Shown in pieces: positions 1-50,594 of a DNA stretch of 50,594 nt (the first letter of the stretch is position 1; every line of letters starts with the position of its first letter). The notes under the pieces are model-generated. The model saw only the letters and a program-made list of their open reading frames with translations, had not been told where the DNA came from and did no database searches. This DNA comes from Caldifarciminota bacterium. Its GTDB lineage: Bacteria; Hydrothermota; Tepidihabitantia; SM23-42. Location: NCBI GenBank assembly GCA_016936155.1, contig JAFGPO010000102.1, positions 1 through 50,594 on the forward strand. Direction: 5' to 3'. Made by a program: the position numbers and the translations under genes.

Positions 1-2
1 GG

Positions 3-416
3 GTGATCTCCGGGAGTGACATATACTCCGGGATATCCGGCAATGTGGGGATCGGAACAACAAGTCCTACTACGAAACTGGATGTGAACGGTGACATCAA
101 CGTGGATGACATTGTGTGCACACACATGACTGCAACCGACGATATTGCTACCGCAAGTGATGCATACGTTGGTGGAGCTCTCAATGTCGATATGGACGGC
201 ATTTTCGATGGCTTTATATCTGCATCGGGAATTTCTACCTCCATACTCGATGTCAGTGGGTCCACCGGCTATGATCAAATCCGCATGAGAACCCCGTATA
301 CGCCGAGCGGAACCAGCGATCCGAACGGCGGCACCGGTGATATTGCCTGGGATGCTGATTACGTATATATCAAAACCAGCAGCGGGTGGAAACGGGCTCA
401 ACTCAGTACTTGGTGA
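3..416 (+). CDS. C-terminal end of a surface/tail-fibre-like repeat protein (5' partial)
   Basis: The reading frame is already open at the left edge, so only the last ~137 codons are present and the listed start is not a real one. The fragment contains a VGIGTTSPTTKLDVNG block. This motif is typical of tail-fibre-like or adhesin-like surface proteins of FCB bacteria, where it precedes a shaft or trimerisation region. It is followed by short beta-rich repeats (Gly, Ser, Asp) and ends in a WKRAQLSTW-type tail. I see no membrane segment or sorting domain. The stop is TGA. The protein is probably exported and structural, but the export route cannot be judged without the N-terminus. Family-level call only. 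Confidence 0.7.
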   Translation: MISGSDIYSGISGNVGIGTTSPTTKLDVNGDINVDDIVCTHMTATDDIATASDAYVGGALNVDMDGIFDGFISASGISTSILDVSGSTGYDQIRMRTPYTPSGTSDPNGGTGDIAWDADYVYIKTSSGWKRAQLSTW

Positions 417-662
417 TCGATTTAGAACTTTTTTTGAGGTATCAACCTAATCTTTTAATGTTTTCTTGAGGTATTATCGTCCTCTCGTATCCTTGTTCTG
501 TTTTATCAAAGAAGCATATCAGCGGATCAGAACATCAGCATGGAGGATATCAGCAACCAAGCAGATCAGGTTTATACATAGAAATCATACCTTCGCAAGT
601 TCGTAACTTCATACCTTCGATGATTCAGGCCTCATGTTTTATTAATTGCGCCTTGTTGCGGT

Positions 663-3600
663 TTATTCCAAATACACGAACTTCCTGATCACCGTCTCCT
701 CAGGCCGGGTGATTTTGACAAAGTAAATACCATTAGTAAGCCGATCGGGGTATGCATTCAGGATGCCGGCGCCGTTGAGCATGCCATCATACACGGTCAT
801 CACTGACCGGCCGGTCGCGTCGTACAGCTCAGCCGTAACACGTTGATACCCCGGTACGTTGTACTGGATGCCGATATTCCCGGACGTCGGGTTTGGGGAG
901 ATCGCAAATACCGGCTGCAGGTTCACATTCTGTTCTTCCTGTTCCAGCTTGCCCATGGCATTCTCCCACCAGGACTGGGCGCTGTCCGAATGGATGCGGG
1001 CGTACGACGTGTCATTGCCGCCGACCACCGCGTATACGACCCGCTCACTGCCGCCGGCCGGGATCGTGAACGGTCCGGCCGACACGCAGATCGACCAATT
1101 GTCGGTCCGGTTCGAGTTCGGCATGTTGATCCATCCCCGAAGCAGGCTGTCCTTGACCGCTTCGGTCATCATGGACGAGGGTTCGACGTACAACGCATGA
1201 TCGATCGCGGTGAGGTTCGCCGCGCTCAATGGTTCGAGAAGCCGGATGCCGACCGTGGGATGACGCGAGGTGAGAGATCTGCACATGTACGTGAAGCGCC
1301 GGGTTGCGATCGTGCGTACGATGTTATTCGTGTAATTGATCATATCAAAATCGAACATCATGCCCGAGTAAAAATTGGTGAGCGGCGCACTTCCGTTGTT
1401 ATGGTAATCGAAGCAAATGATGATAAAGTCAGCGTACGCCGGATCCGAGAGCATGAGACTCCATTGTTCGATCTCCAGGCCCTTGGGCGAGGAGTGGCCC
1501 GCATCGCTGTACCAGGTAACGTATTCCTCGTCGGCTTTGAGCGGCGGCAGGATCGGCGTTATTGTATCCATGATTTCGAAATCATGCTGGATATTCGACG
1601 CTGGATGGTCGTAGAATCGGTCAGCAATGTAGGCCGGCCCGGTGCCGCACACCATGCTCCCGTAGTACAGGCAGCCGTATGACGCGACAGTCGGGTATTT
1701 GAAGCCTGATCCTTCGCCGTACGGATACGTCGTGCCGAATCCGCCGAATGACGTGACCGAGAGCACGCAACACCCGGTGTCATGGTCAACCCAGACCGGT
1801 CTGAGTTGCGGGATCACGCCTGCGATTTCGGCAAAAAATGGATCCCAGGAACCCTGTGCCGACTGTGTGTGAACGATAAATTCTATTTCGGTCCCCTGTG
1901 GTGTCGCGGATGAAACCTGGATCTGAAAATGGTCGCCGACCGCGGAATCGCCGGCTGCAATCGTGCCGTAGTTGGATGTGGAATCAAGGAACGTTACATA
2001 CGGGCAGTCGGTTCTCAATGTGCCTGCGACGCTGGTCGCGGACGTGCTTCCCCGATTCATCAGCCACACATCGAGGACGACGGTTTCGCCTGGATCAATG
2101 TGCTGGTTATTATTTCCGGTCGCATCGTCGATTATGCATGACCGGAATGTCAGGCAAGGCTGGTTTTGCGAACCGCTCACCGCGCACGTGCCTTCGTACA
2201 CGCGACAGTCCGGCGCCGTGACCGTCACGAGCATGGTTCCGGATGTGGGATCAACAAACAGGTCGACCCAGCCCTGGGAATTGGTCAGACCGACCGAGTA
2301 CACCTCAGTGCCCTTGATGCAGCACACGCGCGCATCCTTAAGCGGCGCGCTGTTCGCGCTGGCATTCACCCGGAACATCTGGGGAGCGCCTGGGATCGAG
2401 GACGCGTGGGTGACGGCAAGCGCCGCGGGATTCTTGCTGTACAGCGGCACAGTCGGGTCGCCGAACAGCGTGTTCTCGAACACGCACCAGCGCGTTGGCG
2501 ATTGCGCGAGCGCCATGGCGCGGCAATCGTCTTTTGCCCGCGCATGCATGGCGCCAACCTCGTGGATCGACGACACGATGAGCGCCTTAAAGATCCCAAG
2601 GTCCAGGATCTCGGAGGGTCCCATTGCGGGCGGGTACCCGAGGCCGTAGCGTGAATTCAGGAGCGCGGCAATGCACCCGCCGTTCGGGTAATTGACCAGG
2701 CTTTCGGCAATGCAATCCCCACCGTCAAAACTGCCGCAGTCGCAATTGATGCCGTTTATGATGTCATACTTGATGCCGTTGTTCAAGCCCGGGATCTGGG
2801 ACATGCCCAGGACGCCCAGGCTGGTTGGGCTGCCATGCGCGGCAACGTGGCAGAGCTGGAATCCGTGGTTGAGCGAATCGCGGGTCTGGGTATACCCCGG
2901 ATCTTTAAGTTTGGCGATTTGCCATGTGCCAGGGAAATATGACGCGATGACATTATTGGGATTTTCGCCATGGTATGGCGGAAAAAGGTCTTCTGACGGG
3001 AGTAGCAGTTTTTTAAGGTAGGTAGTGTCCGGGTGTTTTTCGAACATCGTATCCTTGTACGTGAAAGTATTGATGTTCGTAGCATTGTCGATCGGCGCCC
3101 GGCCGATATACACATCATGGAACAGGTCAACCGTATCCTCCATTTCACCGAAGTAATTATTGTTGTTGCTGTCCCAGGACCACTGGAGGTCTGCGTAGTA
3201 CATGTCAGTCGGGATGTTTCCCGTGATCGTGCTGTCCTCGATGATAAGTCGCGTCTTGCGGTCCGGAACAATGTTGTCATCGCCGCCCAGGAGCACGTAT
3301 TTCAATCCTTTATTCTGCCACCAGTCCCGGATGAAGTTCCGAATTTTTTCCTGGTTATCCCGTCCAGAATACGCGGCATAGATAGAATCGGTCCGCACCA
3401 CAACCGTGTTGATGCCCTTTTTGATCTTCCAGTTTCTGAACGCATTCCAGTTCGAGACCAGGCCTGCGCTCGTGATGATTGCGTAATCGATCTCGCCGTC
3501 ACGCAGTTGCTTTGATGCCGGGGTCCAGTGCGCGAGCGCCTCAGGGTTGGCGACCAGGGCTTCGACCTCGCGGCTGAACAGGTCGATCTGCGACTGCGTG

Positions 3601-4142
3601 AGTGTCACTGGTTCGTGCCGGCTTTCCTCATATTGGACGCGGATCGTCATTTCCGTATGGATCTTCAAATGCTTGCTGTCCGGGAGATACTGGACCGGAT
3701 GGACTACGACGCCCGCGATGCGGAAACCCGCAAGGCAGCCGCTCGGCACCGTGCTGATGATCTCGGCAGGGTACGGGGTGGATGATCCATAAACTGTTGG
3801 ATCAGGAGCGACAAACGGTATATCTTTGTTCTGTGAGAATGGTCGGATCGGCTGGGCCGGGTACGGCGTGTAGATGTCCGGCAATTCAGCGGATTGGCTT
3901 GACACAATGTCTGCCCGGATGATTTCCGCGGAGGGGGGCAAGAGGAAATAGAGCACCTTTACAGGCAGGATCGGTGTTCCCGGTTCCGCGGTTGAAAAAG
4001 TGTTCGCAGAAAGGATGCAGTCATACCCGTTAAGCGAAATGATGTTCAACTCATCGGGTGAAAATGTCAGAGTATAGGTAAGGTGTGAACCAGGGGAAAT
4101 GCTCGCGAAGAGCAAAGGCAGTAAAATAATAAATTTGGTCAT
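663..4142 (-). CDS. Gingipain-like C25 family cysteine peptidase with T9SS sorting domain
   Basis: Predicted secreted protease, 1159 aa. ATG at 4142 is chosen over a frame extending 50 codons upstream because AAAGGAG lies just before it, it begins a signal peptide (MTKFIILLPLLFASIS), and a consensus promoter lies inside the longer frame. A propeptide-like region (~20-210) precedes the C25 domain (~215-580), which has the KYVLLGGDD strand, a catalytic His in HVAAHG (~His436) and a Cys-rich NCDCGSF segment that should hold the nucleophile (~Cys467-469). Next come a CARDB/Ig-like module (~665-780) and a large beta-rich region. The last ~80 residues form a T9SS-type sorting domain (SPNPTSG at its start, GIYFVKI near the end). 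Substrate unknown; in known T9SS systems such proteases are surface-attached or released. Confidence 0.9.
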   Translation of the reverse strand: MTKFIILLPLLFASISPGSHLTYTLTFSPDELNIISLNGYDCILSANTFSTAEPGTPILPVKVLYFLLPPSAEIIRADIVSSQSAELPDIYTPYPAQPIRPFSQNKDIPFVAPDPTVYGSSTPYPAEIISTVPSGCLAGFRIAGVVVHPVQYLPDSKHLKIHTEMTIRVQYEESRHEPVTLTQSQIDLFSREVEALVANPEALAHWTPASKQLRDGEIDYAIITSAGLVSNWNAFRNWKIKKGINTVVVRTDSIYAAYSGRDNQEKIRNFIRDWWQNKGLKYVLLGGDDNIVPDRKTRLIIEDSTITGNIPTDMYYADLQWSWDSNNNNYFGEMEDTVDLFHDVYIGRAPIDNATNINTFTYKDTMFEKHPDTTYLKKLLLPSEDLFPPYHGENPNNVIASYFPGTWQIAKLKDPGYTQTRDSLNHGFQLCHVAAHGSPTSLGVLGMSQIPGLNNGIKYDIINGINCDCGSFDGGDCIAESLVNYPNGGCIAALLNSRYGLGYPPAMGPSEILDLGIFKALIVSSIHEVGAMHARAKDDCRAMALAQSPTRWCVFENTLFGDPTVPLYSKNPAALAVTHASSIPGAPQMFRVNASANSAPLKDARVCCIKGTEVYSVGLTNSQGWVDLFVDPTSGTMLVTVTAPDCRVYEGTCAVSGSQNQPCLTFRSCIIDDATGNNNQHIDPGETVVLDVWLMNRGSTSATSVAGTLRTDCPYVTFLDSTSNYGTIAAGDSAVGDHFQIQVSSATPQGTEIEFIVHTQSAQGSWDPFFAEIAGVIPQLRPVWVDHDTGCCVLSVTSFGGFGTTYPYGEGSGFKYPTVASYGCLYYGSMVCGTGPAYIADRFYDHPASNIQHDFEIMDTITPILPPLKADEEYVTWYSDAGHSSPKGLEIEQWSLMLSDPAYADFIIICFDYHNNGSAPLTNFYSGMMFDFDMINYTNNIVRTIATRRFTYMCRSLTSRHPTVGIRLLEPLSAANLTAIDHALYVEPSSMMTEAVKDSLLRGWINMPNSNRTDNWSICVSAGPFTIPAGGSERVVYAVVGGNDTSYARIHSDSAQSWWENAMGKLEQEEQNVNLQPVFAISPNPTSGNIGIQYNVPGYQRVTAELYDATGRSVMTVYDGMLNGAGILNAYPDRLTNGIYFVKITRPEETVIRKFVYLE

Positions 4143-4170
4143 GATGGCTCCTTTGTTATTACTACTGTTA

Positions 4171-4198
4171 ATTATACAATGAGTGAAGGGATTGTCAA
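4171..4198 (-). promoter_or_regulatory. Promoter of the C25 peptidase gene
   Basis: Read on the minus strand: TTGACA (4193-4198), 16-bp spacer, TATAAT (4171-4176). Start is expected near 4165, giving a ~22-nt leader that contains the AAAGGAG Shine-Dalgarno. Both boxes match consensus exactly. Confidence 0.85.
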
Positions 4199-4416
4199 TG
4201 AAGCATGTTAAAGCAGCATTGTGATCGGTTGTCATATTACTGCGTATAAGGCACCTGGGTAACCAGGTAATTCTTTCGCATTGCGTTTTCACACTACGTT
4301 CTCTTCGGTTTGTATATTCTGTTATTATTCATAGGTTACAAGGAATATGCGTATCTGCACTTAACATAGCACAGATGTCGTGGTCGCGTTTGCTCGATAA
4401 AGAGCGCTTGTGTGTC

Positions 4417-4444
4417 TTGATATATGCGTGCGGTAAGATAGAAT
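4417..4444 (+). promoter_or_regulatory. Promoter of the leader ORF and BNR-like gene
   Basis: TTGATA (4417-4422), 16-bp spacer, TAGAAT (4439-4444). Transcription should start near 4451, just before the Shine-Dalgarno AAAAAGGAGG of the 24-codon ORF. Confidence 0.65.
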
Positions 4445-4475
4445 CCTGTGGAATATCTACAAAAAGGAGGTTGTG

Positions 4476-4550
4476 ATGAGCCCGAAAATAACAGTCATGC
4501 TTATGCTGTTGTGTACGTTCGCAATTACCTTCCGCCCAGAGGAAGAATGA
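4476..4550 (+). CDS. 24-aa hydrophobic leader ORF, translationally coupled to the next gene
   Basis: Short ORF (ATG 4476, TGA 4548-4550) preceded by the strongest Shine-Dalgarno in the neighbourhood (AAAAAGGAGG, then 5 nt, then ATG). The peptide starts MSPKITVMLMLLCTFAITF, which looks like a short signal or membrane peptide, and ends in Arg-Pro-Glu-Glu-Glu. Its stop overlaps the start of the downstream BNR-like gene in an ATGA arrangement, the classic geometry for translational coupling by re-initiation. It may be a leader peptide, a tiny membrane peptide, or the remnant of a duplicated signal peptide. No function is recognised. Confidence 0.5.
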   Translation: MSPKITVMLMLLCTFAITFRPEEE

Positions 4551-5563
4551 GAATTTCAATCGTAGTACTTCTTGTTTTTTTGTCCTTGACAGTGCTCCAC
4601 GCCCAGTGGGAACCTGCGCAGCGCCTTTCTGAAAACGGCAAGGCACAACCGGGAACTGCTCGGAGTGTTTCGTCTTCATTCGGCGGCATGGTTCACGTAG
4701 TCTGGAGTGATACCCGCGATGTAAATTCAGTAATTGACTATAAACGCTCCACGGATTATGGAAAAACATGGGAGGATGAAATACGGTTTGCCGACACAGA
4801 GAGCAATGCAGAAAATCCAGGCGTGTCTATTGCCGGGGTCATGAATCCGGTCGTCCACGTGGTCTGGGATGATGATCGCGATGGTAATAAGGAGATATAT
4901 TACAAACGCTCCAGTGATTGGGGAATTACCTGGTCTGAGGATATTCCCATCACGGCGGACGGGTTCCTGCAGGAACCTCCGAATCTTTCGTTCTGCCGTG
5001 CTGATGTACAGGCCGTGTGGATCGACCATCGGAGCGGCAAAACCGAGATCTGGGGGAGTCACTCAACCGACTGCGGCGTGACCTGGTCGCCTGCTATATC
5101 AATCTCGCAACCGGAACATGCGTGGGCAGGATTCGCCACCATCGTTCATGTCGATTCGACGTATCACGTGGTGTGGACCGCCCGGATCGATCTTTCGAAT
5201 CCACCGTTTTACAGTATCTATTACCGGAGCACAAATGATCTGGGACTTACATGGAACCCTATAAGGCGGATCGCCACGCATGAGACAGCGTATCCGCCTG
5301 TGGTATCGTGTGCCGCAATGAAAGAAAATGTTCATTTGACCTGGGGTATCCCCGGGCAGGGCCTTTTTTACCGACGCTCGACAAGCAGCGGTTTTACCTG
5401 GGAAGGAAATGTATGTCTCAAGGATGCAGCCGATGTATATGATCCGTGCATTGCGATCTCTGGTAAATATGTCCACGTTGTGTGGTATGAAAAGGTTGGA
5501 AAAACTGCGTATATCTACTATATGCGCAATCTAACGGGAAATCCCATCGGGCCGCCCGAGTGA
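4547..5563 (+). CDS. Secreted BNR/sialidase-like beta-propeller protein
   Basis: A 338-aa protein with an N-terminal signal peptide (MRISIVVLLVFLSLTVLHAQ), cleavage expected after HAQ. The rest is at least six repeats of the BNR/Asp-box kind: VVWSDTRD- or VVWDDDRD-like strands followed by YKRSTDYGKTW-like boxes. Such repeats form six-bladed sialidase-like propellers. I see no catalytic Arg triad or Glu/Tyr pair, so a binding or scaffolding role is as likely as glycosidase activity. Unlike its neighbours it lacks a visible T9SS C-terminal domain. The start (4547) has an AGAGGAAG Shine-Dalgarno and overlaps the stop of the upstream 24-codon ORF. A longer in-frame start upstream would lose the signal peptide and is rejected. 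Confidence 0.8.
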   Translation: MRISIVVLLVFLSLTVLHAQWEPAQRLSENGKAQPGTARSVSSSFGGMVHVVWSDTRDVNSVIDYKRSTDYGKTWEDEIRFADTESNAENPGVSIAGVMNPVVHVVWDDDRDGNKEIYYKRSSDWGITWSEDIPITADGFLQEPPNLSFCRADVQAVWIDHRSGKTEIWGSHSTDCGVTWSPAISISQPEHAWAGFATIVHVDSTYHVVWTARIDLSNPPFYSIYYRSTNDLGLTWNPIRRIATHETAYPPVVSCAAMKENVHLTWGIPGQGLFYRRSTSSGFTWEGNVCLKDAADVYDPCIAISGKYVHVVWYEKVGKTAYIYYMRNLTGNPIGPPE

Positions 5564-5652
5564 TCTTCCTGGCGGCTCTGTAACGCAATAACCAATAATA
5601 CTATACAGCTCCGCACTGCGCAGCAAAAAAGTCTTTCGTGTTGCGGCCGTTC

Positions 5653-7830
5653 CTACCGCGCGATGATCACCTTGACCCGGGCATTTTGAGACAACCCCTG
5701 CACCGCAAGAACATACACGCCCGCAGGCAGGTCGTGAACCGGAATACTCAATTCATGGATACCCGCGCAATACATAGCGGCAGGTCGCTTCTGGACCACC
5801 TGTCCGAGTACATTGCATAATTCAAACCCGATATCGCCATGACAGGGAACATTGAGCCGTATATTTATCCTGTCATTCACAACAGGATTCTGCATGAGTT
5901 GTATACCGTGCAGCGCATGTATTGGTGCGTCGGTCTCTTTCACGCCGGTAAGGAGATTCTCATAGATCTGAACCCCGGAGTGATACGCCGCAAGGAACAT
6001 GTGGACACCCGCCACTGCGACATTATGAGTGCTCGAGGGCGTGTCATAATATCCCACTTCATATGGGCTGGTTGGATTTGCGATATTGATCAAGCGCACT
6101 GATGAGCCGACCGCCGCATACATGATCGTGTCGATCATCGTGAGACCCTCGACCGCGCCAGTCGTTGACACGTACTCGCCGATCTCCTGGGGGTTTGCCG
6201 GATCAATCACATTGAACACGTACATCTGTCCGGAATTTGCCAGGTAGACCAGGGTGTCATGGACCACGACATCGCGCGCCCAGCCAGGCCAGCAATCATA
6301 ACTGCTGACAAGATAGGGATTGGATTTGTCGGCGATATTTATGATCGCAAAACCCACGCTATGGCCATGTCCATCCGCCACATAGGCGAACGTATCCTGT
6401 ATCGCGACATCTTCGGCATTGCCGTTCGTGTTGCAAAATCCGATCTCGTATATACTGTACGGATTCGCAACACTGAGAATGCGCACCGCTCCCCAGTCAA
6501 CCACATAGCAGAATGTATCGTTAACGACCACGCCCTGCGCAGTTCCCGGCGTGCCGTATGCACCGATCTCGATAGGATTGGTCGGGTCAGTTACATTAAA
6601 TAACAGGAGGGAATCAGCATCCGCGACATACACATACTGTTCATCATAGAATAGCGCCTGGGCATTGCCCGGCGTGTCATAAAAACCTACTTCATGCGGA
6701 TTGGTCAGGTCGGTAATATTGAGGATGCGCAGTCCTTTACTGCCATCTGCCACATAGGCAAACGTGTCATTGAGTACGATATCAAGCGCGTAATGGGGCG
6801 TTTCAACGATCGCCATTTCCAGCGGATTGATCGGATCGCTGACATCGAGTATCAACCCTCCGCCCTGGTCATCCGCAACATAGGCATTTCCATCAAGTAT
6901 TAAAATATCCCGTGCATACCCGTTTGTGAGATAATGACCTATTTCGATTGGAGTTGTTGGATTAGTGACATTGAAGATGCGCACTTCCTGCCAGTCCGCG
7001 ACATACACAAGCGTGTCGATGACAAAGACGCCGTAAGAATAACCTGCCGTGTTATTGGAACCGACCAAGGTAGGGTTTGAAGGATTCGCGATATTGAGTA
7101 TGCATAATCCCTCATAGCCGTCTGCCACATATGCAAGCGTGTCCTTGATAACGACGCCGCGGGACTGCCCGGGTGTGTCGTAGTAGCCGGTTTCATGGGG
7201 CACCGCGAAATTAGCGATATTGATGATGCGAAGGCCTGCATTTTCATCCGCCACGAACGCGAAGGTGTCGACGATCGCGGTATGGCGCGCGAGATGCGGC
7301 GTGTCATACGAACCGATCTCGTACGCATTGGCAGGATCAGCAACACTGATAATGCGCAAACCCGAGCTGTACGCGCAGACAAAGGCAACCGTATCGACGA
7401 CCGTGACTCCGTAGGCATCTCCGGCTAGGTCTAATCCGCCCAGCAGAACGGGATTTGCGGGGGTCGTGATATTCCAGATCTCAAGCCCTGCGGCTTTGTC
7501 CGCGACATAAAGCCGCTGCAGGATAGTATCGTAAAATATGTCCTCGGCAATGCCGCGGGTGTGCAGGGATTCGGTTATCCTAGCCGGACTTGAAGGGTTC
7601 GCGATATCGAGGATGTAGACTCCGCCGCCGGCGGCGAGAAACGCCACATTTCGTGCGGAGTCACAGGCAACCGCGCTGGCGGTTGCAAACGGCCAGTTGC
7701 CGGTAAACGAGATATTCAGGGAATCAAACCAGAGAGAGGAGACCGGATCCACCCCAGGCAGCATTGCCGGCTCGGCCGGCGGTACACTGACAGCAAATAT
7801 GCAAAACAATACGATCATCGTGATCTTCAT
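5653..7830 (-). CDS. LVIVD-repeat propeller protein with T9SS sorting domain
   Basis: A 725-aa secreted protein. ATG 7830 has a GGAGG Shine-Dalgarno and opens a signal peptide (MKITMIVLFCIFAVSV). A longer upstream frame of 149 codons runs antisense through another gene and is discarded. Residues ~70-640 consist of about 14 repeats of ~42 residues with the signature DTxAYVADGxxGLRIxNI, then PxxPxExGxYDTPG. This is the LVIVD repeat, which forms beta-propellers on the surface of many bacteria. The last ~85 residues resemble a T9SS/FlgD-like sorting domain, with LPAGVYVLAVQG near the end. Likely exported and surface-exposed; ligand unknown. It is divergent from the truncated CGGC gene and convergent with the BNR-like gene. 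Confidence 0.88.
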   Translation of the reverse strand: MKITMIVLFCIFAVSVPPAEPAMLPGVDPVSSLWFDSLNISFTGNWPFATASAVACDSARNVAFLAAGGGVYILDIANPSSPARITESLHTRGIAEDIFYDTILQRLYVADKAAGLEIWNITTPANPVLLGGLDLAGDAYGVTVVDTVAFVCAYSSGLRIISVADPANAYEIGSYDTPHLARHTAIVDTFAFVADENAGLRIINIANFAVPHETGYYDTPGQSRGVVIKDTLAYVADGYEGLCILNIANPSNPTLVGSNNTAGYSYGVFVIDTLVYVADWQEVRIFNVTNPTTPIEIGHYLTNGYARDILILDGNAYVADDQGGGLILDVSDPINPLEMAIVETPHYALDIVLNDTFAYVADGSKGLRILNITDLTNPHEVGFYDTPGNAQALFYDEQYVYVADADSLLLFNVTDPTNPIEIGAYGTPGTAQGVVVNDTFCYVVDWGAVRILSVANPYSIYEIGFCNTNGNAEDVAIQDTFAYVADGHGHSVGFAIINIADKSNPYLVSSYDCWPGWARDVVVHDTLVYLANSGQMYVFNVIDPANPQEIGEYVSTTGAVEGLTMIDTIMYAAVGSSVRLINIANPTSPYEVGYYDTPSSTHNVAVAGVHMFLAAYHSGVQIYENLLTGVKETDAPIHALHGIQLMQNPVVNDRINIRLNVPCHGDIGFELCNVLGQVVQKRPAAMYCAGIHELSIPVHDLPAGVYVLAVQGLSQNARVKVIIAR

Positions 7831-7839
7831 ACAACCTCC

Positions 7840-8256
7840 ATGATCAATGATAATGACAAATCGATCACAGTCAATATAGGAAATTGCGCGCGCGAGCGGG
7901 ATGGCGCGTTCATCATTTACAAGGACAAGGAGATCGAGATCGTGGGGTACACCACGTGCAACGGCTGTCCCGGCGGCAACATCGAGTACGCGCCCGAGGA
8001 AATGAAGAAGAACGGCGCGACCGTGATCCATCTTGCGACCGGCATGGTGGTCGGCTACCCGCCGTGCCCGCGCATCGGCCATTTCAAGAAATTTATCAGG
8101 GAAAAATACAGGATGGACATGGTCGTGGGCACGCACCCGATCCCGCAGAAGTATTACATCACGCACACCGCGCTTGGCACCTGGGAAACCCCGGAATGGC
8201 AAGAGCACATTAAACCCGCCCTTGCATACGAAAAGACCCGGCTGGCATACGACTGA
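7840..8256 (+). CDS. CGGC-domain protein, N-terminally truncated (possible pseudogene)
   Basis: The last ~120 residues match the CGGC domain family (putative metal-binding Cys-rich proteins): EIVGYTTCNGCPGGNIEY, then NGATVIHLATGMVVGYPPC and VVGTHPIPQKYY. As I recall intact members, a short strand and a Cys-containing segment precede the (R)ERDGAF box. Here only GNCARERDGAF remains, and everything before it is replaced by Asn/Asp-rich codons. The 5' part (7840-7880) coincides with the promoter of the divergent LVIVD gene. No Shine-Dalgarno fits the ATG at 7840, so the gene seems to have lost its 5' end at a rearrangement junction near 7880. Codon use is intact and no internal stop is seen, so the loss may be recent. 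Confidence 0.6.
   Translation: MINDNDKSITVNIGNCARERDGAFIIYKDKEIEIVGYTTCNGCPGGNIEYAPEEMKKNGATVIHLATGMVVGYPPCPRIGHFKKFIREKYRMDMVVGTHPIPQKYYITHTALGTWETPEWQEHIKPALAYEKTRLAYD
7847..7874 (-). promoter_or_regulatory. Promoter of the LVIVD-repeat gene
   Basis: Minus strand: TTGACT (7869-7874), 16-bp spacer, TATCAT (7847-7852). The start would be near 7840, a leader of ~10 nt just holding the GGAGG. It lies inside the 5' end of the opposing CGGC reading frame. Confidence 0.55.
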
Positions 8257-8433
8257 GCAGGGAACCCGGAACAGCAAAATTTAACTTTTGGAATTTGGCA
8301 CCAGAAGTTAAATTTTCACCAACGTAAACCAGGGTGATTTGGTAAGGTATGCCTTATCGGTTTTCGTTCCCGCACCTGTACTCTTTCTTGTTATCCTTGA
8401 ATGCCCATGTTCAGGATTCATGTGATCATACTC

Positions 8434-8498
8434 TTCGAGCGAAGTCGAGAAGTTCCTCAAAGGTAGTTCTCGACGTACACCTTCGGCGTGTGCTCGAA
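8434..8498. repeat. Nested inverted repeat, family D copy 1
   Basis: Outer arms TTCGAGC (8434-8440) and GCTCGAA (8492-8498); inner arms TCGAGAA (8445-8451) and TTCTCGA (8467-8473). A small hairpin with a TTCG loop (ACACC/GCGTGT around 8477-8491) lies between. The first 24 bases recur at 37115-37138 with three mismatches. Similar TTCGAGC-AAGTCGAGAA words are scattered in many environmental genomes; function unknown. Confidence 0.65.
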
Positions 8499-8706
8499 CA
8501 GAAATGATCTTTTTAGTATTTTTTGAGTGGTTTTTCAGAGGGATTCGGAATTCAAAATTAATTTTTCTTGGTAATTGTACTTATCCGTTTCTCTTACCCA
8601 TCTGCAGCACAGGAAACCAAACACCACTTATTCTTCGAGTAAGTCCGCATTTTTTAAGGGGACGCATCGAAAAATCGTGTTATCAACGGTGCCCTTGTTA
8701 TCGTCA

Positions 8707-8734
8707 TTGACAGTGGAACATCCCGCAGTATAAT
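8707..8734 (+). promoter_or_regulatory. Promoter of the small lipoprotein gene
   Basis: TTGACA (8707-8712), 16-bp spacer, TATAAT (8729-8734); leader of ~40 nt ending in AAAAGGAGG. Confidence 0.85.
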
Positions 8735-8781
8735 ACGATAATTCAGCTGTTGTAATTTCCAGAAGAAAAAAAGGAGGATGC

Positions 8782-9162
8782 ATGTATAAATTTTTCCTCT
8801 TAGTAAGCATGTGTTGTCTGATGTTTGTGGCATGCGGCAGTGACACTGAACCACCGACCGTTGAAATGTATTACCCTCACGATGGTGATACGGTTTGGGC
8901 AACAGTGTATATCACTGCAAAGGCTCTGGACAATGATACGATACAATACGTGGAGTTTTTTATTAATGATTCGTTGGTCGGTGATGACGAGATCATTGTG
9001 CAAGATTCGCTCTTCCAATGGATGTGGATGACCTATTCAACCGGGGATACAACCTATAAATCTCTCCACGCGATTGCCTATGATGGCAATGAGAACAGCA
9101 CAACCTCCAATACCATTACGGTGTATGTGGATAATGAAGGACATCCGCCCGGGGGTGATTAA
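8782..9162 (+). CDS. Small lipoprotein with Ig-like domain
   Basis: A 126-aa protein. The N-terminus MYKFFLLVSMCCLMFVACGS is a lipoprotein signal with lipobox FVAC (lipidated Cys18). The remainder is one bacterial Ig-like domain: EPPTVEMYYPHDGDTVW, then strands with VEFFINDSLVGDD, SLHAIAYDGNENS and TITVYVDN, typical of Big/cadherin-like folds that describe structural changes ('DTVWATVYITAKALDNDTI'). The C-terminus is a short Gly/Pro-rich tail. It has its own consensus promoter and AAAAGGAGG Shine-Dalgarno and appears monocistronic. Likely anchored in the outer or inner membrane facing the periplasm; partner unknown. Confidence 0.8.
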   Translation: MYKFFLLVSMCCLMFVACGSDTEPPTVEMYYPHDGDTVWATVYITAKALDNDTIQYVEFFINDSLVGDDEIIVQDSLFQWMWMTYSTGDTTYKSLHAIAYDGNENSTTSNTITVYVDNEGHPPGGD

Positions 9163-9483
9163 CAACGCAAGATAGGTTAGAACCTGGCAAGTAGAAACTA
9201 TATCAAAGGACGGCAAACCATAAGCATTCCCGCATGCGGAGCGCGGGATTCGTCCCGCTGTTCTTCGAACCACGGGGCCTTTTGACTCATGTCAGGTTTT
9301 CAGCAGGATAGAGAGAGTAGTCTTCGGACCATTATAAAATCCCTCATGACGGGCAGTTGTCAGATCGCTCAGACGACGCGGGCGAGATTCAGTGACATCC
9401 TGGTCCCAGAGATGAAGGGAATAGTTGTAGGTGGGCGGGAGCTGAATTCTTGACACTGAAAGCAGACGCGGTATAATGATATC
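9163..9483. other. 321-nt intergenic region with GC-rich hairpins
   Basis: No gene found. Contains a GCGGGA-TTCG-TCCCGC stem-loop (9243-9258), inside a longer GC-rich imperfect repeat (9232-9283). Fourteen bases (9248-9261, ATTCGTCCCGCTGT) recur exactly at 39738-39751. The right end carries the serpin promoter. Confidence 0.55.
9450..9477 (+). promoter_or_regulatory. Leaderless promoter of the serpin gene
   Basis: TTGACA (9450-9455), 16-bp spacer, TATAAT (9472-9477), then 6 nt (GATATC) and ATG at 9484. Transcription should begin at or within a base of the start codon, and no Shine-Dalgarno is present. Confidence 0.8.
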
Positions 9484-10719
9484 ATGAATACGATAATCGT
9501 TGTTTTTATGATTCTGTTCTGCTTCTTCTCGTGCGGAGCAAATGAAAAAGTGACAAAAGCGGATGACCAGGGCGCGAGTATCGACGGTAGCGCGGCGATC
9601 ATCCAGGCCAACAATGAATTCGCCTTTGACCTGTATTCCAAACTCAGCAAAGATGATCATGATAAGAACATCTTTTATTCGCCGTACAGCATCCTGGTTG
9701 CCCTGACCATGACGTATGAGGGCGCAAAAGGAAAAACTGCCGAGGAAATGCAGTCGGTTCTGCACATTCCGGAAGATGCAAATGTGAGGCGGCCGAACTT
9801 CGCGCGCATATACAACACGATTAACGAGGAGGGCAAGGAGTATGAGCTGTCTACGGCGAACGCACTTTGGGCGCAACGCGATTTTACATTTCTCAAGGAC
9901 TATACCGGTAACATCGAGAAGTACTATGGGGGTAAGGTAACAAACTGCGATTTCGCCGGGGCAGCGGAAAAAGCGCGTCAGACCATCAACACGTGGGTTG
10001 CGGATCACACCAATCAGAAGATCAAAGACTTGATCCCTCCGGGAGCAGTCGGCGATGCCACCCGGCTGGTGCTCACGAATGCGATCTATTTCAAGGGCAC
10101 ATGGATCGTGCAATTTGACGAAGCGGACACCCGGGAAGAGGATTTCCGAATGAGGGCGGGAAATAGTGTGAAGGTCCCCATGATGCGACTGGTCGATTCT
10201 GAAGCGCGATTCAAATATGCGGCAACTGAGGAACTTCAGATAGTGGAGCTTCCCTATAAGGGCGGTGATCTTGCGATGCTCATTATCCTGCCCAGAGAGA
10301 GCGAACTATCTGGTGTCGAAGGTTCGATCAATCCCGATGCGCTATCAGCCTGGCAGGATATGCTTCGCGAGCAGGAAGTCCATATCTACATCCCGAAATT
10401 CAAATTCACGACCAAGTATTTCATGGTCAAAACATTGAGCGATATGGGCATGCCCACGCCGTTCACTTCAGGCGCGGATTTTTCCGGGATGAATGGTGCC
10501 AGGGATCTGTTTATCTCAAACGTTATCCATCAGGCGTATGTGGAAGTGAATGAAGAAGGCACAGAAGCCGCAGCCGCCACCGGAGTGGTTATGGAAATTA
10601 CATCGGTCGGGCCCGAAACACCTGTTTTCCGGGCTGATCATCCATTCATTTTCATCATCCAGGAGACAAAGACAGGGAATATCCTGTTCCTGGGCAGGGT
10701 GTGCAACCCGGGCGAATAG
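9484..10719 (+). CDS. Serpin family protease inhibitor, predicted lipoprotein
   Basis: A 411-aa serpin. The N-terminus MNTIIVVFMILFCFFSCG is a lipoprotein signal with Cys at ~17, so it is probably membrane-anchored and periplasmic or surface-exposed. The serpin core spans ~40-411 with signature elements: NIFYSPYSILVALTMTYEGA, NAIYFKGTW, FRADHPFIFII near the C-terminus and the closing FLGRVCNP. The reactive-centre-loop hinge (EEGTEAAAATGVVM, ~357-370) has the small-residue pattern of inhibitory serpins, so it should trap a serine or cysteine protease. The scissile bond lies in the following ITSVGPETPVF stretch but cannot be fixed by eye. With two secreted C25 peptidases in the window, self-protection is a reasonable inference. 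Leaderless promoter; monocistronic. Confidence 0.93.
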   Translation: MNTIIVVFMILFCFFSCGANEKVTKADDQGASIDGSAAIIQANNEFAFDLYSKLSKDDHDKNIFYSPYSILVALTMTYEGAKGKTAEEMQSVLHIPEDANVRRPNFARIYNTINEEGKEYELSTANALWAQRDFTFLKDYTGNIEKYYGGKVTNCDFAGAAEKARQTINTWVADHTNQKIKDLIPPGAVGDATRLVLTNAIYFKGTWIVQFDEADTREEDFRMRAGNSVKVPMMRLVDSEARFKYAATEELQIVELPYKGGDLAMLIILPRESELSGVEGSINPDALSAWQDMLREQEVHIYIPKFKFTTKYFMVKTLSDMGMPTPFTSGADFSGMNGARDLFISNVIHQAYVEVNEEGTEAAAATGVVMEITSVGPETPVFRADHPFIFIIQETKTGNILFLGRVCNPGE

Positions 10720-10822
10720 CGCTGCCTCGCTATATACTTCAAAACAGTATACACTGAGCAAAAGGATAGTGCGTAGAGCGTATGCGGCACGCGAAATGCA
10801 AGGAATGAATATCACCGTTTTG

Positions 10823-10850
10823 TTGACGATGGAGCATATCCGCGCATAAT
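10823..10850 (+). promoter_or_regulatory. Promoter of the NYN-domain gene
   Basis: TTGACG (10823-10828), 16-bp spacer, CATAAT (10845-10850), 20 nt before the GTG start. Confidence 0.6.
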
Positions 10851-10870
10851 GATATACAGGATCTAACATT

Positions 10871-11371
10871 GTGAGAGGGAAGAAAAAGAAAAAAACAAAA
10901 AAAAATAACTACGCATTCATCGACAGCCAGAATTTAAATCTGTCGATCCGGGACCAGAAATGGGATTTAGATTTCAAAAAGTTCCGTATATATTTAAAAG
11001 ACAAATACACGATCACTAAAGCCTTTCTCTTTATCGGCTATGTTCCGGAAAATCAGTCACTATATACGAATCTGCAAAAAGACGGGTTCATCCTGATATT
11101 CAAGCCAACGCTGAAACTGCCGGCCGGAAAAGTCAAAGGCAATGTCGATGCGGAACTGGTTCTTCATGCCATGATCGAATATAACAACTATGACGGGGCG
11201 CTGATCGTGACCGGTGATGGTGACTTTTTCTGCCTGGTTGATTATCTCATAAAGAGAAAAAAGCTGTTAAAATTGATGGTACCTAACAGGAGTAGATATT
11301 CATGTTTCTTTAGAAAAATGATGTCATGTATTGTCTTTATGAATAACCTCAAAACCAAATTACACCGTTAG
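10871..11371 (+). CDS. NYN (LabA-like PIN) domain protein
   Basis: A 166-aa protein, GTG start. After a very basic tail (KKKKKTKKN) the NYN fold begins at NNYAFIDSQNL, whose Asp is the first metal ligand. The middle segment VKGNVDAELVLHAM and the GALIVTGDGDF block carry the other acidic residues expected of the PIN-like active site. The C-terminal part (LLKLMVPNRSRYSCFFRKM, VFMNNL) follows the LabA-like pattern. Family members are putative ribonucleases, so this one may cleave RNA; the basic N-terminus would fit RNA binding. The start is weakly supported: only AGGA nine bases upstream, and no ATG is available. A 7-bp inverted repeat (11388-11394/11422-11428) lies just after the stop. Confidence 0.8.
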   Translation: MRGKKKKKTKKNNYAFIDSQNLNLSIRDQKWDLDFKKFRIYLKDKYTITKAFLFIGYVPENQSLYTNLQKDGFILIFKPTLKLPAGKVKGNVDAELVLHAMIEYNNYDGALIVTGDGDFFCLVDYLIKRKKLLKLMVPNRSRYSCFFRKMMSCIVFMNNLKTKLHR

Positions 11372-11546
11372 ACCGGGCAACGAAAAAGAGGAGCATTGCC
11401 GCGGGACAAGCCCTTTGGATAGCTCCTCATCGTGATTCTATTATAGTATAATGCAAATAAACCCTGTGTCAAGGGATTAATTTCAGTCGGAAGGTGCTCA
11501 TTGACAAAATACAGAGAAACAGTACCCTTAACCACAGGAGGCGGCA

Positions 11547-12146
11547 ATGGCAAAAAGGAAGAATCTAAAAGAGATCCTCGTCTTACTGCGTGATTTCAGC
11601 CAGTTGATGGTGCAGCTCGGGTATGCGGCGATCATGGAGGACAGCATCGAGCTTGCCAAAGAAGCGCTGCGCATCAAATCGCATATACGGGATCTGGATT
11701 ATGATTTGAGGAAAGAAGCGTTGATTGTGGCGCGGCTATCAAAATACAGCAAAGGCGATATTCCGCAGATCGCCAATATTCTGCAGATCGGCGTCGCGAT
11801 AAAAGAGATGTCCGACGGCGTCGATGACCTGATCGACATCGCGATCAGGGAGGTCGGCGTCCATCCGGTTATTCAGATGGCATTCACCCGGAAAGAGATG
11901 AGGACCACGCGTTTCGAAGTGGAGCCAAATTCAAAAATTGACGACAAAACACTGCAGGATCTGGACATCGATCCAGCGGGTGAATGCCGTGTTATAGCAG
12001 TCAGGCGGAAGAGCGAATGGTTCCTTGACCCGCGTCCATCCATGAAGATCAGGGAGGGCGATGTATTGATCGTTGAAGGGAGGCATGAATCAATCAATAA
12101 GGTGAGGGCTTGTGTCGAGGGCAAGAACAAAGAGACGAAGAAGTAA
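11547..12146 (+). CDS. PhoU-like / TrkA-C (RCK_C) regulatory protein
   Basis: A 199-aa cytosolic protein. Residues ~5-110 form a helical PhoU-like domain (LVLLRDFSQLMVQLGYAA onwards), and ~118-190 a TrkA C-terminal domain with MKIREGDVLIVEG, the usual RCK_C turn that binds small ligands or nucleotides. This arrangement is known beside channels and transporters, especially in archaea, where it gates ion flux. It overlaps the next gene (an MgtE-like transporter) by 35 nt, so the two are almost certainly co-expressed and act together. Start has a strong Shine-Dalgarno (CAGGAGGCGGCA before ATG). Upstream TTGACA (11501-11506) has only a weak -10 (TACCCT, 16-bp spacer). Confidence 0.85.
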   Translation: MAKRKNLKEILVLLRDFSQLMVQLGYAAIMEDSIELAKEALRIKSHIRDLDYDLRKEALIVARLSKYSKGDIPQIANILQIGVAIKEMSDGVDDLIDIAIREVGVHPVIQMAFTRKEMRTTRFEVEPNSKIDDKTLQDLDIDPAGECRVIAVRRKSEWFLDPRPSMKIREGDVLIVEGRHESINKVRACVEGKNKETKK

Positions 12147-13317
12147 AAGGATCATTCTTACCATATTACTTCAAGCGATGCCGGTCGTCATTGCAACCTC
12201 GGTCGGCGAGTTGTTCGCAGGATCGATCCTGGGCAAAATGCATGCCCGGCTCGATCTGATACCCGGGTTGATCATCCTTGTCCCGGCGATCATGGGGCTC
12301 AGAGGGAATATCGGCGCGGCTCTTGGCTCGCGTCTTTCCGCGTCACTCCATCTCGGGATCATCGGGAAAAAATTCGCATTTAACCGGTTTAATTTGCACA
12401 ATGCCGGGGCAGGATTTTCGCTCTCCATTACCATTTCGATCGTCATCGGGATTTTGTCCAAGGTCGCCTGCCAGTTGTTCGGCCTGCCCAGCATACCCCT
12501 TGTCAATCTTCTGCTCATTGCGATACTCGCTTCGGTCATGGCGTCAACCATGCTCATACCCACGACCGTGGCACTCACCTACTTTGCGTATAATAAGAAC
12601 CTTGATCCGGATAATATCGTTGCACCGATCATCGGCATGGTCGGGGACGTGATCACCGTGTTCGTGGTCTTTATCGCCGCGGACATTGTGCTGAGGATGA
12701 AGATCGATGACTCGGCAGCGTATCTGCTCATGCCGGTCATTCCATTGATCGTCAGAAAACTGCCGGCGCGCTACCGGTTGCTCGAGATACTCAGGCAGAG
12801 CCTGCCTGTGCTGGTGTTGTGCACGGTCTTTGGCGTTATTGCCGGCGTCTTTTTGCACTGGCAATATGAGAAGTTCCTGCTGATCCCGGGGCTTCTCATT
12901 CTGATCCCGCAGATCATTGCCAAGGCTGGAAGCATCGGGGGTATCTTTGGCGCCCGTTTCTCCACGGGACTTCATCTTGGATATTTAAAACCTTTTTGCA
13001 TCAATGACTATGTCATTAAAAATTTCATGGGTGGTTTAGCCCTCGCATTTCTGATATCGCCGATCGTCGCTGTGATCACAAAATTTGGCGCTGATCTTTT
13101 CCGTATTCCCCTTGTGCCTTTCATACCTCTTCTTCTTATTAATTTTTTCGCGATCGTCATTATTACCCTGATCGTGTTTGTCCTTGATTTTGTCACGGCA
13201 TCCCTTTCCTATCACATCCAGCTTGATCCGTCCAATTCCGTGATCCCGCTTGTTACGAGCCTTGGTGATATCATTGGAACGGTAATTCTGGTGTTGGCGA
13301 TCTCGATGTTCATCTGA
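12112..13317 (+). CDS. MgtE/SLC41-like divalent cation transporter
   Basis: A 401-aa integral membrane protein with two tandem MgtE/SLC41-type integral domains (~20-200 and ~215-400). The repeated signature is visible in both halves: LIPGLIILVPAIMGLRGNIG (first) and LIPGLLILIPQIIAKAGSIG (second), each followed by a GS/ARLS-like turn and ISxxxHLG. Around ten membrane segments. It lacks the cytosolic N and CBS domains of bacterial MgtE, as in eukaryotic SLC41 and archaeal relatives, so gating is probably supplied by the overlapping PhoU/TrkA_C protein. Likely Mg2+ or another divalent ion; the ion cannot be fixed from sequence. The GTG start lies inside the upstream gene; an ATG at 12178 would trim the basic N-terminus. 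Confidence 0.85.
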   Translation: MSRARTKRRRSKRIILTILLQAMPVVIATSVGELFAGSILGKMHARLDLIPGLIILVPAIMGLRGNIGAALGSRLSASLHLGIIGKKFAFNRFNLHNAGAGFSLSITISIVIGILSKVACQLFGLPSIPLVNLLLIAILASVMASTMLIPTTVALTYFAYNKNLDPDNIVAPIIGMVGDVITVFVVFIAADIVLRMKIDDSAAYLLMPVIPLIVRKLPARYRLLEILRQSLPVLVLCTVFGVIAGVFLHWQYEKFLLIPGLLILIPQIIAKAGSIGGIFGARFSTGLHLGYLKPFCINDYVIKNFMGGLALAFLISPIVAVITKFGADLFRIPLVPFIPLLLINFFAIVIITLIVFVLDFVTASLSYHIQLDPSNSVIPLVTSLGDIIGTVILVLAISMFI

Positions 13318-13365
13318 TATGATGGATAGGATTTTCATAATCACATAGTGCCAGTGAAGATTGCT

Positions 13366-13440
13366 TAATAACAAATGACCAGTACACGTAAAGCGTCGAG
13401 CGTAATACGAAAAACAACCAATGACAGATGACGCAAAAAC
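13366..13440. repeat. Degenerate heptanucleotide array (ACCAATG type)
   Basis: Between two convergent genes. Words such as AATGACC, AACCAATGACA and GATGACG recur at about 7-nt steps, mixed with AGCGT words (13389-13402). Part of a window-wide class found at gene 3' ends. Confidence 0.5.
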
Positions 13441-13443
13441 GTT

Positions 13444-14544
13444 TTATTCGGTCAACAGTATTTTTTGCGCAGCGCTAAGATCCCCTGCCGTTAATTCCAT
13501 AAAATAGATACCCGCAGGAAGCCGCTCACCCTTCGCATTGTCGCCATACCATGTTATTGTATGGGAACCCTTAACAGCATTCTCGTCAACGATGGTTCTT
13601 ACAAGCGTGCCGGTGATATCGTAGGCGCGGATCGACACCCATCCCGTGTTGTCGAGCGAGTACTGCACAGTGGTATTGTGCCGGAAAGGATTCGGCGCGG
13701 CCGTGAGCGTGACCAATTGAGCTTCAACGCCGTGTTCAGAGACTCCATGTGGCGGCGGAATAAAAATCTGGCAGTCGGTCGAGACTGGATTACCGCCAAC
13801 AACGAGCACGTTGCCGTTATTCAACAGGGTCGTTGCCAGGTTCCCGCGGCCCGGGTTCAGGGCATCGGTATCTTCCCACTCTCCTGAATATACATTGTAC
13901 AGTTCACAGTCTGACAGAGCGCCTTCGCCGCCGATCAGCATGACCCGGGGATCGCCGCTCTTCAGCGCAAGGCACGCATGTCCAATGCGACCTGGATCAA
14001 TAGTATTGTTTGTAAGAGACCAGGTGCTGGTATTCACGTCGTAGATTTCACATTGAGGGATGTTGTAGTAGGTCTGGTCCTGCCCGCCTGCCACCAGCAC
14101 GTTGCCGGTTATAAGCTTAACCGCAGACAGCTTCCATCTTCGATAGTTCAAGGGGTTGGTGGTCATCCAGGTGTCGGAAACCGGATCGAAGATGTGGCAG
14201 CCCGCCATGCTCGATCCAAAATCGCGGAAGCCACCCACCGACAAAACCCGTCCGTCGTTGAGACGGCACATGTCGTGTCCCCACTGCGGTTCTGGCAACG
14301 AATTGGTCAGGGTCCAGGTTTCAGTGGTTGGATCCCATAGTTCACATGCCGATATCAGTGTCATAATATCCAGGCCACCGGTGACGAGCACGCGACCGTC
14401 ATCCAGCACAACCGCTTGCGCATATGCCCGCGCCGTGTTCAGGGTGTCGGTCATGGCCCAGGAATGGGTGACCGTATCATAGATTTCGCACGTGCCATGC
14501 CCGAGACCATAGGGGTATCCTCCCAATGACCATGACGCGCCCAT
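13444..14544 (-). CDS. Kelch-repeat T9SS protein, C-terminal part (downstream of a frameshift)
   Basis: Continues the kelch protein that starts at 14794 but in another frame. The ATG at 14544 is fortuitous; homologous coding resumes near 14520 (GGYPYGLGHGTCEIYD). There are about six kelch blades with DGRVLVTGGL / CELWDPTTETWTLTNSLP motifs, the galactose-oxidase-like type. The final ~85 residues are an FlgD-like/T9SS sorting domain: AAPNPFRHNTTVQYSL, ITWYGDNAKGERLPAGIYFM, ending KILLTE. If the frameshift is real, this part would lack a signal peptide and not be exported. If it is a sequencing error, the whole gene (13444-14794, ~450 aa) is a normal secreted propeller. Confidence 0.75.
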   Translation of the reverse strand: MGASWSLGGYPYGLGHGTCEIYDTVTHSWAMTDTLNTARAYAQAVVLDDGRVLVTGGLDIMTLISACELWDPTTETWTLTNSLPEPQWGHDMCRLNDGRVLSVGGFRDFGSSMAGCHIFDPVSDTWMTTNPLNYRRWKLSAVKLITGNVLVAGGQDQTYYNIPQCEIYDVNTSTWSLTNNTIDPGRIGHACLALKSGDPRVMLIGGEGALSDCELYNVYSGEWEDTDALNPGRGNLATTLLNNGNVLVVGGNPVSTDCQIFIPPPHGVSEHGVEAQLVTLTAAPNPFRHNTTVQYSLDNTGWVSIRAYDITGTLVRTIVDENAVKGSHTITWYGDNAKGERLPAGIYFMELTAGDLSAAQKILLTE

Positions 14545-14794
14545 CCTGGAGCAGGACCGCCTCGAGGTTCTGGCGACCGATCGTGAGACTGTCGGTGTAT
14601 GACCAGGTTCCCGCTAGATCATCATAGATCTGGCAGACTTTTGATCCACCGCCGCCGATCGAGAGAACATTTCCATTACCGAGCGTGACCGCAACATGCT
14701 CGCTTTGCCCGGACAAAAGCGATCCGGTCGCGTTCCATTCCGCATACGCGCATATGGTGATCATCATCAACAGAATGACTGTTTTACGTAACAT
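14477..14794 (-). CDS. Kelch-repeat T9SS protein, N-terminal part (frameshifted)
   Basis: ATG 14794 has an AAGGAGG Shine-Dalgarno and encodes a clear signal peptide (MLRKTVILLMMITICAYA), then one and a half kelch blades (NGNVLSIGGGG, WSYTDSLTIGRQNLEAVLLQ, DGRVMVIG). The frame leaves the family consensus at DGRVMVIG and stops 14 codons later. The expected continuation GGYPYGLGHG is present in the other frame at 14520 and beyond. A single-base difference around 14519-14525, in a G/C-rich run, explains the break. An upstream in-frame ATG (14815) is ignored because it overlaps the Shine-Dalgarno. Confidence 0.75.
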   Translation of the reverse strand: MLRKTVILLMMITICAYAEWNATGSLLSGQSEHVAVTLGNGNVLSIGGGGSKVCQIYDDLAGTWSYTDSLTIGRQNLEAVLLQDGRVMVIGRIPLWSRAWHVRNL

Positions 14795-14907
14795 ATAATC
14801 CTCCTTTTTTAACATAGTACACTATACGCGTGATTGTGCGCGGACAGCGGGCGATGTAAACTGGCAAACGATTGTGCGGCAAGGACACGGGCGCGCGGAC
14901 CGGCGTC

Positions 14908-14936
14908 TTGACAAAAAGTCTTAAAATATATAGAAT
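14908..14936 (+). promoter_or_regulatory. Promoter of the HTH-TPR-BTAD regulator
   Basis: TTGACA (14908-14913), 17-bp spacer, TAGAAT (14931-14936). ATG follows 19 nt later without a recognisable Shine-Dalgarno. Confidence 0.7.
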
Positions 14937-14955
14937 GTTTCTATAGAATGGTGAA

Positions 14956-17085
14956 ATGAAGCATTATGACGCAGACATAAAACTTAAGGCCGTAAAGCAC
15001 TACCTGGGCGGGAGCACCCTGGAAAAATGCGCAGGGCAGTATCGGATCCATCGCAATACGATATGGCGCTGGGTGAAGAAATATAGAAGCGGAGGAGCAG
15101 GCGCGTTGACGGATGATATCCCGTTGTACCGGCATTGGAAGAGACTACCGGAAGAAGTGGAGGAACGGGTTATCGCGTTGAAGGAAAAAACACCCGGTAT
15201 GACAGTCCGAAAGGCTCGAAGATTATTAATGGAAAAAGGTGTGCAGATTTCTCTGAAAAGTATCTGGAGCGCCTGGCAGCGGTATGGGCTTACCGGATTT
15301 GCCCGGAAAGAACTCTCGCACTCATATGATGACTTTCTGGGCAGTGTAGTATCGCCTGCTTTGTTGAATGAAATCCGGGCGCTCATTGACCAAAATGAAT
15401 TACAGCAGGCTGCTGATATCGTAAATGCGCTGCCCCTTTTTCCTTACAACAGCGTTATCCTTAAGATACCTTCACGTGTGCTGTCTCTGCGCAGGCAGGT
15501 CAACCGCATCCGGGCAGAGTTCGCGGCAATTCCGCTGGCTCAATACCGCAGGAAATCCCAAACTCTGCGCAGGAAACTGAAAGAACATGGCATGAATTAT
15601 TCCTCGCTCTGGGTCATGCTCGGAGAGTGTTACGCGTTGATGTGGTCTGGACAGCCGGGTGAAGTGTTACCGATAGTAGCAGAAGCAAAAAATTTGATGA
15701 AGGGAATGCGCGACGCACGACTGCGGTTCTTTATGCTGCTGCTGGAAGGACAGGCTAATGGAGTTGAAATGAGGATCTGCAAAGCGCAGGCATGCGTCAA
15801 TCAATGCAAGGTGATCGCGCGGACATCGAGAAATCCACATTTTTTCATCGGCGGCGTCGGGGCGATATATTCCACAATGGGATATTACCGGGAAGCGCTG
15901 CGCTGGACAGACAAAGCGCTTCAAGGCGCCGCGCCGAGTTTTCAGCGGCAGTTTAATGCAAATATCGCCCAGTTTTATGGAACGGCGGGTGATTACCGGG
16001 CCGCTTTCCGTGCATTAAAAAAGGCGCAGTTGGACGATTGGGGATTCAAATCCCGCGCTGGTCTCATCCAGCTATACGCGCACCTGGATCAGGGGGATTT
16101 TCAACAAGCGCAGGCATTCGCAGTCGAAACCCTCATGCGGGCTAAAAAAGAGGGTGTGCGCAGCATGATTCACCCGGTGACGCTCATCCTTGCAAGCTGC
16201 CACCGGGCGTCTGGAGATGTGAAAAAAGCGAAGCAGTTGATAAAAGAAATCGTTCCACTGCTTGATAAATACAATTTGAAACAGGAATACTGGCAACGAA
16301 ATATCATCCTGGACGATATCCAGCTGCCGGAAGAGGTAGTGAACGTGCCGAGCCTGCAGCTCGCGTTTCTTTTGCGCCGGGCACAGCAGAGCCTTTTGGT
16401 AAGCGACTACCGGGCAGCCTACACCTATGCACAGAGAAAAAAGGTGCTCGGGATTTTCATGCGGTTGATCCCTTTCTTTCCAGAACCTATCCTGCGTATG
16501 CAGGGGCGCGGCCAGGATACTTGTCTGCCGCGAACATTCCTGGACATGCCCGTGTTCCGGATCGATGCCCCGGTATTCGACGTACGTTTTCTGGGAAAGA
16601 TCCGCGTGCAGAGAAGGGGGGAGCCGGCGCGGCGCGTGGCATTGGGTCCGAAAGACAGTGCATTTCTCATTCACATGGCCTTGAACAAGAATAAACGCAC
16701 GCCTTTGAAGGATCTTTATGATAATTTCTGGAGAAACAGCACGCAGCCGGCGCGTAACCTCTCTCATCTTTTAACGCGGCTGCGCAAAAACCTTGCCGTC
16801 CCATCGCATAGCGTGAGGATCCAGGCCGGGACACTCTATTGGGATATATATTTTTCAACGGACTATGAACATGTTAAGGAACATTTAGCCAAGGCGCGTT
16901 TTTATGAACAGGCAGGTGAACAGGAATATGCGCGGCGCGAATACAAGCGCGCTTTCCACTGGTACCGCGGTGATCCCTTTAAAGGCATGTACGATGACTG
17001 GTCAGAGCGTGTGCGCCGGTCGATACTGAATACCGTGGAGGTCGCCACAGTACGTTATGAGGAACTGAACTGCGTAAAGGTGTAG
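14956..17085 (+). CDS. Regulator: transposase-like HTH + TPR + SARP-type winged helix/BTAD
   Basis: A 709-aa protein with an unusual domain order. Residues 5-45 are an IS-transposase-like helix-turn-helix (DIKLKAVKHYLGGSTLEKCA, then RIHRNTIWRWVKKY), and 64-112 a second one of the Tc1/IS630 linker type (TPGMTVRKARRLLMEKGVQI). No DDE catalytic domain follows. Residues ~140-500 are helical TPR/MalT-like repeats. From ~541 a winged helix of the SARP/OmpR kind begins (FDVRFLGKIRV, LGPKDSAFLIHMAL, ARNLSHLLTRLRKNL), then a bacterial transcriptional activation domain (~634-705: ARREYKRAFHWYRGDPFKG). It is probably a DNA-binding regulator in which a transposase DNA-binding domain was captured by a SARP-like activator. 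Target unknown; it sits between secreted kelch genes. Starts about 20 nt after its promoter. Confidence 0.8.
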   Translation: MKHYDADIKLKAVKHYLGGSTLEKCAGQYRIHRNTIWRWVKKYRSGGAGALTDDIPLYRHWKRLPEEVEERVIALKEKTPGMTVRKARRLLMEKGVQISLKSIWSAWQRYGLTGFARKELSHSYDDFLGSVVSPALLNEIRALIDQNELQQAADIVNALPLFPYNSVILKIPSRVLSLRRQVNRIRAEFAAIPLAQYRRKSQTLRRKLKEHGMNYSSLWVMLGECYALMWSGQPGEVLPIVAEAKNLMKGMRDARLRFFMLLLEGQANGVEMRICKAQACVNQCKVIARTSRNPHFFIGGVGAIYSTMGYYREALRWTDKALQGAAPSFQRQFNANIAQFYGTAGDYRAAFRALKKAQLDDWGFKSRAGLIQLYAHLDQGDFQQAQAFAVETLMRAKKEGVRSMIHPVTLILASCHRASGDVKKAKQLIKEIVPLLDKYNLKQEYWQRNIILDDIQLPEEVVNVPSLQLAFLLRRAQQSLLVSDYRAAYTYAQRKKVLGIFMRLIPFFPEPILRMQGRGQDTCLPRTFLDMPVFRIDAPVFDVRFLGKIRVQRRGEPARRVALGPKDSAFLIHMALNKNKRTPLKDLYDNFWRNSTQPARNLSHLLTRLRKNLAVPSHSVRIQAGTLYWDIYFSTDYEHVKEHLAKARFYEQAGEQEYARREYKRAFHWYRGDPFKGMYDDWSERVRRSILNTVEVATVRYEELNCVKV

Positions 17086-17109
17086 GGCGCAGTGCAGCGG
17101 TGTAGTCTA

Positions 17110-17634
17110 TCAGCAGAAAAACGGGACGGTGAAACGGAAGTTGATACGGCGGATTCCTTCTTCCACGCCGAGGTGCAGCAATTGATTGAACGCCGTTGGG
17201 TTCAGCGTGTACACAAGCGCGAAACATGTCATAAAGATCACTACGGCAAGCCACTTCGTATATACACCTCGGGTGCGGACAAAGAGGATGATCGAAAGCA
17301 CTGCCATTAATGCCGGTCCGACAACCTTGATGTCACCGAACAATACCCAGTATCCGGCAACGTATTTACCGGTAAGGCCGAAATAAGAAGCAAGATCAAA
17401 ACGCACGTTCATCGCGATGAACAGGCATTCAAGTACAAGCGCCGCGAGGAGCACCCACGATGCCCATTTCGTGGATTTTCCTTCAGTGCGGTACACCTCG
17501 TAAACGACCGTGGGGAACAATCCGCTGAGCGTGATGAGCGGGTTTCGCAGCACGATCCCGAGGATGATCCCCAGGGCTGCGATGATCGTTAAAACAAAAC
17601 ATATTTTCCCTGCGTGTTTGTATTGTTTTGCCAA
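17110..17634 (-). CDS. Multi-pass membrane protein of unknown function (TTG start)
   Basis: A 174-aa protein not recognised as a known family. About five hydrophobic segments: ICFVLTIIAALGIILGIVL, a loop with PLITLSGLFPTVVYEVYRTE, WVLLAALVLECLFIAM, YWVLFGDIKVVGPALMAVLS and WLAVVIFMTCFALVYTL. The start is taken as TTG 17634 (Ala-Lys-Gln-Tyr follow) because AGGAGG lies five bases before it and a consensus promoter lies just upstream. The open frame continues 40 codons further, but that part would contain the promoter. The only feature that hints at a role is the convergent position with the HTH-TPR-BTAD regulator and the divergent position with a kelch gene. Confidence 0.65.
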   Translation of the reverse strand: MAKQYKHAGKICFVLTIIAALGIILGIVLRNPLITLSGLFPTVVYEVYRTEGKSTKWASWVLLAALVLECLFIAMNVRFDLASYFGLTGKYVAGYWVLFGDIKVVGPALMAVLSIILFVRTRGVYTKWLAVVIFMTCFALVYTLNPTAFNQLLHLGVEEGIRRINFRFTVPFFC

Positions 17635-17651
17635 GGCAGCCTCCTGCCTTG

Positions 17652-17679
17652 AGTATATGACCAGTACTATGTTTGTCAA
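17652..17679 (-). promoter_or_regulatory. Promoter of the membrane protein gene
   Basis: Minus strand: TTGACA (17674-17679), 16-bp spacer, TATACT (17652-17657). It decides the TTG start at 17634, since longer candidates would begin upstream of the transcript. Confidence 0.75.
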
Positions 17680-17729
17680 GAGACGCTGACCCACGGCAAA
17701 ACGACAGTATCTATTTTTACCGTGCTGTC

Positions 17730-17757
17730 TTGACATTATTTTATATTTATCCATAAT
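17730..17757 (+). promoter_or_regulatory. Promoter of the second kelch gene
   Basis: TTGACA (17730-17735), 16-bp spacer, CATAAT (17752-17757), followed by GAGAGGAGG before the GTG start. Back-to-back with the membrane-protein promoter 50 bp away. Confidence 0.7.
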
Positions 17758-17778
17758 TAACAGAGAGGAGGAAGTACT

Positions 17779-19038
17779 GTGCTGTTGGTATTTTTATTGA
17801 GCATAACCTGGGAATATCGAACCTCAGCGCCGGGTGCTCGCACATACCCCGCGATCGGTGACATGACCGCTACGAATTCCAGCGGACATGCGTGTGTATA
17901 CGCGATCGGGGGAGCCACCCTGTTAAACCAGGTCCGAACGAATTATGAATATGATTGCGTAACAAATATTTGGACAACTCGCACACAAATGCCTATACCC
18001 GTGCGCTATGACTTTGCCGGATGCCGCGCGTATCGCGCCGGGGTGGAGCGGCTGTATGTGATCGGCGGGTATCAAAGCGCATATATATACCTGACGGACG
18101 TGGATGAGTACACGCCATCCACGAATTCATGGACCTCGCAGACGGACATGCCGACCCAGAGAGAAGGTGTGCGCGCGGCAGTTATTGGCAACATGATCTA
18201 CGCGATCGGCGGAGATTATTTTGATGATGTTCATTATATCGACTACGTGTATGATATTGTCGAGCGGTATGATCCGGAGAATGACCAATGGACTACAGGG
18301 TATGCATCTATGCCTACCGCACGCACCGACGCGTGCTGCGCAGTTGCCGTCAATGAGTTCGGCGATTCGTGCATTTACATGTTCGGAGGTTCGACATCGA
18401 TCGTCGGGTATGTTGCCACCAACGCCGTGGAAGAGTATGACCCGGCAACTGATTCCTGGCGTGTTAGAAACAGCTCGGGGTTTACCGCGCGCGGCGGGGC
18501 AATGGCGGTCACAGACCGGAACAACCTTATCTATGTCATTGGCGGGACTACCGACGGCAGCGGCTCAGTGGGTTTGGTGCAGGTCTACGATCCGATAATC
18601 AATATCTGGTCATCAGACAATTCTATTCAAACGGCGCGCGATGGTGTGACCGGCGGTGTTGCCGGCGATATCGGAGGGAGGATACATGTTGTTGTCGGAT
18701 CCACGGGCGCAACTCCGGTGAATACGAATGAGCGTTCCGCTGAGATCGTGAATGTTGATGAAGTCTGGGTGAAGGGGAAAAAGACCCGGCTATACATTAA
18801 AAATAACCCGTTCAGGTTATCAACAGAAATCATATTTTTCATACAAAATCCCGGCTTTGTTCGGTTGAAATTATTTGATGTGCAGGGAAACCATACTGTG
18901 ACCATTGCAGACGGCACGATGCAGACAGGTGAACATAGCGCGTGTATCGACGGTGCGGGTCTCAGCAGCGGTGTGTATTTTCTCCGTCTTGAAACCAAAG
19001 ACTATCAAGAGACGCGGAAAGTACTGTTGTTGAAATAA
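17779..19038 (+). CDS. Kelch-repeat protein with T9SS sorting domain
   Basis: A 419-aa secreted protein with a GTG start after GAGAGGAGG. The N-terminal MLLVFLLSITWEYRTSAPG is a short signal peptide. Six kelch blades follow (~20-330), each with an IYAIGG or LYVIGG strand, a double Gly, and a Y-DPxxDxW box, for example VIGGYQSAYIYLTDVDEYTP and YDPATDSWRVRN. The C-terminal ~85 residues form a sorting domain (IKNNPFRLSTEIIF, then LSSGVYFLRLETKDYQ and a basic end). The protein should be a surface or released beta-propeller. It resembles the frameshifted kelch gene at 13444-14794 and probably shares its ancestry. It is transcribed alone. Confidence 0.85.
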   Translation: MLLVFLLSITWEYRTSAPGARTYPAIGDMTATNSSGHACVYAIGGATLLNQVRTNYEYDCVTNIWTTRTQMPIPVRYDFAGCRAYRAGVERLYVIGGYQSAYIYLTDVDEYTPSTNSWTSQTDMPTQREGVRAAVIGNMIYAIGGDYFDDVHYIDYVYDIVERYDPENDQWTTGYASMPTARTDACCAVAVNEFGDSCIYMFGGSTSIVGYVATNAVEEYDPATDSWRVRNSSGFTARGGAMAVTDRNNLIYVIGGTTDGSGSVGLVQVYDPIINIWSSDNSIQTARDGVTGGVAGDIGGRIHVVVGSTGATPVNTNERSAEIVNVDEVWVKGKKTRLYIKNNPFRLSTEIIFFIQNPGFVRLKLFDVQGNHTVTIADGTMQTGEHSACIDGAGLSSGVYFLRLETKDYQETRKVLLLK

Positions 19039-19094
19039 GAACACGGACGGGACGCTCTCCGGGAATTCTAAAGCGCGGCCATCAAGCCGAGGCT

Positions 19095-19547
19095 TCAGAT
19101 CCAGCGTCGTACCTTTTTCTTATAAGCAAGATAGTGCTGTCCGAATGCCTTGCTAAGATTCTCTTCTTCAATGGGGATAAATACTCTTTCCATAATAATA
19201 ATGAATATTGCCGGGGATAGAAATCCTGTTAACGATCCATGGAGGAAGGCTGCGCCCAATAACACGGAGGTCATGCCGAGATACATTGGATGGCGACTAA
19301 TGCGAAAGGGTCCTGATGTTTCCAGAGATGTCGGCATAATGTGAGGTTTCACCGTTGTTTTCTGTTTTTTGAACTGGATATCTGTCCAGATATTTACGAC
19401 ACCACCAAAGAGTATGAGTAAATACCCGATATAAATATATGGAGGATATATAAACCGTATGATGGGAAATACGAAATGCAGAATAATTGACAAAACGAGT
19501 GCAATCAGAAAGTATGTTGTCGGCATTATTCGACGCAGCATATCCAT
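19095..19547 (-). CDS. Isoprenylcysteine carboxyl methyltransferase (ICMT)-like membrane protein
   Basis: A 150-aa membrane protein of the ICMT/PEMT family. Four to five hydrophobic segments: TTYFLIALVLSIILHFVF, YIYIGYLLILFGGVVNIW, a re-entrant region, and LSPAIFIIIMERVFIPIEE. The signature is GPFRISRHPMYLG (~79-91; RHPxYxG motif), then EEENLSKAFGQHYLAYKK, both diagnostic of SAM-dependent methyl transfer at the membrane in this family. In bacteria the substrate is usually unknown (lipids or small amphiphiles). Start uncertain: ATGs at 19547 and 19541 are in frame, neither with a good Shine-Dalgarno. A run TATATATAATGG just upstream may be the -10 region of a near-leaderless transcript. Confidence 0.8.
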   Translation of the reverse strand: MDMLRRIMPTTYFLIALVLSIILHFVFPIIRFIYPPYIYIGYLLILFGGVVNIWTDIQFKKQKTTVKPHIMPTSLETSGPFRISRHPMYLGMTSVLLGAAFLHGSLTGFLSPAIFIIIMERVFIPIEEENLSKAFGQHYLAYKKKVRRWI

Positions 19548-19719
19548 TTCATGTCCATTATATATATAGAGAGAGGATCAACCGTCAATGTTCGTTGTAC
19601 AAACGTCGTCCCTCATGTTAAGCACTGCTTCACCTATTAGATGGAGGAGCACCGGGGTAAGGGAGAAAGGGGATTACAGGAAGGCCGATCGAACCAGAAA
19701 TGGTTAACTGGTATTTTTC

Positions 19720-19827
19720 TTACCAATTGCTCTTTTCTTTCTGTTTTTGTTTTCTTTCCTTCTTTGACAGCCGTTTCTTTTGGACCTTCACTTTCTTCTT
19801 TTCTCTATCACGTGGTTGTTTTGGCAT
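19720..19827 (-). CDS. 35-aa highly basic microprotein
   Basis: ATG 19827, stop TAA at 19720-19722. Of 35 residues, 13 are Lys and 4 Arg, spread through the whole chain (MPKQPRDREKKKVKVQKKRL, then SKKERKQ and an Asn-Trp end). It has every expression signal: a GGGAGG Shine-Dalgarno four bases before ATG and a promoter 32 nt upstream with a 16-bp spacer. It is not recognised as a ribosomal protein, though size and charge suggest binding to RNA, DNA or ribosomes. It is just downstream of the cold-shock gene on the same strand but has its own promoter and is separated from it by a terminator. Too short for the usual ORF length cut-offs. Confidence 0.65.
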   Translation of the reverse strand: MPKQPRDREKKKVKVQKKRLSKKERKQKQKEKSNW

Positions 19828-19858
19828 AAAACCTCCCTTTTAAACGATCTTAACATAG

Positions 19859-19886
19859 TATATATCCGTTTTTACTCCAAAGTCAA
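19859..19886 (-). promoter_or_regulatory. Promoter of the 35-aa basic protein
   Basis: Minus strand: TTGACT (19881-19886), 16-bp spacer, TATATA (19859-19864). Confidence 0.65.
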
Positions 19887-19922
19887 GCACCAGGAGTTCC
19901 CACACGCGAAAATTGTATTGAA

Positions 19923-19948
19923 CAAAAAAAAGGGAGTGTTACACTCCC
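19923..19948 (-). terminator. Intrinsic terminator of the cold-shock gene
   Basis: Minus strand: GGGAGTG-TAA-CACTCCC stem-loop (19932-19948) followed by a run of eight or more T (19923-19931). Lies 20 nt after the stop. Confidence 0.9.
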
Positions 19949-19968
19949 CTTTTTGCAAGCATGCTTGT

Positions 19969-20172
19969 TTATGCATGCTCTATTTTTGTGGCTTTTTCCC
20001 CTTTGGGGGATTGAGTTATGTCGAATGATACCCGGTCACCTTCTAACAGCGTCCGGTAGCCTTCACCGATAATATCCTGATAATGGACAAATACGTCGCC
20101 ACTACCGTCTTCCTTTTCGATGAAGCCGAATCCTTTTCGACTATCAAACCACTTTACTTTTCCGTAAAGCAT
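19969..20172 (-). CDS. Cold-shock protein (CspA family)
   Basis: A 67-aa single cold-shock (OB-fold) domain. RNP1 is KGFGFIEK (~13-20), RNP2 is VFVHYQDI (~27-34), preceded by the usual GKVKWFDSRKG start. Members bind single-stranded RNA/DNA and act as RNA chaperones. Length is normal. Start ATG 20172 has AAAGGAGAC just upstream. The leader is about 85 nt, longer than most here, which fits the cold-regulated 5' leaders of csp genes, although no cold-box can be named by eye. It has its own promoter and a strong terminator, so it is monocistronic. Confidence 0.96.
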   Translation of the reverse strand: MLYGKVKWFDSRKGFGFIEKEDGSGDVFVHYQDIIGEGYRTLLEGDRVSFDITQSPKGEKATKIEHA

Positions 20173-20264
20173 TTGTCTCCTTTCAAGCGTTTATTTGAAT
20201 TAAAGGTGAGAAGAAATTGAATTCTGCTTTCCTACAACATAAAACAAATAACTGTGCTTAATTA

Positions 20265-20292
20265 ATTATACATATAATAATAGAAAAGTCAA
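20265..20292 (-). promoter_or_regulatory. Promoter of the cold-shock gene
   Basis: Minus strand: TTGACT (20287-20292), 16-bp spacer, TATAAT (20265-20270); leader ~85 nt. Confidence 0.8.
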
Positions 20293-20410
20293 GAGAAGAG
20301 ATTGGATATGGCGCGTGTCGTTCTATGGTTTCCATTTCCGGAAGAACTTTGAGAAGATAGTGTAATACAGGGCAGACGCTACTTTTTTTGCAGGAACCAG
20401 GTACGCCACA

Positions 20411-20440
20411 TCGCTCAACGCTAAGCGTTAGACGCTACTT
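20411..20440. repeat. Degenerate heptanucleotide array (TAGCGTT type)
   Basis: Successive 7-nt words CGCTCAA, CGCTAAG, CGTTAGA, CGCTACT. Just 3' of the cyclase stop at 20459. A related word (AGACGCTACT) occurs 60 nt further left at 20373. Confidence 0.5.
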
Positions 20441-20458
20441 CAAAACCGCGGACCAGAA

Positions 20459-23400
20459 CTAAGAACACTGATTACTATCTTTGCTCAGTTCGGTCTGCTC
20501 GAGCAATTTTTCCACGTGCTCGACCTGCAGTGCGGCGTGCATTTTTTCGTAAATATTTTTTGCCTTTGTAAGATAATCCTTTGCCTGATCATGCCGTTTG
20601 TTGGCGATGAGGACTTCGCCCAGTATTACCAGGCAGTCAGCGTGTTTCTCGGTAAACCCGGCTGATTCCGCCGCCGCAACCGCATGTTTGATATTTTTTA
20701 TTCCCTCGTCATATTTTCCCTCGATCAGGGCCAATGCCTTGCCAAGATATTTCATCCCGGAGATCTCACCAGTGGCGTCCTTTCGGGCGCGCGTGCGCGC
20801 AAGATGGGTTTTTATCAGTGGAATGGCACGAGGGTCTTTAGTATCCAGATATACTTCAGCAAAACTGAGGTCGAGTTCGTGGAGACTCAACTGATCCCCG
20901 GCTTCCAGGAGCAGCTGCTTCGCTTTTTCATAGAGTTCAAGGGCTTTGTCGCTGTCTCCAATACGGTAGTAAAAACTACCGTAGTAGTTGTACACACTTC
21001 CGAGCGCGCCCTTATCCTGGGTCGTTTCGGCTAAGGCAACGGCTTTTTCGTAGTACGCAGCCGCTTGTTCCCGGTCACCTTTACTGGCAAGATTGTACGC
21101 GAGGGTTGGATAGATCGTGACCATGTTGCGCACATCGTTTATTTTTTCAAAGAGCATGCGTGATTTTTCATAACACTTGATCGCTTCATCGAGTTCACCG
21201 ATATGTTCATAAAGCAGGCCGAGGTTAAAAAGCACCACCCCCTGGCTTCGAACGTCCCCGAGCTTTGTGCGTTCCTCGAGATTTTTTTCATAGTAAGAGC
21301 GTGCGGTCTTAAAATCACCCTTGATCGCATTGTAGACACCAAGGTTGTTCAAAATTCTGGTTTCAGTGTTTTTGTCGCCGATCTTGGTGCATAGCTCGAA
21401 GGCCTTGTTTGTGTATTCTATTGCCTGGTCGATTTTGCCCGAGTAACGCCACACTGATCCGGCAAGCACGTAGGCTTCTACAAGTTGCTTTAGATCGTTT
21501 TGCGTTTCATATATTTTCATGGCCTGCTGTACCGGTTCAATTCCATGTTCCGGCTGCCCAGTGCGCCAGGCAAAATGCGCCTTCATTCTCAGTCCGAAGG
21601 CCTCGGAGCCGACATCGCCGATTTTCTTCGAGAGCGTGATGCCTTCGTTTATCAACCGTTCGGCTTCCTCTACCTCCAGTTTGAATTCCAGGAGAGCCCG
21701 GGCAAGGGAGTAGATGACGTCTGCGCAGAGCGCGCTTTCCGTGTCTTTTACAGAAGTGAGCGTGGTTTTCAGGATCGCGATCGCTTCATCGATCTGCGAT
21801 TTTTGCACCAGCACCCTGGCATATTTCACGTTCAAACGGGCTTTTCCCAGAAGGTCAGTGTGTTTTTCCCGGGCTTCGCAGTAATGCGCGGCAGCAGTCT
21901 GGAACTCACCCTGCAGGTATTTTATATCCGCGATCTTTTCCAGAATATCCGCCTCTGTGCTGCCATTATCGGCGATAGAGCGGGCCTGATCGTAAAATGC
22001 GAGGGCTTCTTCATTCGCATACAGCGTAGCTGATGCATTTCCTGCCTGGATCGAATAGTGCAGTGCTTTTTCCTTATTCTCGCACTTGAAGTAGTGGTGC
22101 GCAAGCACAGAAAGGTAATCATCCATTTCTTCCTTGAAAGCACTTTCGATCGCTTCGGCAATGACTCGGTGATATATCAATCGTTCGCTTTTCAACAGGC
22201 TGTTATAGGCGACCTCCTGGAACAGGGCATGCCGGAAGGCATAGTATGGTTTCTTTTCCTGGATCATTTTGATGCAAAATTCAGAGGTTTCAAGTTCGTC
22301 AATATGCTGGCAGATATCCCGGTCCTTTATGACCATTTCAAGTAATGCCTGCGGAAAGGTGCGACCGATGATCGAGGCGATCTTCAAGATATATTTTGCT
22401 TCCTTGTTCAGGCTGTCGATGCGGGACGTAACCGCCGCCTCGATCGAACCGGGCAGCTGCAGATCAAATTCAGTGAGATCCTTTCCACTCTCAAGGATCT
22501 TTGATTCGCTCATACGCCGGACAATCTCTTCAATGAAAAACGGGTTACCGTCGCTCTTTTGGATGATGTATTCTTTCATGTTTGTTGGAAGCTGCTGGCC
22601 GACAAGATTGTCGATCAGCATAGCGCTATCATCCGGAGAGAGATTCTTAAGGTTCACGTCCGCCTGGAAAGACGCATAATCCGACGCGATCGTATCCAGC
22701 AGGGATTTGATCGGTTTGATGTTACCAAGCCGGTAACTTAAGAACAGCGCTGCTTTGTGATTCTTGACGATCGGCAGCAGAAAATGAAGCAGTTCGATCG
22801 AAGTCGCGTCAAGCCACTGGATGTCGTCCACCACAACAATTAGTCCTTTGGAATCGGCAAGCTTTTCGCATAAGGAGGTGATCGCAAGAAAGATCTGCAA
22901 TTGCAAAGTGTGGCTGTCCAGATGGATTATTCTCTCCTTTTCCTTTTCGCCAAGCGGCAGGTTTAGGAGCTTATAGAGATAAGGCGCGACCTCTTCAGCC
23001 TCAACTTTCAAGATATCCTTTATTTTGTCTTTAATAATGTTCTCGGTTTGATCACTGGCAGTCCCATCGGCTACCAAAAACCGGTGGAGACAGTCACTGA
23101 AAGCCTTGAAAGGATTGGCGCTCTCGTATGAAACGCCCCGACCGTCGATCAAAATCTTATCCAGTGCCGCGATCGCGAGGTATTTTTTGAATTCATAGAG
23201 CAATCGGGACTTGCCCACCCCGATCTCACCCTTTATCACGTTGATTGAGGATGCATTGTTCTTCAGGTTTTCGACCGATCGCTTCAGTCGATCGATCTCC
23301 GGATCGCGTCCAATGAGATCTGAGTGCAAAGCGGTCAAACCGAATTCTGAACCCCACTTTTTTCCGATCACCTCATAGGGGGTTATCATGGTTGATTTGC

Positions 23401-24082
23401 CCTTAAGCTGTACTGGCTGCAATGCGATGCAGTCAAACGCGTGACGCGTGCGGTAGTACGTTTCGGGCCCGATGTAAATGCTGTTAATCGGACTGAGGTC
23501 CTTCAGCCGCTGGGCGACGTTCACGGTATCACCCATCACCGTATAATCCATCTGGAAGTCGGAACCGACTTTACCGGCAATGACCTGACCGGTGTTGATG
23601 CCTGAATGAATGTTGAGTTTTTTGAGGGATTTGTCCAGGGTTTTATTAACCTCATTGAGCGCGTGCTGCATCTCAGTGCACGCGAGGATCGCCCGTTCTG
23701 GATCGTCCTCATGCGCGACCGGCGCGCCGAAGATCGCCATTATGCAGTCGCCGATGAACTTATCAATAATGCCTTCATAGCGGTACACCATGATGCTGAG
23801 TTTGCGAAAACATTCATTCATGAGCAAAGTCAGTTCTTCGGGATCGAGCCGTTCTGACATGGAGGTGAAACCCGAGATGTCAACAAAAAGAACAGTTACG
23901 TCCCTTCTTTCTTTGGAAATTGAATCTTTTGTCATGAGGATCTTTTGTGCCAGTGACTTTGGGATATCCTGGCGCACCAGGTCCATGCGCGATTGCCCGG
24001 CAGGCGAGCGGAGATCATGGCCGCACTCCGGGCAGAATTTATTTTTCGGGAGAATATCAGCGCCGCACTTGGAACATTGCAT
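20459..24082 (-). CDS. Zinc ribbon + class III nucleotidyl cyclase + AAA ATPase + TPR signalling protein
   Basis: A 1207-aa cytosolic protein. A zinc ribbon opens it (Cys3, Cys6, Cys17, Cys20). The class III adenylate/guanylate cyclase domain (~58-235) has both metal-binding Asp in FVDISGFT (Asp68) and KFIGDC (Asp112) and the YTVMGDTVNVAQRL segment, so it can be active; the purine-specifying residues cannot be judged by eye. A STAND/AAA_16-like ATPase (~255-620) has Walker A GEIGVGKS (285-292) and Walker B LIVVVDDIQWLD. The C-terminal half is TPRs (~690-1190), for example YEKNLEERTKLGDVRSQG. This is a known layout of large soluble signal integrators, where TPRs sense a partner. It is paralogous to the gene at 29901-33503. 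Leaderless promoter. Confidence 0.93.
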   Translation of the reverse strand: MQCSKCGADILPKNKFCPECGHDLRSPAGQSRMDLVRQDIPKSLAQKILMTKDSISKERRDVTVLFVDISGFTSMSERLDPEELTLLMNECFRKLSIMVYRYEGIIDKFIGDCIMAIFGAPVAHEDDPERAILACTEMQHALNEVNKTLDKSLKKLNIHSGINTGQVIAGKVGSDFQMDYTVMGDTVNVAQRLKDLSPINSIYIGPETYYRTRHAFDCIALQPVQLKGKSTMITPYEVIGKKWGSEFGLTALHSDLIGRDPEIDRLKRSVENLKNNASSINVIKGEIGVGKSRLLYEFKKYLAIAALDKILIDGRGVSYESANPFKAFSDCLHRFLVADGTASDQTENIIKDKIKDILKVEAEEVAPYLYKLLNLPLGEKEKERIIHLDSHTLQLQIFLAITSLCEKLADSKGLIVVVDDIQWLDATSIELLHFLLPIVKNHKAALFLSYRLGNIKPIKSLLDTIASDYASFQADVNLKNLSPDDSAMLIDNLVGQQLPTNMKEYIIQKSDGNPFFIEEIVRRMSESKILESGKDLTEFDLQLPGSIEAAVTSRIDSLNKEAKYILKIASIIGRTFPQALLEMVIKDRDICQHIDELETSEFCIKMIQEKKPYYAFRHALFQEVAYNSLLKSERLIYHRVIAEAIESAFKEEMDDYLSVLAHHYFKCENKEKALHYSIQAGNASATLYANEEALAFYDQARSIADNGSTEADILEKIADIKYLQGEFQTAAAHYCEAREKHTDLLGKARLNVKYARVLVQKSQIDEAIAILKTTLTSVKDTESALCADVIYSLARALLEFKLEVEEAERLINEGITLSKKIGDVGSEAFGLRMKAHFAWRTGQPEHGIEPVQQAMKIYETQNDLKQLVEAYVLAGSVWRYSGKIDQAIEYTNKAFELCTKIGDKNTETRILNNLGVYNAIKGDFKTARSYYEKNLEERTKLGDVRSQGVVLFNLGLLYEHIGELDEAIKCYEKSRMLFEKINDVRNMVTIYPTLAYNLASKGDREQAAAYYEKAVALAETTQDKGALGSVYNYYGSFYYRIGDSDKALELYEKAKQLLLEAGDQLSLHELDLSFAEVYLDTKDPRAIPLIKTHLARTRARKDATGEISGMKYLGKALALIEGKYDEGIKNIKHAVAAAESAGFTEKHADCLVILGEVLIANKRHDQAKDYLTKAKNIYEKMHAALQVEHVEKLLEQTELSKDSNQCS

Positions 24083-24088
24083 TATCAG

Positions 24089-24116
24089 ATAATAGCCAGA
24101 ATACAGCGGCTTGCAA
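24089..24116 (-). promoter_or_regulatory. Leaderless promoter of the first cyclase gene
   Basis: Minus strand: TTGCAA (24111-24116), 16-bp spacer, TATTAT (24089-24094), 6 nt, ATG at 24082. No Shine-Dalgarno. Confidence 0.65.
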
Positions 24117-24177
24117 GGGGCACTAGACGTTGACTAAAACCGCAAACAGTAAGCACTAGGCAGAGAGAAAGGACCGT

Positions 24178-24250
24178 AATACGTAAGGCGAAAAATAACT
24201 TTTAACGTAATAACCAAATACGAATGACCAGTGACAAGTGATGAAATTCC
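24178..24250. repeat. Degenerate heptanucleotide array (ACCAATG type)
   Basis: Words GAATGAC, CAGTGAC, AAGTGAT follow one another at exactly 7 nt (24223-24243). The left part (AATAACC, ATACGAA) is more eroded. Lies between two tandem minus-strand genes, after the terminator of the BNR protein. Confidence 0.5.
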
Positions 24251-24288
24251 GCAAAAAAGTTGATGGTGATGGAAGAGGATATTGGATA

Positions 24289-24320
24289 AAACAAAGGGGC
24301 TCGTGCGAGCCCCTTTGTTT
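24289..24320 (-). terminator. Strong stem-loop terminator of the BNR gene
   Basis: A 15-bp perfect inverted repeat (arms 24289-24303 and 24306-24320, AAACAAAGGGGCTCG) flanked by T-rich ends on both strands, so it may work in both directions. It lies 13 nt after the stop at 24333. Confidence 0.85.
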
Positions 24321-24332
24321 GGTATTCATCGC

Positions 24333-25313
24333 TTATTTCAATCGTATGATCTTCTGAATGGTCGTTGCATCGTCAGTCACCAGCTTGCAGAAGTAAATGC
24401 CTGCCGGGACCGGCGCTCCATGCTCATCTTCTCCATACCAGGTAACTGAACGGCTGCCAGTTGAGCGCTGTTCATTCACCAGCGTCACAATTTTCCGGCC
24501 CTGGACATCATATATTGAAAGATCAGCGTGGAGTGGTCTGCTCATCGTGTACTGGATGGTCATGGCACCGTTGGTAGGGTTGGGGTGGCATACAAGGGCG
24601 CGCGCAATGTCGTGCTGGGTGTTTTCCTCTGCACCGACTGCGAGACTCCAGCGCCACATGCCCGCACCATCCGTGCCTGCGAACAGGTATATGCCGTGAT
24701 TCAGCCCCAATGAGGTGACGTTCGTATTTAAAAGACCGGTATTCATGACGGTCCAGGATCCACCGCCATTGGTGCTGTAGTACACGCCGCCGCCAGTGCC
24801 TGCGTAGACCGTGTTTGTTGTATTATCGACGACAACCGCTTTCACGTTCGTGCATCCGGTGCTGCTCCAGTTCGTACCGCTGTTCGTTGATTTGTACACG
24901 CCGCTCGAGGTTCCCGCATAAAGGGTGGCGCTGTTATCCGGATCGACCGTGATATCATAGACCGTGCCGCTCAGGCCAGTGGTCGATACGAACCAGGTCG
25001 AACCTGCATTCGTGCTCTTGTACACACCGGCGTTGCCGCCAGCATAGATAATATTGGAGTTTGCAGGATCGAAGCAGAGCGCGTAGCACATAGCGTATAC
25101 CGTGGTAAGCGTGTCCCGTTCCCAGGATGATCCGCTGTTCGTGCTTTTGGAAACCGCCATCACATACGTGGTCGTGTAGACATATCCGCCGCTGAACAGG
25201 GTGGAACTGCTGTTAGGATCGATGACTAACGAACCGCCATCAGTGTAGTAACTGTCAAGGGCTGAAGACCAGACGGACCCGCCGTCTGTGCTCCGGTAGA
25301 GCTCGGCATACCC
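24333..25313 (-). CDS. BNR-repeat T9SS protein, C-terminal part (after an in-frame TGA)
   Basis: Same reading frame as the gene starting at 26543, separated only by one TGA (25314-25316). Translation right after the stop keeps the repeat pattern (GYAELYRSTDGGSVW, VIDPNSSSTLFSGG), so this is one gene with a nonsense codon; an internal ATG at 25163 is not a natural start. The segment has about five more BNR-like blades (GVYKSTNSGTNW) and a ~90-residue FlgD-like/T9SS domain (CHPNPTNGAMTIQY, VTWYGEDEHGAPVPAGIYF, ending KIIRLK). Without readthrough this part, including the sorting domain, is not made. Confidence 0.75.
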   Translation of the reverse strand, partial: GYAELYRSTDGGSVWSSALDSYYTDGGSLVIDPNSSSTLFSGGYVYTTTYVMAVSKSTNSGSSWERDTLTTVYAMCYALCFDPANSNIIYAGGNAGVYKSTNAGSTWFVSTTGLSGTVYDITVDPDNSATLYAGTSSGVYKSTNSGTNWSSTGCTNVKAVVVDNTTNTVYAGTGGGVYYSTNGGGSWTVMNTGLLNTNVTSLGLNHGIYLFAGTDGAGMWRWSLAVGAEENTQHDIARALVCHPNPTNGAMTIQYTMSRPLHADLSIYDVQGRKIVTLVNEQRSTGSRSVTWYGEDEHGAPVPAGIYFCKLVTDDATTIQKIIRLK

Positions 25314-26543
25314 TCAGCCCGTGCCCTCGAGCGCATAGATGAGGTTCGGATTCGTGTAGTCGATCGCGAACTCGCAGATATTGCCGCAGCTGACCGGCGT
25401 CGGCAGTTCAGTCCAGCTGGTCCCGTTGTTCGTGGTCTTGAATACCCCGATCTCTTCCAGGGATGTATAGACAGTGTTCTTTGCCGAGGGTGCGACCGCG
25501 AAGTTGAGGATCGCGGCCATGCTCAAATTGCCGGTGGAATTGACCCATGAACTGCCGCCGTTCGTGGTCTTGAAGAATCCGGCATTGTCACCGTTGTATG
25601 CTTTGGTGCCGCTGAGTGGGCTCATTGCCACGCCGTACATGTAGTAACCCGACATGCCGGTAGTCGCCGAGAACCACGTTACGCCGGCATTGGTTGTTTT
25701 GTAGATGTCACTATACCCGCCTGCGTATGCGACATCCGGGGCTGCCGGGCTCGTGGACATTGAATAGTTGTAGTAATGGGTTGACGCCTGGGCCCAGTTC
25801 GTACCGCCGTCGGTGGAGCGGTAGATGCCGGCCGTATAGGAGCCTGCATACACGATATTCGAGTTCGTGGGGTGCACTGCCACTGAGTAGAAGTAGTATC
25901 CGGACGTCGGTAAACCGTTTGTGAGCTGGGTGAAACTCGTGCCGCCATCGGTCGTCTTGTAGATCGTTGGGTAATAGGTTGAATTAATGTAATACCCTCC
26001 GACATACACATTGTTCGGATTGGTGCGATCCACGGCAATGCAGTAGCCGTTCCCCTGGTACGTGCCGAACGTAGTCGTTGTCCAGTTCGCGCCGCTGTTC
26101 GTGCTCTTAAAGAATGCCATGAGCCACACACTGCCGTTCCATGACATGCCGGACGCAAAAACCGTGGACGGGATCGATGGGTGCACAACCATGCCGTAGA
26201 TGTATTTGTTCGACATCGACGTGCTGGTCCAGCTCGTGCCGCCGTTCGTAGATCGGTATATCGAATGCCCGCACCCGGCATAGAGTTTGTTATCATTCGT
26301 GGGATCGATCGCCATGCAGTATGCCTGAGTCGGGATCGAACCGACCGTGGTCCACGAAGCGCCGCCGTCGATCGTCTTGGCGAAACTGGTGGGGGACGAA
26401 TTGGAGGAGACGTAGACGATATTGTCATTTGAGTACGAGACCACGACCGAACGCAGGTTTCCACTATACGGACCGATCGTTTCCCATGCGGCAAATCCCG
26501 AGCAGCAGATAACGCACATCAGGATGATGATTTTTATCCGCAT
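25314..26543 (-). CDS. BNR/VPS10-like repeat secreted protein, N-terminal part
   Basis: A 409-aa ORF ending at an in-frame TGA; the full gene would be 24333-26543 (about 736 codons). ATG 26543 has AAAGGAGG before it and a signal peptide (MRIKIIILMCVICCSGFA). There are about eight repeats of ~50 residues with VFKSTNSGANW or IYRSTDGGTNW boxes, followed by IAVDPTNPNxVYAGG strands, typical of BNR/sortilin-like beta-propellers that carry time-course or photosystem-assembly-like names in databases. No catalytic glycosidase residues are recognised. The product is probably exported but would lack the T9SS domain unless the TGA is read through. Its promoter is divergent from arsR. Confidence 0.8.
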   Translation of the reverse strand: MRIKIIILMCVICCSGFAAWETIGPYSGNLRSVVVSYSNDNIVYVSSNSSPTSFAKTIDGGASWTTVGSIPTQAYCMAIDPTNDNKLYAGCGHSIYRSTNGGTSWTSTSMSNKYIYGMVVHPSIPSTVFASGMSWNGSVWLMAFFKSTNSGANWTTTTFGTYQGNGYCIAVDRTNPNNVYVGGYYINSTYYPTIYKTTDGGTSFTQLTNGLPTSGYYFYSVAVHPTNSNIVYAGSYTAGIYRSTDGGTNWAQASTHYYNYSMSTSPAAPDVAYAGGYSDIYKTTNAGVTWFSATTGMSGYYMYGVAMSPLSGTKAYNGDNAGFFKTTNGGSSWVNSTGNLSMAAILNFAVAPSAKNTVYTSLEEIGVFKTTNNGTSWTELPTPVSCGNICEFAIDYTNPNLIYALEGTG

Positions 26544-26638
26544 GTATAACCTCCTTTATTGGATTGTACGATTATTCCTTCGATACACACCTCCCTTATT
26601 CCATCATTGTTTTGTTTATGTATATACAATTAGACTTT

Positions 26639-26654
26639 CTATACTTAAGTATAG
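26639..26654. promoter_or_regulatory. 16-bp perfect palindrome in the BNR/arsR divergent region
   Basis: CTATACTTAAGTATAG is identical on both strands and covers the -10 of the minus-strand BNR promoter. A regulator binding site is likely; whether it is for ArsR is not shown. Confidence 0.55.
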
Positions 26655-26675
26655 TGACAAATAAAATCATGTCAA
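26648..26675 (-). promoter_or_regulatory. Promoter of the BNR-repeat gene
   Basis: Minus strand: TTGACA (26670-26675), 16-bp spacer, TATACT (26648-26653); leader ~98 nt. Confidence 0.75.
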
Positions 26676-26697
26676 GGGTGAAATGCGTGTATTGATA

Positions 26698-26725
26698 TTG
26701 ACATATGAGTATATGTAAATATAAT
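26698..26725 (+). promoter_or_regulatory. Leaderless, probably autoregulated arsR promoter
   Basis: TTGACA (26698-26703), 16-bp spacer, TATAAT (26720-26725), 6 nt (CATATA), ATG 26732. Two dyads overlap it: ACATAT-GAGT-ATATGT (26701-26716) and ATATG-N10-CATAT (26711-26730). Such AT-rich dyads over the promoter are usual operators of ArsR-family repressors. Confidence 0.75.
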
Positions 26726-26731
26726 CATATA

Positions 26732-27061
26732 ATGAACAAAAAAGCAATACATTTACAGGCGGATATCTTTGGAGCCCTGGCCCACCCCATGCGCTTGAAG
26801 ATACTTGAAAAACTGCGCAGCGGCGCGTGCTGCGTGTGCAGGATCATCCCGTATGTCGGGGGCGAGCAGTCGAACGTGTCGCACCACCTGGCGATCCTGA
26901 AAAGGGCGGGCATTGTGCGACACGAGAAAAAGGGGCTCGAGGTTTGGTACGAGGTCACGGATCAAAAGGTCTTTGAAATCATCGATAGTATCAAAGCCTA
27001 TTGTCTGGATTCATGCGAGAAGAGCGCTGTGTTGCTGCGAGAATTGCAGGATGAAGGATAG
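26732..27061 (+). CDS. ArsR-family transcriptional repressor
   Basis: A 109-aa winged-helix protein of the ArsR/SmtB family: ALAHPMRLKILEKLRSGACC, then the recognition helix region QSNVSHHLAILKRAGIVRHE and the wing EKKGLEVWYEV. A CCVC motif just before the recognition helix resembles the Cys pair used for metalloid sensing in ArsR, and more Cys sit in the C-terminal helix (YCLDSCEKS). It should release DNA when a metalloid or heavy metal binds; the ion is not certain. The start is ATG 26732, not the ATG 27 nt upstream, because that one lies inside the -10/-35 region. First gene of a three-gene operon; its stop overlaps the permease start by 11 nt. Confidence 0.9.
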   Translation: MNKKAIHLQADIFGALAHPMRLKILEKLRSGACCVCRIIPYVGGEQSNVSHHLAILKRAGIVRHEKKGLEVWYEVTDQKVFEIIDSIKAYCLDSCEKSAVLLRELQDEG

Positions 27062-28220
27062 GACACGACTCATTCTTTTCATTGCGGTTTTCCTGCTCCT
27101 GTACCTGGTTCCTTTTCAGGGAGCGAATGTGGAGAAAGCGATACTCGAGGCGTTTCTCATGCTCCAGGAGTACGCGCGCGCGCACGTACTTTTCTGTTTG
27201 ATCCCCGCCTTCTTCATTGCCGGTGCGATCAGCATTTTCATATCAAAGGACGCTGTGATCAAATACTTTGGCGCGAAGGCCAAAAAAGTACTCGCATACG
27301 GGGTCGCCTCAATATCCGGTACGATCCTCGCCGTGTGCTCGTGCACGGTGCTGCCGATGTTCGCAGGCATCTACACGCGCGGTGCAGGCATCGGCCCGGC
27401 GACCGCGTTCTTATACGCTGGGCCGGCGATCAATATCCTCGCTATCATCCTGACCGCGCGTATTCTCGGGTTTGAACTGGGCATTGCCCGGGCAGTAAGT
27501 GCGGTGTTCTTTTCGATCATTATCGGCCTTTTGATGTCCTTGTTCTTTCCGGACAAGGGAACAGGCAGGGGTGACATTTCACCGGGGCAGGATAATTCAG
27601 GTGCATCGCGGGCTTTATGGCAATACATCCTTTATTTTCTCGCGCTTCTGCTCATTCTGATATTTGCCGCCTGGGCTCGTCCCAGCAAACCGATCGGTTT
27701 CTACAATTTCGTCTATATGATCCACTGGTATCTTGCCGGCATCGCAGTCGCCGCATTGATCATTATGCTCTTCGCATGGTTCAAAAGAGAGGAGATAAGA
27801 GAATGGATCATCTCCACCTGGTTTTTTGCCAAACAGATCCTGCCGCTTTTATTCCTCGGCGTGTTCTTTGCCGGATTTCTGCTTGGCCGATCAGAAATGA
27901 ATGCCGGGATTATTCCAACGCGCTACGTGGAGATGGTGGTCGGCGGGAATTCTCTGTTCGCAAATCTTTTCGCGTCGATCGCCGGCGCGCTTATGTACTT
28001 CGCGACGCTCACTGAAGTGCCGATCCTGCAGGGGTTGCTCAGCAGCGGTATGGGTAAGGGGCCGGCGCTCGCCCTTCTCCTTGCGGGGCCCGCATTGAGT
28101 TTGCCTAACATGCTCGTGATACGGAGCATTATGGGCACAAGAAAGACGATTGTGTTCGTGGGACTGGTGATCGTGCTGTCGACGATCGTCGGCTGGGTGT
28201 ACGGTTTAATATTCGGATAA
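27051..28220 (+). CDS. ArsP/DUF318-type permease
   Basis: A 389-aa membrane protein of the COG0701/DUF318 permease family, which includes the organoarsenical exporter ArsP. About eight to ten segments in two halves. The first half holds the conserved Cys motif VCSCTVLPMFAGIYTRGAGI and GPATAFLYAGPAINILAIIL. The second half repeats it as MYFATLTEVPILQGLLSSGM and GPALALLLAGPALSLPNML. ATG 27051 overlaps the end of arsR, and coupling is expected. Likely exports an organic arsenical or similar metalloid compound, inferred from operon partners (ArsR regulator, small thioredoxin). The long frame open upstream of 27051 is an artefact of the overlap. Confidence 0.88.
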   Translation: MKDRTRLILFIAVFLLLYLVPFQGANVEKAILEAFLMLQEYARAHVLFCLIPAFFIAGAISIFISKDAVIKYFGAKAKKVLAYGVASISGTILAVCSCTVLPMFAGIYTRGAGIGPATAFLYAGPAINILAIILTARILGFELGIARAVSAVFFSIIIGLLMSLFFPDKGTGRGDISPGQDNSGASRALWQYILYFLALLLILIFAAWARPSKPIGFYNFVYMIHWYLAGIAVAALIIMLFAWFKREEIREWIISTWFFAKQILPLLFLGVFFAGFLLGRSEMNAGIIPTRYVEMVVGGNSLFANLFASIAGALMYFATLTEVPILQGLLSSGMGKGPALALLLAGPALSLPNMLVIRSIMGTRKTIVFVGLVIVLSTIVGWVYGLIFG

Positions 28221-28231
28221 AAGGAGAGATC

Positions 28232-28474
28232 ATGGAAATAAGAATTTTAGGTCCTGGATGCCCGCGCTGTGAGGAAGCGTTCAAGCGGACGATCGATGCT
28301 CTGGTTGCGCTCAATATTCCTGCGGACGTGCAGAAGGTTACCGATCTAAAAATGATCGCCGAGTTCGGTGTTTTCGCAACACCAGGGCTTGTGATCAACG
28401 GCAAGGTCGTGAGTTCGGGCAAAGTTCCATCCAGGGAAGAGATCGAAGCGTGGATACGGGACGCAGCGTCGTGA
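28232..28474 (+). CDS. Small thioredoxin-like protein (CPRC motif)
   Basis: An 80-aa thioredoxin-fold protein: MEIRILGPGCPRCEEAFKRT with active-site Cys-Pro-Arg-Cys, the cis-Pro segment VFATPGLVINGKVV and a charged C-terminal helix. It belongs to the 'redox-active disulfide protein 2'/MTH895-like group of minimal thioredoxins, which are often encoded next to ArsP/DUF318 permeases and ArsR regulators. It may reduce the permease Cys residues or the metalloid, but that is inference. It starts 11 nt after the permease stop with AAAAGGAGAG before ATG, so it is the last gene of the operon. Confidence 0.92.
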   Translation: MEIRILGPGCPRCEEAFKRTIDALVALNIPADVQKVTDLKMIAEFGVFATPGLVINGKVVSSGKVPSREEIEAWIRDAAS

Positions 28475-28556
28475 TTAGTGCGCAATGCCAAAGATTACCA
28501 ATAAGGTAGTAACCAATAACGTGATAACTAATTACGAACGACAAATAACCAATCTC
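28474..28556. repeat. Degenerate heptanucleotide array (ACCAATG type)
   Basis: Words ACCAATA, AACCAAT, AACTAAT and AATAACC recur at about 7-nt intervals between two convergent genes. More eroded than the copy at 24178. Confidence 0.45.
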
Positions 28557-28571
28557 GGCTGAAGATATCCA

Positions 28572-28595
28572 GCTTCCACACCCGAATCCATCTTC
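28572..28595 (-). repeat. Dispersed 24-bp repeat, family E copy 1
   Basis: On the minus strand this 24-mer matches 39648-39671 (plus strand) at 22 positions. Lies in a gap between convergent genes. Confidence 0.6.
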
Positions 28596-28613
28596 AGTCT
28601 CTTCTTCCACCCT

Positions 28614-29690
28614 CTATTGTATTTTTACGATCTTATAGACCTCTGCTCCGTCCACTTCAATGAAATAGATGCCTGGTCCGGCTTGTTGCGGTTGTGTCTC
28701 ACGACCGGAAATGTCGAACAATACGCACTTTCTCCCGACCGGAAATTGTATGGGACCGCGCACGATGGTCGCTCCATACACACCGTGCCCGGGCAATTGA
28801 GATCGGTGTTCGCTCACGCCGGTGACCGGTGATGTGAGCCATGGGGAATAGGAGACATAATTGCTCACCTCATCACCTGAGCCCGGACCGACACCGCCTG
28901 GTCCGCTTGCATGACCCCACCAGTTGTACTGAGCTTCGATGTCAAAATTCGGGTCGCCGTTGCGCAATCCGTAGCCGGCGTTGTTCGTGATATTGCAGTA
29001 ATGAACCTGCCCGTCACCGCCGCCAAAGTACATGCCGTCGCCGTAATTATCCGCGATCGTGCAACTGTCAATGATCGGGAAGCATCCATAAGCAATCGAG
29101 ATACCGGCTCCAGGATCGCCGGTATTCGTCGTGACATTGCACGCATGGACGATCGGCGCCGAGTAATCATACACTAATATCCCGCCGCCCGGATACGTGG
29201 TACACGTGTTATCGTATATGATGCAGTGCGCGATCACCGGGTCTGAATGATTTACGCAGGCGATCGCTCCCCCGCCGGTCGTGCCGTGGGATTCATTCAT
29301 CGTGAAATGACAGAAAGAAATGAATGGTGAAGCATTATTGCAGTATATCGCGCCACCATCATCACCGTACCCGTACTGGAAACTGAATCCATGAATATGG
29401 GTGCTGGTGTCGATGTTCACGTTGATCGTCATAATCCTGTCCATGCCGGCGCCGTCAAGGATAGTCACATCCGAGCCATAATGGCTGACCAGGAGGATAT
29501 TCTGGACATTCGGCCAGAATATGTTTTCATAGTAGGTACCAGGAGCGACCACCACGGTGTCTCCAGTCGAGCAGGAATCCAAACCTTCCTGAATATACGC
29601 GAGCGCAGAATCCGGGTGAACGTACCAGATCGTTGCCTGAACACCACTAACGAGCAATAATAAAAGTGCAACCATACATATTTTTTGCAT
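28614..29690 (-). CDS. Right-handed beta-helix (pectate-lyase-like) T9SS protein
   Basis: A 358-aa secreted protein. Start ATG 29690 has AAAGGAGG upstream and opens a signal peptide (MQKICMVALLLLLVSGVQA). Residues ~20-75 (IWYVHPDSALAYIQEGLDSC, TVVVAPGTYYENI) are the usual N-terminal cap of a parallel beta-helix. Short repeated turns then follow (GGAIYCNNASPFISFCHF, GGGAIACVNHSDPVIAHC, GGGILVYDYSAPIVHACN), Cys-rich and close to the DUF1565/'right-handed parallel beta-helix' type, ending in NWWGHASGPGG. A short T9SS-like tail (LFDISGRE, GPGIYFIEVDG) closes it. Binds or cleaves an extracellular polysaccharide by family analogy; the catalytic residues are not identifiable here. Confidence 0.88.
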   Translation of the reverse strand: MQKICMVALLLLLVSGVQATIWYVHPDSALAYIQEGLDSCSTGDTVVVAPGTYYENIFWPNVQNILLVSHYGSDVTILDGAGMDRIMTINVNIDTSTHIHGFSFQYGYGDDGGAIYCNNASPFISFCHFTMNESHGTTGGGAIACVNHSDPVIAHCIIYDNTCTTYPGGGILVYDYSAPIVHACNVTTNTGDPGAGISIAYGCFPIIDSCTIADNYGDGMYFGGGDGQVHYCNITNNAGYGLRNGDPNFDIEAQYNWWGHASGPGGVGPGSGDEVSNYVSYSPWLTSPVTGVSEHRSQLPGHGVYGATIVRGPIQFPVGRKCVLFDISGRETQPQQAGPGIYFIEVDGAEVYKIVKIQ

Positions 29691-29711
29691 ATATCCTCCT
29701 TTGTACAATTT

Positions 29712-29739
29712 ATTATAAACATACCTGCATACCTGTCAA
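29712..29739 (-). promoter_or_regulatory. Promoter of the beta-helix gene
   Basis: Minus strand: TTGACA (29734-29739), 16-bp spacer, TATAAT (29712-29717). Confidence 0.85.
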
Positions 29740-29900
29740 TGAATAACGACCGTTTCAATCGTTGACAACGCTCATCGCACTATTTTAGTCTATTCTTCCC
29801 GCACTGAAAGTGCCTATACCGACACGAAGTGTCTTCAAACGATATGCGATTTCGTCATTCACTGGTTCTTGTAGTATTTTGGACCTGCGCGCTCTTGTTT

Positions 29901-32900
29901 CTATTGTTTCAGTTTTTTGATAAGGGATTTCGCATGTTTTATCCAGAGCTTGGCGTCCATGTTCTGATAGGCTTTCAATGCCTGGTCCAGGTATTCCAGC
30001 GCCTGTTTGTTGTCACCCTGTGCCGCATAGAATTCCCCGAGCGCGTATAGCCCGTGCGCGTATTGTTCGACCGCGTTACTTTCCACCGCGATCGCGATTG
30101 AGCGTTTGATATTTTTCAGCCCCTCGTCGATGTTGCCGGCAACGAACACCTGCGCTCGTCCCAGATTACGCATAGCGAACATCTCGTTGTTCTTGATTTT
30201 CGATTCGACCGCGTACTTGAGCGCTTTTTCCGCGCATTCGACTGCGCGCGGATCTTCTTTGCGGATATACAGATCGGCAAAATCCGAATACATGTCGGAA
30301 AAGATATGAATGTCCGCGCTGTCACTCAGGGCCTCCCGTGATTTATCCAGGTATTTTTCTGCCTTCTCCAGATCATCAGTATCCAGGTAATAATCGCCGA
30401 ATCTGAAAAAAGCATCGGCAATGAGTGCTGGATCCCCGGTCTTTTTTGCCAGGTCATACCCTTTATTGTAAAGCTCATATGCTTTTTCCTTATTACCATG
30501 ATTCACGTAAAAGCTGCCGATAAGGTGGTACGCGGTGATGGTCGACCGTATCTCATTGATGCTCTCGAACAAATCCAGGGCTTTCATGTATACGTCGAGT
30601 ACTTTATCATGTTTGCCAAGGTATTTGTACATAAGCCCGATGTTCATGAGCCCGATACCCTCGCCTTTCTTGTCACCGAGCTTTTCCCGGATCACTACGT
30701 TCTTCTTAGTATAGTCGATCGCCAGCAAGTGTTCCCCCAGGTACGAGTAGTACGCGCCGATATTGTTATAGCACATCGCCAGGACACGTTTATTGCCGAT
30801 CCGTTCGCTGCACTCGATCGCCTGCTTCACGTATTCTATCGCCGCGGTCATATTGCCGACCGCGCGGTGGATCGCTGCGACGAGCAGAAGAACAAAGGGC
30901 ATGACCTTTACGTCGTTGAGCGCTTCATATATGACCTGGGATTCTTTTACCAGGTCAAGCGCCTCATTATTCTTTCCCTGTCTCCAGAGCGTGTGGGCTT
31001 TTGCGCGGAGCCCTTCAGCATAAAGCCTTCGGTCATTGATATTCTGGGCGATCGTAAGACCCTGGTCCACGAGTTCTACCGCCCGTTTGGTTTCAGCCTT
31101 TGATTCAAGGAGTATGTTCGACAACGTATAGAGCAGAGTAACGAGTCCGGGCGAATCCTTACCTCCCATTGTCCGAACGCCCTGTTCCATGAACGCGATG
31201 CTCTCATCAAGCCGTCCGGTCTGCTCGAGCACGCGTCCGATGCGCTCAATGAGAAGGGCACGGCCGGAAATATCCTCTTCCAGTTCAAGGGCGCGCGTGA
31301 AGTGATCGTGCGCGTTCTGGGTGCGGCCGATAAGCAGTTCGATATCCGCAATCTTCTGGAGGATTTCGGCACGTGTTTCATTGGTCTCAGCGGACGCAAG
31401 GGCCTGGTTATAGAATCCCAGCGCTTCTTCGTTCGCGAACAGACCCGCTGCTTCATCCCCGGCTTTGATCGAGTACTGCAGAGCTTTCTCGACATTGCCG
31501 GAGTGATGGTAGTGGTATGCCAGCGATGCCAGGTAGCCGTCGATCTGTTCGGTGAAGTCGTTCTCGATCGTCTCGGCGATGAGCTTATGGTAGATCATGC
31601 GTTCGCTTTTGAGCAATCCTTTGTACGCCACCTCCTGGAACATCGCGTGGCGGAACGCGTAGAACGGCGTGTTATCCTTTTTGATAGTAACGAGGAATTC
31701 CGATGCGACCAGATCATCGATGTGCTGGTATATCTCACGATCCTTGACCACATGCTCGAGCAGTTCCTGAGGGAAGGACCGGCCGATGATCGACGAGATA
31801 CGCAGCAGGTATTTAGGCTCTTTGCCCAGGCTGTCGATACGCGAGGTGACTGCGGCATCGATCGAACCGGGTATCTGAATGCTATCGCTCGTTATATCCC
31901 GCTGTTTCAACACCCCGGATTCGATGATCCGGCGCACAATCTCTTCGATAAAGAAAGGATTGCCGCCGCTCTTGGCAATGATATATGCCTTCAATTGCTC
32001 GGGGATCTCCTGGCCGATAAGATTGTCAATGAGTTGCGCGCTATCCTCAGCGGACAGGTTCCTCACTTCTATCTCCTGGGTTTGATCCTTATATTCGCGG
32101 CTAATCGTCGCGAGCAGCTTTTTGATCGACAGGATCGTGCCGACCCTGTAGCAGAGGTAAATGCCAATCCGGTTCTGTCTGATGAGCGGCAGGAGGAAAT
32201 TGAGCAGCTCAATGGTCGTTGTTTCGAGCCACTGGATGTCATCGATGATGAGAAGCATCGGTTTGTCCTTGGTGATGTTCTCGAACAATGATGTCACGGC
32301 GAGGAAGGTCTGGAGCTGCAGGGCATGGCTGTCCAGGTGCTCTATTTTTTCCCGGTACCGCGGCTCAAGGGTCAAATTCATCATCCGGTACAAATACGGG
32401 AGTATGTCACCAGCTTCTAGTTTATCAGGAAAGAGCGCGCGGAGTTTTTCCTTGACGATATCTTCGCGCAAATCGGCGATTGAAAGATCACCAGTAATAA
32501 AGTAGTGGCGGAGAGCGTCGGCAAACGTTTTAAGCGGGATCGAACTTTCGTATGAAACCCCCCGGCTGTCAATAAGCGCGATGTCGGGCGCGGATATCGT
32601 AATAAATTTCTTGAATTCAAACAGCAGGCGGGATTTACCGACACCGATCTCACCCTTGATGATGTAGATCGAGGACCGTCCTTTCTTGAGCTGCGCGTAC
32701 CCGTTCTTAAGCTGAGAGAGCTCGCTATCCCGACCGATCAGGTCCGAGTGCACGGCACCGAGCCCGAATTCACTGCCCCATTTCCGGCCGATCACTTCAT
32801 AGGGACGCACCTTTTCCACCTTCCCTTTTAACTGCATCGGCTCGAGCGCCATAAAATCAAATGCATGGCGGGAGCGATTGTATGTTTCCGTGCCCACAAG

Positions 32901-33503
32901 AATGCTGCTCGACGGTGCGACATCCTTGAGGCGCTGGGCAGTATTGACCGTATCACCCATGACCGTGTACTCCATTTGCAGGTCCGAGCCGATCCTTCCG
33001 GCAATGACCTCGCCGGTATTCACGCCCGAGTGAATAGTCAATTTTTTGAGCGCGGGATCGAGGTTCTCGTTGATCTCGCTGAGCGCGCTTTGCATGTCCA
33101 GGCACGCGAGGATCGCCCTTTCCGGGTCGTCCTCGTGCGTGACCGGGGCGCCGAATATCGCCATGATGCAATCGCCGATGAATTTGTCGATGATCCCCTC
33201 GTACCGGTACACCATCGCGCCGAGATTTCGGAAACATTCGTTCATGAGCAGGGTCAATTCTTCAGGATCAAGCCGTTCAGACATGGTTGTGAACCCGGAA
33301 ATATCAGCGAACACGACCGTGACATCCCGGCGTTCTTTCTGGACCGTGTCCTTGGTCAGGCGGATCTTTTTAAGCAGGGATTCAGGGATGTCTTTTTTTA
33401 CGATGTCCATGCGGTCTGCGGCAACGGACTGCATCTTGGTGCCGCATTCACCGCAGAATTTGTTCTTTGGAGGATTTTCCGCACCACACTTCGGGCAGCG
33501 CAT
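29901..33503 (-). CDS. Second zinc ribbon + class III cyclase + AAA ATPase + TPR protein
   Basis: A 1200-aa paralog of the protein at 20459-24082 with the same order: zinc ribbon (Cys3, Cys6, Cys17, Cys20), class III cyclase (metal Asp67 in FADISGFT and Asp111 in KFIGDC), ATPase with Walker A GEIGVGKS and Walker B MLLIIDDIQWLE, then C-terminal TPRs. The N-terminal half is nearly alignable with the other copy throughout (for example MNECFR and the YTVMGDTVN box), while the TPR half has diverged more. This suggests shared catalytic output but different sensing. Both copies keep every catalytic residue I can check, so neither is a pseudo-enzyme by eye. Promoter close to leaderless (-10, 5 nt, ATG); 87 nt after ileS. 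Confidence 0.92.
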   Translation of the reverse strand: MRCPKCGAENPPKNKFCGECGTKMQSVAADRMDIVKKDIPESLLKKIRLTKDTVQKERRDVTVVFADISGFTTMSERLDPEELTLLMNECFRNLGAMVYRYEGIIDKFIGDCIMAIFGAPVTHEDDPERAILACLDMQSALSEINENLDPALKKLTIHSGVNTGEVIAGRIGSDLQMEYTVMGDTVNTAQRLKDVAPSSSILVGTETYNRSRHAFDFMALEPMQLKGKVEKVRPYEVIGRKWGSEFGLGAVHSDLIGRDSELSQLKNGYAQLKKGRSSIYIIKGEIGVGKSRLLFEFKKFITISAPDIALIDSRGVSYESSIPLKTFADALRHYFITGDLSIADLREDIVKEKLRALFPDKLEAGDILPYLYRMMNLTLEPRYREKIEHLDSHALQLQTFLAVTSLFENITKDKPMLLIIDDIQWLETTTIELLNFLLPLIRQNRIGIYLCYRVGTILSIKKLLATISREYKDQTQEIEVRNLSAEDSAQLIDNLIGQEIPEQLKAYIIAKSGGNPFFIEEIVRRIIESGVLKQRDITSDSIQIPGSIDAAVTSRIDSLGKEPKYLLRISSIIGRSFPQELLEHVVKDREIYQHIDDLVASEFLVTIKKDNTPFYAFRHAMFQEVAYKGLLKSERMIYHKLIAETIENDFTEQIDGYLASLAYHYHHSGNVEKALQYSIKAGDEAAGLFANEEALGFYNQALASAETNETRAEILQKIADIELLIGRTQNAHDHFTRALELEEDISGRALLIERIGRVLEQTGRLDESIAFMEQGVRTMGGKDSPGLVTLLYTLSNILLESKAETKRAVELVDQGLTIAQNINDRRLYAEGLRAKAHTLWRQGKNNEALDLVKESQVIYEALNDVKVMPFVLLLVAAIHRAVGNMTAAIEYVKQAIECSERIGNKRVLAMCYNNIGAYYSYLGEHLLAIDYTKKNVVIREKLGDKKGEGIGLMNIGLMYKYLGKHDKVLDVYMKALDLFESINEIRSTITAYHLIGSFYVNHGNKEKAYELYNKGYDLAKKTGDPALIADAFFRFGDYYLDTDDLEKAEKYLDKSREALSDSADIHIFSDMYSDFADLYIRKEDPRAVECAEKALKYAVESKIKNNEMFAMRNLGRAQVFVAGNIDEGLKNIKRSIAIAVESNAVEQYAHGLYALGEFYAAQGDNKQALEYLDQALKAYQNMDAKLWIKHAKSLIKKLKQ

Positions 33504-33508
33504 TTCCT

Positions 33509-33536
33509 ACTATATCCGTTTTTGAACGAAAAGCAA
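33509..33536 (-). promoter_or_regulatory. Leaderless promoter of the second cyclase gene
   Basis: Minus strand: TTGCTT (33531-33536), 16-bp spacer, TATAGT (33509-33514), 5 nt, ATG 33503. Weaker boxes than the other leaderless promoters. Confidence 0.55.
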
Positions 33537-33569
33537 CCTTTTAGGACTTGCTAAAACGCTGCTGTGGGA

Positions 33570-33585
33570 GAGCCCTTCCGGGCTC
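33570..33585. repeat. GAGCCC-TTCC-GGGCTC hairpin
   Basis: Perfect 6-bp stem with a 4-nt loop (33570-33585), just after the ileS stop. No T-run on the minus strand, so it may be a 3' end protector rather than an intrinsic terminator. Confidence 0.5.
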
Positions 33586-33590
33586 GATTT

Positions 33591-36500
33591 CTATTTCTGT
33601 TCCACCCTTTTTATCGTTACGATTGCCTTCAGGTCGTTGATCGCCAGTTCCGCTACCCTGTCACCCTGGCCGCTTCCCCTGGTCACCTCGACGGCGAGAG
33701 TTTCATTCTTGAGGTAGTTGATGTTCTTCTGTATCGCCTGGTGCAGTTTGTCCTCGCACTCATACATGATCGCGATGCGGTCTGTGAGATTGAAATCCGC
33801 TTCCTTACGCAGGAGTTGTATTTTATGGATAAGTTCGCGCACCAATCCTTCCTGTTCGAGCCCCGGTGTGATCTGTGTGCTCACCGCGACCCCGATCTCG
33901 CCTTCCATCATCACGCTCCAGCCGTCCTTTTCGACTTTGTTGATCTCGACATCATCTTTAGTGATTGCACAGGTCGTATCATTGACCACAAAATCGAACG
34001 CTCCGGTGTCGATTACCTGTTTTAGCTGCTCGTGAGACATGCCCTTGATCTTCTCGCCGACTGCATTCGCGGCTCTCCCGAACTTCGGTCCTAATTTTTC
34101 GAACACCGGCGTTGCTTTGAATATGTAGATTGCATCAAGGGCATCCGGTTGCGCATGGACGTTTTTTATATTAAGCTCGTCTTTGATGATCGTTGCATCC
34201 TCCTCCGCGAGCAGGACGTCAGGTGGCAATTTGATGCGCAGTTCGCTCAAGGGTTGGCGGATCTTGAGGTTCGCCTTGTTGCGGGCGGCACGACCAAGCG
34301 ATACGATCGTGCGAATCAGCGCAGTGTCCTTTTCCAATCGATCGTCGACGCGTCCGGTTTCAGCAATCGGAAAATCACACAGGTGTATGCTTGACGGCGC
34401 CGCCGCATCGATCCTGACCACGATATTCTGGTACATCTCTTCAGTGAGGAAGGGAAGAATGGGAGCGATCGTTTTCAGCAGGTTCACCAGGCATTCGTAG
34501 AGCACAAGATAGGCGGTTTCTTTGTCCGTATCGCTTTCGGATTTCCAGAACCGCCTACGGCTGCGGCGCACGTACCAGTTCGAGAGGTCATCAAAAAATT
34601 TTTCGGCGATCTTGATTACGGTCATGAGATCGTAGTTATGATAAGCAGCGTCGCTGTGTACGATCACGGAATTCAACCGGGAGAGGATCCATTTATCCAA
34701 TTTAGTAAGTGCCTTTTCGTCTACGGCCTTCCCGATCGGATTGAATTCATCGATAGTAGCATAGGTGATAAAGAAGGAATAGACATTCCAGAGCGTGAGC
34801 AGAATGCGCTTGATCTCTTTTGCCGGACCGTAGCCGAAGTTGAGGTTCTGGATGGGATTGTGCTTCGCGAACATCCAGCGCATGACATCAGCCCCGACCT
34901 TTTCTGCGGTCTCATCCGACCAGATCGCGTTCCCTTTGCTCTTATGCATCTCTTCGCCTTTTTCATCGCGCAGCGATGCATATCCTTGCAGAACCCTAAA
35001 GGGATTTGTCTGTTCGAGCACCGTGCTCATGGTCAGGATCGCGTAAAACCAATTCCTGAATTGTCCGGGGAGCGATTCGGATATGAAGTCAGCAGGGAAC
35101 CATTTTTTCCAGTACGTCTTGTCAAAGGGATAACCATTTTCTATCGTGTACATGTCATCAGGCGGGCGTAATGTCGAGAATGGTACGATCCCGGCATCAA
35201 GCCAGGGATTGCCGACATCCGGGATCCGGATCATTGGGTTTCCGCATTTTTCGCATTGTATCTTGATTCCATCGATCCATGGTTTATGGGGACTCTTACC
35301 TTCGAATTTTTCCCAGCCTTCGATCGCTTTTTTCTTGAGCTCGTCCCTTGAACCAATGACCATGAAGTGTCCGCACTCGCATTTCCAGATCGGAAGCGCG
35401 AGCCCCCAGAAGCGCTTTTTTGAAATGCACCAGTCCGACATATTCTTGAGCCAGTCCAGTTCATGGGAAAGACCGTATGCTGGTATCCATCGTTCAACTT
35501 TTTTTGCGGCTTCTGCGATCTCGTTCCGTAGAATATCCATGGATATGAACCACTCATCGACAAGCCGGAAAATGAGCTCGCTGTTGCAGCGCCAGCATAC
35601 TGGATAACGGTGCGAGTAATCGGACACGTCGTACAAAACACCACGTTTAGTAAGATCCTCGATGATCTGCAGGGCGACATCTTTGACATCCCTGCCGGAC
35701 AGCCAATCGAATCCTTCGATGTATACGCCCAGTTCGTCAAGAGGTGCGATCGTGCTCAGATCGAATTCCTTGCCAAGCGCAAAATCCTCTTTTCCGCAGC
35801 CCGGTGCGATGTGCACGAGTCCCGTACCTTCGCTTTCGCTGATCTCCTCCCATGGAATGATCTTGTGCACGACCCCCTTTTGCACCGGGAGTTCATCAAA
35901 CGGCCCATGATACGTCAGCCCGAGTAATTCTTTGCCGGGCAGCTCCTGGAGTACTTTATACGTACCTTTGAGCATGGGCGTGAGAGCCTTTGCCAGATAG
36001 TAGGTCCTGCCTTCGTTCTCGACTTTGGCGTAGGTGAGCCCGGGATGGACTGCGACGCCCGTGTTCGAGGTAAGAGTCCAGGGCGTTGTTGTCCAGACAA
36101 GCAGGTATTCGTTGGGGCGCTCCCTGAGCTCGAAGCGCAGGGTAACGGCTTTGTGGGTGAGCTGCTGGTACCCTTCAGTCGCAATCTCCATATCGCTGAT
36201 CGCGGTACCGCAGCGCGCGCACCAGGGCATGACATCGACGCCTTCATAAATGAATCCCCGCTCGTGGCATTTTTTCAAGAAATGCCAGATCGTATAATTG
36301 TTAATCGGACTCATCGTGTAGTAGGAGTGGCTCTTTTGCATCCAATCAGGATCATCCATTGGGGTTTGCCACTCGCCCCAGTCCATCCACATTCCGATCC
36401 GGATCGATGATGCGGTCTGCACCATGCTGAATTTGTGAACACGGTCCTTGCATTTCTGGACGAATTTATCGATGCCATATTTTTCGATATCTTTTTTTGA

Positions 36501-36812
36501 TGTAAACTTCAGCTCTTTTTCGACCTCGACTTCGACCCACAACCCCTGGCAGTCGTAGCCATTCTGGTAGCGCTGCTCAAAGCCTTTCATGGTTTTGTAT
36601 CGCTGGAACATGTCCTTATAACTACGGCCCCATGCATGATGCACACCCATGGGGTTGTTCGCGGTGATCGGTCCATCCTGGAACGACCATTTCTTTTTTC
36701 CTTTATTTTTTACTAAATATTGTTCGACGATCCTCTTGTCTTTCCACAGCGCAAGGACCGCGGTCTCCATTGACGGAAAATGGAGTTCCTTTGGCACATC
36801 GTTAAATTTCAT
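33591..36812 (-). CDS. ileS: Isoleucyl-tRNA synthetase (long, eukaryote-like type)
   Basis: A 1073-aa class I aminoacyl-tRNA synthetase that charges tRNA-Ile and edits valine. The HIGH-box equivalent is PMGVHHAWGR (~54-63) and the KMSKS equivalent is MHKSKGNAI (~640). Between them lies the CP1 editing region. Cys-rich segments (for example CRCNSEL and CECGHFM) are zinc-site like. The anticodon-binding domain covers the C-terminal third, followed by an extra C-terminal extension. Length and the NPMGVHHAWGR start place it in the long clade shared by eukaryotes and some bacteria, whose members are often insensitive to mupirocin (known for the clade, not tested here). Start ATG 36812 with GGAGG; own promoter. 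No T-box: transcription starts ~6 nt before the Shine-Dalgarno. Confidence 0.96.
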   Translation of the reverse strand: MKFNDVPKELHFPSMETAVLALWKDKRIVEQYLVKNKGKKKWSFQDGPITANNPMGVHHAWGRSYKDMFQRYKTMKGFEQRYQNGYDCQGLWVEVEVEKELKFTSKKDIEKYGIDKFVQKCKDRVHKFSMVQTASSIRIGMWMDWGEWQTPMDDPDWMQKSHSYYTMSPINNYTIWHFLKKCHERGFIYEGVDVMPWCARCGTAISDMEIATEGYQQLTHKAVTLRFELRERPNEYLLVWTTTPWTLTSNTGVAVHPGLTYAKVENEGRTYYLAKALTPMLKGTYKVLQELPGKELLGLTYHGPFDELPVQKGVVHKIIPWEEISESEGTGLVHIAPGCGKEDFALGKEFDLSTIAPLDELGVYIEGFDWLSGRDVKDVALQIIEDLTKRGVLYDVSDYSHRYPVCWRCNSELIFRLVDEWFISMDILRNEIAEAAKKVERWIPAYGLSHELDWLKNMSDWCISKKRFWGLALPIWKCECGHFMVIGSRDELKKKAIEGWEKFEGKSPHKPWIDGIKIQCEKCGNPMIRIPDVGNPWLDAGIVPFSTLRPPDDMYTIENGYPFDKTYWKKWFPADFISESLPGQFRNWFYAILTMSTVLEQTNPFRVLQGYASLRDEKGEEMHKSKGNAIWSDETAEKVGADVMRWMFAKHNPIQNLNFGYGPAKEIKRILLTLWNVYSFFITYATIDEFNPIGKAVDEKALTKLDKWILSRLNSVIVHSDAAYHNYDLMTVIKIAEKFFDDLSNWYVRRSRRRFWKSESDTDKETAYLVLYECLVNLLKTIAPILPFLTEEMYQNIVVRIDAAAPSSIHLCDFPIAETGRVDDRLEKDTALIRTIVSLGRAARNKANLKIRQPLSELRIKLPPDVLLAEEDATIIKDELNIKNVHAQPDALDAIYIFKATPVFEKLGPKFGRAANAVGEKIKGMSHEQLKQVIDTGAFDFVVNDTTCAITKDDVEINKVEKDGWSVMMEGEIGVAVSTQITPGLEQEGLVRELIHKIQLLRKEADFNLTDRIAIMYECEDKLHQAIQKNINYLKNETLAVEVTRGSGQGDRVAELAINDLKAIVTIKRVEQK

Positions 36813-36823
36813 AAGTATCCTCC

Positions 36824-36851
36824 ATTATAGGCAAAAGGTATTTCAAAGCAA
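36824..36851 (-). promoter_or_regulatory. Promoter of ileS
   Basis: Minus strand: TTGCTT (36846-36851), 16-bp spacer, TATAAT (36824-36829). Leader only ~6 nt before GGAGG. Confidence 0.65.
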
Positions 36852-37320
36852 TGTATGGTTTGTTGTCGGTTGACAATGTTGATCTGTGATCTCCTGAGTG
36901 GATCAGCCACTCAGGCTGCGAATTTGGGATCGTATGCACCTGTTGCTTTTCGACATTCGTTATTATATTCAACACAGTTTGGATGTCAAGTCTGTCGAAA
37001 TTAGGTGATTGGGTAATTACGTAATTAACAGCGAAGATTTTTCGCTCCGCTCAAAATGACGAAGAGATGAACTTCTCGATGCGTTCCGCTTACTCAAAGA
37101 GTAAATAGCTATTGTTCGAGCAAAGTCGAGAACTACCTGCGCCTTACGATAAATCTCTCGACCCACGGTGTATTCCATAATTGTTTGAGTCTTCGATTCA
37201 ATTGCAATTTTGAGAATCCCGCGATATGTATGCGGGAGCGCTTACGGTTCGCGGTCTATTAGTAGCGTGTAGCGCTTATCGATGTAGCGTTTAGCGTGCA
37301 GCGGGGTAGCGTTTAGGGTA
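36852..37320. other. 469-nt intergenic region rich in dispersed repeats
   Basis: No gene on either strand. It holds, left to right: eroded ACCAATG-type words (36990-37030); 25 bases at 37036-37060 resembling a repeat seen in many environmental genomes (minus strand begins GTCATTTTGAGCGGAG); family D copy 2 (37115-37138); a TCCCGC/GCGGGA hairpin (37217-37237); and a TAGCGTT-type heptamer array (37258-37323) reaching the stop of the next gene. Confidence 0.6.
37115..37138 (+). repeat. Family D repeat, copy 2
   Basis: 24 bases starting TTCGAGCAAAGTCGAG, matching 8434-8457 at 21 positions. The inverted arms seen in copy 1 are absent or too eroded to see. Confidence 0.6.
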
Positions 37321-37323
37321 TTA
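37258..37323. repeat. Degenerate heptanucleotide array (TAGCGTT type)
   Basis: Units TAGCGTG, TAGCGCT, TATCGAT, TAGCGTT, TAGCGTG, CAGCGGG, TAGCGTT and TAGGGTA at about 7-nt steps, the clearest array in the window. The last unit runs to the stop codon of the minus-strand gene at 37321. Bases 37293-37315 match 39850-39872 with two mismatches. Confidence 0.65.
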
Positions 37324-37776
37324 GTACGTCGCGTCGTATACTTGGTACTGGTCTGTCGTCTTCTTGAACCACGCCCGGACCGGCGCTGGTTTGACGATGC
37401 CGCCAAAAAGGAGCGTGCGCTCGCCCTGGTACCGGGCAAAAAGCCTGAGCCCCAGGCTGCAGGATGCAAAGATGGTCCCCTGGTTATCAGTTGAATCAAT
37501 GAAGACCTTGAGCCCTGAGATGGATACGTTCATGGAATCGAATTCAGCTGCCAGGTTGTGGATGATTCTTGTAAATGCAGGATAATCCATGCCGTTCCCG
37601 TCGCGGTACACGGCGGAAATGTAGCGCAGGGCTTCAGATGTATTTTCGTGTTCGACCGCTTTTTGGAATGCTTTTATGTCCCGTTTGAAACGGCCTTTTT
37701 CTGTTGGGAGCAGGAAGATGAGAACAACAAAGACCACGGCGGCAATGATTACCATGATGAGGATTCTCTTTACCAT
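37321..37776 (-). CDS. Small membrane-anchored protein of unknown function
   Basis: A 151-aa protein: one N-terminal membrane segment (MVKRILIMVIIAAVVFVVLI) followed by a soluble domain (FKRDIKAFQKAVEHENTSEA, RYISAVYRDGNGMDYPAFTR, LLFGGIVKPAPVRAWFKK). The helix-then-beta pattern is like small NTF2/SnoaL-type domains, which is a fold guess, not a family call. The start ATG 37776 overlaps the stop of the upstream DsbD-like gene by 7 nt, so the two form an operon and may act in one periplasmic pathway. A long open frame continuing upstream to 38427 is antisense-free overlap with the DsbD-like gene and is rejected. Confidence 0.7.
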   Translation of the reverse strand: MVKRILIMVIIAAVVFVVLIFLLPTEKGRFKRDIKAFQKAVEHENTSEALRYISAVYRDGNGMDYPAFTRIIHNLAAEFDSMNVSISGLKVFIDSTDNQGTIFASCSLGLRLFARYQGERTLLFGGIVKPAPVRAWFKKTTDQYQVYDATY

Positions 37777-39227
37777 GCTGATAGTAATAACAGTACACCT
37801 AAACCAAAGAAAAGCAAGGCAGTCAGAAATTTTACCGTCGCAATGCGCGTTTCCAGAAAAGAGGCTACCCTTTCCTTGTTGATCGCCACCATGAGGATGG
37901 CAATGACAATGAGGGGGAGGATGAACATCACATTGTACAGCACGAGCGCAATGATCGATCGCACCGCGAACCCGGTTTGTGAAACCATGAATGTAATGGT
38001 CGGGAGATATACCTGGCCGGTACAGCCGAATTCGAGGAATGACACAAGGAAGCCTGCAATGAACGCTCCGATAATGACTCCTCCCGATGCGGTCCGTCGT
38101 TTTATATTCTTGTGGATGCGCTGTTTGATGCCGAGCGGCAATTGCAGCAGCATTTTGCCCGAATCGCCTTTCCAAGCGAATTGCCAGTCGCGCAAGCTCA
38201 GTATCCCAAGAACGATCGCTACGATACCAAAGGTGAAGAAGAGAACCCTGGCAATAATATCGATACGCGCGAGCAGGGTAAGCAGGCCGAACGCGCCGAT
38301 GCCGATGCCGAAGTACGTGATGAACACCGCGCCGACAAAAGCGATCGCCATGAGAATAATATCCTTGCGGCGCCTGCCAATAAACAAGAGGTAACTCACA
38401 AAGAAGACAAGGGTAGCAAACGCGCACGGGTTCACGCCGTCCAATACACCGGCGAGCATAATGCCGAAGATCGAGAATTTCGAGAATCGTTTTATGATAT
38501 TCTGCTCTGCCGCAATAAGATCGAGCGTATCGAGCATCGGGCTTCCATCATGGTACACGATAAAAAGCGAGTCCAGTGTCATAAGCGTTATCTCTTCTTT
38601 CACGACATGAACAGTGTCAATCACCATGGTCGGCGCGATGAGGCGCTTATCTTCCGGGATATTCGCATACCGGGCGATGGCTTCGTAGAATATCTTGGAG
38701 GAATCGCCCGCGAGGTCGTATGTGTGGACCTCAACGTTACCATAGTGGGTTTTAATATTGTTAACGAGTATATCAGTACGACCGCATTCGCGGCAGTTGC
38801 TTTGAGTGAAGTAATACATATGTATCTTGCGGCGCGGCAAGGGCTTCACCGTATCGGGCTGAAGTTCCGATGTGTCAGGAGGTGTCATAGTATCCGGGGG
38901 CGGTTTGACGCTGCCGCAATAGTATTTAATGACATGCTCCAGGCGCGCGCGCGTTTCATCCGGTCCGTAAATGGCCGAATCACCCATGAACACGATCGGC
39001 AAATCCTCACCCGTAGAAGCATATTCCTGCTCCATTTTTTCAAGCAACCGGAAATTTTCCATGTCATTAATATCGTATTCCCTGAATGCAAACGCGTATT
39101 TACTCTGGAGGGCAGGGATATCGTCAAGAAGGATATCCATGCAGTGTCCGCAATCCGGGGTATAGAAGAAATGGACCGGGGGAGTGGCATGAAGGAAGGA
39201 AAGGAGCATGAGAGAAGCAATGATCAT
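37770..39227 (-). CDS. DsbD/CcdA-like transmembrane protein with two thioredoxin-like N-terminal domains
   Basis: A 485-aa membrane protein. A signal-like N-terminus leads into a first thioredoxin-like domain with Cys-Gly-His-Cys (FFYTPDCGHC, ~26-29). A Pro/Asp/Thr-rich linker follows (~105-130). A second domain has Cys-Arg-Glu-Cys (FTQSNCRECG, ~145-148). The C-terminal half (~240-485) is a CcdA/DsbD-type membrane core with the conserved NPCAF (~253) and a second Cys in FLEFGCTGQVYLP. Electrons should flow from cytosolic thioredoxin through the membrane Cys to the extracytoplasmic domains. Fusing two redox domains to CcdA at the N-terminus differs from DsbD, where one domain lies on each side. 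Start ATG 39227 is chosen over GTG 39230 because of the leaderless spacing. Confidence 0.85.
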   Translation of the reverse strand: MIIASLMLLSFLHATPPVHFFYTPDCGHCMDILLDDIPALQSKYAFAFREYDINDMENFRLLEKMEQEYASTGEDLPIVFMGDSAIYGPDETRARLEHVIKYYCGSVKPPPDTMTPPDTSELQPDTVKPLPRRKIHMYYFTQSNCRECGRTDILVNNIKTHYGNVEVHTYDLAGDSSKIFYEAIARYANIPEDKRLIAPTMVIDTVHVVKEEITLMTLDSLFIVYHDGSPMLDTLDLIAAEQNIIKRFSKFSIFGIMLAGVLDGVNPCAFATLVFFVSYLLFIGRRRKDIILMAIAFVGAVFITYFGIGIGAFGLLTLLARIDIIARVLFFTFGIVAIVLGILSLRDWQFAWKGDSGKMLLQLPLGIKQRIHKNIKRRTASGGVIIGAFIAGFLVSFLEFGCTGQVYLPTITFMVSQTGFAVRSIIALVLYNVMFILPLIVIAILMVAINKERVASFLETRIATVKFLTALLFFGLGVLLLLSAW

Positions 39228-39233
39228 CACGCA

Positions 39234-39261
39234 ATTATATCCTAAAATCAGGATAATTCAA
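39234..39261 (-). promoter_or_regulatory. Leaderless promoter of the DsbD-like operon
   Basis: Minus strand: TTGAAT (39256-39261), 16-bp spacer, TATAAT (39234-39239), 6 nt, ATG 39227. Confidence 0.7.
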
Positions 39262-39407
39262 TATAGCAGAGGACTTTCAGAGGACTGCAAGAGGGCAGAA
39301 GTAAATTCCAAACAAACCCTGATATCGAAATCACAAATATCAAACATAGGCATACTTGCGAGCATAATATCAGATCATCCGAATATCTAATGTTCCTAAC
39401 TTCGTTG

Positions 39408-39478
39408 TTTAAAATTTAGAATTTAGTATTTTGATATTGTATAGTATTTAGGATTTCGGATTTAGTATTTAAAGAAGG
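39408..39478. repeat. Degenerate heptanucleotide array (ATTTAGT type)
   Basis: Units ATTTAGA, ATTTAGT, ATTTAGG, ATTTCGG, ATTTAGT, ATTTAAA at about 7-nt spacing, just 3' of tRNA-Lys on its strand. More eroded words of the same kind extend left to ~39297. Confidence 0.6.
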
Positions 39479-39505
39479 CGACGTACAGTGTCTGCTGGGT
39501 ATCAG

Positions 39506-39578
39506 TGGGTCGTGCAGGATTCGAACCTGCGGCCACCGGATTAAAAATCCGATGCTCTGCCAGCTGAGCTAACGACCC
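39506..39578 (-). tRNA. tRNA-Lys (anticodon TTT)
   Basis: 73 nt on the minus strand. Acceptor GGGTCGT pairs with ACGACCC; D-arm GCTC/GAGC; anticodon stem TCGGA/TCCGG with loop TTTTTAA, giving anticodon TTT; T-arm GCAGG/CCTGC with loop TTCGAAT. The 3' CCA is not encoded. No variable-arm extension. Confidence 0.97.
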
Positions 39579-39587
39579 TATTGCACC

Positions 39588-39615
39588 ATTATACCTAGAG
39601 CGCCCTGCAAGTCAA
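39588..39615 (-). promoter_or_regulatory. Promoter of tRNA-Lys
   Basis: Minus strand: TTGACT (39610-39615), 16-bp spacer, TATAAT (39588-39593), 9 nt before the mature 5' end. Confidence 0.8.
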
Positions 39616-39647
39616 TATGCATCCTCAATTAACAAATCTTGAAGATG

Positions 39648-39671
39648 GAAGATGGGTTTGGGTGTGGAAGC
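39648..39671 (+). repeat. Dispersed 24-bp repeat, family E copy 2
   Basis: Begins GAAGATGGGTTTGGG and matches the minus strand of 28572-28595 at 22 of 24 positions. The preceding bases repeat the GAAGATGG word. Confidence 0.6.
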
Positions 39672-39841
39672 GGGAATAAATCAAATTGCAGAGTGCGCAT
39701 TTGTCTATTGTATATTTTTTCTGTTCCAAAATTCGCAATTCGTCCCGCTGTGTTCATAGTGTCTTTTAATTTTGAACGAAATCCCTTGATTTTATCGCAA
39801 TACTTGAATCGGGAAAAACCGAAATTTCTGTTGGTAGTGCC

Positions 39842-39872
39842 CAGCGCTTAGCGTGTAGCGAGGTAGCGTTTA
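39842..39872. repeat. Degenerate heptanucleotide array (TAGCGTT type)
   Basis: Units AGCGCTT, AGCGTGT, AGCGAGG, TAGCGTT; the last includes the TAA stop of rmlB (minus strand, 39870-39872). 39850-39872 matches 37293-37315 with two mismatches. Confidence 0.65.
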
Positions 39873-40892
39873 AGATCCGGAAAGTCCCAGCTTCGAGTAG
39901 TATTTTTTGTAGAACGACCGGTAGGCTCCGGTCTGTGTGTTCTTGAGCCAACCCGGGTTATTCGTATACCATTGGATAGTCTTCCTGAGCCCGGTGGCGA
40001 ACGGGGTTCTCGGAGTCCATCCGATATCGCGCTTGATTTTGGTAATGGAGAGGGCATAGCGGCGGTCATGACCGGCACGGTCCCTGACGAACGCAATGAG
40101 CGACGCGGGTTTGCGCAATGCTTTTAGTATCCCGCGTATCACGGCGATGTTCTGGTATTCATTGTGCCCGCCGACATTATAGATCTCGCCGATCCTCCCT
40201 TTGTGCAAGACCATGTCGATCGCCTCGCAATTATCCTCGACATAGAGCCAGTCCCGGACATTTTTACCGTCGCCATAAAGGGGTATTTTTTTGGCGTGGA
40301 GGGCGTTGTGGATGATGAGCGGGATGAATTTCTCCGGGAATTGATACGGTCCATAATTATTCGATGACCGGGTAATGAGCGCGGGGAGTCCGTACGTTGT
40401 ATGGTATGCCAGAACCAGCGCGTCCGCCGCTGCCTTGCTCGCCGAGTAAGGGCTGGATGGGTGGAGCATGCTGTTTTCCGTGAACTTCCCGCGCAGGATC
40501 GAGCCGTACACCTCATCGGTCGATATGTGGAGGAATTTCTCCACGCCAAACCCGATCGAGAGATCGAGCAATGTAGCGGCACCGAGCACGTTGGTCTTTA
40601 GAAATATCGCCGGACGCGAAATGCTCCGGTCGACATGGCTCTCGGCGGCGAAATTCACGACCGCCTCCGGTCGATATTTTTGGAATACTTTTTTCATGAC
40701 TGGCTTGTCGCAGATATCAGCTTTGATGAACCAATAATCCTTTTTCTTGTTCAATCCTTTGAGGTTCCCGAGATTCCCCGCATAGGTAAGTTTGTCGATA
40801 TTGATGATTTTATATGTCGGATGTTTACGCGCCAGGTAGTGAATGAAATTGGAACCGATGAATCCGCAACCGCCTGTTACTAATACCTTCAT
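39870..40892 (-). CDS. rmlB: dTDP-glucose 4,6-dehydratase
   Basis: A 340-aa short-chain dehydrogenase/reductase of the extended type that makes dTDP-4-dehydro-6-deoxyglucose from dTDP-glucose. NAD-binding GGCGFIGSN (~7-15), the acidic residue of INIDKLTYAG, catalytic Thr-Asp-Glu in HISTDEVYGS, and Tyr/Lys in SPYSASKAAAD (YxxxK). Length matches the family. It is the last gene of the rmlD-A-C-B cluster, 125 nt after rmlC, and that gap is filled by an ATTTAGT-type heptamer array. No Shine-Dalgarno and no clear promoter, so how it is translated is not obvious. The product is a precursor of surface deoxysugars. Confidence 0.97.
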   Translation of the reverse strand: MKVLVTGGCGFIGSNFIHYLARKHPTYKIINIDKLTYAGNLGNLKGLNKKKDYWFIKADICDKPVMKKVFQKYRPEAVVNFAAESHVDRSISRPAIFLKTNVLGAATLLDLSIGFGVEKFLHISTDEVYGSILRGKFTENSMLHPSSPYSASKAAADALVLAYHTTYGLPALITRSSNNYGPYQFPEKFIPLIIHNALHAKKIPLYGDGKNVRDWLYVEDNCEAIDMVLHKGRIGEIYNVGGHNEYQNIAVIRGILKALRKPASLIAFVRDRAGHDRRYALSITKIKRDIGWTPRTPFATGLRKTIQWYTNNPGWLKNTQTGAYRSFYKKYYSKLGLSGS

Positions 40893-41012
40893 AAAATCTT
40901 AAATACTAAATACCAGATTCTAAACATGTTCCAAATCCAAAATAGTGTTTCAATCTTTGGAATTTAGATATTCGAATTTGTTTAAGATTTAGATATTCGA
41001 ATTTCGAATTTA
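40893..41012. repeat. Degenerate heptanucleotide array (ATTTAGT type) with an exact 18-bp tandem repeat
   Basis: Fills the rmlC-rmlB gap. An exact 18-mer (ATTTAGATATTCGAATTT) occurs at 40962-40979 and 40987-41004, 25 bp apart. The remainder is ATTTAGT-like words with ~7-nt steps. An eroded array runs leftward to the rmlB start. Confidence 0.65.
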
Positions 41013-41017
41013 TCGTA

Positions 41018-41488
41018 CTATCCATCTTTCCGCGACCAATCGTAGGGGATATCCGAACCATGGGCCGGCTTGCGGTACTCGTCCGGGGTTTTGTAATTAT
41101 AGCACTCGGTGACGATATTTACGATCAGGGCTTCTTGTTCGCTGATGCACTTGAAACCGTGCCAGACGAGTTTCGGAATATGGAGAAGCGCCCGGGTATG
41201 ATCACCGAGAAAGAATTCATTGATGTTCCCCTTGGTCGGACTCGTTGCACGGTCATCGTACAGCACGATCTTCACCATGCCCTTGAGTACGGTCATATTG
41301 TCATCCTGGAGTTTATGAGAATGCCATGCCTTGACAACACCTGGATATGCGGTTGTCATGTATACTTGGCCGAATTTTTCAAACTGCTTGTCGTCGGCGC
41401 GCAGGATCTCCATGAGCCGGCCTCGTTCATCCGGAATGACTTTCAATGTTTTTACTAATACGCCGTCTATTAATGTATTTTTATTCAT
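41018..41488 (-). CDS. rmlC: RmlC-family dTDP-4-dehydrorhamnose 3,5-epimerase
   Basis: A 156-aa cupin-type epimerase. PDERGRLMEILRADD and FGQVYMTTAYPGVVKAWHSH (His56, His58) correspond to the RmlC substrate and catalytic His region. LKGMVKIVLYDDR, IPKLVWHGFKCISEQEALI and YNYKTPDEYRK match the remaining RmlC blocks. The catalytic segment (KAWHSH instead of RGLHYQ) is divergent, so it might be a 3-epimerase or isomerase for another deoxysugar. Start ATG 41488: AAAGG lies six bases upstream, whereas the ATG at 41494 sits directly on it. Genes rmlA and rmlB on either side support a role in dTDP-deoxysugar synthesis. Confidence 0.85.
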   Translation of the reverse strand: MNKNTLIDGVLVKTLKVIPDERGRLMEILRADDKQFEKFGQVYMTTAYPGVVKAWHSHKLQDDNMTVLKGMVKIVLYDDRATSPTKGNINEFFLGDHTRALLHIPKLVWHGFKCISEQEALIVNIVTECYNYKTPDEYRKPAHGSDIPYDWSRKDG

Positions 41489-41551
41489 TTCCATCCTTTA
41501 CTATTATTCCTATTATTCCCGCGGTTTTATTTATCTGTGCAGTCTGTGTCA

Positions 41552-42619
41552 TTATTTCGCGATTTCAATATAACTCTGGTCACCAAGGATGAACTTATGC
41601 GTGCGCGGCGACTGGTCGATGACATTGATCACCGCATTTTTGCCGATGATCGAGCGGTCAATGCGTTTTTCCACGTTTCTGAGCGTTGCCCCCTCCATGA
41701 TGACACTGCACTCGATCTCGGAATTTTCAATGACCGCATTATCTCCGATCGAGGAAAACGGTCCGATGTAAGAATGGACGATACGGGTGTTCTCACCGAT
41801 CACGACCGGACCGCGAACCACGCTCTTGATGATCGCAGAGCCGTTGCCGGTACGTACGCGTCCGTTGAGAGTCGAGTCTTCCACGTGTCCGTTCTGAGCA
41901 GAAGAAATGCCTTCCAGAACGAGCAGGTTGGCTTCGATGATATCATCCGGTTTTCCTGTATCCTTCCACCAGCCCTTGACCATGTGGGATTCGACCTTGT
42001 AGTTATTGTCGAGCAGCCATTGGATCGCATCGGTTATTTCCAATTCGTTGCGCCACGATGGTTTGATGTTGTCGATCGCGGTATGTATATGCTGATCGAA
42101 AATGTACACGCCGACAAGCGCAAGATTGGACGGGGGTTCTTTGGGTTTTTCAATAAGTTTTCTGACCATACCGCAAGCATCAACAACCGCAACGCCGAAT
42201 TCCTGGGGATTGGTCACTTCCGTGAGAAGGATCAAACTTTGGGGATGGTGTGCATCAAAATTCTTCACGAAATCGTTGATGCCATCGCGCAAAATATTGT
42301 CACCTAAATACATAACAAAAGAATCGTTACCAAGAAATCCCTTGGATATTTTGATCGCATGGGCGAGTCCCAGGGGCGCTTCCTGGCGGAGATACTGGAT
42401 CGAAATATTCCAGCGGGATCCGTCACCGACTGCCTGCCGAACCTCTTCTGCGGTATTTCCAACGACGATCCCGAGTTCTTTGATCCCGGCGCCGGCAAGC
42501 GCCTCGATGCCGTAAAAAATTATCGGTTTATTGGCGACCGGGATGAGCTGCTTGGCGCCGGTAAAGGTGAGAGGGCGCAGCCGCGTTCCAAAACCGCCGG
42601 ATAGGATCAATCCCTTCAT
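41552..42619 (-). CDS. rmlA: Glucose-1-phosphate thymidylyltransferase, long type
   Basis: A 355-aa nucleotidyltransferase that makes dTDP-glucose from glucose-1-phosphate and dTTP. N-terminal signature LSGGFGTRLRPLTFTGAKQL (~7-26) is the nucleotide-binding loop; the sugar-site segments FVMYLGDNIL, EFGVAVVD, and VKGWWKDTGKPDD are present. Beyond ~245 a left-handed beta-helix of hexapeptide repeats follows (VVIGENTRIVHSYIGPFSSI), the mark of the long RmlA form. Own promoter 9 nt before ATG, so it can be made independently of rmlD. First step of the dTDP-deoxysugar pathway completed by rmlB, C and D. Confidence 0.95.
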   Translation of the reverse strand: MKGLILSGGFGTRLRPLTFTGAKQLIPVANKPIIFYGIEALAGAGIKELGIVVGNTAEEVRQAVGDGSRWNISIQYLRQEAPLGLAHAIKISKGFLGNDSFVMYLGDNILRDGINDFVKNFDAHHPQSLILLTEVTNPQEFGVAVVDACGMVRKLIEKPKEPPSNLALVGVYIFDQHIHTAIDNIKPSWRNELEITDAIQWLLDNNYKVESHMVKGWWKDTGKPDDIIEANLLVLEGISSAQNGHVEDSTLNGRVRTGNGSAIIKSVVRGPVVIGENTRIVHSYIGPFSSIGDNAVIENSEIECSVIMEGATLRNVEKRIDRSIIGKNAVINVIDQSPRTHKFILGDQSYIEIAK

Positions 42620-42628
42620 GGTGCTTGT

Positions 42629-42656
42629 ATTATAATGAGTTTGTCTGGGTAGTCAA
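42629..42656 (-). promoter_or_regulatory. Internal promoter of rmlA
   Basis: Minus strand: TTGACT (42651-42656), 16-bp spacer, TATAAT (42629-42634), 9 nt, ATG. The leader is only ~3 nt, so it is close to leaderless. Confidence 0.75.
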
Positions 42657-42678
42657 GCGGACGGCTTCCACGTATGCT

Positions 42679-43521
42679 CTACTGCAGAGACTTGATGTAC
42701 GCGCCAAGGGCATCATCCCATGTACGCATGGTCCGGTTGAAGAGGTATTGATAGTGACTTGACTCAAGGGGTGCATACCTCGGACGTGCCGCAGGCAGAT
42801 TCAGCTCTTCTGTTTTTATCGGATTGAGCTCGGTTTTGAAATGCAGCAGGTCTTTTGCCTTGAGTGCGAAGTCGAGCCAGGACCCGCACTCCCGGTTCAC
42901 GATGTGGTAGATCCCGTAGTTCTCGGATTTGATGATCGCCAGGATCGCTTCGGCAAGATCAACCGTGTAGGTGAAGGATGCGAATTGATCGCAGATCACG
43001 TTGATCGATGCGGGTTTGTTCTTTTCGCTCAAAAATGTCGATATATAGGTCTTTGAACGATCCCCGAACAGCCAGGACGTACGCACAATGAAATACTTGT
43101 CGCAGATCTCCCGGACGTGGCGTTCACCAAGCAGTTTGGTCCGTCCGTATTCGTTTATCGGGTTGAGGCATGCATATTCACTGTAAGGGATCTCCTGGGC
43201 ACCGTCGAAAACGAAGTTCGTACTCACATAGAGGAATTTCGCATTGATCTTTCTTGATGCGATCGCCAGCCCCAGGGTGCCGAGGGCATTGACACGCATT
43301 GCCAGGTTTTTTTCACGTTCGCATGCATCGACATTACTGAGCGCGGCAAAATGGAGAATCACGTCAGGATGGTGATTGAGCATGGTCTCATTGACTTTCT
43401 TGATATCGGTGATATCCAGTTGATTGAGGTCAGTCGCAAAGAACTGGAGATGTTCCTGGCGCAAAGCATTTTGCATGGCAATGCCGAGCGCTCCGTCCGC
43501 ACCCGTGATGAAGATTTTCAT
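42679..43521 (-). CDS. rmlD: dTDP-4-dehydrorhamnose reductase
   Basis: A 280-aa NAD(P)-dependent SDR of the RmlD type, the last step to dTDP-rhamnose or a related deoxysugar. Nucleotide-binding TGADGALGIAMQNAL (~6-20), VNALGTLGLAIA, catalytic Ser/Thr in VSTNFVFDGAQ and Tyr/Lys in NEYGRTKLLGE. The start is ATG 43521 rather than 43548, because a TTGACA/TATAAT promoter ends 6 nt before it and the longer form would start upstream of the transcript. First gene of the rml cluster on the minus strand, yet it encodes the final enzyme. Confidence 0.93.
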   Translation of the reverse strand: MKIFITGADGALGIAMQNALRQEHLQFFATDLNQLDITDIKKVNETMLNHHPDVILHFAALSNVDACEREKNLAMRVNALGTLGLAIASRKINAKFLYVSTNFVFDGAQEIPYSEYACLNPINEYGRTKLLGERHVREICDKYFIVRTSWLFGDRSKTYISTFLSEKNKPASINVICDQFASFTYTVDLAEAILAIIKSENYGIYHIVNRECGSWLDFALKAKDLLHFKTELNPIKTEELNLPAARPRYAPLESSHYQYLFNRTMRTWDDALGAYIKSLQ

Positions 43522-43527
43522 TCCTCT

Positions 43528-43555
43528 ATTATAGTGTGATGGGAGCATTTGTCAA
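43528..43555 (-). promoter_or_regulatory. Leaderless promoter of rmlD
   Basis: Minus strand: TTGACA (43550-43555), 16-bp spacer, TATAAT (43528-43533), 6 nt, ATG 43521. Two perfect boxes and exact leaderless spacing. Confidence 0.85.
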
Positions 43556-43615
43556 TCAAGATTGCCAGGGAGTAAAGATATGTCAAATGCCGCGGCTTTA
43601 CCAGTTACCATGCTC

Positions 43616-43643
43616 TTGACATTTCATTTTTTTTATAGATAAT
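43616..43643 (+). promoter_or_regulatory. Distal promoter of asnA
   Basis: TTGACA (43616-43621), 16-bp spacer, GATAAT (43638-43643). Would give a ~110-nt leader. Confidence 0.6.
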
Positions 43644-43701
43644 ACACAGGTTTGTCCCTGTTTGGAATAATTGTAGAAACAATTACCCTGGATGGCATCA
43701 A

Positions 43702-43730
43702 TTGACACAGGATGTGTCGCATTATTATAT
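43702..43730 (+). promoter_or_regulatory. Proximal promoter of asnA
   Basis: TTGACA (43702-43707), 17-bp spacer, TTATAT (43725-43730), just upstream of the AAAGGAGGTG Shine-Dalgarno. Two promoters in tandem suggest regulated expression. Confidence 0.55.
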
Positions 43731-43761
43731 GGGCAGAGACGTTCACTAAAGGAGGTGAATA

Positions 43762-44895
43762 ATGGCAGGGAAAGACAAGAAGGCTGATCTGGCAGGACCA
43801 GGGGTTAGTACGTATCCTGAAGTAGCTAAGATTCTCCCGGGCGACTATACGCCGCTTCTTTCGCCTAAAGAGCGGATGAAAGCGCTTTTTGAGATCAAAA
43901 AATATATTGAAGAAAATCTCTGTAAAGAATTGAATTTGTTCATGGTTCAGGTTCCTCTTATCGTGGATATTCGAAGCGGCGTAAATGACATGCTTGACCG
44001 CGACGGTTCCCGCACCCCAGTGGAATTCAACTGCGGCCTGGGTTTGAAAACCCCGATCCGCGCCCAGATCGTGCAGGCCGCGACAAAATGGAAGCGACCC
44101 GCGCTCAAAGAGTTTGATTGTAAGGTCGGTGAAGGGGTATGCACTGATATGCGCGCGGTCCGCAAGGACTATTTTCTTGATCATGATCACAGTTCGTATG
44201 TTGACCAGTGGGACTGGGAAAGGGTGATGACCGAGGATCAGAGGAACCTTGATTTCTTGAAGGATATCGTGAAGAAGATCTGGAAAGTCATCTATGGCGC
44301 CGGGAAACACGCGCAGGAGATGTTCCCGAAGTTGAAAACGGATAACTACCCGCCGATTCCTGAAGAACTCACCTTCCTGCATGCGGAAGAGATCCTGGAT
44401 ATGTTCCCGGACCTTCCGCGCAAGCAGCGTGAAACCGCGATCTTGCAGAAATACCCGGCAGTATTCATTATCGGTGTGGGCTACGTGCTCAAGGATGGAT
44501 ATCCGCACGAGATGCGCGCTGCCGACTACGACGACTGGATCACGCCGACCATAAAGAAGAATGGCGAACAGTACCATGGGCTCAATGGTGACATTCTAGT
44601 CTGGAACCCGGTGACAAAACGGCGCCATGAACTTACCTCCATGGGGATCCGGGTGACCAAAGAAACGCTCGTCAAACAGCTGGAGCTTGCGAATCAAATG
44701 GAAAGTCTGAAATTGCCGTACCACAAGGCGATCATGAACGATCAAATACCGTTGAGCATTGGCGGCGGCATCGGTCAGTCGCGGACCTATATGTACCTGC
44801 TCAGAACCGCGCATCTGGGTGAGGTGAGCGTGACCGTCTGGCCGGATGAACTGAAAGAGATATGCAAACCGCGCAATATCCACGTGCTTGAATAG
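43762..44895 (+). CDS. asnA: Aspartate-ammonia ligase
   Basis: A 377-aa AsnA-type asparagine synthetase (ATP- and ammonia-dependent, class II aaRS fold). Signatures: PLIVDIRSGVNDMLDRDGSR (~70-90), MRAVRKDYFLDHDHSSYVDQ, GDILVWNPVTKRRHELTSMG, and the terminal motif IGGGIGQSRTYMYLL, where the Arg/Gly-rich loop contacts ATP. Slightly longer than the typical 330-aa enzymes because of an N-terminal extension (~20 residues) and an insert around 195-215. Start ATG 43762 with AAAGGAGGTG. Monocistronic, followed by a 30-bp palindrome. Confidence 0.97.
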   Translation: MAGKDKKADLAGPGVSTYPEVAKILPGDYTPLLSPKERMKALFEIKKYIEENLCKELNLFMVQVPLIVDIRSGVNDMLDRDGSRTPVEFNCGLGLKTPIRAQIVQAATKWKRPALKEFDCKVGEGVCTDMRAVRKDYFLDHDHSSYVDQWDWERVMTEDQRNLDFLKDIVKKIWKVIYGAGKHAQEMFPKLKTDNYPPIPEELTFLHAEEILDMFPDLPRKQRETAILQKYPAVFIIGVGYVLKDGYPHEMRAADYDDWITPTIKKNGEQYHGLNGDILVWNPVTKRRHELTSMGIRVTKETLVKQLELANQMESLKLPYHKAIMNDQIPLSIGGGIGQSRTYMYLLRTAHLGEVSVTVWPDELKEICKPRNIHVLE

Positions 44896-44923
44896 AAACA
44901 GCACATTGAGCAATGCCAGTATA

Positions 44924-44953
44924 TTCACGGGCGGGCCGCGGCCCGCCCGTGAA
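44924..44953 (+). terminator. 30-bp perfect palindrome after asnA (stem-loop, probable terminator)
   Basis: Two 15-base arms (44924-44938, 44939-44953; TTCACGGGCGGGCCG) with no loop base between them. Very GC-rich; no T-run follows, so a Rho-dependent or mRNA-protecting role is also possible. Confidence 0.5.
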
Positions 44954-44996
44954 GCTTTCATGACAATCCTTGCCACGCTTTTAACATGGGTAGTGC

Positions 44997-45025
44997 TTGA
45001 CAGGATTTTAATTATGGACTACAAT
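44997..45025 (+). promoter_or_regulatory. Promoter of the C25/BNR gene
   Basis: TTGACA (44997-45002), 17-bp spacer, TACAAT (45020-45025). Confidence 0.75.
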
Positions 45026-45047
45026 AGACTGTTTTCAAGGAGGTATC

Positions 45048-47570
45048 ATGTTCTTTTTAATCGGATTTACTGTATGCCAGTATTCAACACCTTTGCGGTA
45101 TGTCGATCCCCTTGACCGCGTACCCGCGCATTATGAAGAATATGCGGCTTTTCATAGGACATCCCCGTTTTCATGCAACATTGTGTCGAGCCAGGATGGG
45201 GCGCGCGATGATCTTGTTGTGATAATCGTTAATGACAGTCTCTATCCGCGGATACAGGACGCGCTAACCCAGTACATCCAGGATCTGACGAATGAAACCT
45301 ATTCAACGCTGCTCATAAGGGTGATGGGGGGCACGCCCGGGGATATCCGTGATCTTTTGATCGCCCAGCTCCCAAACAGCCTGGTCGGCGCGGTGATGAT
45401 CGGCGATTTGCCGGTCGCGTGGTGGGAAGACAGCAATTACGGAGAGGATTATCCGGTCGATCTTTTTTTCGCCGACCTCAACGGTTCATGGACCGACAGC
45501 AACGGCAATGGTATTTACGATTATCATGGCGGGGCAGCAGCGCCTGATATCTGGGTCGGACGGCTCTATGCATCGCGCTTAACCTATGATCAGGAAGCCC
45601 GTTTGATAAATACCTATTTCAATGTCAACCATCAATACCGGACCGGCGTCCTGGTGTTGCCTGATAAGGGACTTGTGTATAATGAAGTCACCTGGTCGCC
45701 GAATGATCATGGCATGGGCAATCTGTACAGCGACGTAACAGTGGTGAACAATGAGAATACGACGACCGCGTATGATTATAAAAGCCGCCTTGATCAGGAA
45801 TTTCAATTCGTTCACCTGGTCGCTCATTCGTCGTGCTGGGCGCATACCTTTTTCCTGCAGAATGATGTGCCAGGCGGCGGATCGGTCTTCAGTTTTGAAG
45901 TGCCTTTTGTCGATCCTAAGGCATTTTTCTTTTTCCTCAACTGTTGCATGGCAGCCCGGTTCACTGAGACCAATGATCTGGCGAATTGGTACTTATTTTC
46001 CCGTTCATATACCCAGGTGGTTATCGCCAGCAGTTCTTTGATGTACGGCATTAATAGCATGAGCGGGTTTTACAGCGCGCTCGCCAGTGGTTCGACATTA
46101 GGGGATGCCTTTAAGACATGGCACCAGGCGAACTACTACAGTTTCATGGGCACCCTCGTGCTCGGTGATCCTTCTCTCTCTGTGTTGACGTCACCCCGGA
46201 GATCGGTATCCGGAAAAGAACCGCAGTACGCAGGGTCCATGCGCGCTGATTGGACCACGTATCAGGTTGAGAGCAGTCAGTTCGTGAACGGTCATCCCAG
46301 TCTCGGTCATTGCCAGGGCGATGTGTGGGTTTTCTGGGACTCGGGTCGGATCGTCCGTTCGGATACGTATGGATCGCATTTTACCGGGTCAGGATTCGCT
46401 CCGGCAGAGTCTATTGCCTGGCATGAATACTATGATTTCTTCCCGGCGACGACCACGGATCATTCAGGACGGCAATGGGTTGCGTGGCAGAGTTTTCGTG
46501 ATTACACACAATACTACGATCACTTTAATATTTACACGACGTACTACAATAATAACTCCTGGTCAGCGCCCCAGTATGTACGGCCAATGGGCGGCTGGCA
46601 TGATGTACAACCTGCTCTCGCCTCAGGGAGCGATGATACGGTCTGGATCGCATTTAAGAGCTATCGGGAGGGCAATGCGAATATTTATGTTTCAAAGGCG
46701 ACCTCAGGCAGTATTTGGATCAATTCCTATGCATTGACCACCACGAGTGAAGATGAGACCGATCCGGCGGTCGTCGTGGATATGAGCGATCATGTATGGG
46801 TCTTCTGGACCACCAACACTAGCGGTCACAGTCTTATATATGGAAGGCAATATACGGGTGTGTGGCATGATGCCTTTTTGGTCGACTCGAGTTGTGCTGA
46901 TAATGCCGGACTCAACGCGGCAGTAGACAGCCTTAACCGCGTATGGCTGATCTGGCACCGCTGGATCAATGACCAGAGCGAGATATACTATTCCTACTTT
47001 GATGGGGCGTCATGGTTTCCCTCGGCTCCAGTCACGAGCGATCCGTCCGACGATATCCTTCCTTCGATCACCGTTGATGAGTTCGGAAAACCCTGGATCT
47101 GCTGGATGTCGGATCGTGATGGCGACTGGAATGTCTACTCTTCCTACTACGACAACGGCTGGATGACTCCAGGTATGGTGACAAACGATGTATGCAGTGA
47201 TATCGATCCTGTGATTATGGGCGATGATCAGTCCAGGATCTGGATCGGCTGGGTATCGGACCGGAACGGTTACTGGAATGTATTTGCCGCATGTACGGAT
47301 GTCACTGCGATCCAAGAACAAACACCGGTTGTGGCAAAGCGGTCAGGGATAAAGGCGGCACCGAATCCGTTCAAGGAAACGATTCTTTTTACATCTCCGA
47401 CGCCGGTTGACATTGCAATATACAATTCCGCGGGCAGGTTAGTTGCAGAACTGACCGGCATCCCTGGCGTCCATCAGTGGGCACCAGAGGGCTTGAGTCC
47501 GGGCGCGTACTTCGCCCGGATCAAAACCGCGGACAGCGAGGAATATCGGAAGATCATCTACCTGAGGTAA
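45048..47570 (+). CDS. C25-like cysteine peptidase with BNR repeats and T9SS sorting domain
   Basis: An 840-aa secreted protein. Start ATG 45048 has CAAGGAGG upstream; a short hydrophobic N-terminus (MFFLIGFTVCQYS) is the presumed signal. Gingipain-like C25 domain (~50-390): LVGAVMIGDLPVAWW, catalytic His260 in HLVAHSSCW and Cys299/300 in FFFFLNCCMAARF. The second half (~400-750) contains BNR-type propeller repeats (VWVFWTTNTSGHS, WICWMSDRDGDWNVYSSYYD), so protease and propeller are fused, unlike the larger C25 protein at 663. The C-terminus is a sorting domain (PNPFKETILF, GAYFARIKTADSEEYR). Probably surface-exposed; the propeller may supply substrate binding. Both catalytic residues are present. 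Confidence 0.88.
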   Translation: MFFLIGFTVCQYSTPLRYVDPLDRVPAHYEEYAAFHRTSPFSCNIVSSQDGARDDLVVIIVNDSLYPRIQDALTQYIQDLTNETYSTLLIRVMGGTPGDIRDLLIAQLPNSLVGAVMIGDLPVAWWEDSNYGEDYPVDLFFADLNGSWTDSNGNGIYDYHGGAAAPDIWVGRLYASRLTYDQEARLINTYFNVNHQYRTGVLVLPDKGLVYNEVTWSPNDHGMGNLYSDVTVVNNENTTTAYDYKSRLDQEFQFVHLVAHSSCWAHTFFLQNDVPGGGSVFSFEVPFVDPKAFFFFLNCCMAARFTETNDLANWYLFSRSYTQVVIASSSLMYGINSMSGFYSALASGSTLGDAFKTWHQANYYSFMGTLVLGDPSLSVLTSPRRSVSGKEPQYAGSMRADWTTYQVESSQFVNGHPSLGHCQGDVWVFWDSGRIVRSDTYGSHFTGSGFAPAESIAWHEYYDFFPATTTDHSGRQWVAWQSFRDYTQYYDHFNIYTTYYNNNSWSAPQYVRPMGGWHDVQPALASGSDDTVWIAFKSYREGNANIYVSKATSGSIWINSYALTTTSEDETDPAVVVDMSDHVWVFWTTNTSGHSLIYGRQYTGVWHDAFLVDSSCADNAGLNAAVDSLNRVWLIWHRWINDQSEIYYSYFDGASWFPSAPVTSDPSDDILPSITVDEFGKPWICWMSDRDGDWNVYSSYYDNGWMTPGMVTNDVCSDIDPVIMGDDQSRIWIGWVSDRNGYWNVFAACTDVTAIQEQTPVVAKRSGIKAAPNPFKETILFTSPTPVDIAIYNSAGRLVAELTGIPGVHQWAPEGLSPGAYFARIKTADSEEYRKIIYLR

Positions 47571-47633
47571 AACGCGAAACACACGACGTTTCTCTGTACT
47601 TAAACGCAAAATAAAGGACATTTTGCTGTAACA

Positions 47634-47651
47634 AAAAGGGGCGGCACCCCT
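47634..47651 (-). terminator. Stem-loop terminator of the era/adenosine kinase operon
   Basis: Minus strand: AGGGG-TGCCG-CCCCT (47637-47651), then TTTTT. Some 145 nt after the stop at 47796, beyond a heptamer array. Confidence 0.55.
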
Positions 47652-47759
47652 GTAATAAAATGCCTTCGGCTGTAACCAACAAAGAAACTACCCCTTACGC
47701 TCTACGCATTACGATATATCTTTCGGCTTACTGCTTGGTGCCGGCGGTCTGCACTTTTA

Positions 47760-47797
47760 CGTAGTGTTTAGTGTTTAGCGTATAACGACGGAGCGTT
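47760..47797. repeat. Degenerate heptanucleotide array (TAGCGTT type)
   Basis: Units TAGTGTT, TAGTGTT, TAGCGTA, TAACGAC and AGCGTTA; the last reaches the TAA stop of the adenosine kinase gene (minus strand). Related words continue left to ~47695. Confidence 0.6.
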
Positions 47798-48278
47798 ACA
47801 ACTTGTATCCTATCTTCCGCAGGAATTCATAGCGTATTTTTCGCGCGTTCCCGTCCTCGATCCCTTTTGAAGCATAGCCATCGATCACGCCGATGACGCC
47901 TTTGCCCTGCGTGCTTTCTACGATCAGGATCTCGACCGGATTAGCGGTCGCGCAGTAAATTTGGACGACTTCTGGACAGGTTTTAATACGGTCGAGAACA
48001 TTGATCGGAAATGCGTTCTTGAGGAAGATGATGAAAAAGTGCCCGGCGCCCACCTCATACGCAATCGTTCTTGCCCGTTCAATGAGGTCATGGTCATTTC
48101 CCTCGTAACGCACCAGGCATTCCTGGGATGCTTCACAGAACGCGACGCCGAATTTAATGGCTGAGTGGGCATTGATCAGCGCTTCGTAGAGGTCTTCGGC
48201 GCTCTTTATGAAGTGGCTGTGGCCGCAGATCATGTTAATGCCTTCGATCGGTTCGATCAGGAGTTTTGTTATCTCCAT
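47796..48278 (-). CDS. Adenosine-specific kinase (DUF355 family)
   Basis: A 160-aa protein close to the archaeal and thermophile adenosine-specific kinases (PAE2307 family): FIKSAEDLYEALINAHSAIK, FGVAFCEASQECLVRYEGND, VGAGHFFIIFLKNAFPINVL and QIYCATANPVEILIVESTQG, then VIGVIDGYASKGIE. The family, typically ~160 aa, is described as phosphorylating adenosine with a fold unlike ribokinase. Start ATG 48278 has ATGGAGGTACAGC upstream. It follows era with 13 nt between them, so both are transcribed together. Its TAA stop sits in a TAGCGTT-type array. Confidence 0.92.
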   Translation of the reverse strand: MEITKLLIEPIEGINMICGHSHFIKSAEDLYEALINAHSAIKFGVAFCEASQECLVRYEGNDHDLIERARTIAYEVGAGHFFIIFLKNAFPINVLDRIKTCPEVVQIYCATANPVEILIVESTQGKGVIGVIDGYASKGIEDGNARKIRYEFLRKIGYKL

Positions 48279-48291
48279 GCTGTACCTCCAT

Positions 48292-49158
48292 TTACAATCC
48301 TGCTTCCTTCAGAAATTTTTTATCTTTACGCCAGTCTTTTTTTACCTTTACCCACAGTTCAAGAAACACCGGTCTTCCGAGAAAGCGCTCGATCCCCCTT
48401 CTCGCTATTTCACCGATCTGTTTCAAAGCTTCTCCTCTCTTGCCGATCAGGATCCCTTTCTGGGATCTCCGTTCCACATAGATGATCGCGCGGATATAGT
48501 CTTTGGCTCCTTGACGCTCCGTAAATTCGTCGATCACCACGCACGTTGCATACGGGATCTCCTTTTCATACTTTTTGAAGATTGCTTCCCGGATCAATTC
48601 CGCTGCGAAAAAACGTTCGGGACCATCCGATAAATGATCCGGGGGATAAAGGAACGGACTATCAGGGAGCAGGTGGAAGAGGGACATTTTGAGTTCCTCG
48701 ATACCATCACCATTACGGGCCGAGACGGGAATGATTTCGGTCACGCCAACAGCCTGAAGCTGTTTGATCACGGCGAGAAGTTCCGTTTTTTGGACAAGGT
48801 CGATTTTATTGATCGCGCAAATGATCGGGCGCACGCCGGCGGTCTTTTTCACATCATGTGCTAATGGATCATTTTTAAACCAGGGATCAACGACCCATAC
48901 GATCACATCAGCGTCATCAAGCGAGCGCTTTATCTGGTTGACCATTGCCTTTTGCAATTCATAGGCCGGTTCGATCATGCCCGGGGTATCAATAAAATAG
49001 CACTGGTACTCACCCTCGGTCAGGATACCGAGGATGCGCTGGCGCGTTGTTTGAGGTTTGGATGTTACGATCGAGAGTCTGAAGCGCATGAGCCGGTTAA
49101 GGAGTGTGGATTTACCGACATTCGGTTTGCCGATGATCGCGATGAACCCTGCTTTCAT
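48292..49158 (-). CDS. era: GTPase Era (16S rRNA maturation)
   Basis: A 288-aa GTPase needed for 16S rRNA processing and 30S assembly. G1 IIGKPNVGKSTLLNRL (~8-23), G2 TTRQRILG, G3 FIDTPGM (~60), G4 AINKIDLV (~120), G5 SARNGDG. The C-terminal KH domain includes IIYVERRSQKGILIGKRGEALKQ, whose GKRG loop binds the rRNA tail. No Shine-Dalgarno precedes ATG 49158; instead the terminator hairpin of the upstream gene ends 8 nt before it, so the gene may depend on readthrough or on a promoter inside the upstream gene. First gene of an operon with the adenosine-specific kinase. Confidence 0.95.
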   Translation of the reverse strand: MKAGFIAIIGKPNVGKSTLLNRLMRFRLSIVTSKPQTTRQRILGILTEGEYQCYFIDTPGMIEPAYELQKAMVNQIKRSLDDADVIVWVVDPWFKNDPLAHDVKKTAGVRPIICAINKIDLVQKTELLAVIKQLQAVGVTEIIPVSARNGDGIEELKMSLFHLLPDSPFLYPPDHLSDGPERFFAAELIREAIFKKYEKEIPYATCVVIDEFTERQGAKDYIRAIIYVERRSQKGILIGKRGEALKQIGEIARRGIERFLGRPVFLELWVKVKKDWRKDKKFLKEAGL

Positions 49159-49166
49159 AGAGAAAA

Positions 49167-49185
49167 GGGGGTGCTCAGCACCCCC
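49167..49185 (-). terminator. Stem-loop terminator directly before era
   Basis: Minus strand: GGGGGTGC-TGA-GCACCCCC followed by TTTTCTCT. It ends the membrane-protein transcript 25 nt after its stop and lies 8 nt from the era start codon. Confidence 0.75.
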
Positions 49186-49209
49186 TTGTACAGCATTGCC
49201 GGGATCATA

Positions 49210-50439
49210 TTATGCGTCTTCAGATTCCTTTTTCTTGCGCGTACGTTTCGGTTTGCTTTCTTTTTCGGCTGTTTCTTGTTTGTCTTCTTTCTTCTCTCCG
49301 GATGGTTCAGTGGTTGCGACATCCTGGATTTCATCGAGCTTTTCCTCTTTGATCTCAAGCAGATTCTTATCGTCCTTTTTCTTGACCAGTACCGTGAAGA
49401 TCAACGTATTGCCGGCCCAGTAGATCGCGCCTCCGAATGACACGACGAACAGTATGATGAAGTAGTAAATGATCCCCAGAATGAACGAGGAAATCGATCC
49501 AGCCCAGCTTTCGTATGCCGGTATATACTCGCCCGGGAACAGGATATTGACCATACCGATATTATCAAGATACTCGATCAGCATGGTATGAATGTTCTCT
49601 GGATAGATCGGTGGAAGTGCGATCTTAACATAATAAGCAGCGTTCATGAAAATGTTGTCGAGTTTTTCCAAGGGAACAATGATCGCGAAGACGTCATGAC
49701 AAAGGAAGATCGCTTTCGCAGCGAATAATCCCAGGATCCCTATACCCAGACACACAAGGACATGCAGGATCACTTCATACGTGATAAAGCGCCACGGTTG
49801 GTCGTTGATCACAGAGAACGATTCAAAGAGGGTATCAAAGGTATCATTGCCAGTCGTTCCGACGATTGACGGACCGATCAAGAAACAAACGATCGTCACG
49901 ATCACCAGGTAGAGGATGAACATACACACGGCGAATGTCGGGATCGCCATGACCGCAAAGAACAACTGACCTAAATAAGGTATCCATAGAATGAGTGCCA
50001 GTACGATACCCATGAAGATCAGGATAACCATAAAAAGGATGAGGACGAGCGGAGCAAGGATCGTCGATTTTCCACAACGGAGCGTGAACTTGATCGCTTC
50101 TTTGATCTCATAGAAATCATCGCCTTTTAGCTGTTCATACGTTATCTTAGAGACTGCAACTCCGGTGAAGAGCGATATACAGATCCACCAGAGAACGCCA
50201 ACGATATAGATAAGCCAGCTGAACCAGGGCCATTCAACCGGGTACATTGGCACCAATCGGAATGTATCCCATATCTGGCCGATGTCGATACCTGCGACAA
50301 GATACGCAAGGTATGACAATATACCGTATCCGACAAATGCGCAGAGAAAACCGATAAAAGTAACCCATATTTTCTTGGCGCTGAAACCAAGGCGGGCTGC
50401 CCGAAAGACATCTTTGAAGTTGAAATGTAAATTAGTCAC
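49210..50439 (-). CDS. Multi-pass membrane protein with charged C-terminal tail
   Basis: A 409-aa integral membrane protein with about eight hydrophobic segments (for example IWVTFIGFLCAFVGYGILSY, STILAPLVLILFMVILIFMG, VILHVLVCLGIGILGLF, FILGIIYYFIILFVVSFGGA). Not recognised with confidence. The glycerophosphoryl-like and 'DUF' families of repeated cytosolic membrane proteins come to mind but no diagnostic motif is visible. The last ~70 residues are a hydrophilic tail rich in Lys and Glu (KKDDKNLLEIKEEKLDEIQD onward), ending in an RTRKKKESEDA-type sequence. GTG start with AAAGGAGGCGCA upstream and a consensus promoter. Its transcript ends at the hairpin next to era. Confidence 0.7.
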   Translation of the reverse strand: MTNLHFNFKDVFRAARLGFSAKKIWVTFIGFLCAFVGYGILSYLAYLVAGIDIGQIWDTFRLVPMYPVEWPWFSWLIYIVGVLWWICISLFTGVAVSKITYEQLKGDDFYEIKEAIKFTLRCGKSTILAPLVLILFMVILIFMGIVLALILWIPYLGQLFFAVMAIPTFAVCMFILYLVIVTIVCFLIGPSIVGTTGNDTFDTLFESFSVINDQPWRFITYEVILHVLVCLGIGILGLFAAKAIFLCHDVFAIIVPLEKLDNIFMNAAYYVKIALPPIYPENIHTMLIEYLDNIGMVNILFPGEYIPAYESWAGSISSFILGIIYYFIILFVVSFGGAIYWAGNTLIFTVLVKKKDDKNLLEIKEEKLDEIQDVATTEPSGEKKEDKQETAEKESKPKRTRKKKESEDA

Positions 50440-50462
50440 TGCGCCTCCTTTATATTTGTTGT

Positions 50463-50490
50463 ATTATAATCATTATCTTTTTTTTGTCAA
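50463..50490 (-). promoter_or_regulatory. Promoter of the multi-pass membrane protein gene
   Basis: Minus strand: TTGACA (50485-50490), 16-bp spacer, TATAAT (50463-50468); leader ~20 nt with AAAGGAGG. Confidence 0.85.
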
Positions 50491-50594
50491 TAGTACTACT
50501 TTTAAGGCAGCTTTGCCGAATGAAAATTTTTCTCACCTTTAGAGTTATTGGTTTCCATTCAGAAAATCAGCGGTTCGGTCCCTGTTGAGGATTA

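Follow-up and report, generated by a model that had tools for sequence, protein, structure and literature searches.

A multicopy bacterial regulator family with a transposase-type head and a SARP-type tail, encoded divergently from secreted-protein genes

We studied a regulator gene, REG, located at 14956-17085 (+) of the window, i.e., the whole stretch of 50,594 nucleotides analysed here from a Caldifarciminota bacterium. REG is an uninterrupted ORF of 709 aa and represents a multicopy, patchily distributed family of the WOR-3/Stahlbacteria phylum, which is apparently undescribed. Computation established its domains, its pairing with a divergent gene for a secreted protein, a promoter cassette specific to these pairs, and purifying selection on the protein. 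The preliminary description had missed that REG is multicopy, that a surface-protein gene lies divergent to it and that a promoter cassette is conserved between the two; together these point to a likely function, and with moderate confidence we favour REG as a locus-dedicated SARP-type activator of the divergent gene for a secreted T9SS-type protein; its contacts with DNA, activation, autoregulation and the signal are the parts of this model that we infer (see below).

Domain layout of REG

The N-terminus of REG (residues 1-118; 14956-15309, +) is a double helix-turn-helix (HTH) of the IS481/paired type, recognized with Pfam, NCBIfam, AF2, Foldseek and homologous IS481 transposases. Pfam matched HTH_28 at residues 9-53 (E 2.3e-7) and HTH_32 at 35-106 (E 5.5e-9), and the NCBIfam models of IS481 (E 3.7e-13) and IS630 (E 4.9e-11) matched with their transposase HTH part only. 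These profile matches and the AF2 model agree with the preliminary description, which had read this end from the letters as two transposase-like HTH units and had seen no DDE domain. Pfam found no DDE, integrase or nuclease domain in REG and the AF2 model has the solenoid in the place of the DDE; a hidden DDE domain was rejected, as neither program showed one. In other genomes of the phylum, the closest non-family proteins matching the HTH-pair profile were proteins of 320-450 aa corresponding to IS481-type transposases, and Pfam scored an integrase (rve) core in three of the five tested. In Foldseek, the predicted fold of the HTH pair came closest to that of Pax paired domains, TnsB, Mos1 and Tc3, with modest E-values (0.009-0.16). 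Global TM-scores were low and single units superposed at ~2 Å; a differing angle between the two modelled units would probably account for the low global scores. Orthologue pairs gave dN/dS values of 0.12-0.31 in the HTH region and 0.09-0.31 over all REG domains, i.e., purifying selection, and thus the head is in use and is no relic. The earlier idea of an IS-type HTH pair joined to a SARP-type regulator and kept there by selection was therefore borne out, both by the IS481 relatives and by the dN/dS of the HTH region.

The head is followed by a TPR-like alpha solenoid, the presumed sensor, at residues 124-530 (15325-16545, +), an OmpR/SARP-type winged helix at 538-629 (16567-16842, +) and a short BTAD at 636-705 (16861-17070, +), the best-conserved part of the family; all three were called from Pfam, AF2 and Foldseek. 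Structure prediction of the full chain, made by AF2 on a 61-row homologue alignment (mean pLDDT 89.7), reproduced the order previously read from the translation: two three-helix HTH units, a long solenoid, the winged helix and the short BTAD. The TPR nature of the middle part, also previously proposed, was confirmed by a TPR_19 match (E 2.6e-7, Pfam) together with the AF2 solenoid, for which Foldseek additionally returned the TPR solenoids of MalT domain III, Rap and NprR. No P-loop/NTPase domain was matched in REG by Pfam or NCBIfam, and residues 124-530 were all-helical in AF2.

The profile matches of the C-terminus to Trans_reg_C and BTAD were weak. In the window REG, Pfam placed Trans_reg_C at 560-623 (E 0.0019) and BTAD at 636-688 (E 0.11), both under the curated cut-offs. 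BTAD was matched in 21 and Trans_reg_C in 8 of the 61 REG homologues (E<=0.01). The AF2 model showed a beta-hairpin, three helices and a wing in residues 540-629 and then helices at 636-652, 656-668 and 681-705, and Foldseek superposed the C-terminus on AfsR SARP chains over 170 columns with an rmsd of 2.3 Å. The weak match was judged real because of the homologue matches, the model, the AfsR superposition and a match to a Streptomyces BTAD-domain regulator (see below), which support the assignment. Run alone against the PDB, the C-terminal profile gave CadC at E 0.00015 and a weak match to AfsR at E 0.02. The window REG stops ~40 aa ahead of the family consensus end of BTAD.

Four known systems resemble parts of REG. 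The large SARP AfsR of Streptomyces coelicolor (8k60, 8hvr) has, like REG, a winged helix followed by a BTAD of the same fold, a TPR region in the same chain and an associated DNA element 8 bp from the -10 of a promoter whose -35 is poor or missing. In AfsR-type SARPs, however, the winged helix and BTAD are N-terminal, whereas in REG they occupy residues 538-705 of 709; in addition, REG showed no NOD/ATPase, has a short BTAD and a transposase-type HTH pair in front, lacks a detectable second direct repeat in its DNA (see below), and belongs to another phylum with other target genes. MalT and L196, a STAND-type protein of the same genome, share with REG the MalT-like TPR solenoid and, behind it, a DNA-binding domain at the C-terminus, but REG has no ATPase domain and its N-terminus is the HTH pair. 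L196 (1066 aa) has a complete C-terminal BTAD along with TPR and a P-loop sequence (GYGKTT) of the ATPase-like kind. The preliminary description had taken the domain order of REG as the reverse of that in known SARPs: the C-terminal position of the winged helix and BTAD was upheld, and its uniqueness was not, given L196. The IS481/IS630 transposases and other proteins with a paired-type HTH (Tc3, Mos1, TnsB, Pax) resemble REG in sequence and fold of the tandem HTH, but REG has no DDE/RNase H domain, is joined to a regulator and is multicopy without sign of transposition. Finally, the Rap/NprR peptide-sensing regulators have a similar TPR solenoid fold but differ in their DNA-binding ends. A REG with two DNA-binding ends, as proposed earlier, is plausible. 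As had been supposed, no described family with the architecture of REG appeared in the searched papers, nor did any account of its pairing with surface-protein genes, most subscription journals being outside the coverage of both searches.

Distribution of the family and its recombining 3' ends

The genome of origin contains a second full-length REG paralogue with 31% identity over residues 4-701. REG matches occurred in 26 of the 61 genomes searched (a few being single-domain only), and genome G001 had about ten near full-length copies. Phylum-wide, 33 of 147 genomes matched, five of them weakly, and several near-complete relatives presented no match; the distribution is therefore patchy. Carriers were Candidatus Stahlbacteria, WOR-3, TA06 and some bins labelled Cloacimonadota or Spirochaetales. 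A profile search of contigs with the window protein alone gave no match and that with alignment A2 gave 31 loci. The search for the same domain order in other genomes, as the preliminary description had proposed, returned dozens of full-length homologues that keep it, and a transposase gene misjoined to a regulator during assembly was rejected, given these homologues and the paralogue. No REG copies were found in phages or viral contigs, and the sole plasmid match, a tblastn match of residues 563-690, was to the SARP domain of a Streptomyces BTAD-domain regulator; cargo of a mobile element or phage was rejected on these grounds. A defence system was likewise rejected, PADLOC giving no match.

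Within genomes, REG paralogues were mostly near saturation along the gene and alike over the last 250-350 bp. Nucleotide identity of one pair at L076 (G024:C10) rose from about 40% to 92-99% over the last windows, and 3'-end homogenisation was also seen in the G001 and G015 copies. The nearest relative lay in the same genome for 21 of 60 copies by the BTAD, compared with 9 of 61 by the HTH and 7 of 62 by the TPR part; between L059 and L060, from two genomes, dS was 0.10-0.15 in the 5' parts and 1.14 in the 3' part. Orphan REG 3' fragments adjoin surface-protein genes. These patterns indicate gene conversion or crossing-over at the 3' ends, for which no dedicated recombinase would be needed, and tandem modules (see below) possibly aid the exchange. 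Two other features of these ends were observed. Many G001/G015 copies carry at the same place in the BTAD a near-identical NEIRQKKRRTPSAKCRGGNM-like insertion, conserved far above the rest of the protein (C-terminal ends of L037:5836-8121, L041, L046, L047, L050, L059, L063 and L070). Several G001 REG genes (L040, L043, L047, L050, L058 and L070) share, on their 3' side, short dispersed repeats of about 30-220 bp with 91-99% identity.

The divergent partner and the promoter cassette

The layout is nearly always that of a partner gene divergent from REG, with a median gap of about 130-150 bp; tandem partner-REG units also occur. One 150-gene cluster of secreted proteins, many with a terminal FlgD_ig/Por_Secre_tail, was present around REG in 57 of 61 loci. 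A divergent gene with a T9SS/FlgD tail, called by tail HMM plus cluster membership, lay directly upstream of 58 of the 65 REG copies, versus 1 of 277 control genes taken from control stretches totalling 400 kb (Fisher p 1.7e-56); for several of the REG genes without a counted partner, the partner was truncated or a spurious short ORF intervened. Among the partners are subtilases, C25 gingipain-like peptidases, and BNR and Kelch proteins. SprA, a core component of T9SS, was found in 27 of 31 relatives, with none of the 20 good-quality genomes lacking it, and none of the 14 control genomes had it, so the partner tails are probably T9SS sorting signals. The partner in the window (13444-14794, -) has a signal peptide, Kelch repeats and a FlgD_ig/Por_Secre_tail C-terminus. 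Its frame is broken into ORFs 14477-14815 and 13444-14544 (-), overlapping at 14477-14544, either by a frameshift of the organism or by a sequencing error. Elsewhere the window encodes two C25 (gingipain/PorU-like) peptidases (666-4292, -, with propeptide and T9SS tail; 45048-47567, +), a full-length serpin (9484-10716, +; E 1e-126), the genome itself encoding many secreted proteases, and two large paralogues with zinc ribbon, adenylate/guanylate cyclase domain, AAA_16 ATPase and TPR (20462-24082 and 29904-33503, both -).

The REG promoter (14908-14936, +) consists of TTGACA (14908-14913), a 17-nt spacer and TAGAAT (14931-14936), and corresponds to a family-wide motif: a near-perfect TTGACA-N16/17-TATAAT followed directly by nTTTCC plus a purine. 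In the window TTTCC takes the form TTTCT (14938-14942, +), just before the predicted transcription start. The start codon usually follows the motif by 0-10 nt, and hence REG transcripts are predicted to have little or no leader. The combined motif was present in 34 of 65 REG upstream regions, compared with two occurrences in 400 kb of control sequence, counting both strands. Among REG copies from genomes or families outside motif discovery, the REG promoter element was present in 19 of 19 (score at least 13 of 17). A three-codon frame, ATG-GTG-AAA-TGA (14948-14959, +), begins just past the predicted REG transcription start and overlaps the REG start codon (ATGA); judging from its position, it could couple or tune translation of the near-leaderless mRNA. 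No Rfam element was found near REG, the only Rfam match of the window being a tRNA elsewhere.

The partner promoter is of a different kind. In the window its -10, TATAGT (14821-14826, -), has no -35 hexamer, and GCACA (14835-14839, -), a 4/5 match to ACACA and the place where the C-terminal winged helix is predicted to bind, lies 8 bp upstream of it. Over the family, the best TTGACA match 16-18 bp from the partner -10 equalled random expectation, and full sigma70-type promoters preceded 3 of 64 partners versus 23 of 88 other tail genes and 67 of 231 other genes. ACA was located exactly 10 bp upstream of the -10 (8 bp for ACA[C/T]A), and the distance to the REG -35 was 73-78 bp. ACA-N10-TATAAT at 70-81 bp from the REG -35 occurred in 44 of 64 loci (shuffles: mean 2.9, maximum 9). 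The strict form, ACA[C/T]A-N8-(-10), preceded 30/64 REG-divergent genes versus 1/88 other tail genes of the same loci, and that sole positive adjoins a truncated REG divergently; counts were 1/231 for other genes, and control stretches gave 0/18 and 2/357. The REG loci are related and not fully independent, and the motif was first scored on the set in which it was found. Searched as a regular expression, the entire cassette matched 50 times in REG loci, and 800 kb of control strands gave no match. With strict patterns over 147 genomes, 13 of 16 cassette matches and 18 of 29 REG promoter matches were at REG genes, the listed places being matched by us to known REG positions. Nearly all held-out copies of family f16 had the ACA element, often extended to ACACAATTT; it was absent in about a third of loci, and from the f20 and f21 copies, though the partner was there in most of them.

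In SARPs the 3' repeat lies 8 bp from the -10 and poor -35 elements are compensated (PMC10936776). A SARP-type second direct repeat was rejected here, since spacings of 11 or 22 bp were not enriched in REG loci. The partner promoter resembles SARP targets in the position of the element and in the missing -35, but not in direct repeats; by position REG would work like a SARP activator, though its architecture is not the canonical one. Between the two promoters A/T tracts recurred at about 10-bp phase, and a dyad scan of the intergenic regions mostly recovered the partner ribosome-binding site and TTGACA.

Proposed function and alternative readings

In the mechanism that we favour, a strong, near-leaderless promoter of its own would supply REG. 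The winged helix at its C-terminus would bind ACA[C/T]A in place of the partner's -35, 8 bp upstream of the -10, from where the short BTAD would engage RNA polymerase by AfsR-like sigma adaptation and switch on the gene of the secreted T9SS-type partner. The TPR solenoid probably senses a peptide, a protein or a cell-envelope signal. The IS481-derived HTH probably reads a second intergenic site, either the phased A/T tracts or TTTCC, which would confer locus specificity and autoregulation of REG. A broader version of this activator model, which we regard as less likely than not, is a modular surface display: each genome would hold many pairs of a secreted T9SS protein and a dedicated regulator, the REG head holding its own promoter and the SARP tail driving the partner, and recombination of the 3' ends would allow modules to be duplicated and their heads exchanged, so that sets of surface proteins could be selected.

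Divergently encoded DNA-binding proteins often repress their own synthesis. REG might accordingly act mainly as a repressor of the shared divergent region (of itself, the partner or both) until released by a ligand of the solenoid; this fits the habit of such proteins, the near-consensus REG promoter, which would need restraint, and TTTCC at its transcription start. We consider it unlikely as the main role, because a partner without a -35 and with an element at the activator position of SARPs fits activation; autorepression of REG combined with activation of the partner is possible and forms part of our best explanation.

Quite improbable, in our judgement, is a cross-acting network in which all REG paralogues bind the same ACACA and TTTCC and jointly control many surface genes. 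Most copies of a genome do carry these two elements, and paralogues of one genome have homogenised C-terminal ends. However, paralogues of one genome share only ~39% identity in the HTH and ~46% in the winged helix, the long variable stretch between the promoters could provide private specificity, and the element is almost missing from non-adjacent surface-protein genes.

The IS481-type head, the tandem partner-REG units, the exchange of sequence between paralogue 3' ends and the orphan 3' fragments near surface-protein genes could also suggest a mobile or recombining module, in which REG, as a relative of transposases, would shift or rearrange the genes of surface proteins and be no transcription factor. 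We give this very little credence: REG has no nuclease, integrase or DDE domain and no copies in phages, plasmids or viral contigs, the paralogues have long been diverged over the whole gene, ordinary homologous recombination explains the 3' ends, and the conserved features are promoter elements and a C-terminus of an RNA polymerase-contacting domain type. Equally remote is a cassette merely inherited by duplication of the gene pair, with REG acting in trans elsewhere and the partner regulated otherwise, for although modules clearly duplicate together and could carry the elements along, the cassette is also kept in distant families, and element and spacing persist while the paralogous partner and REG sequences are saturated, which argues for selection on both.

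The dedicated activator would represent a likely wiring rule for many secreted T9SS-type proteins, including subtilase- and gingipain-like proteases, i.e., one activator per gene, with the pairs recognisable from DNA alone in a phylum known mostly through metagenomes. If true, sigma adaptation of the SARP type would reach a phylum outside Actinobacteria, and the predicted element upstream of the -10 is directly testable. REG also offers a clear example from bacteria of selection maintaining the DNA-binding head of a transposase within a regulator of transcription.
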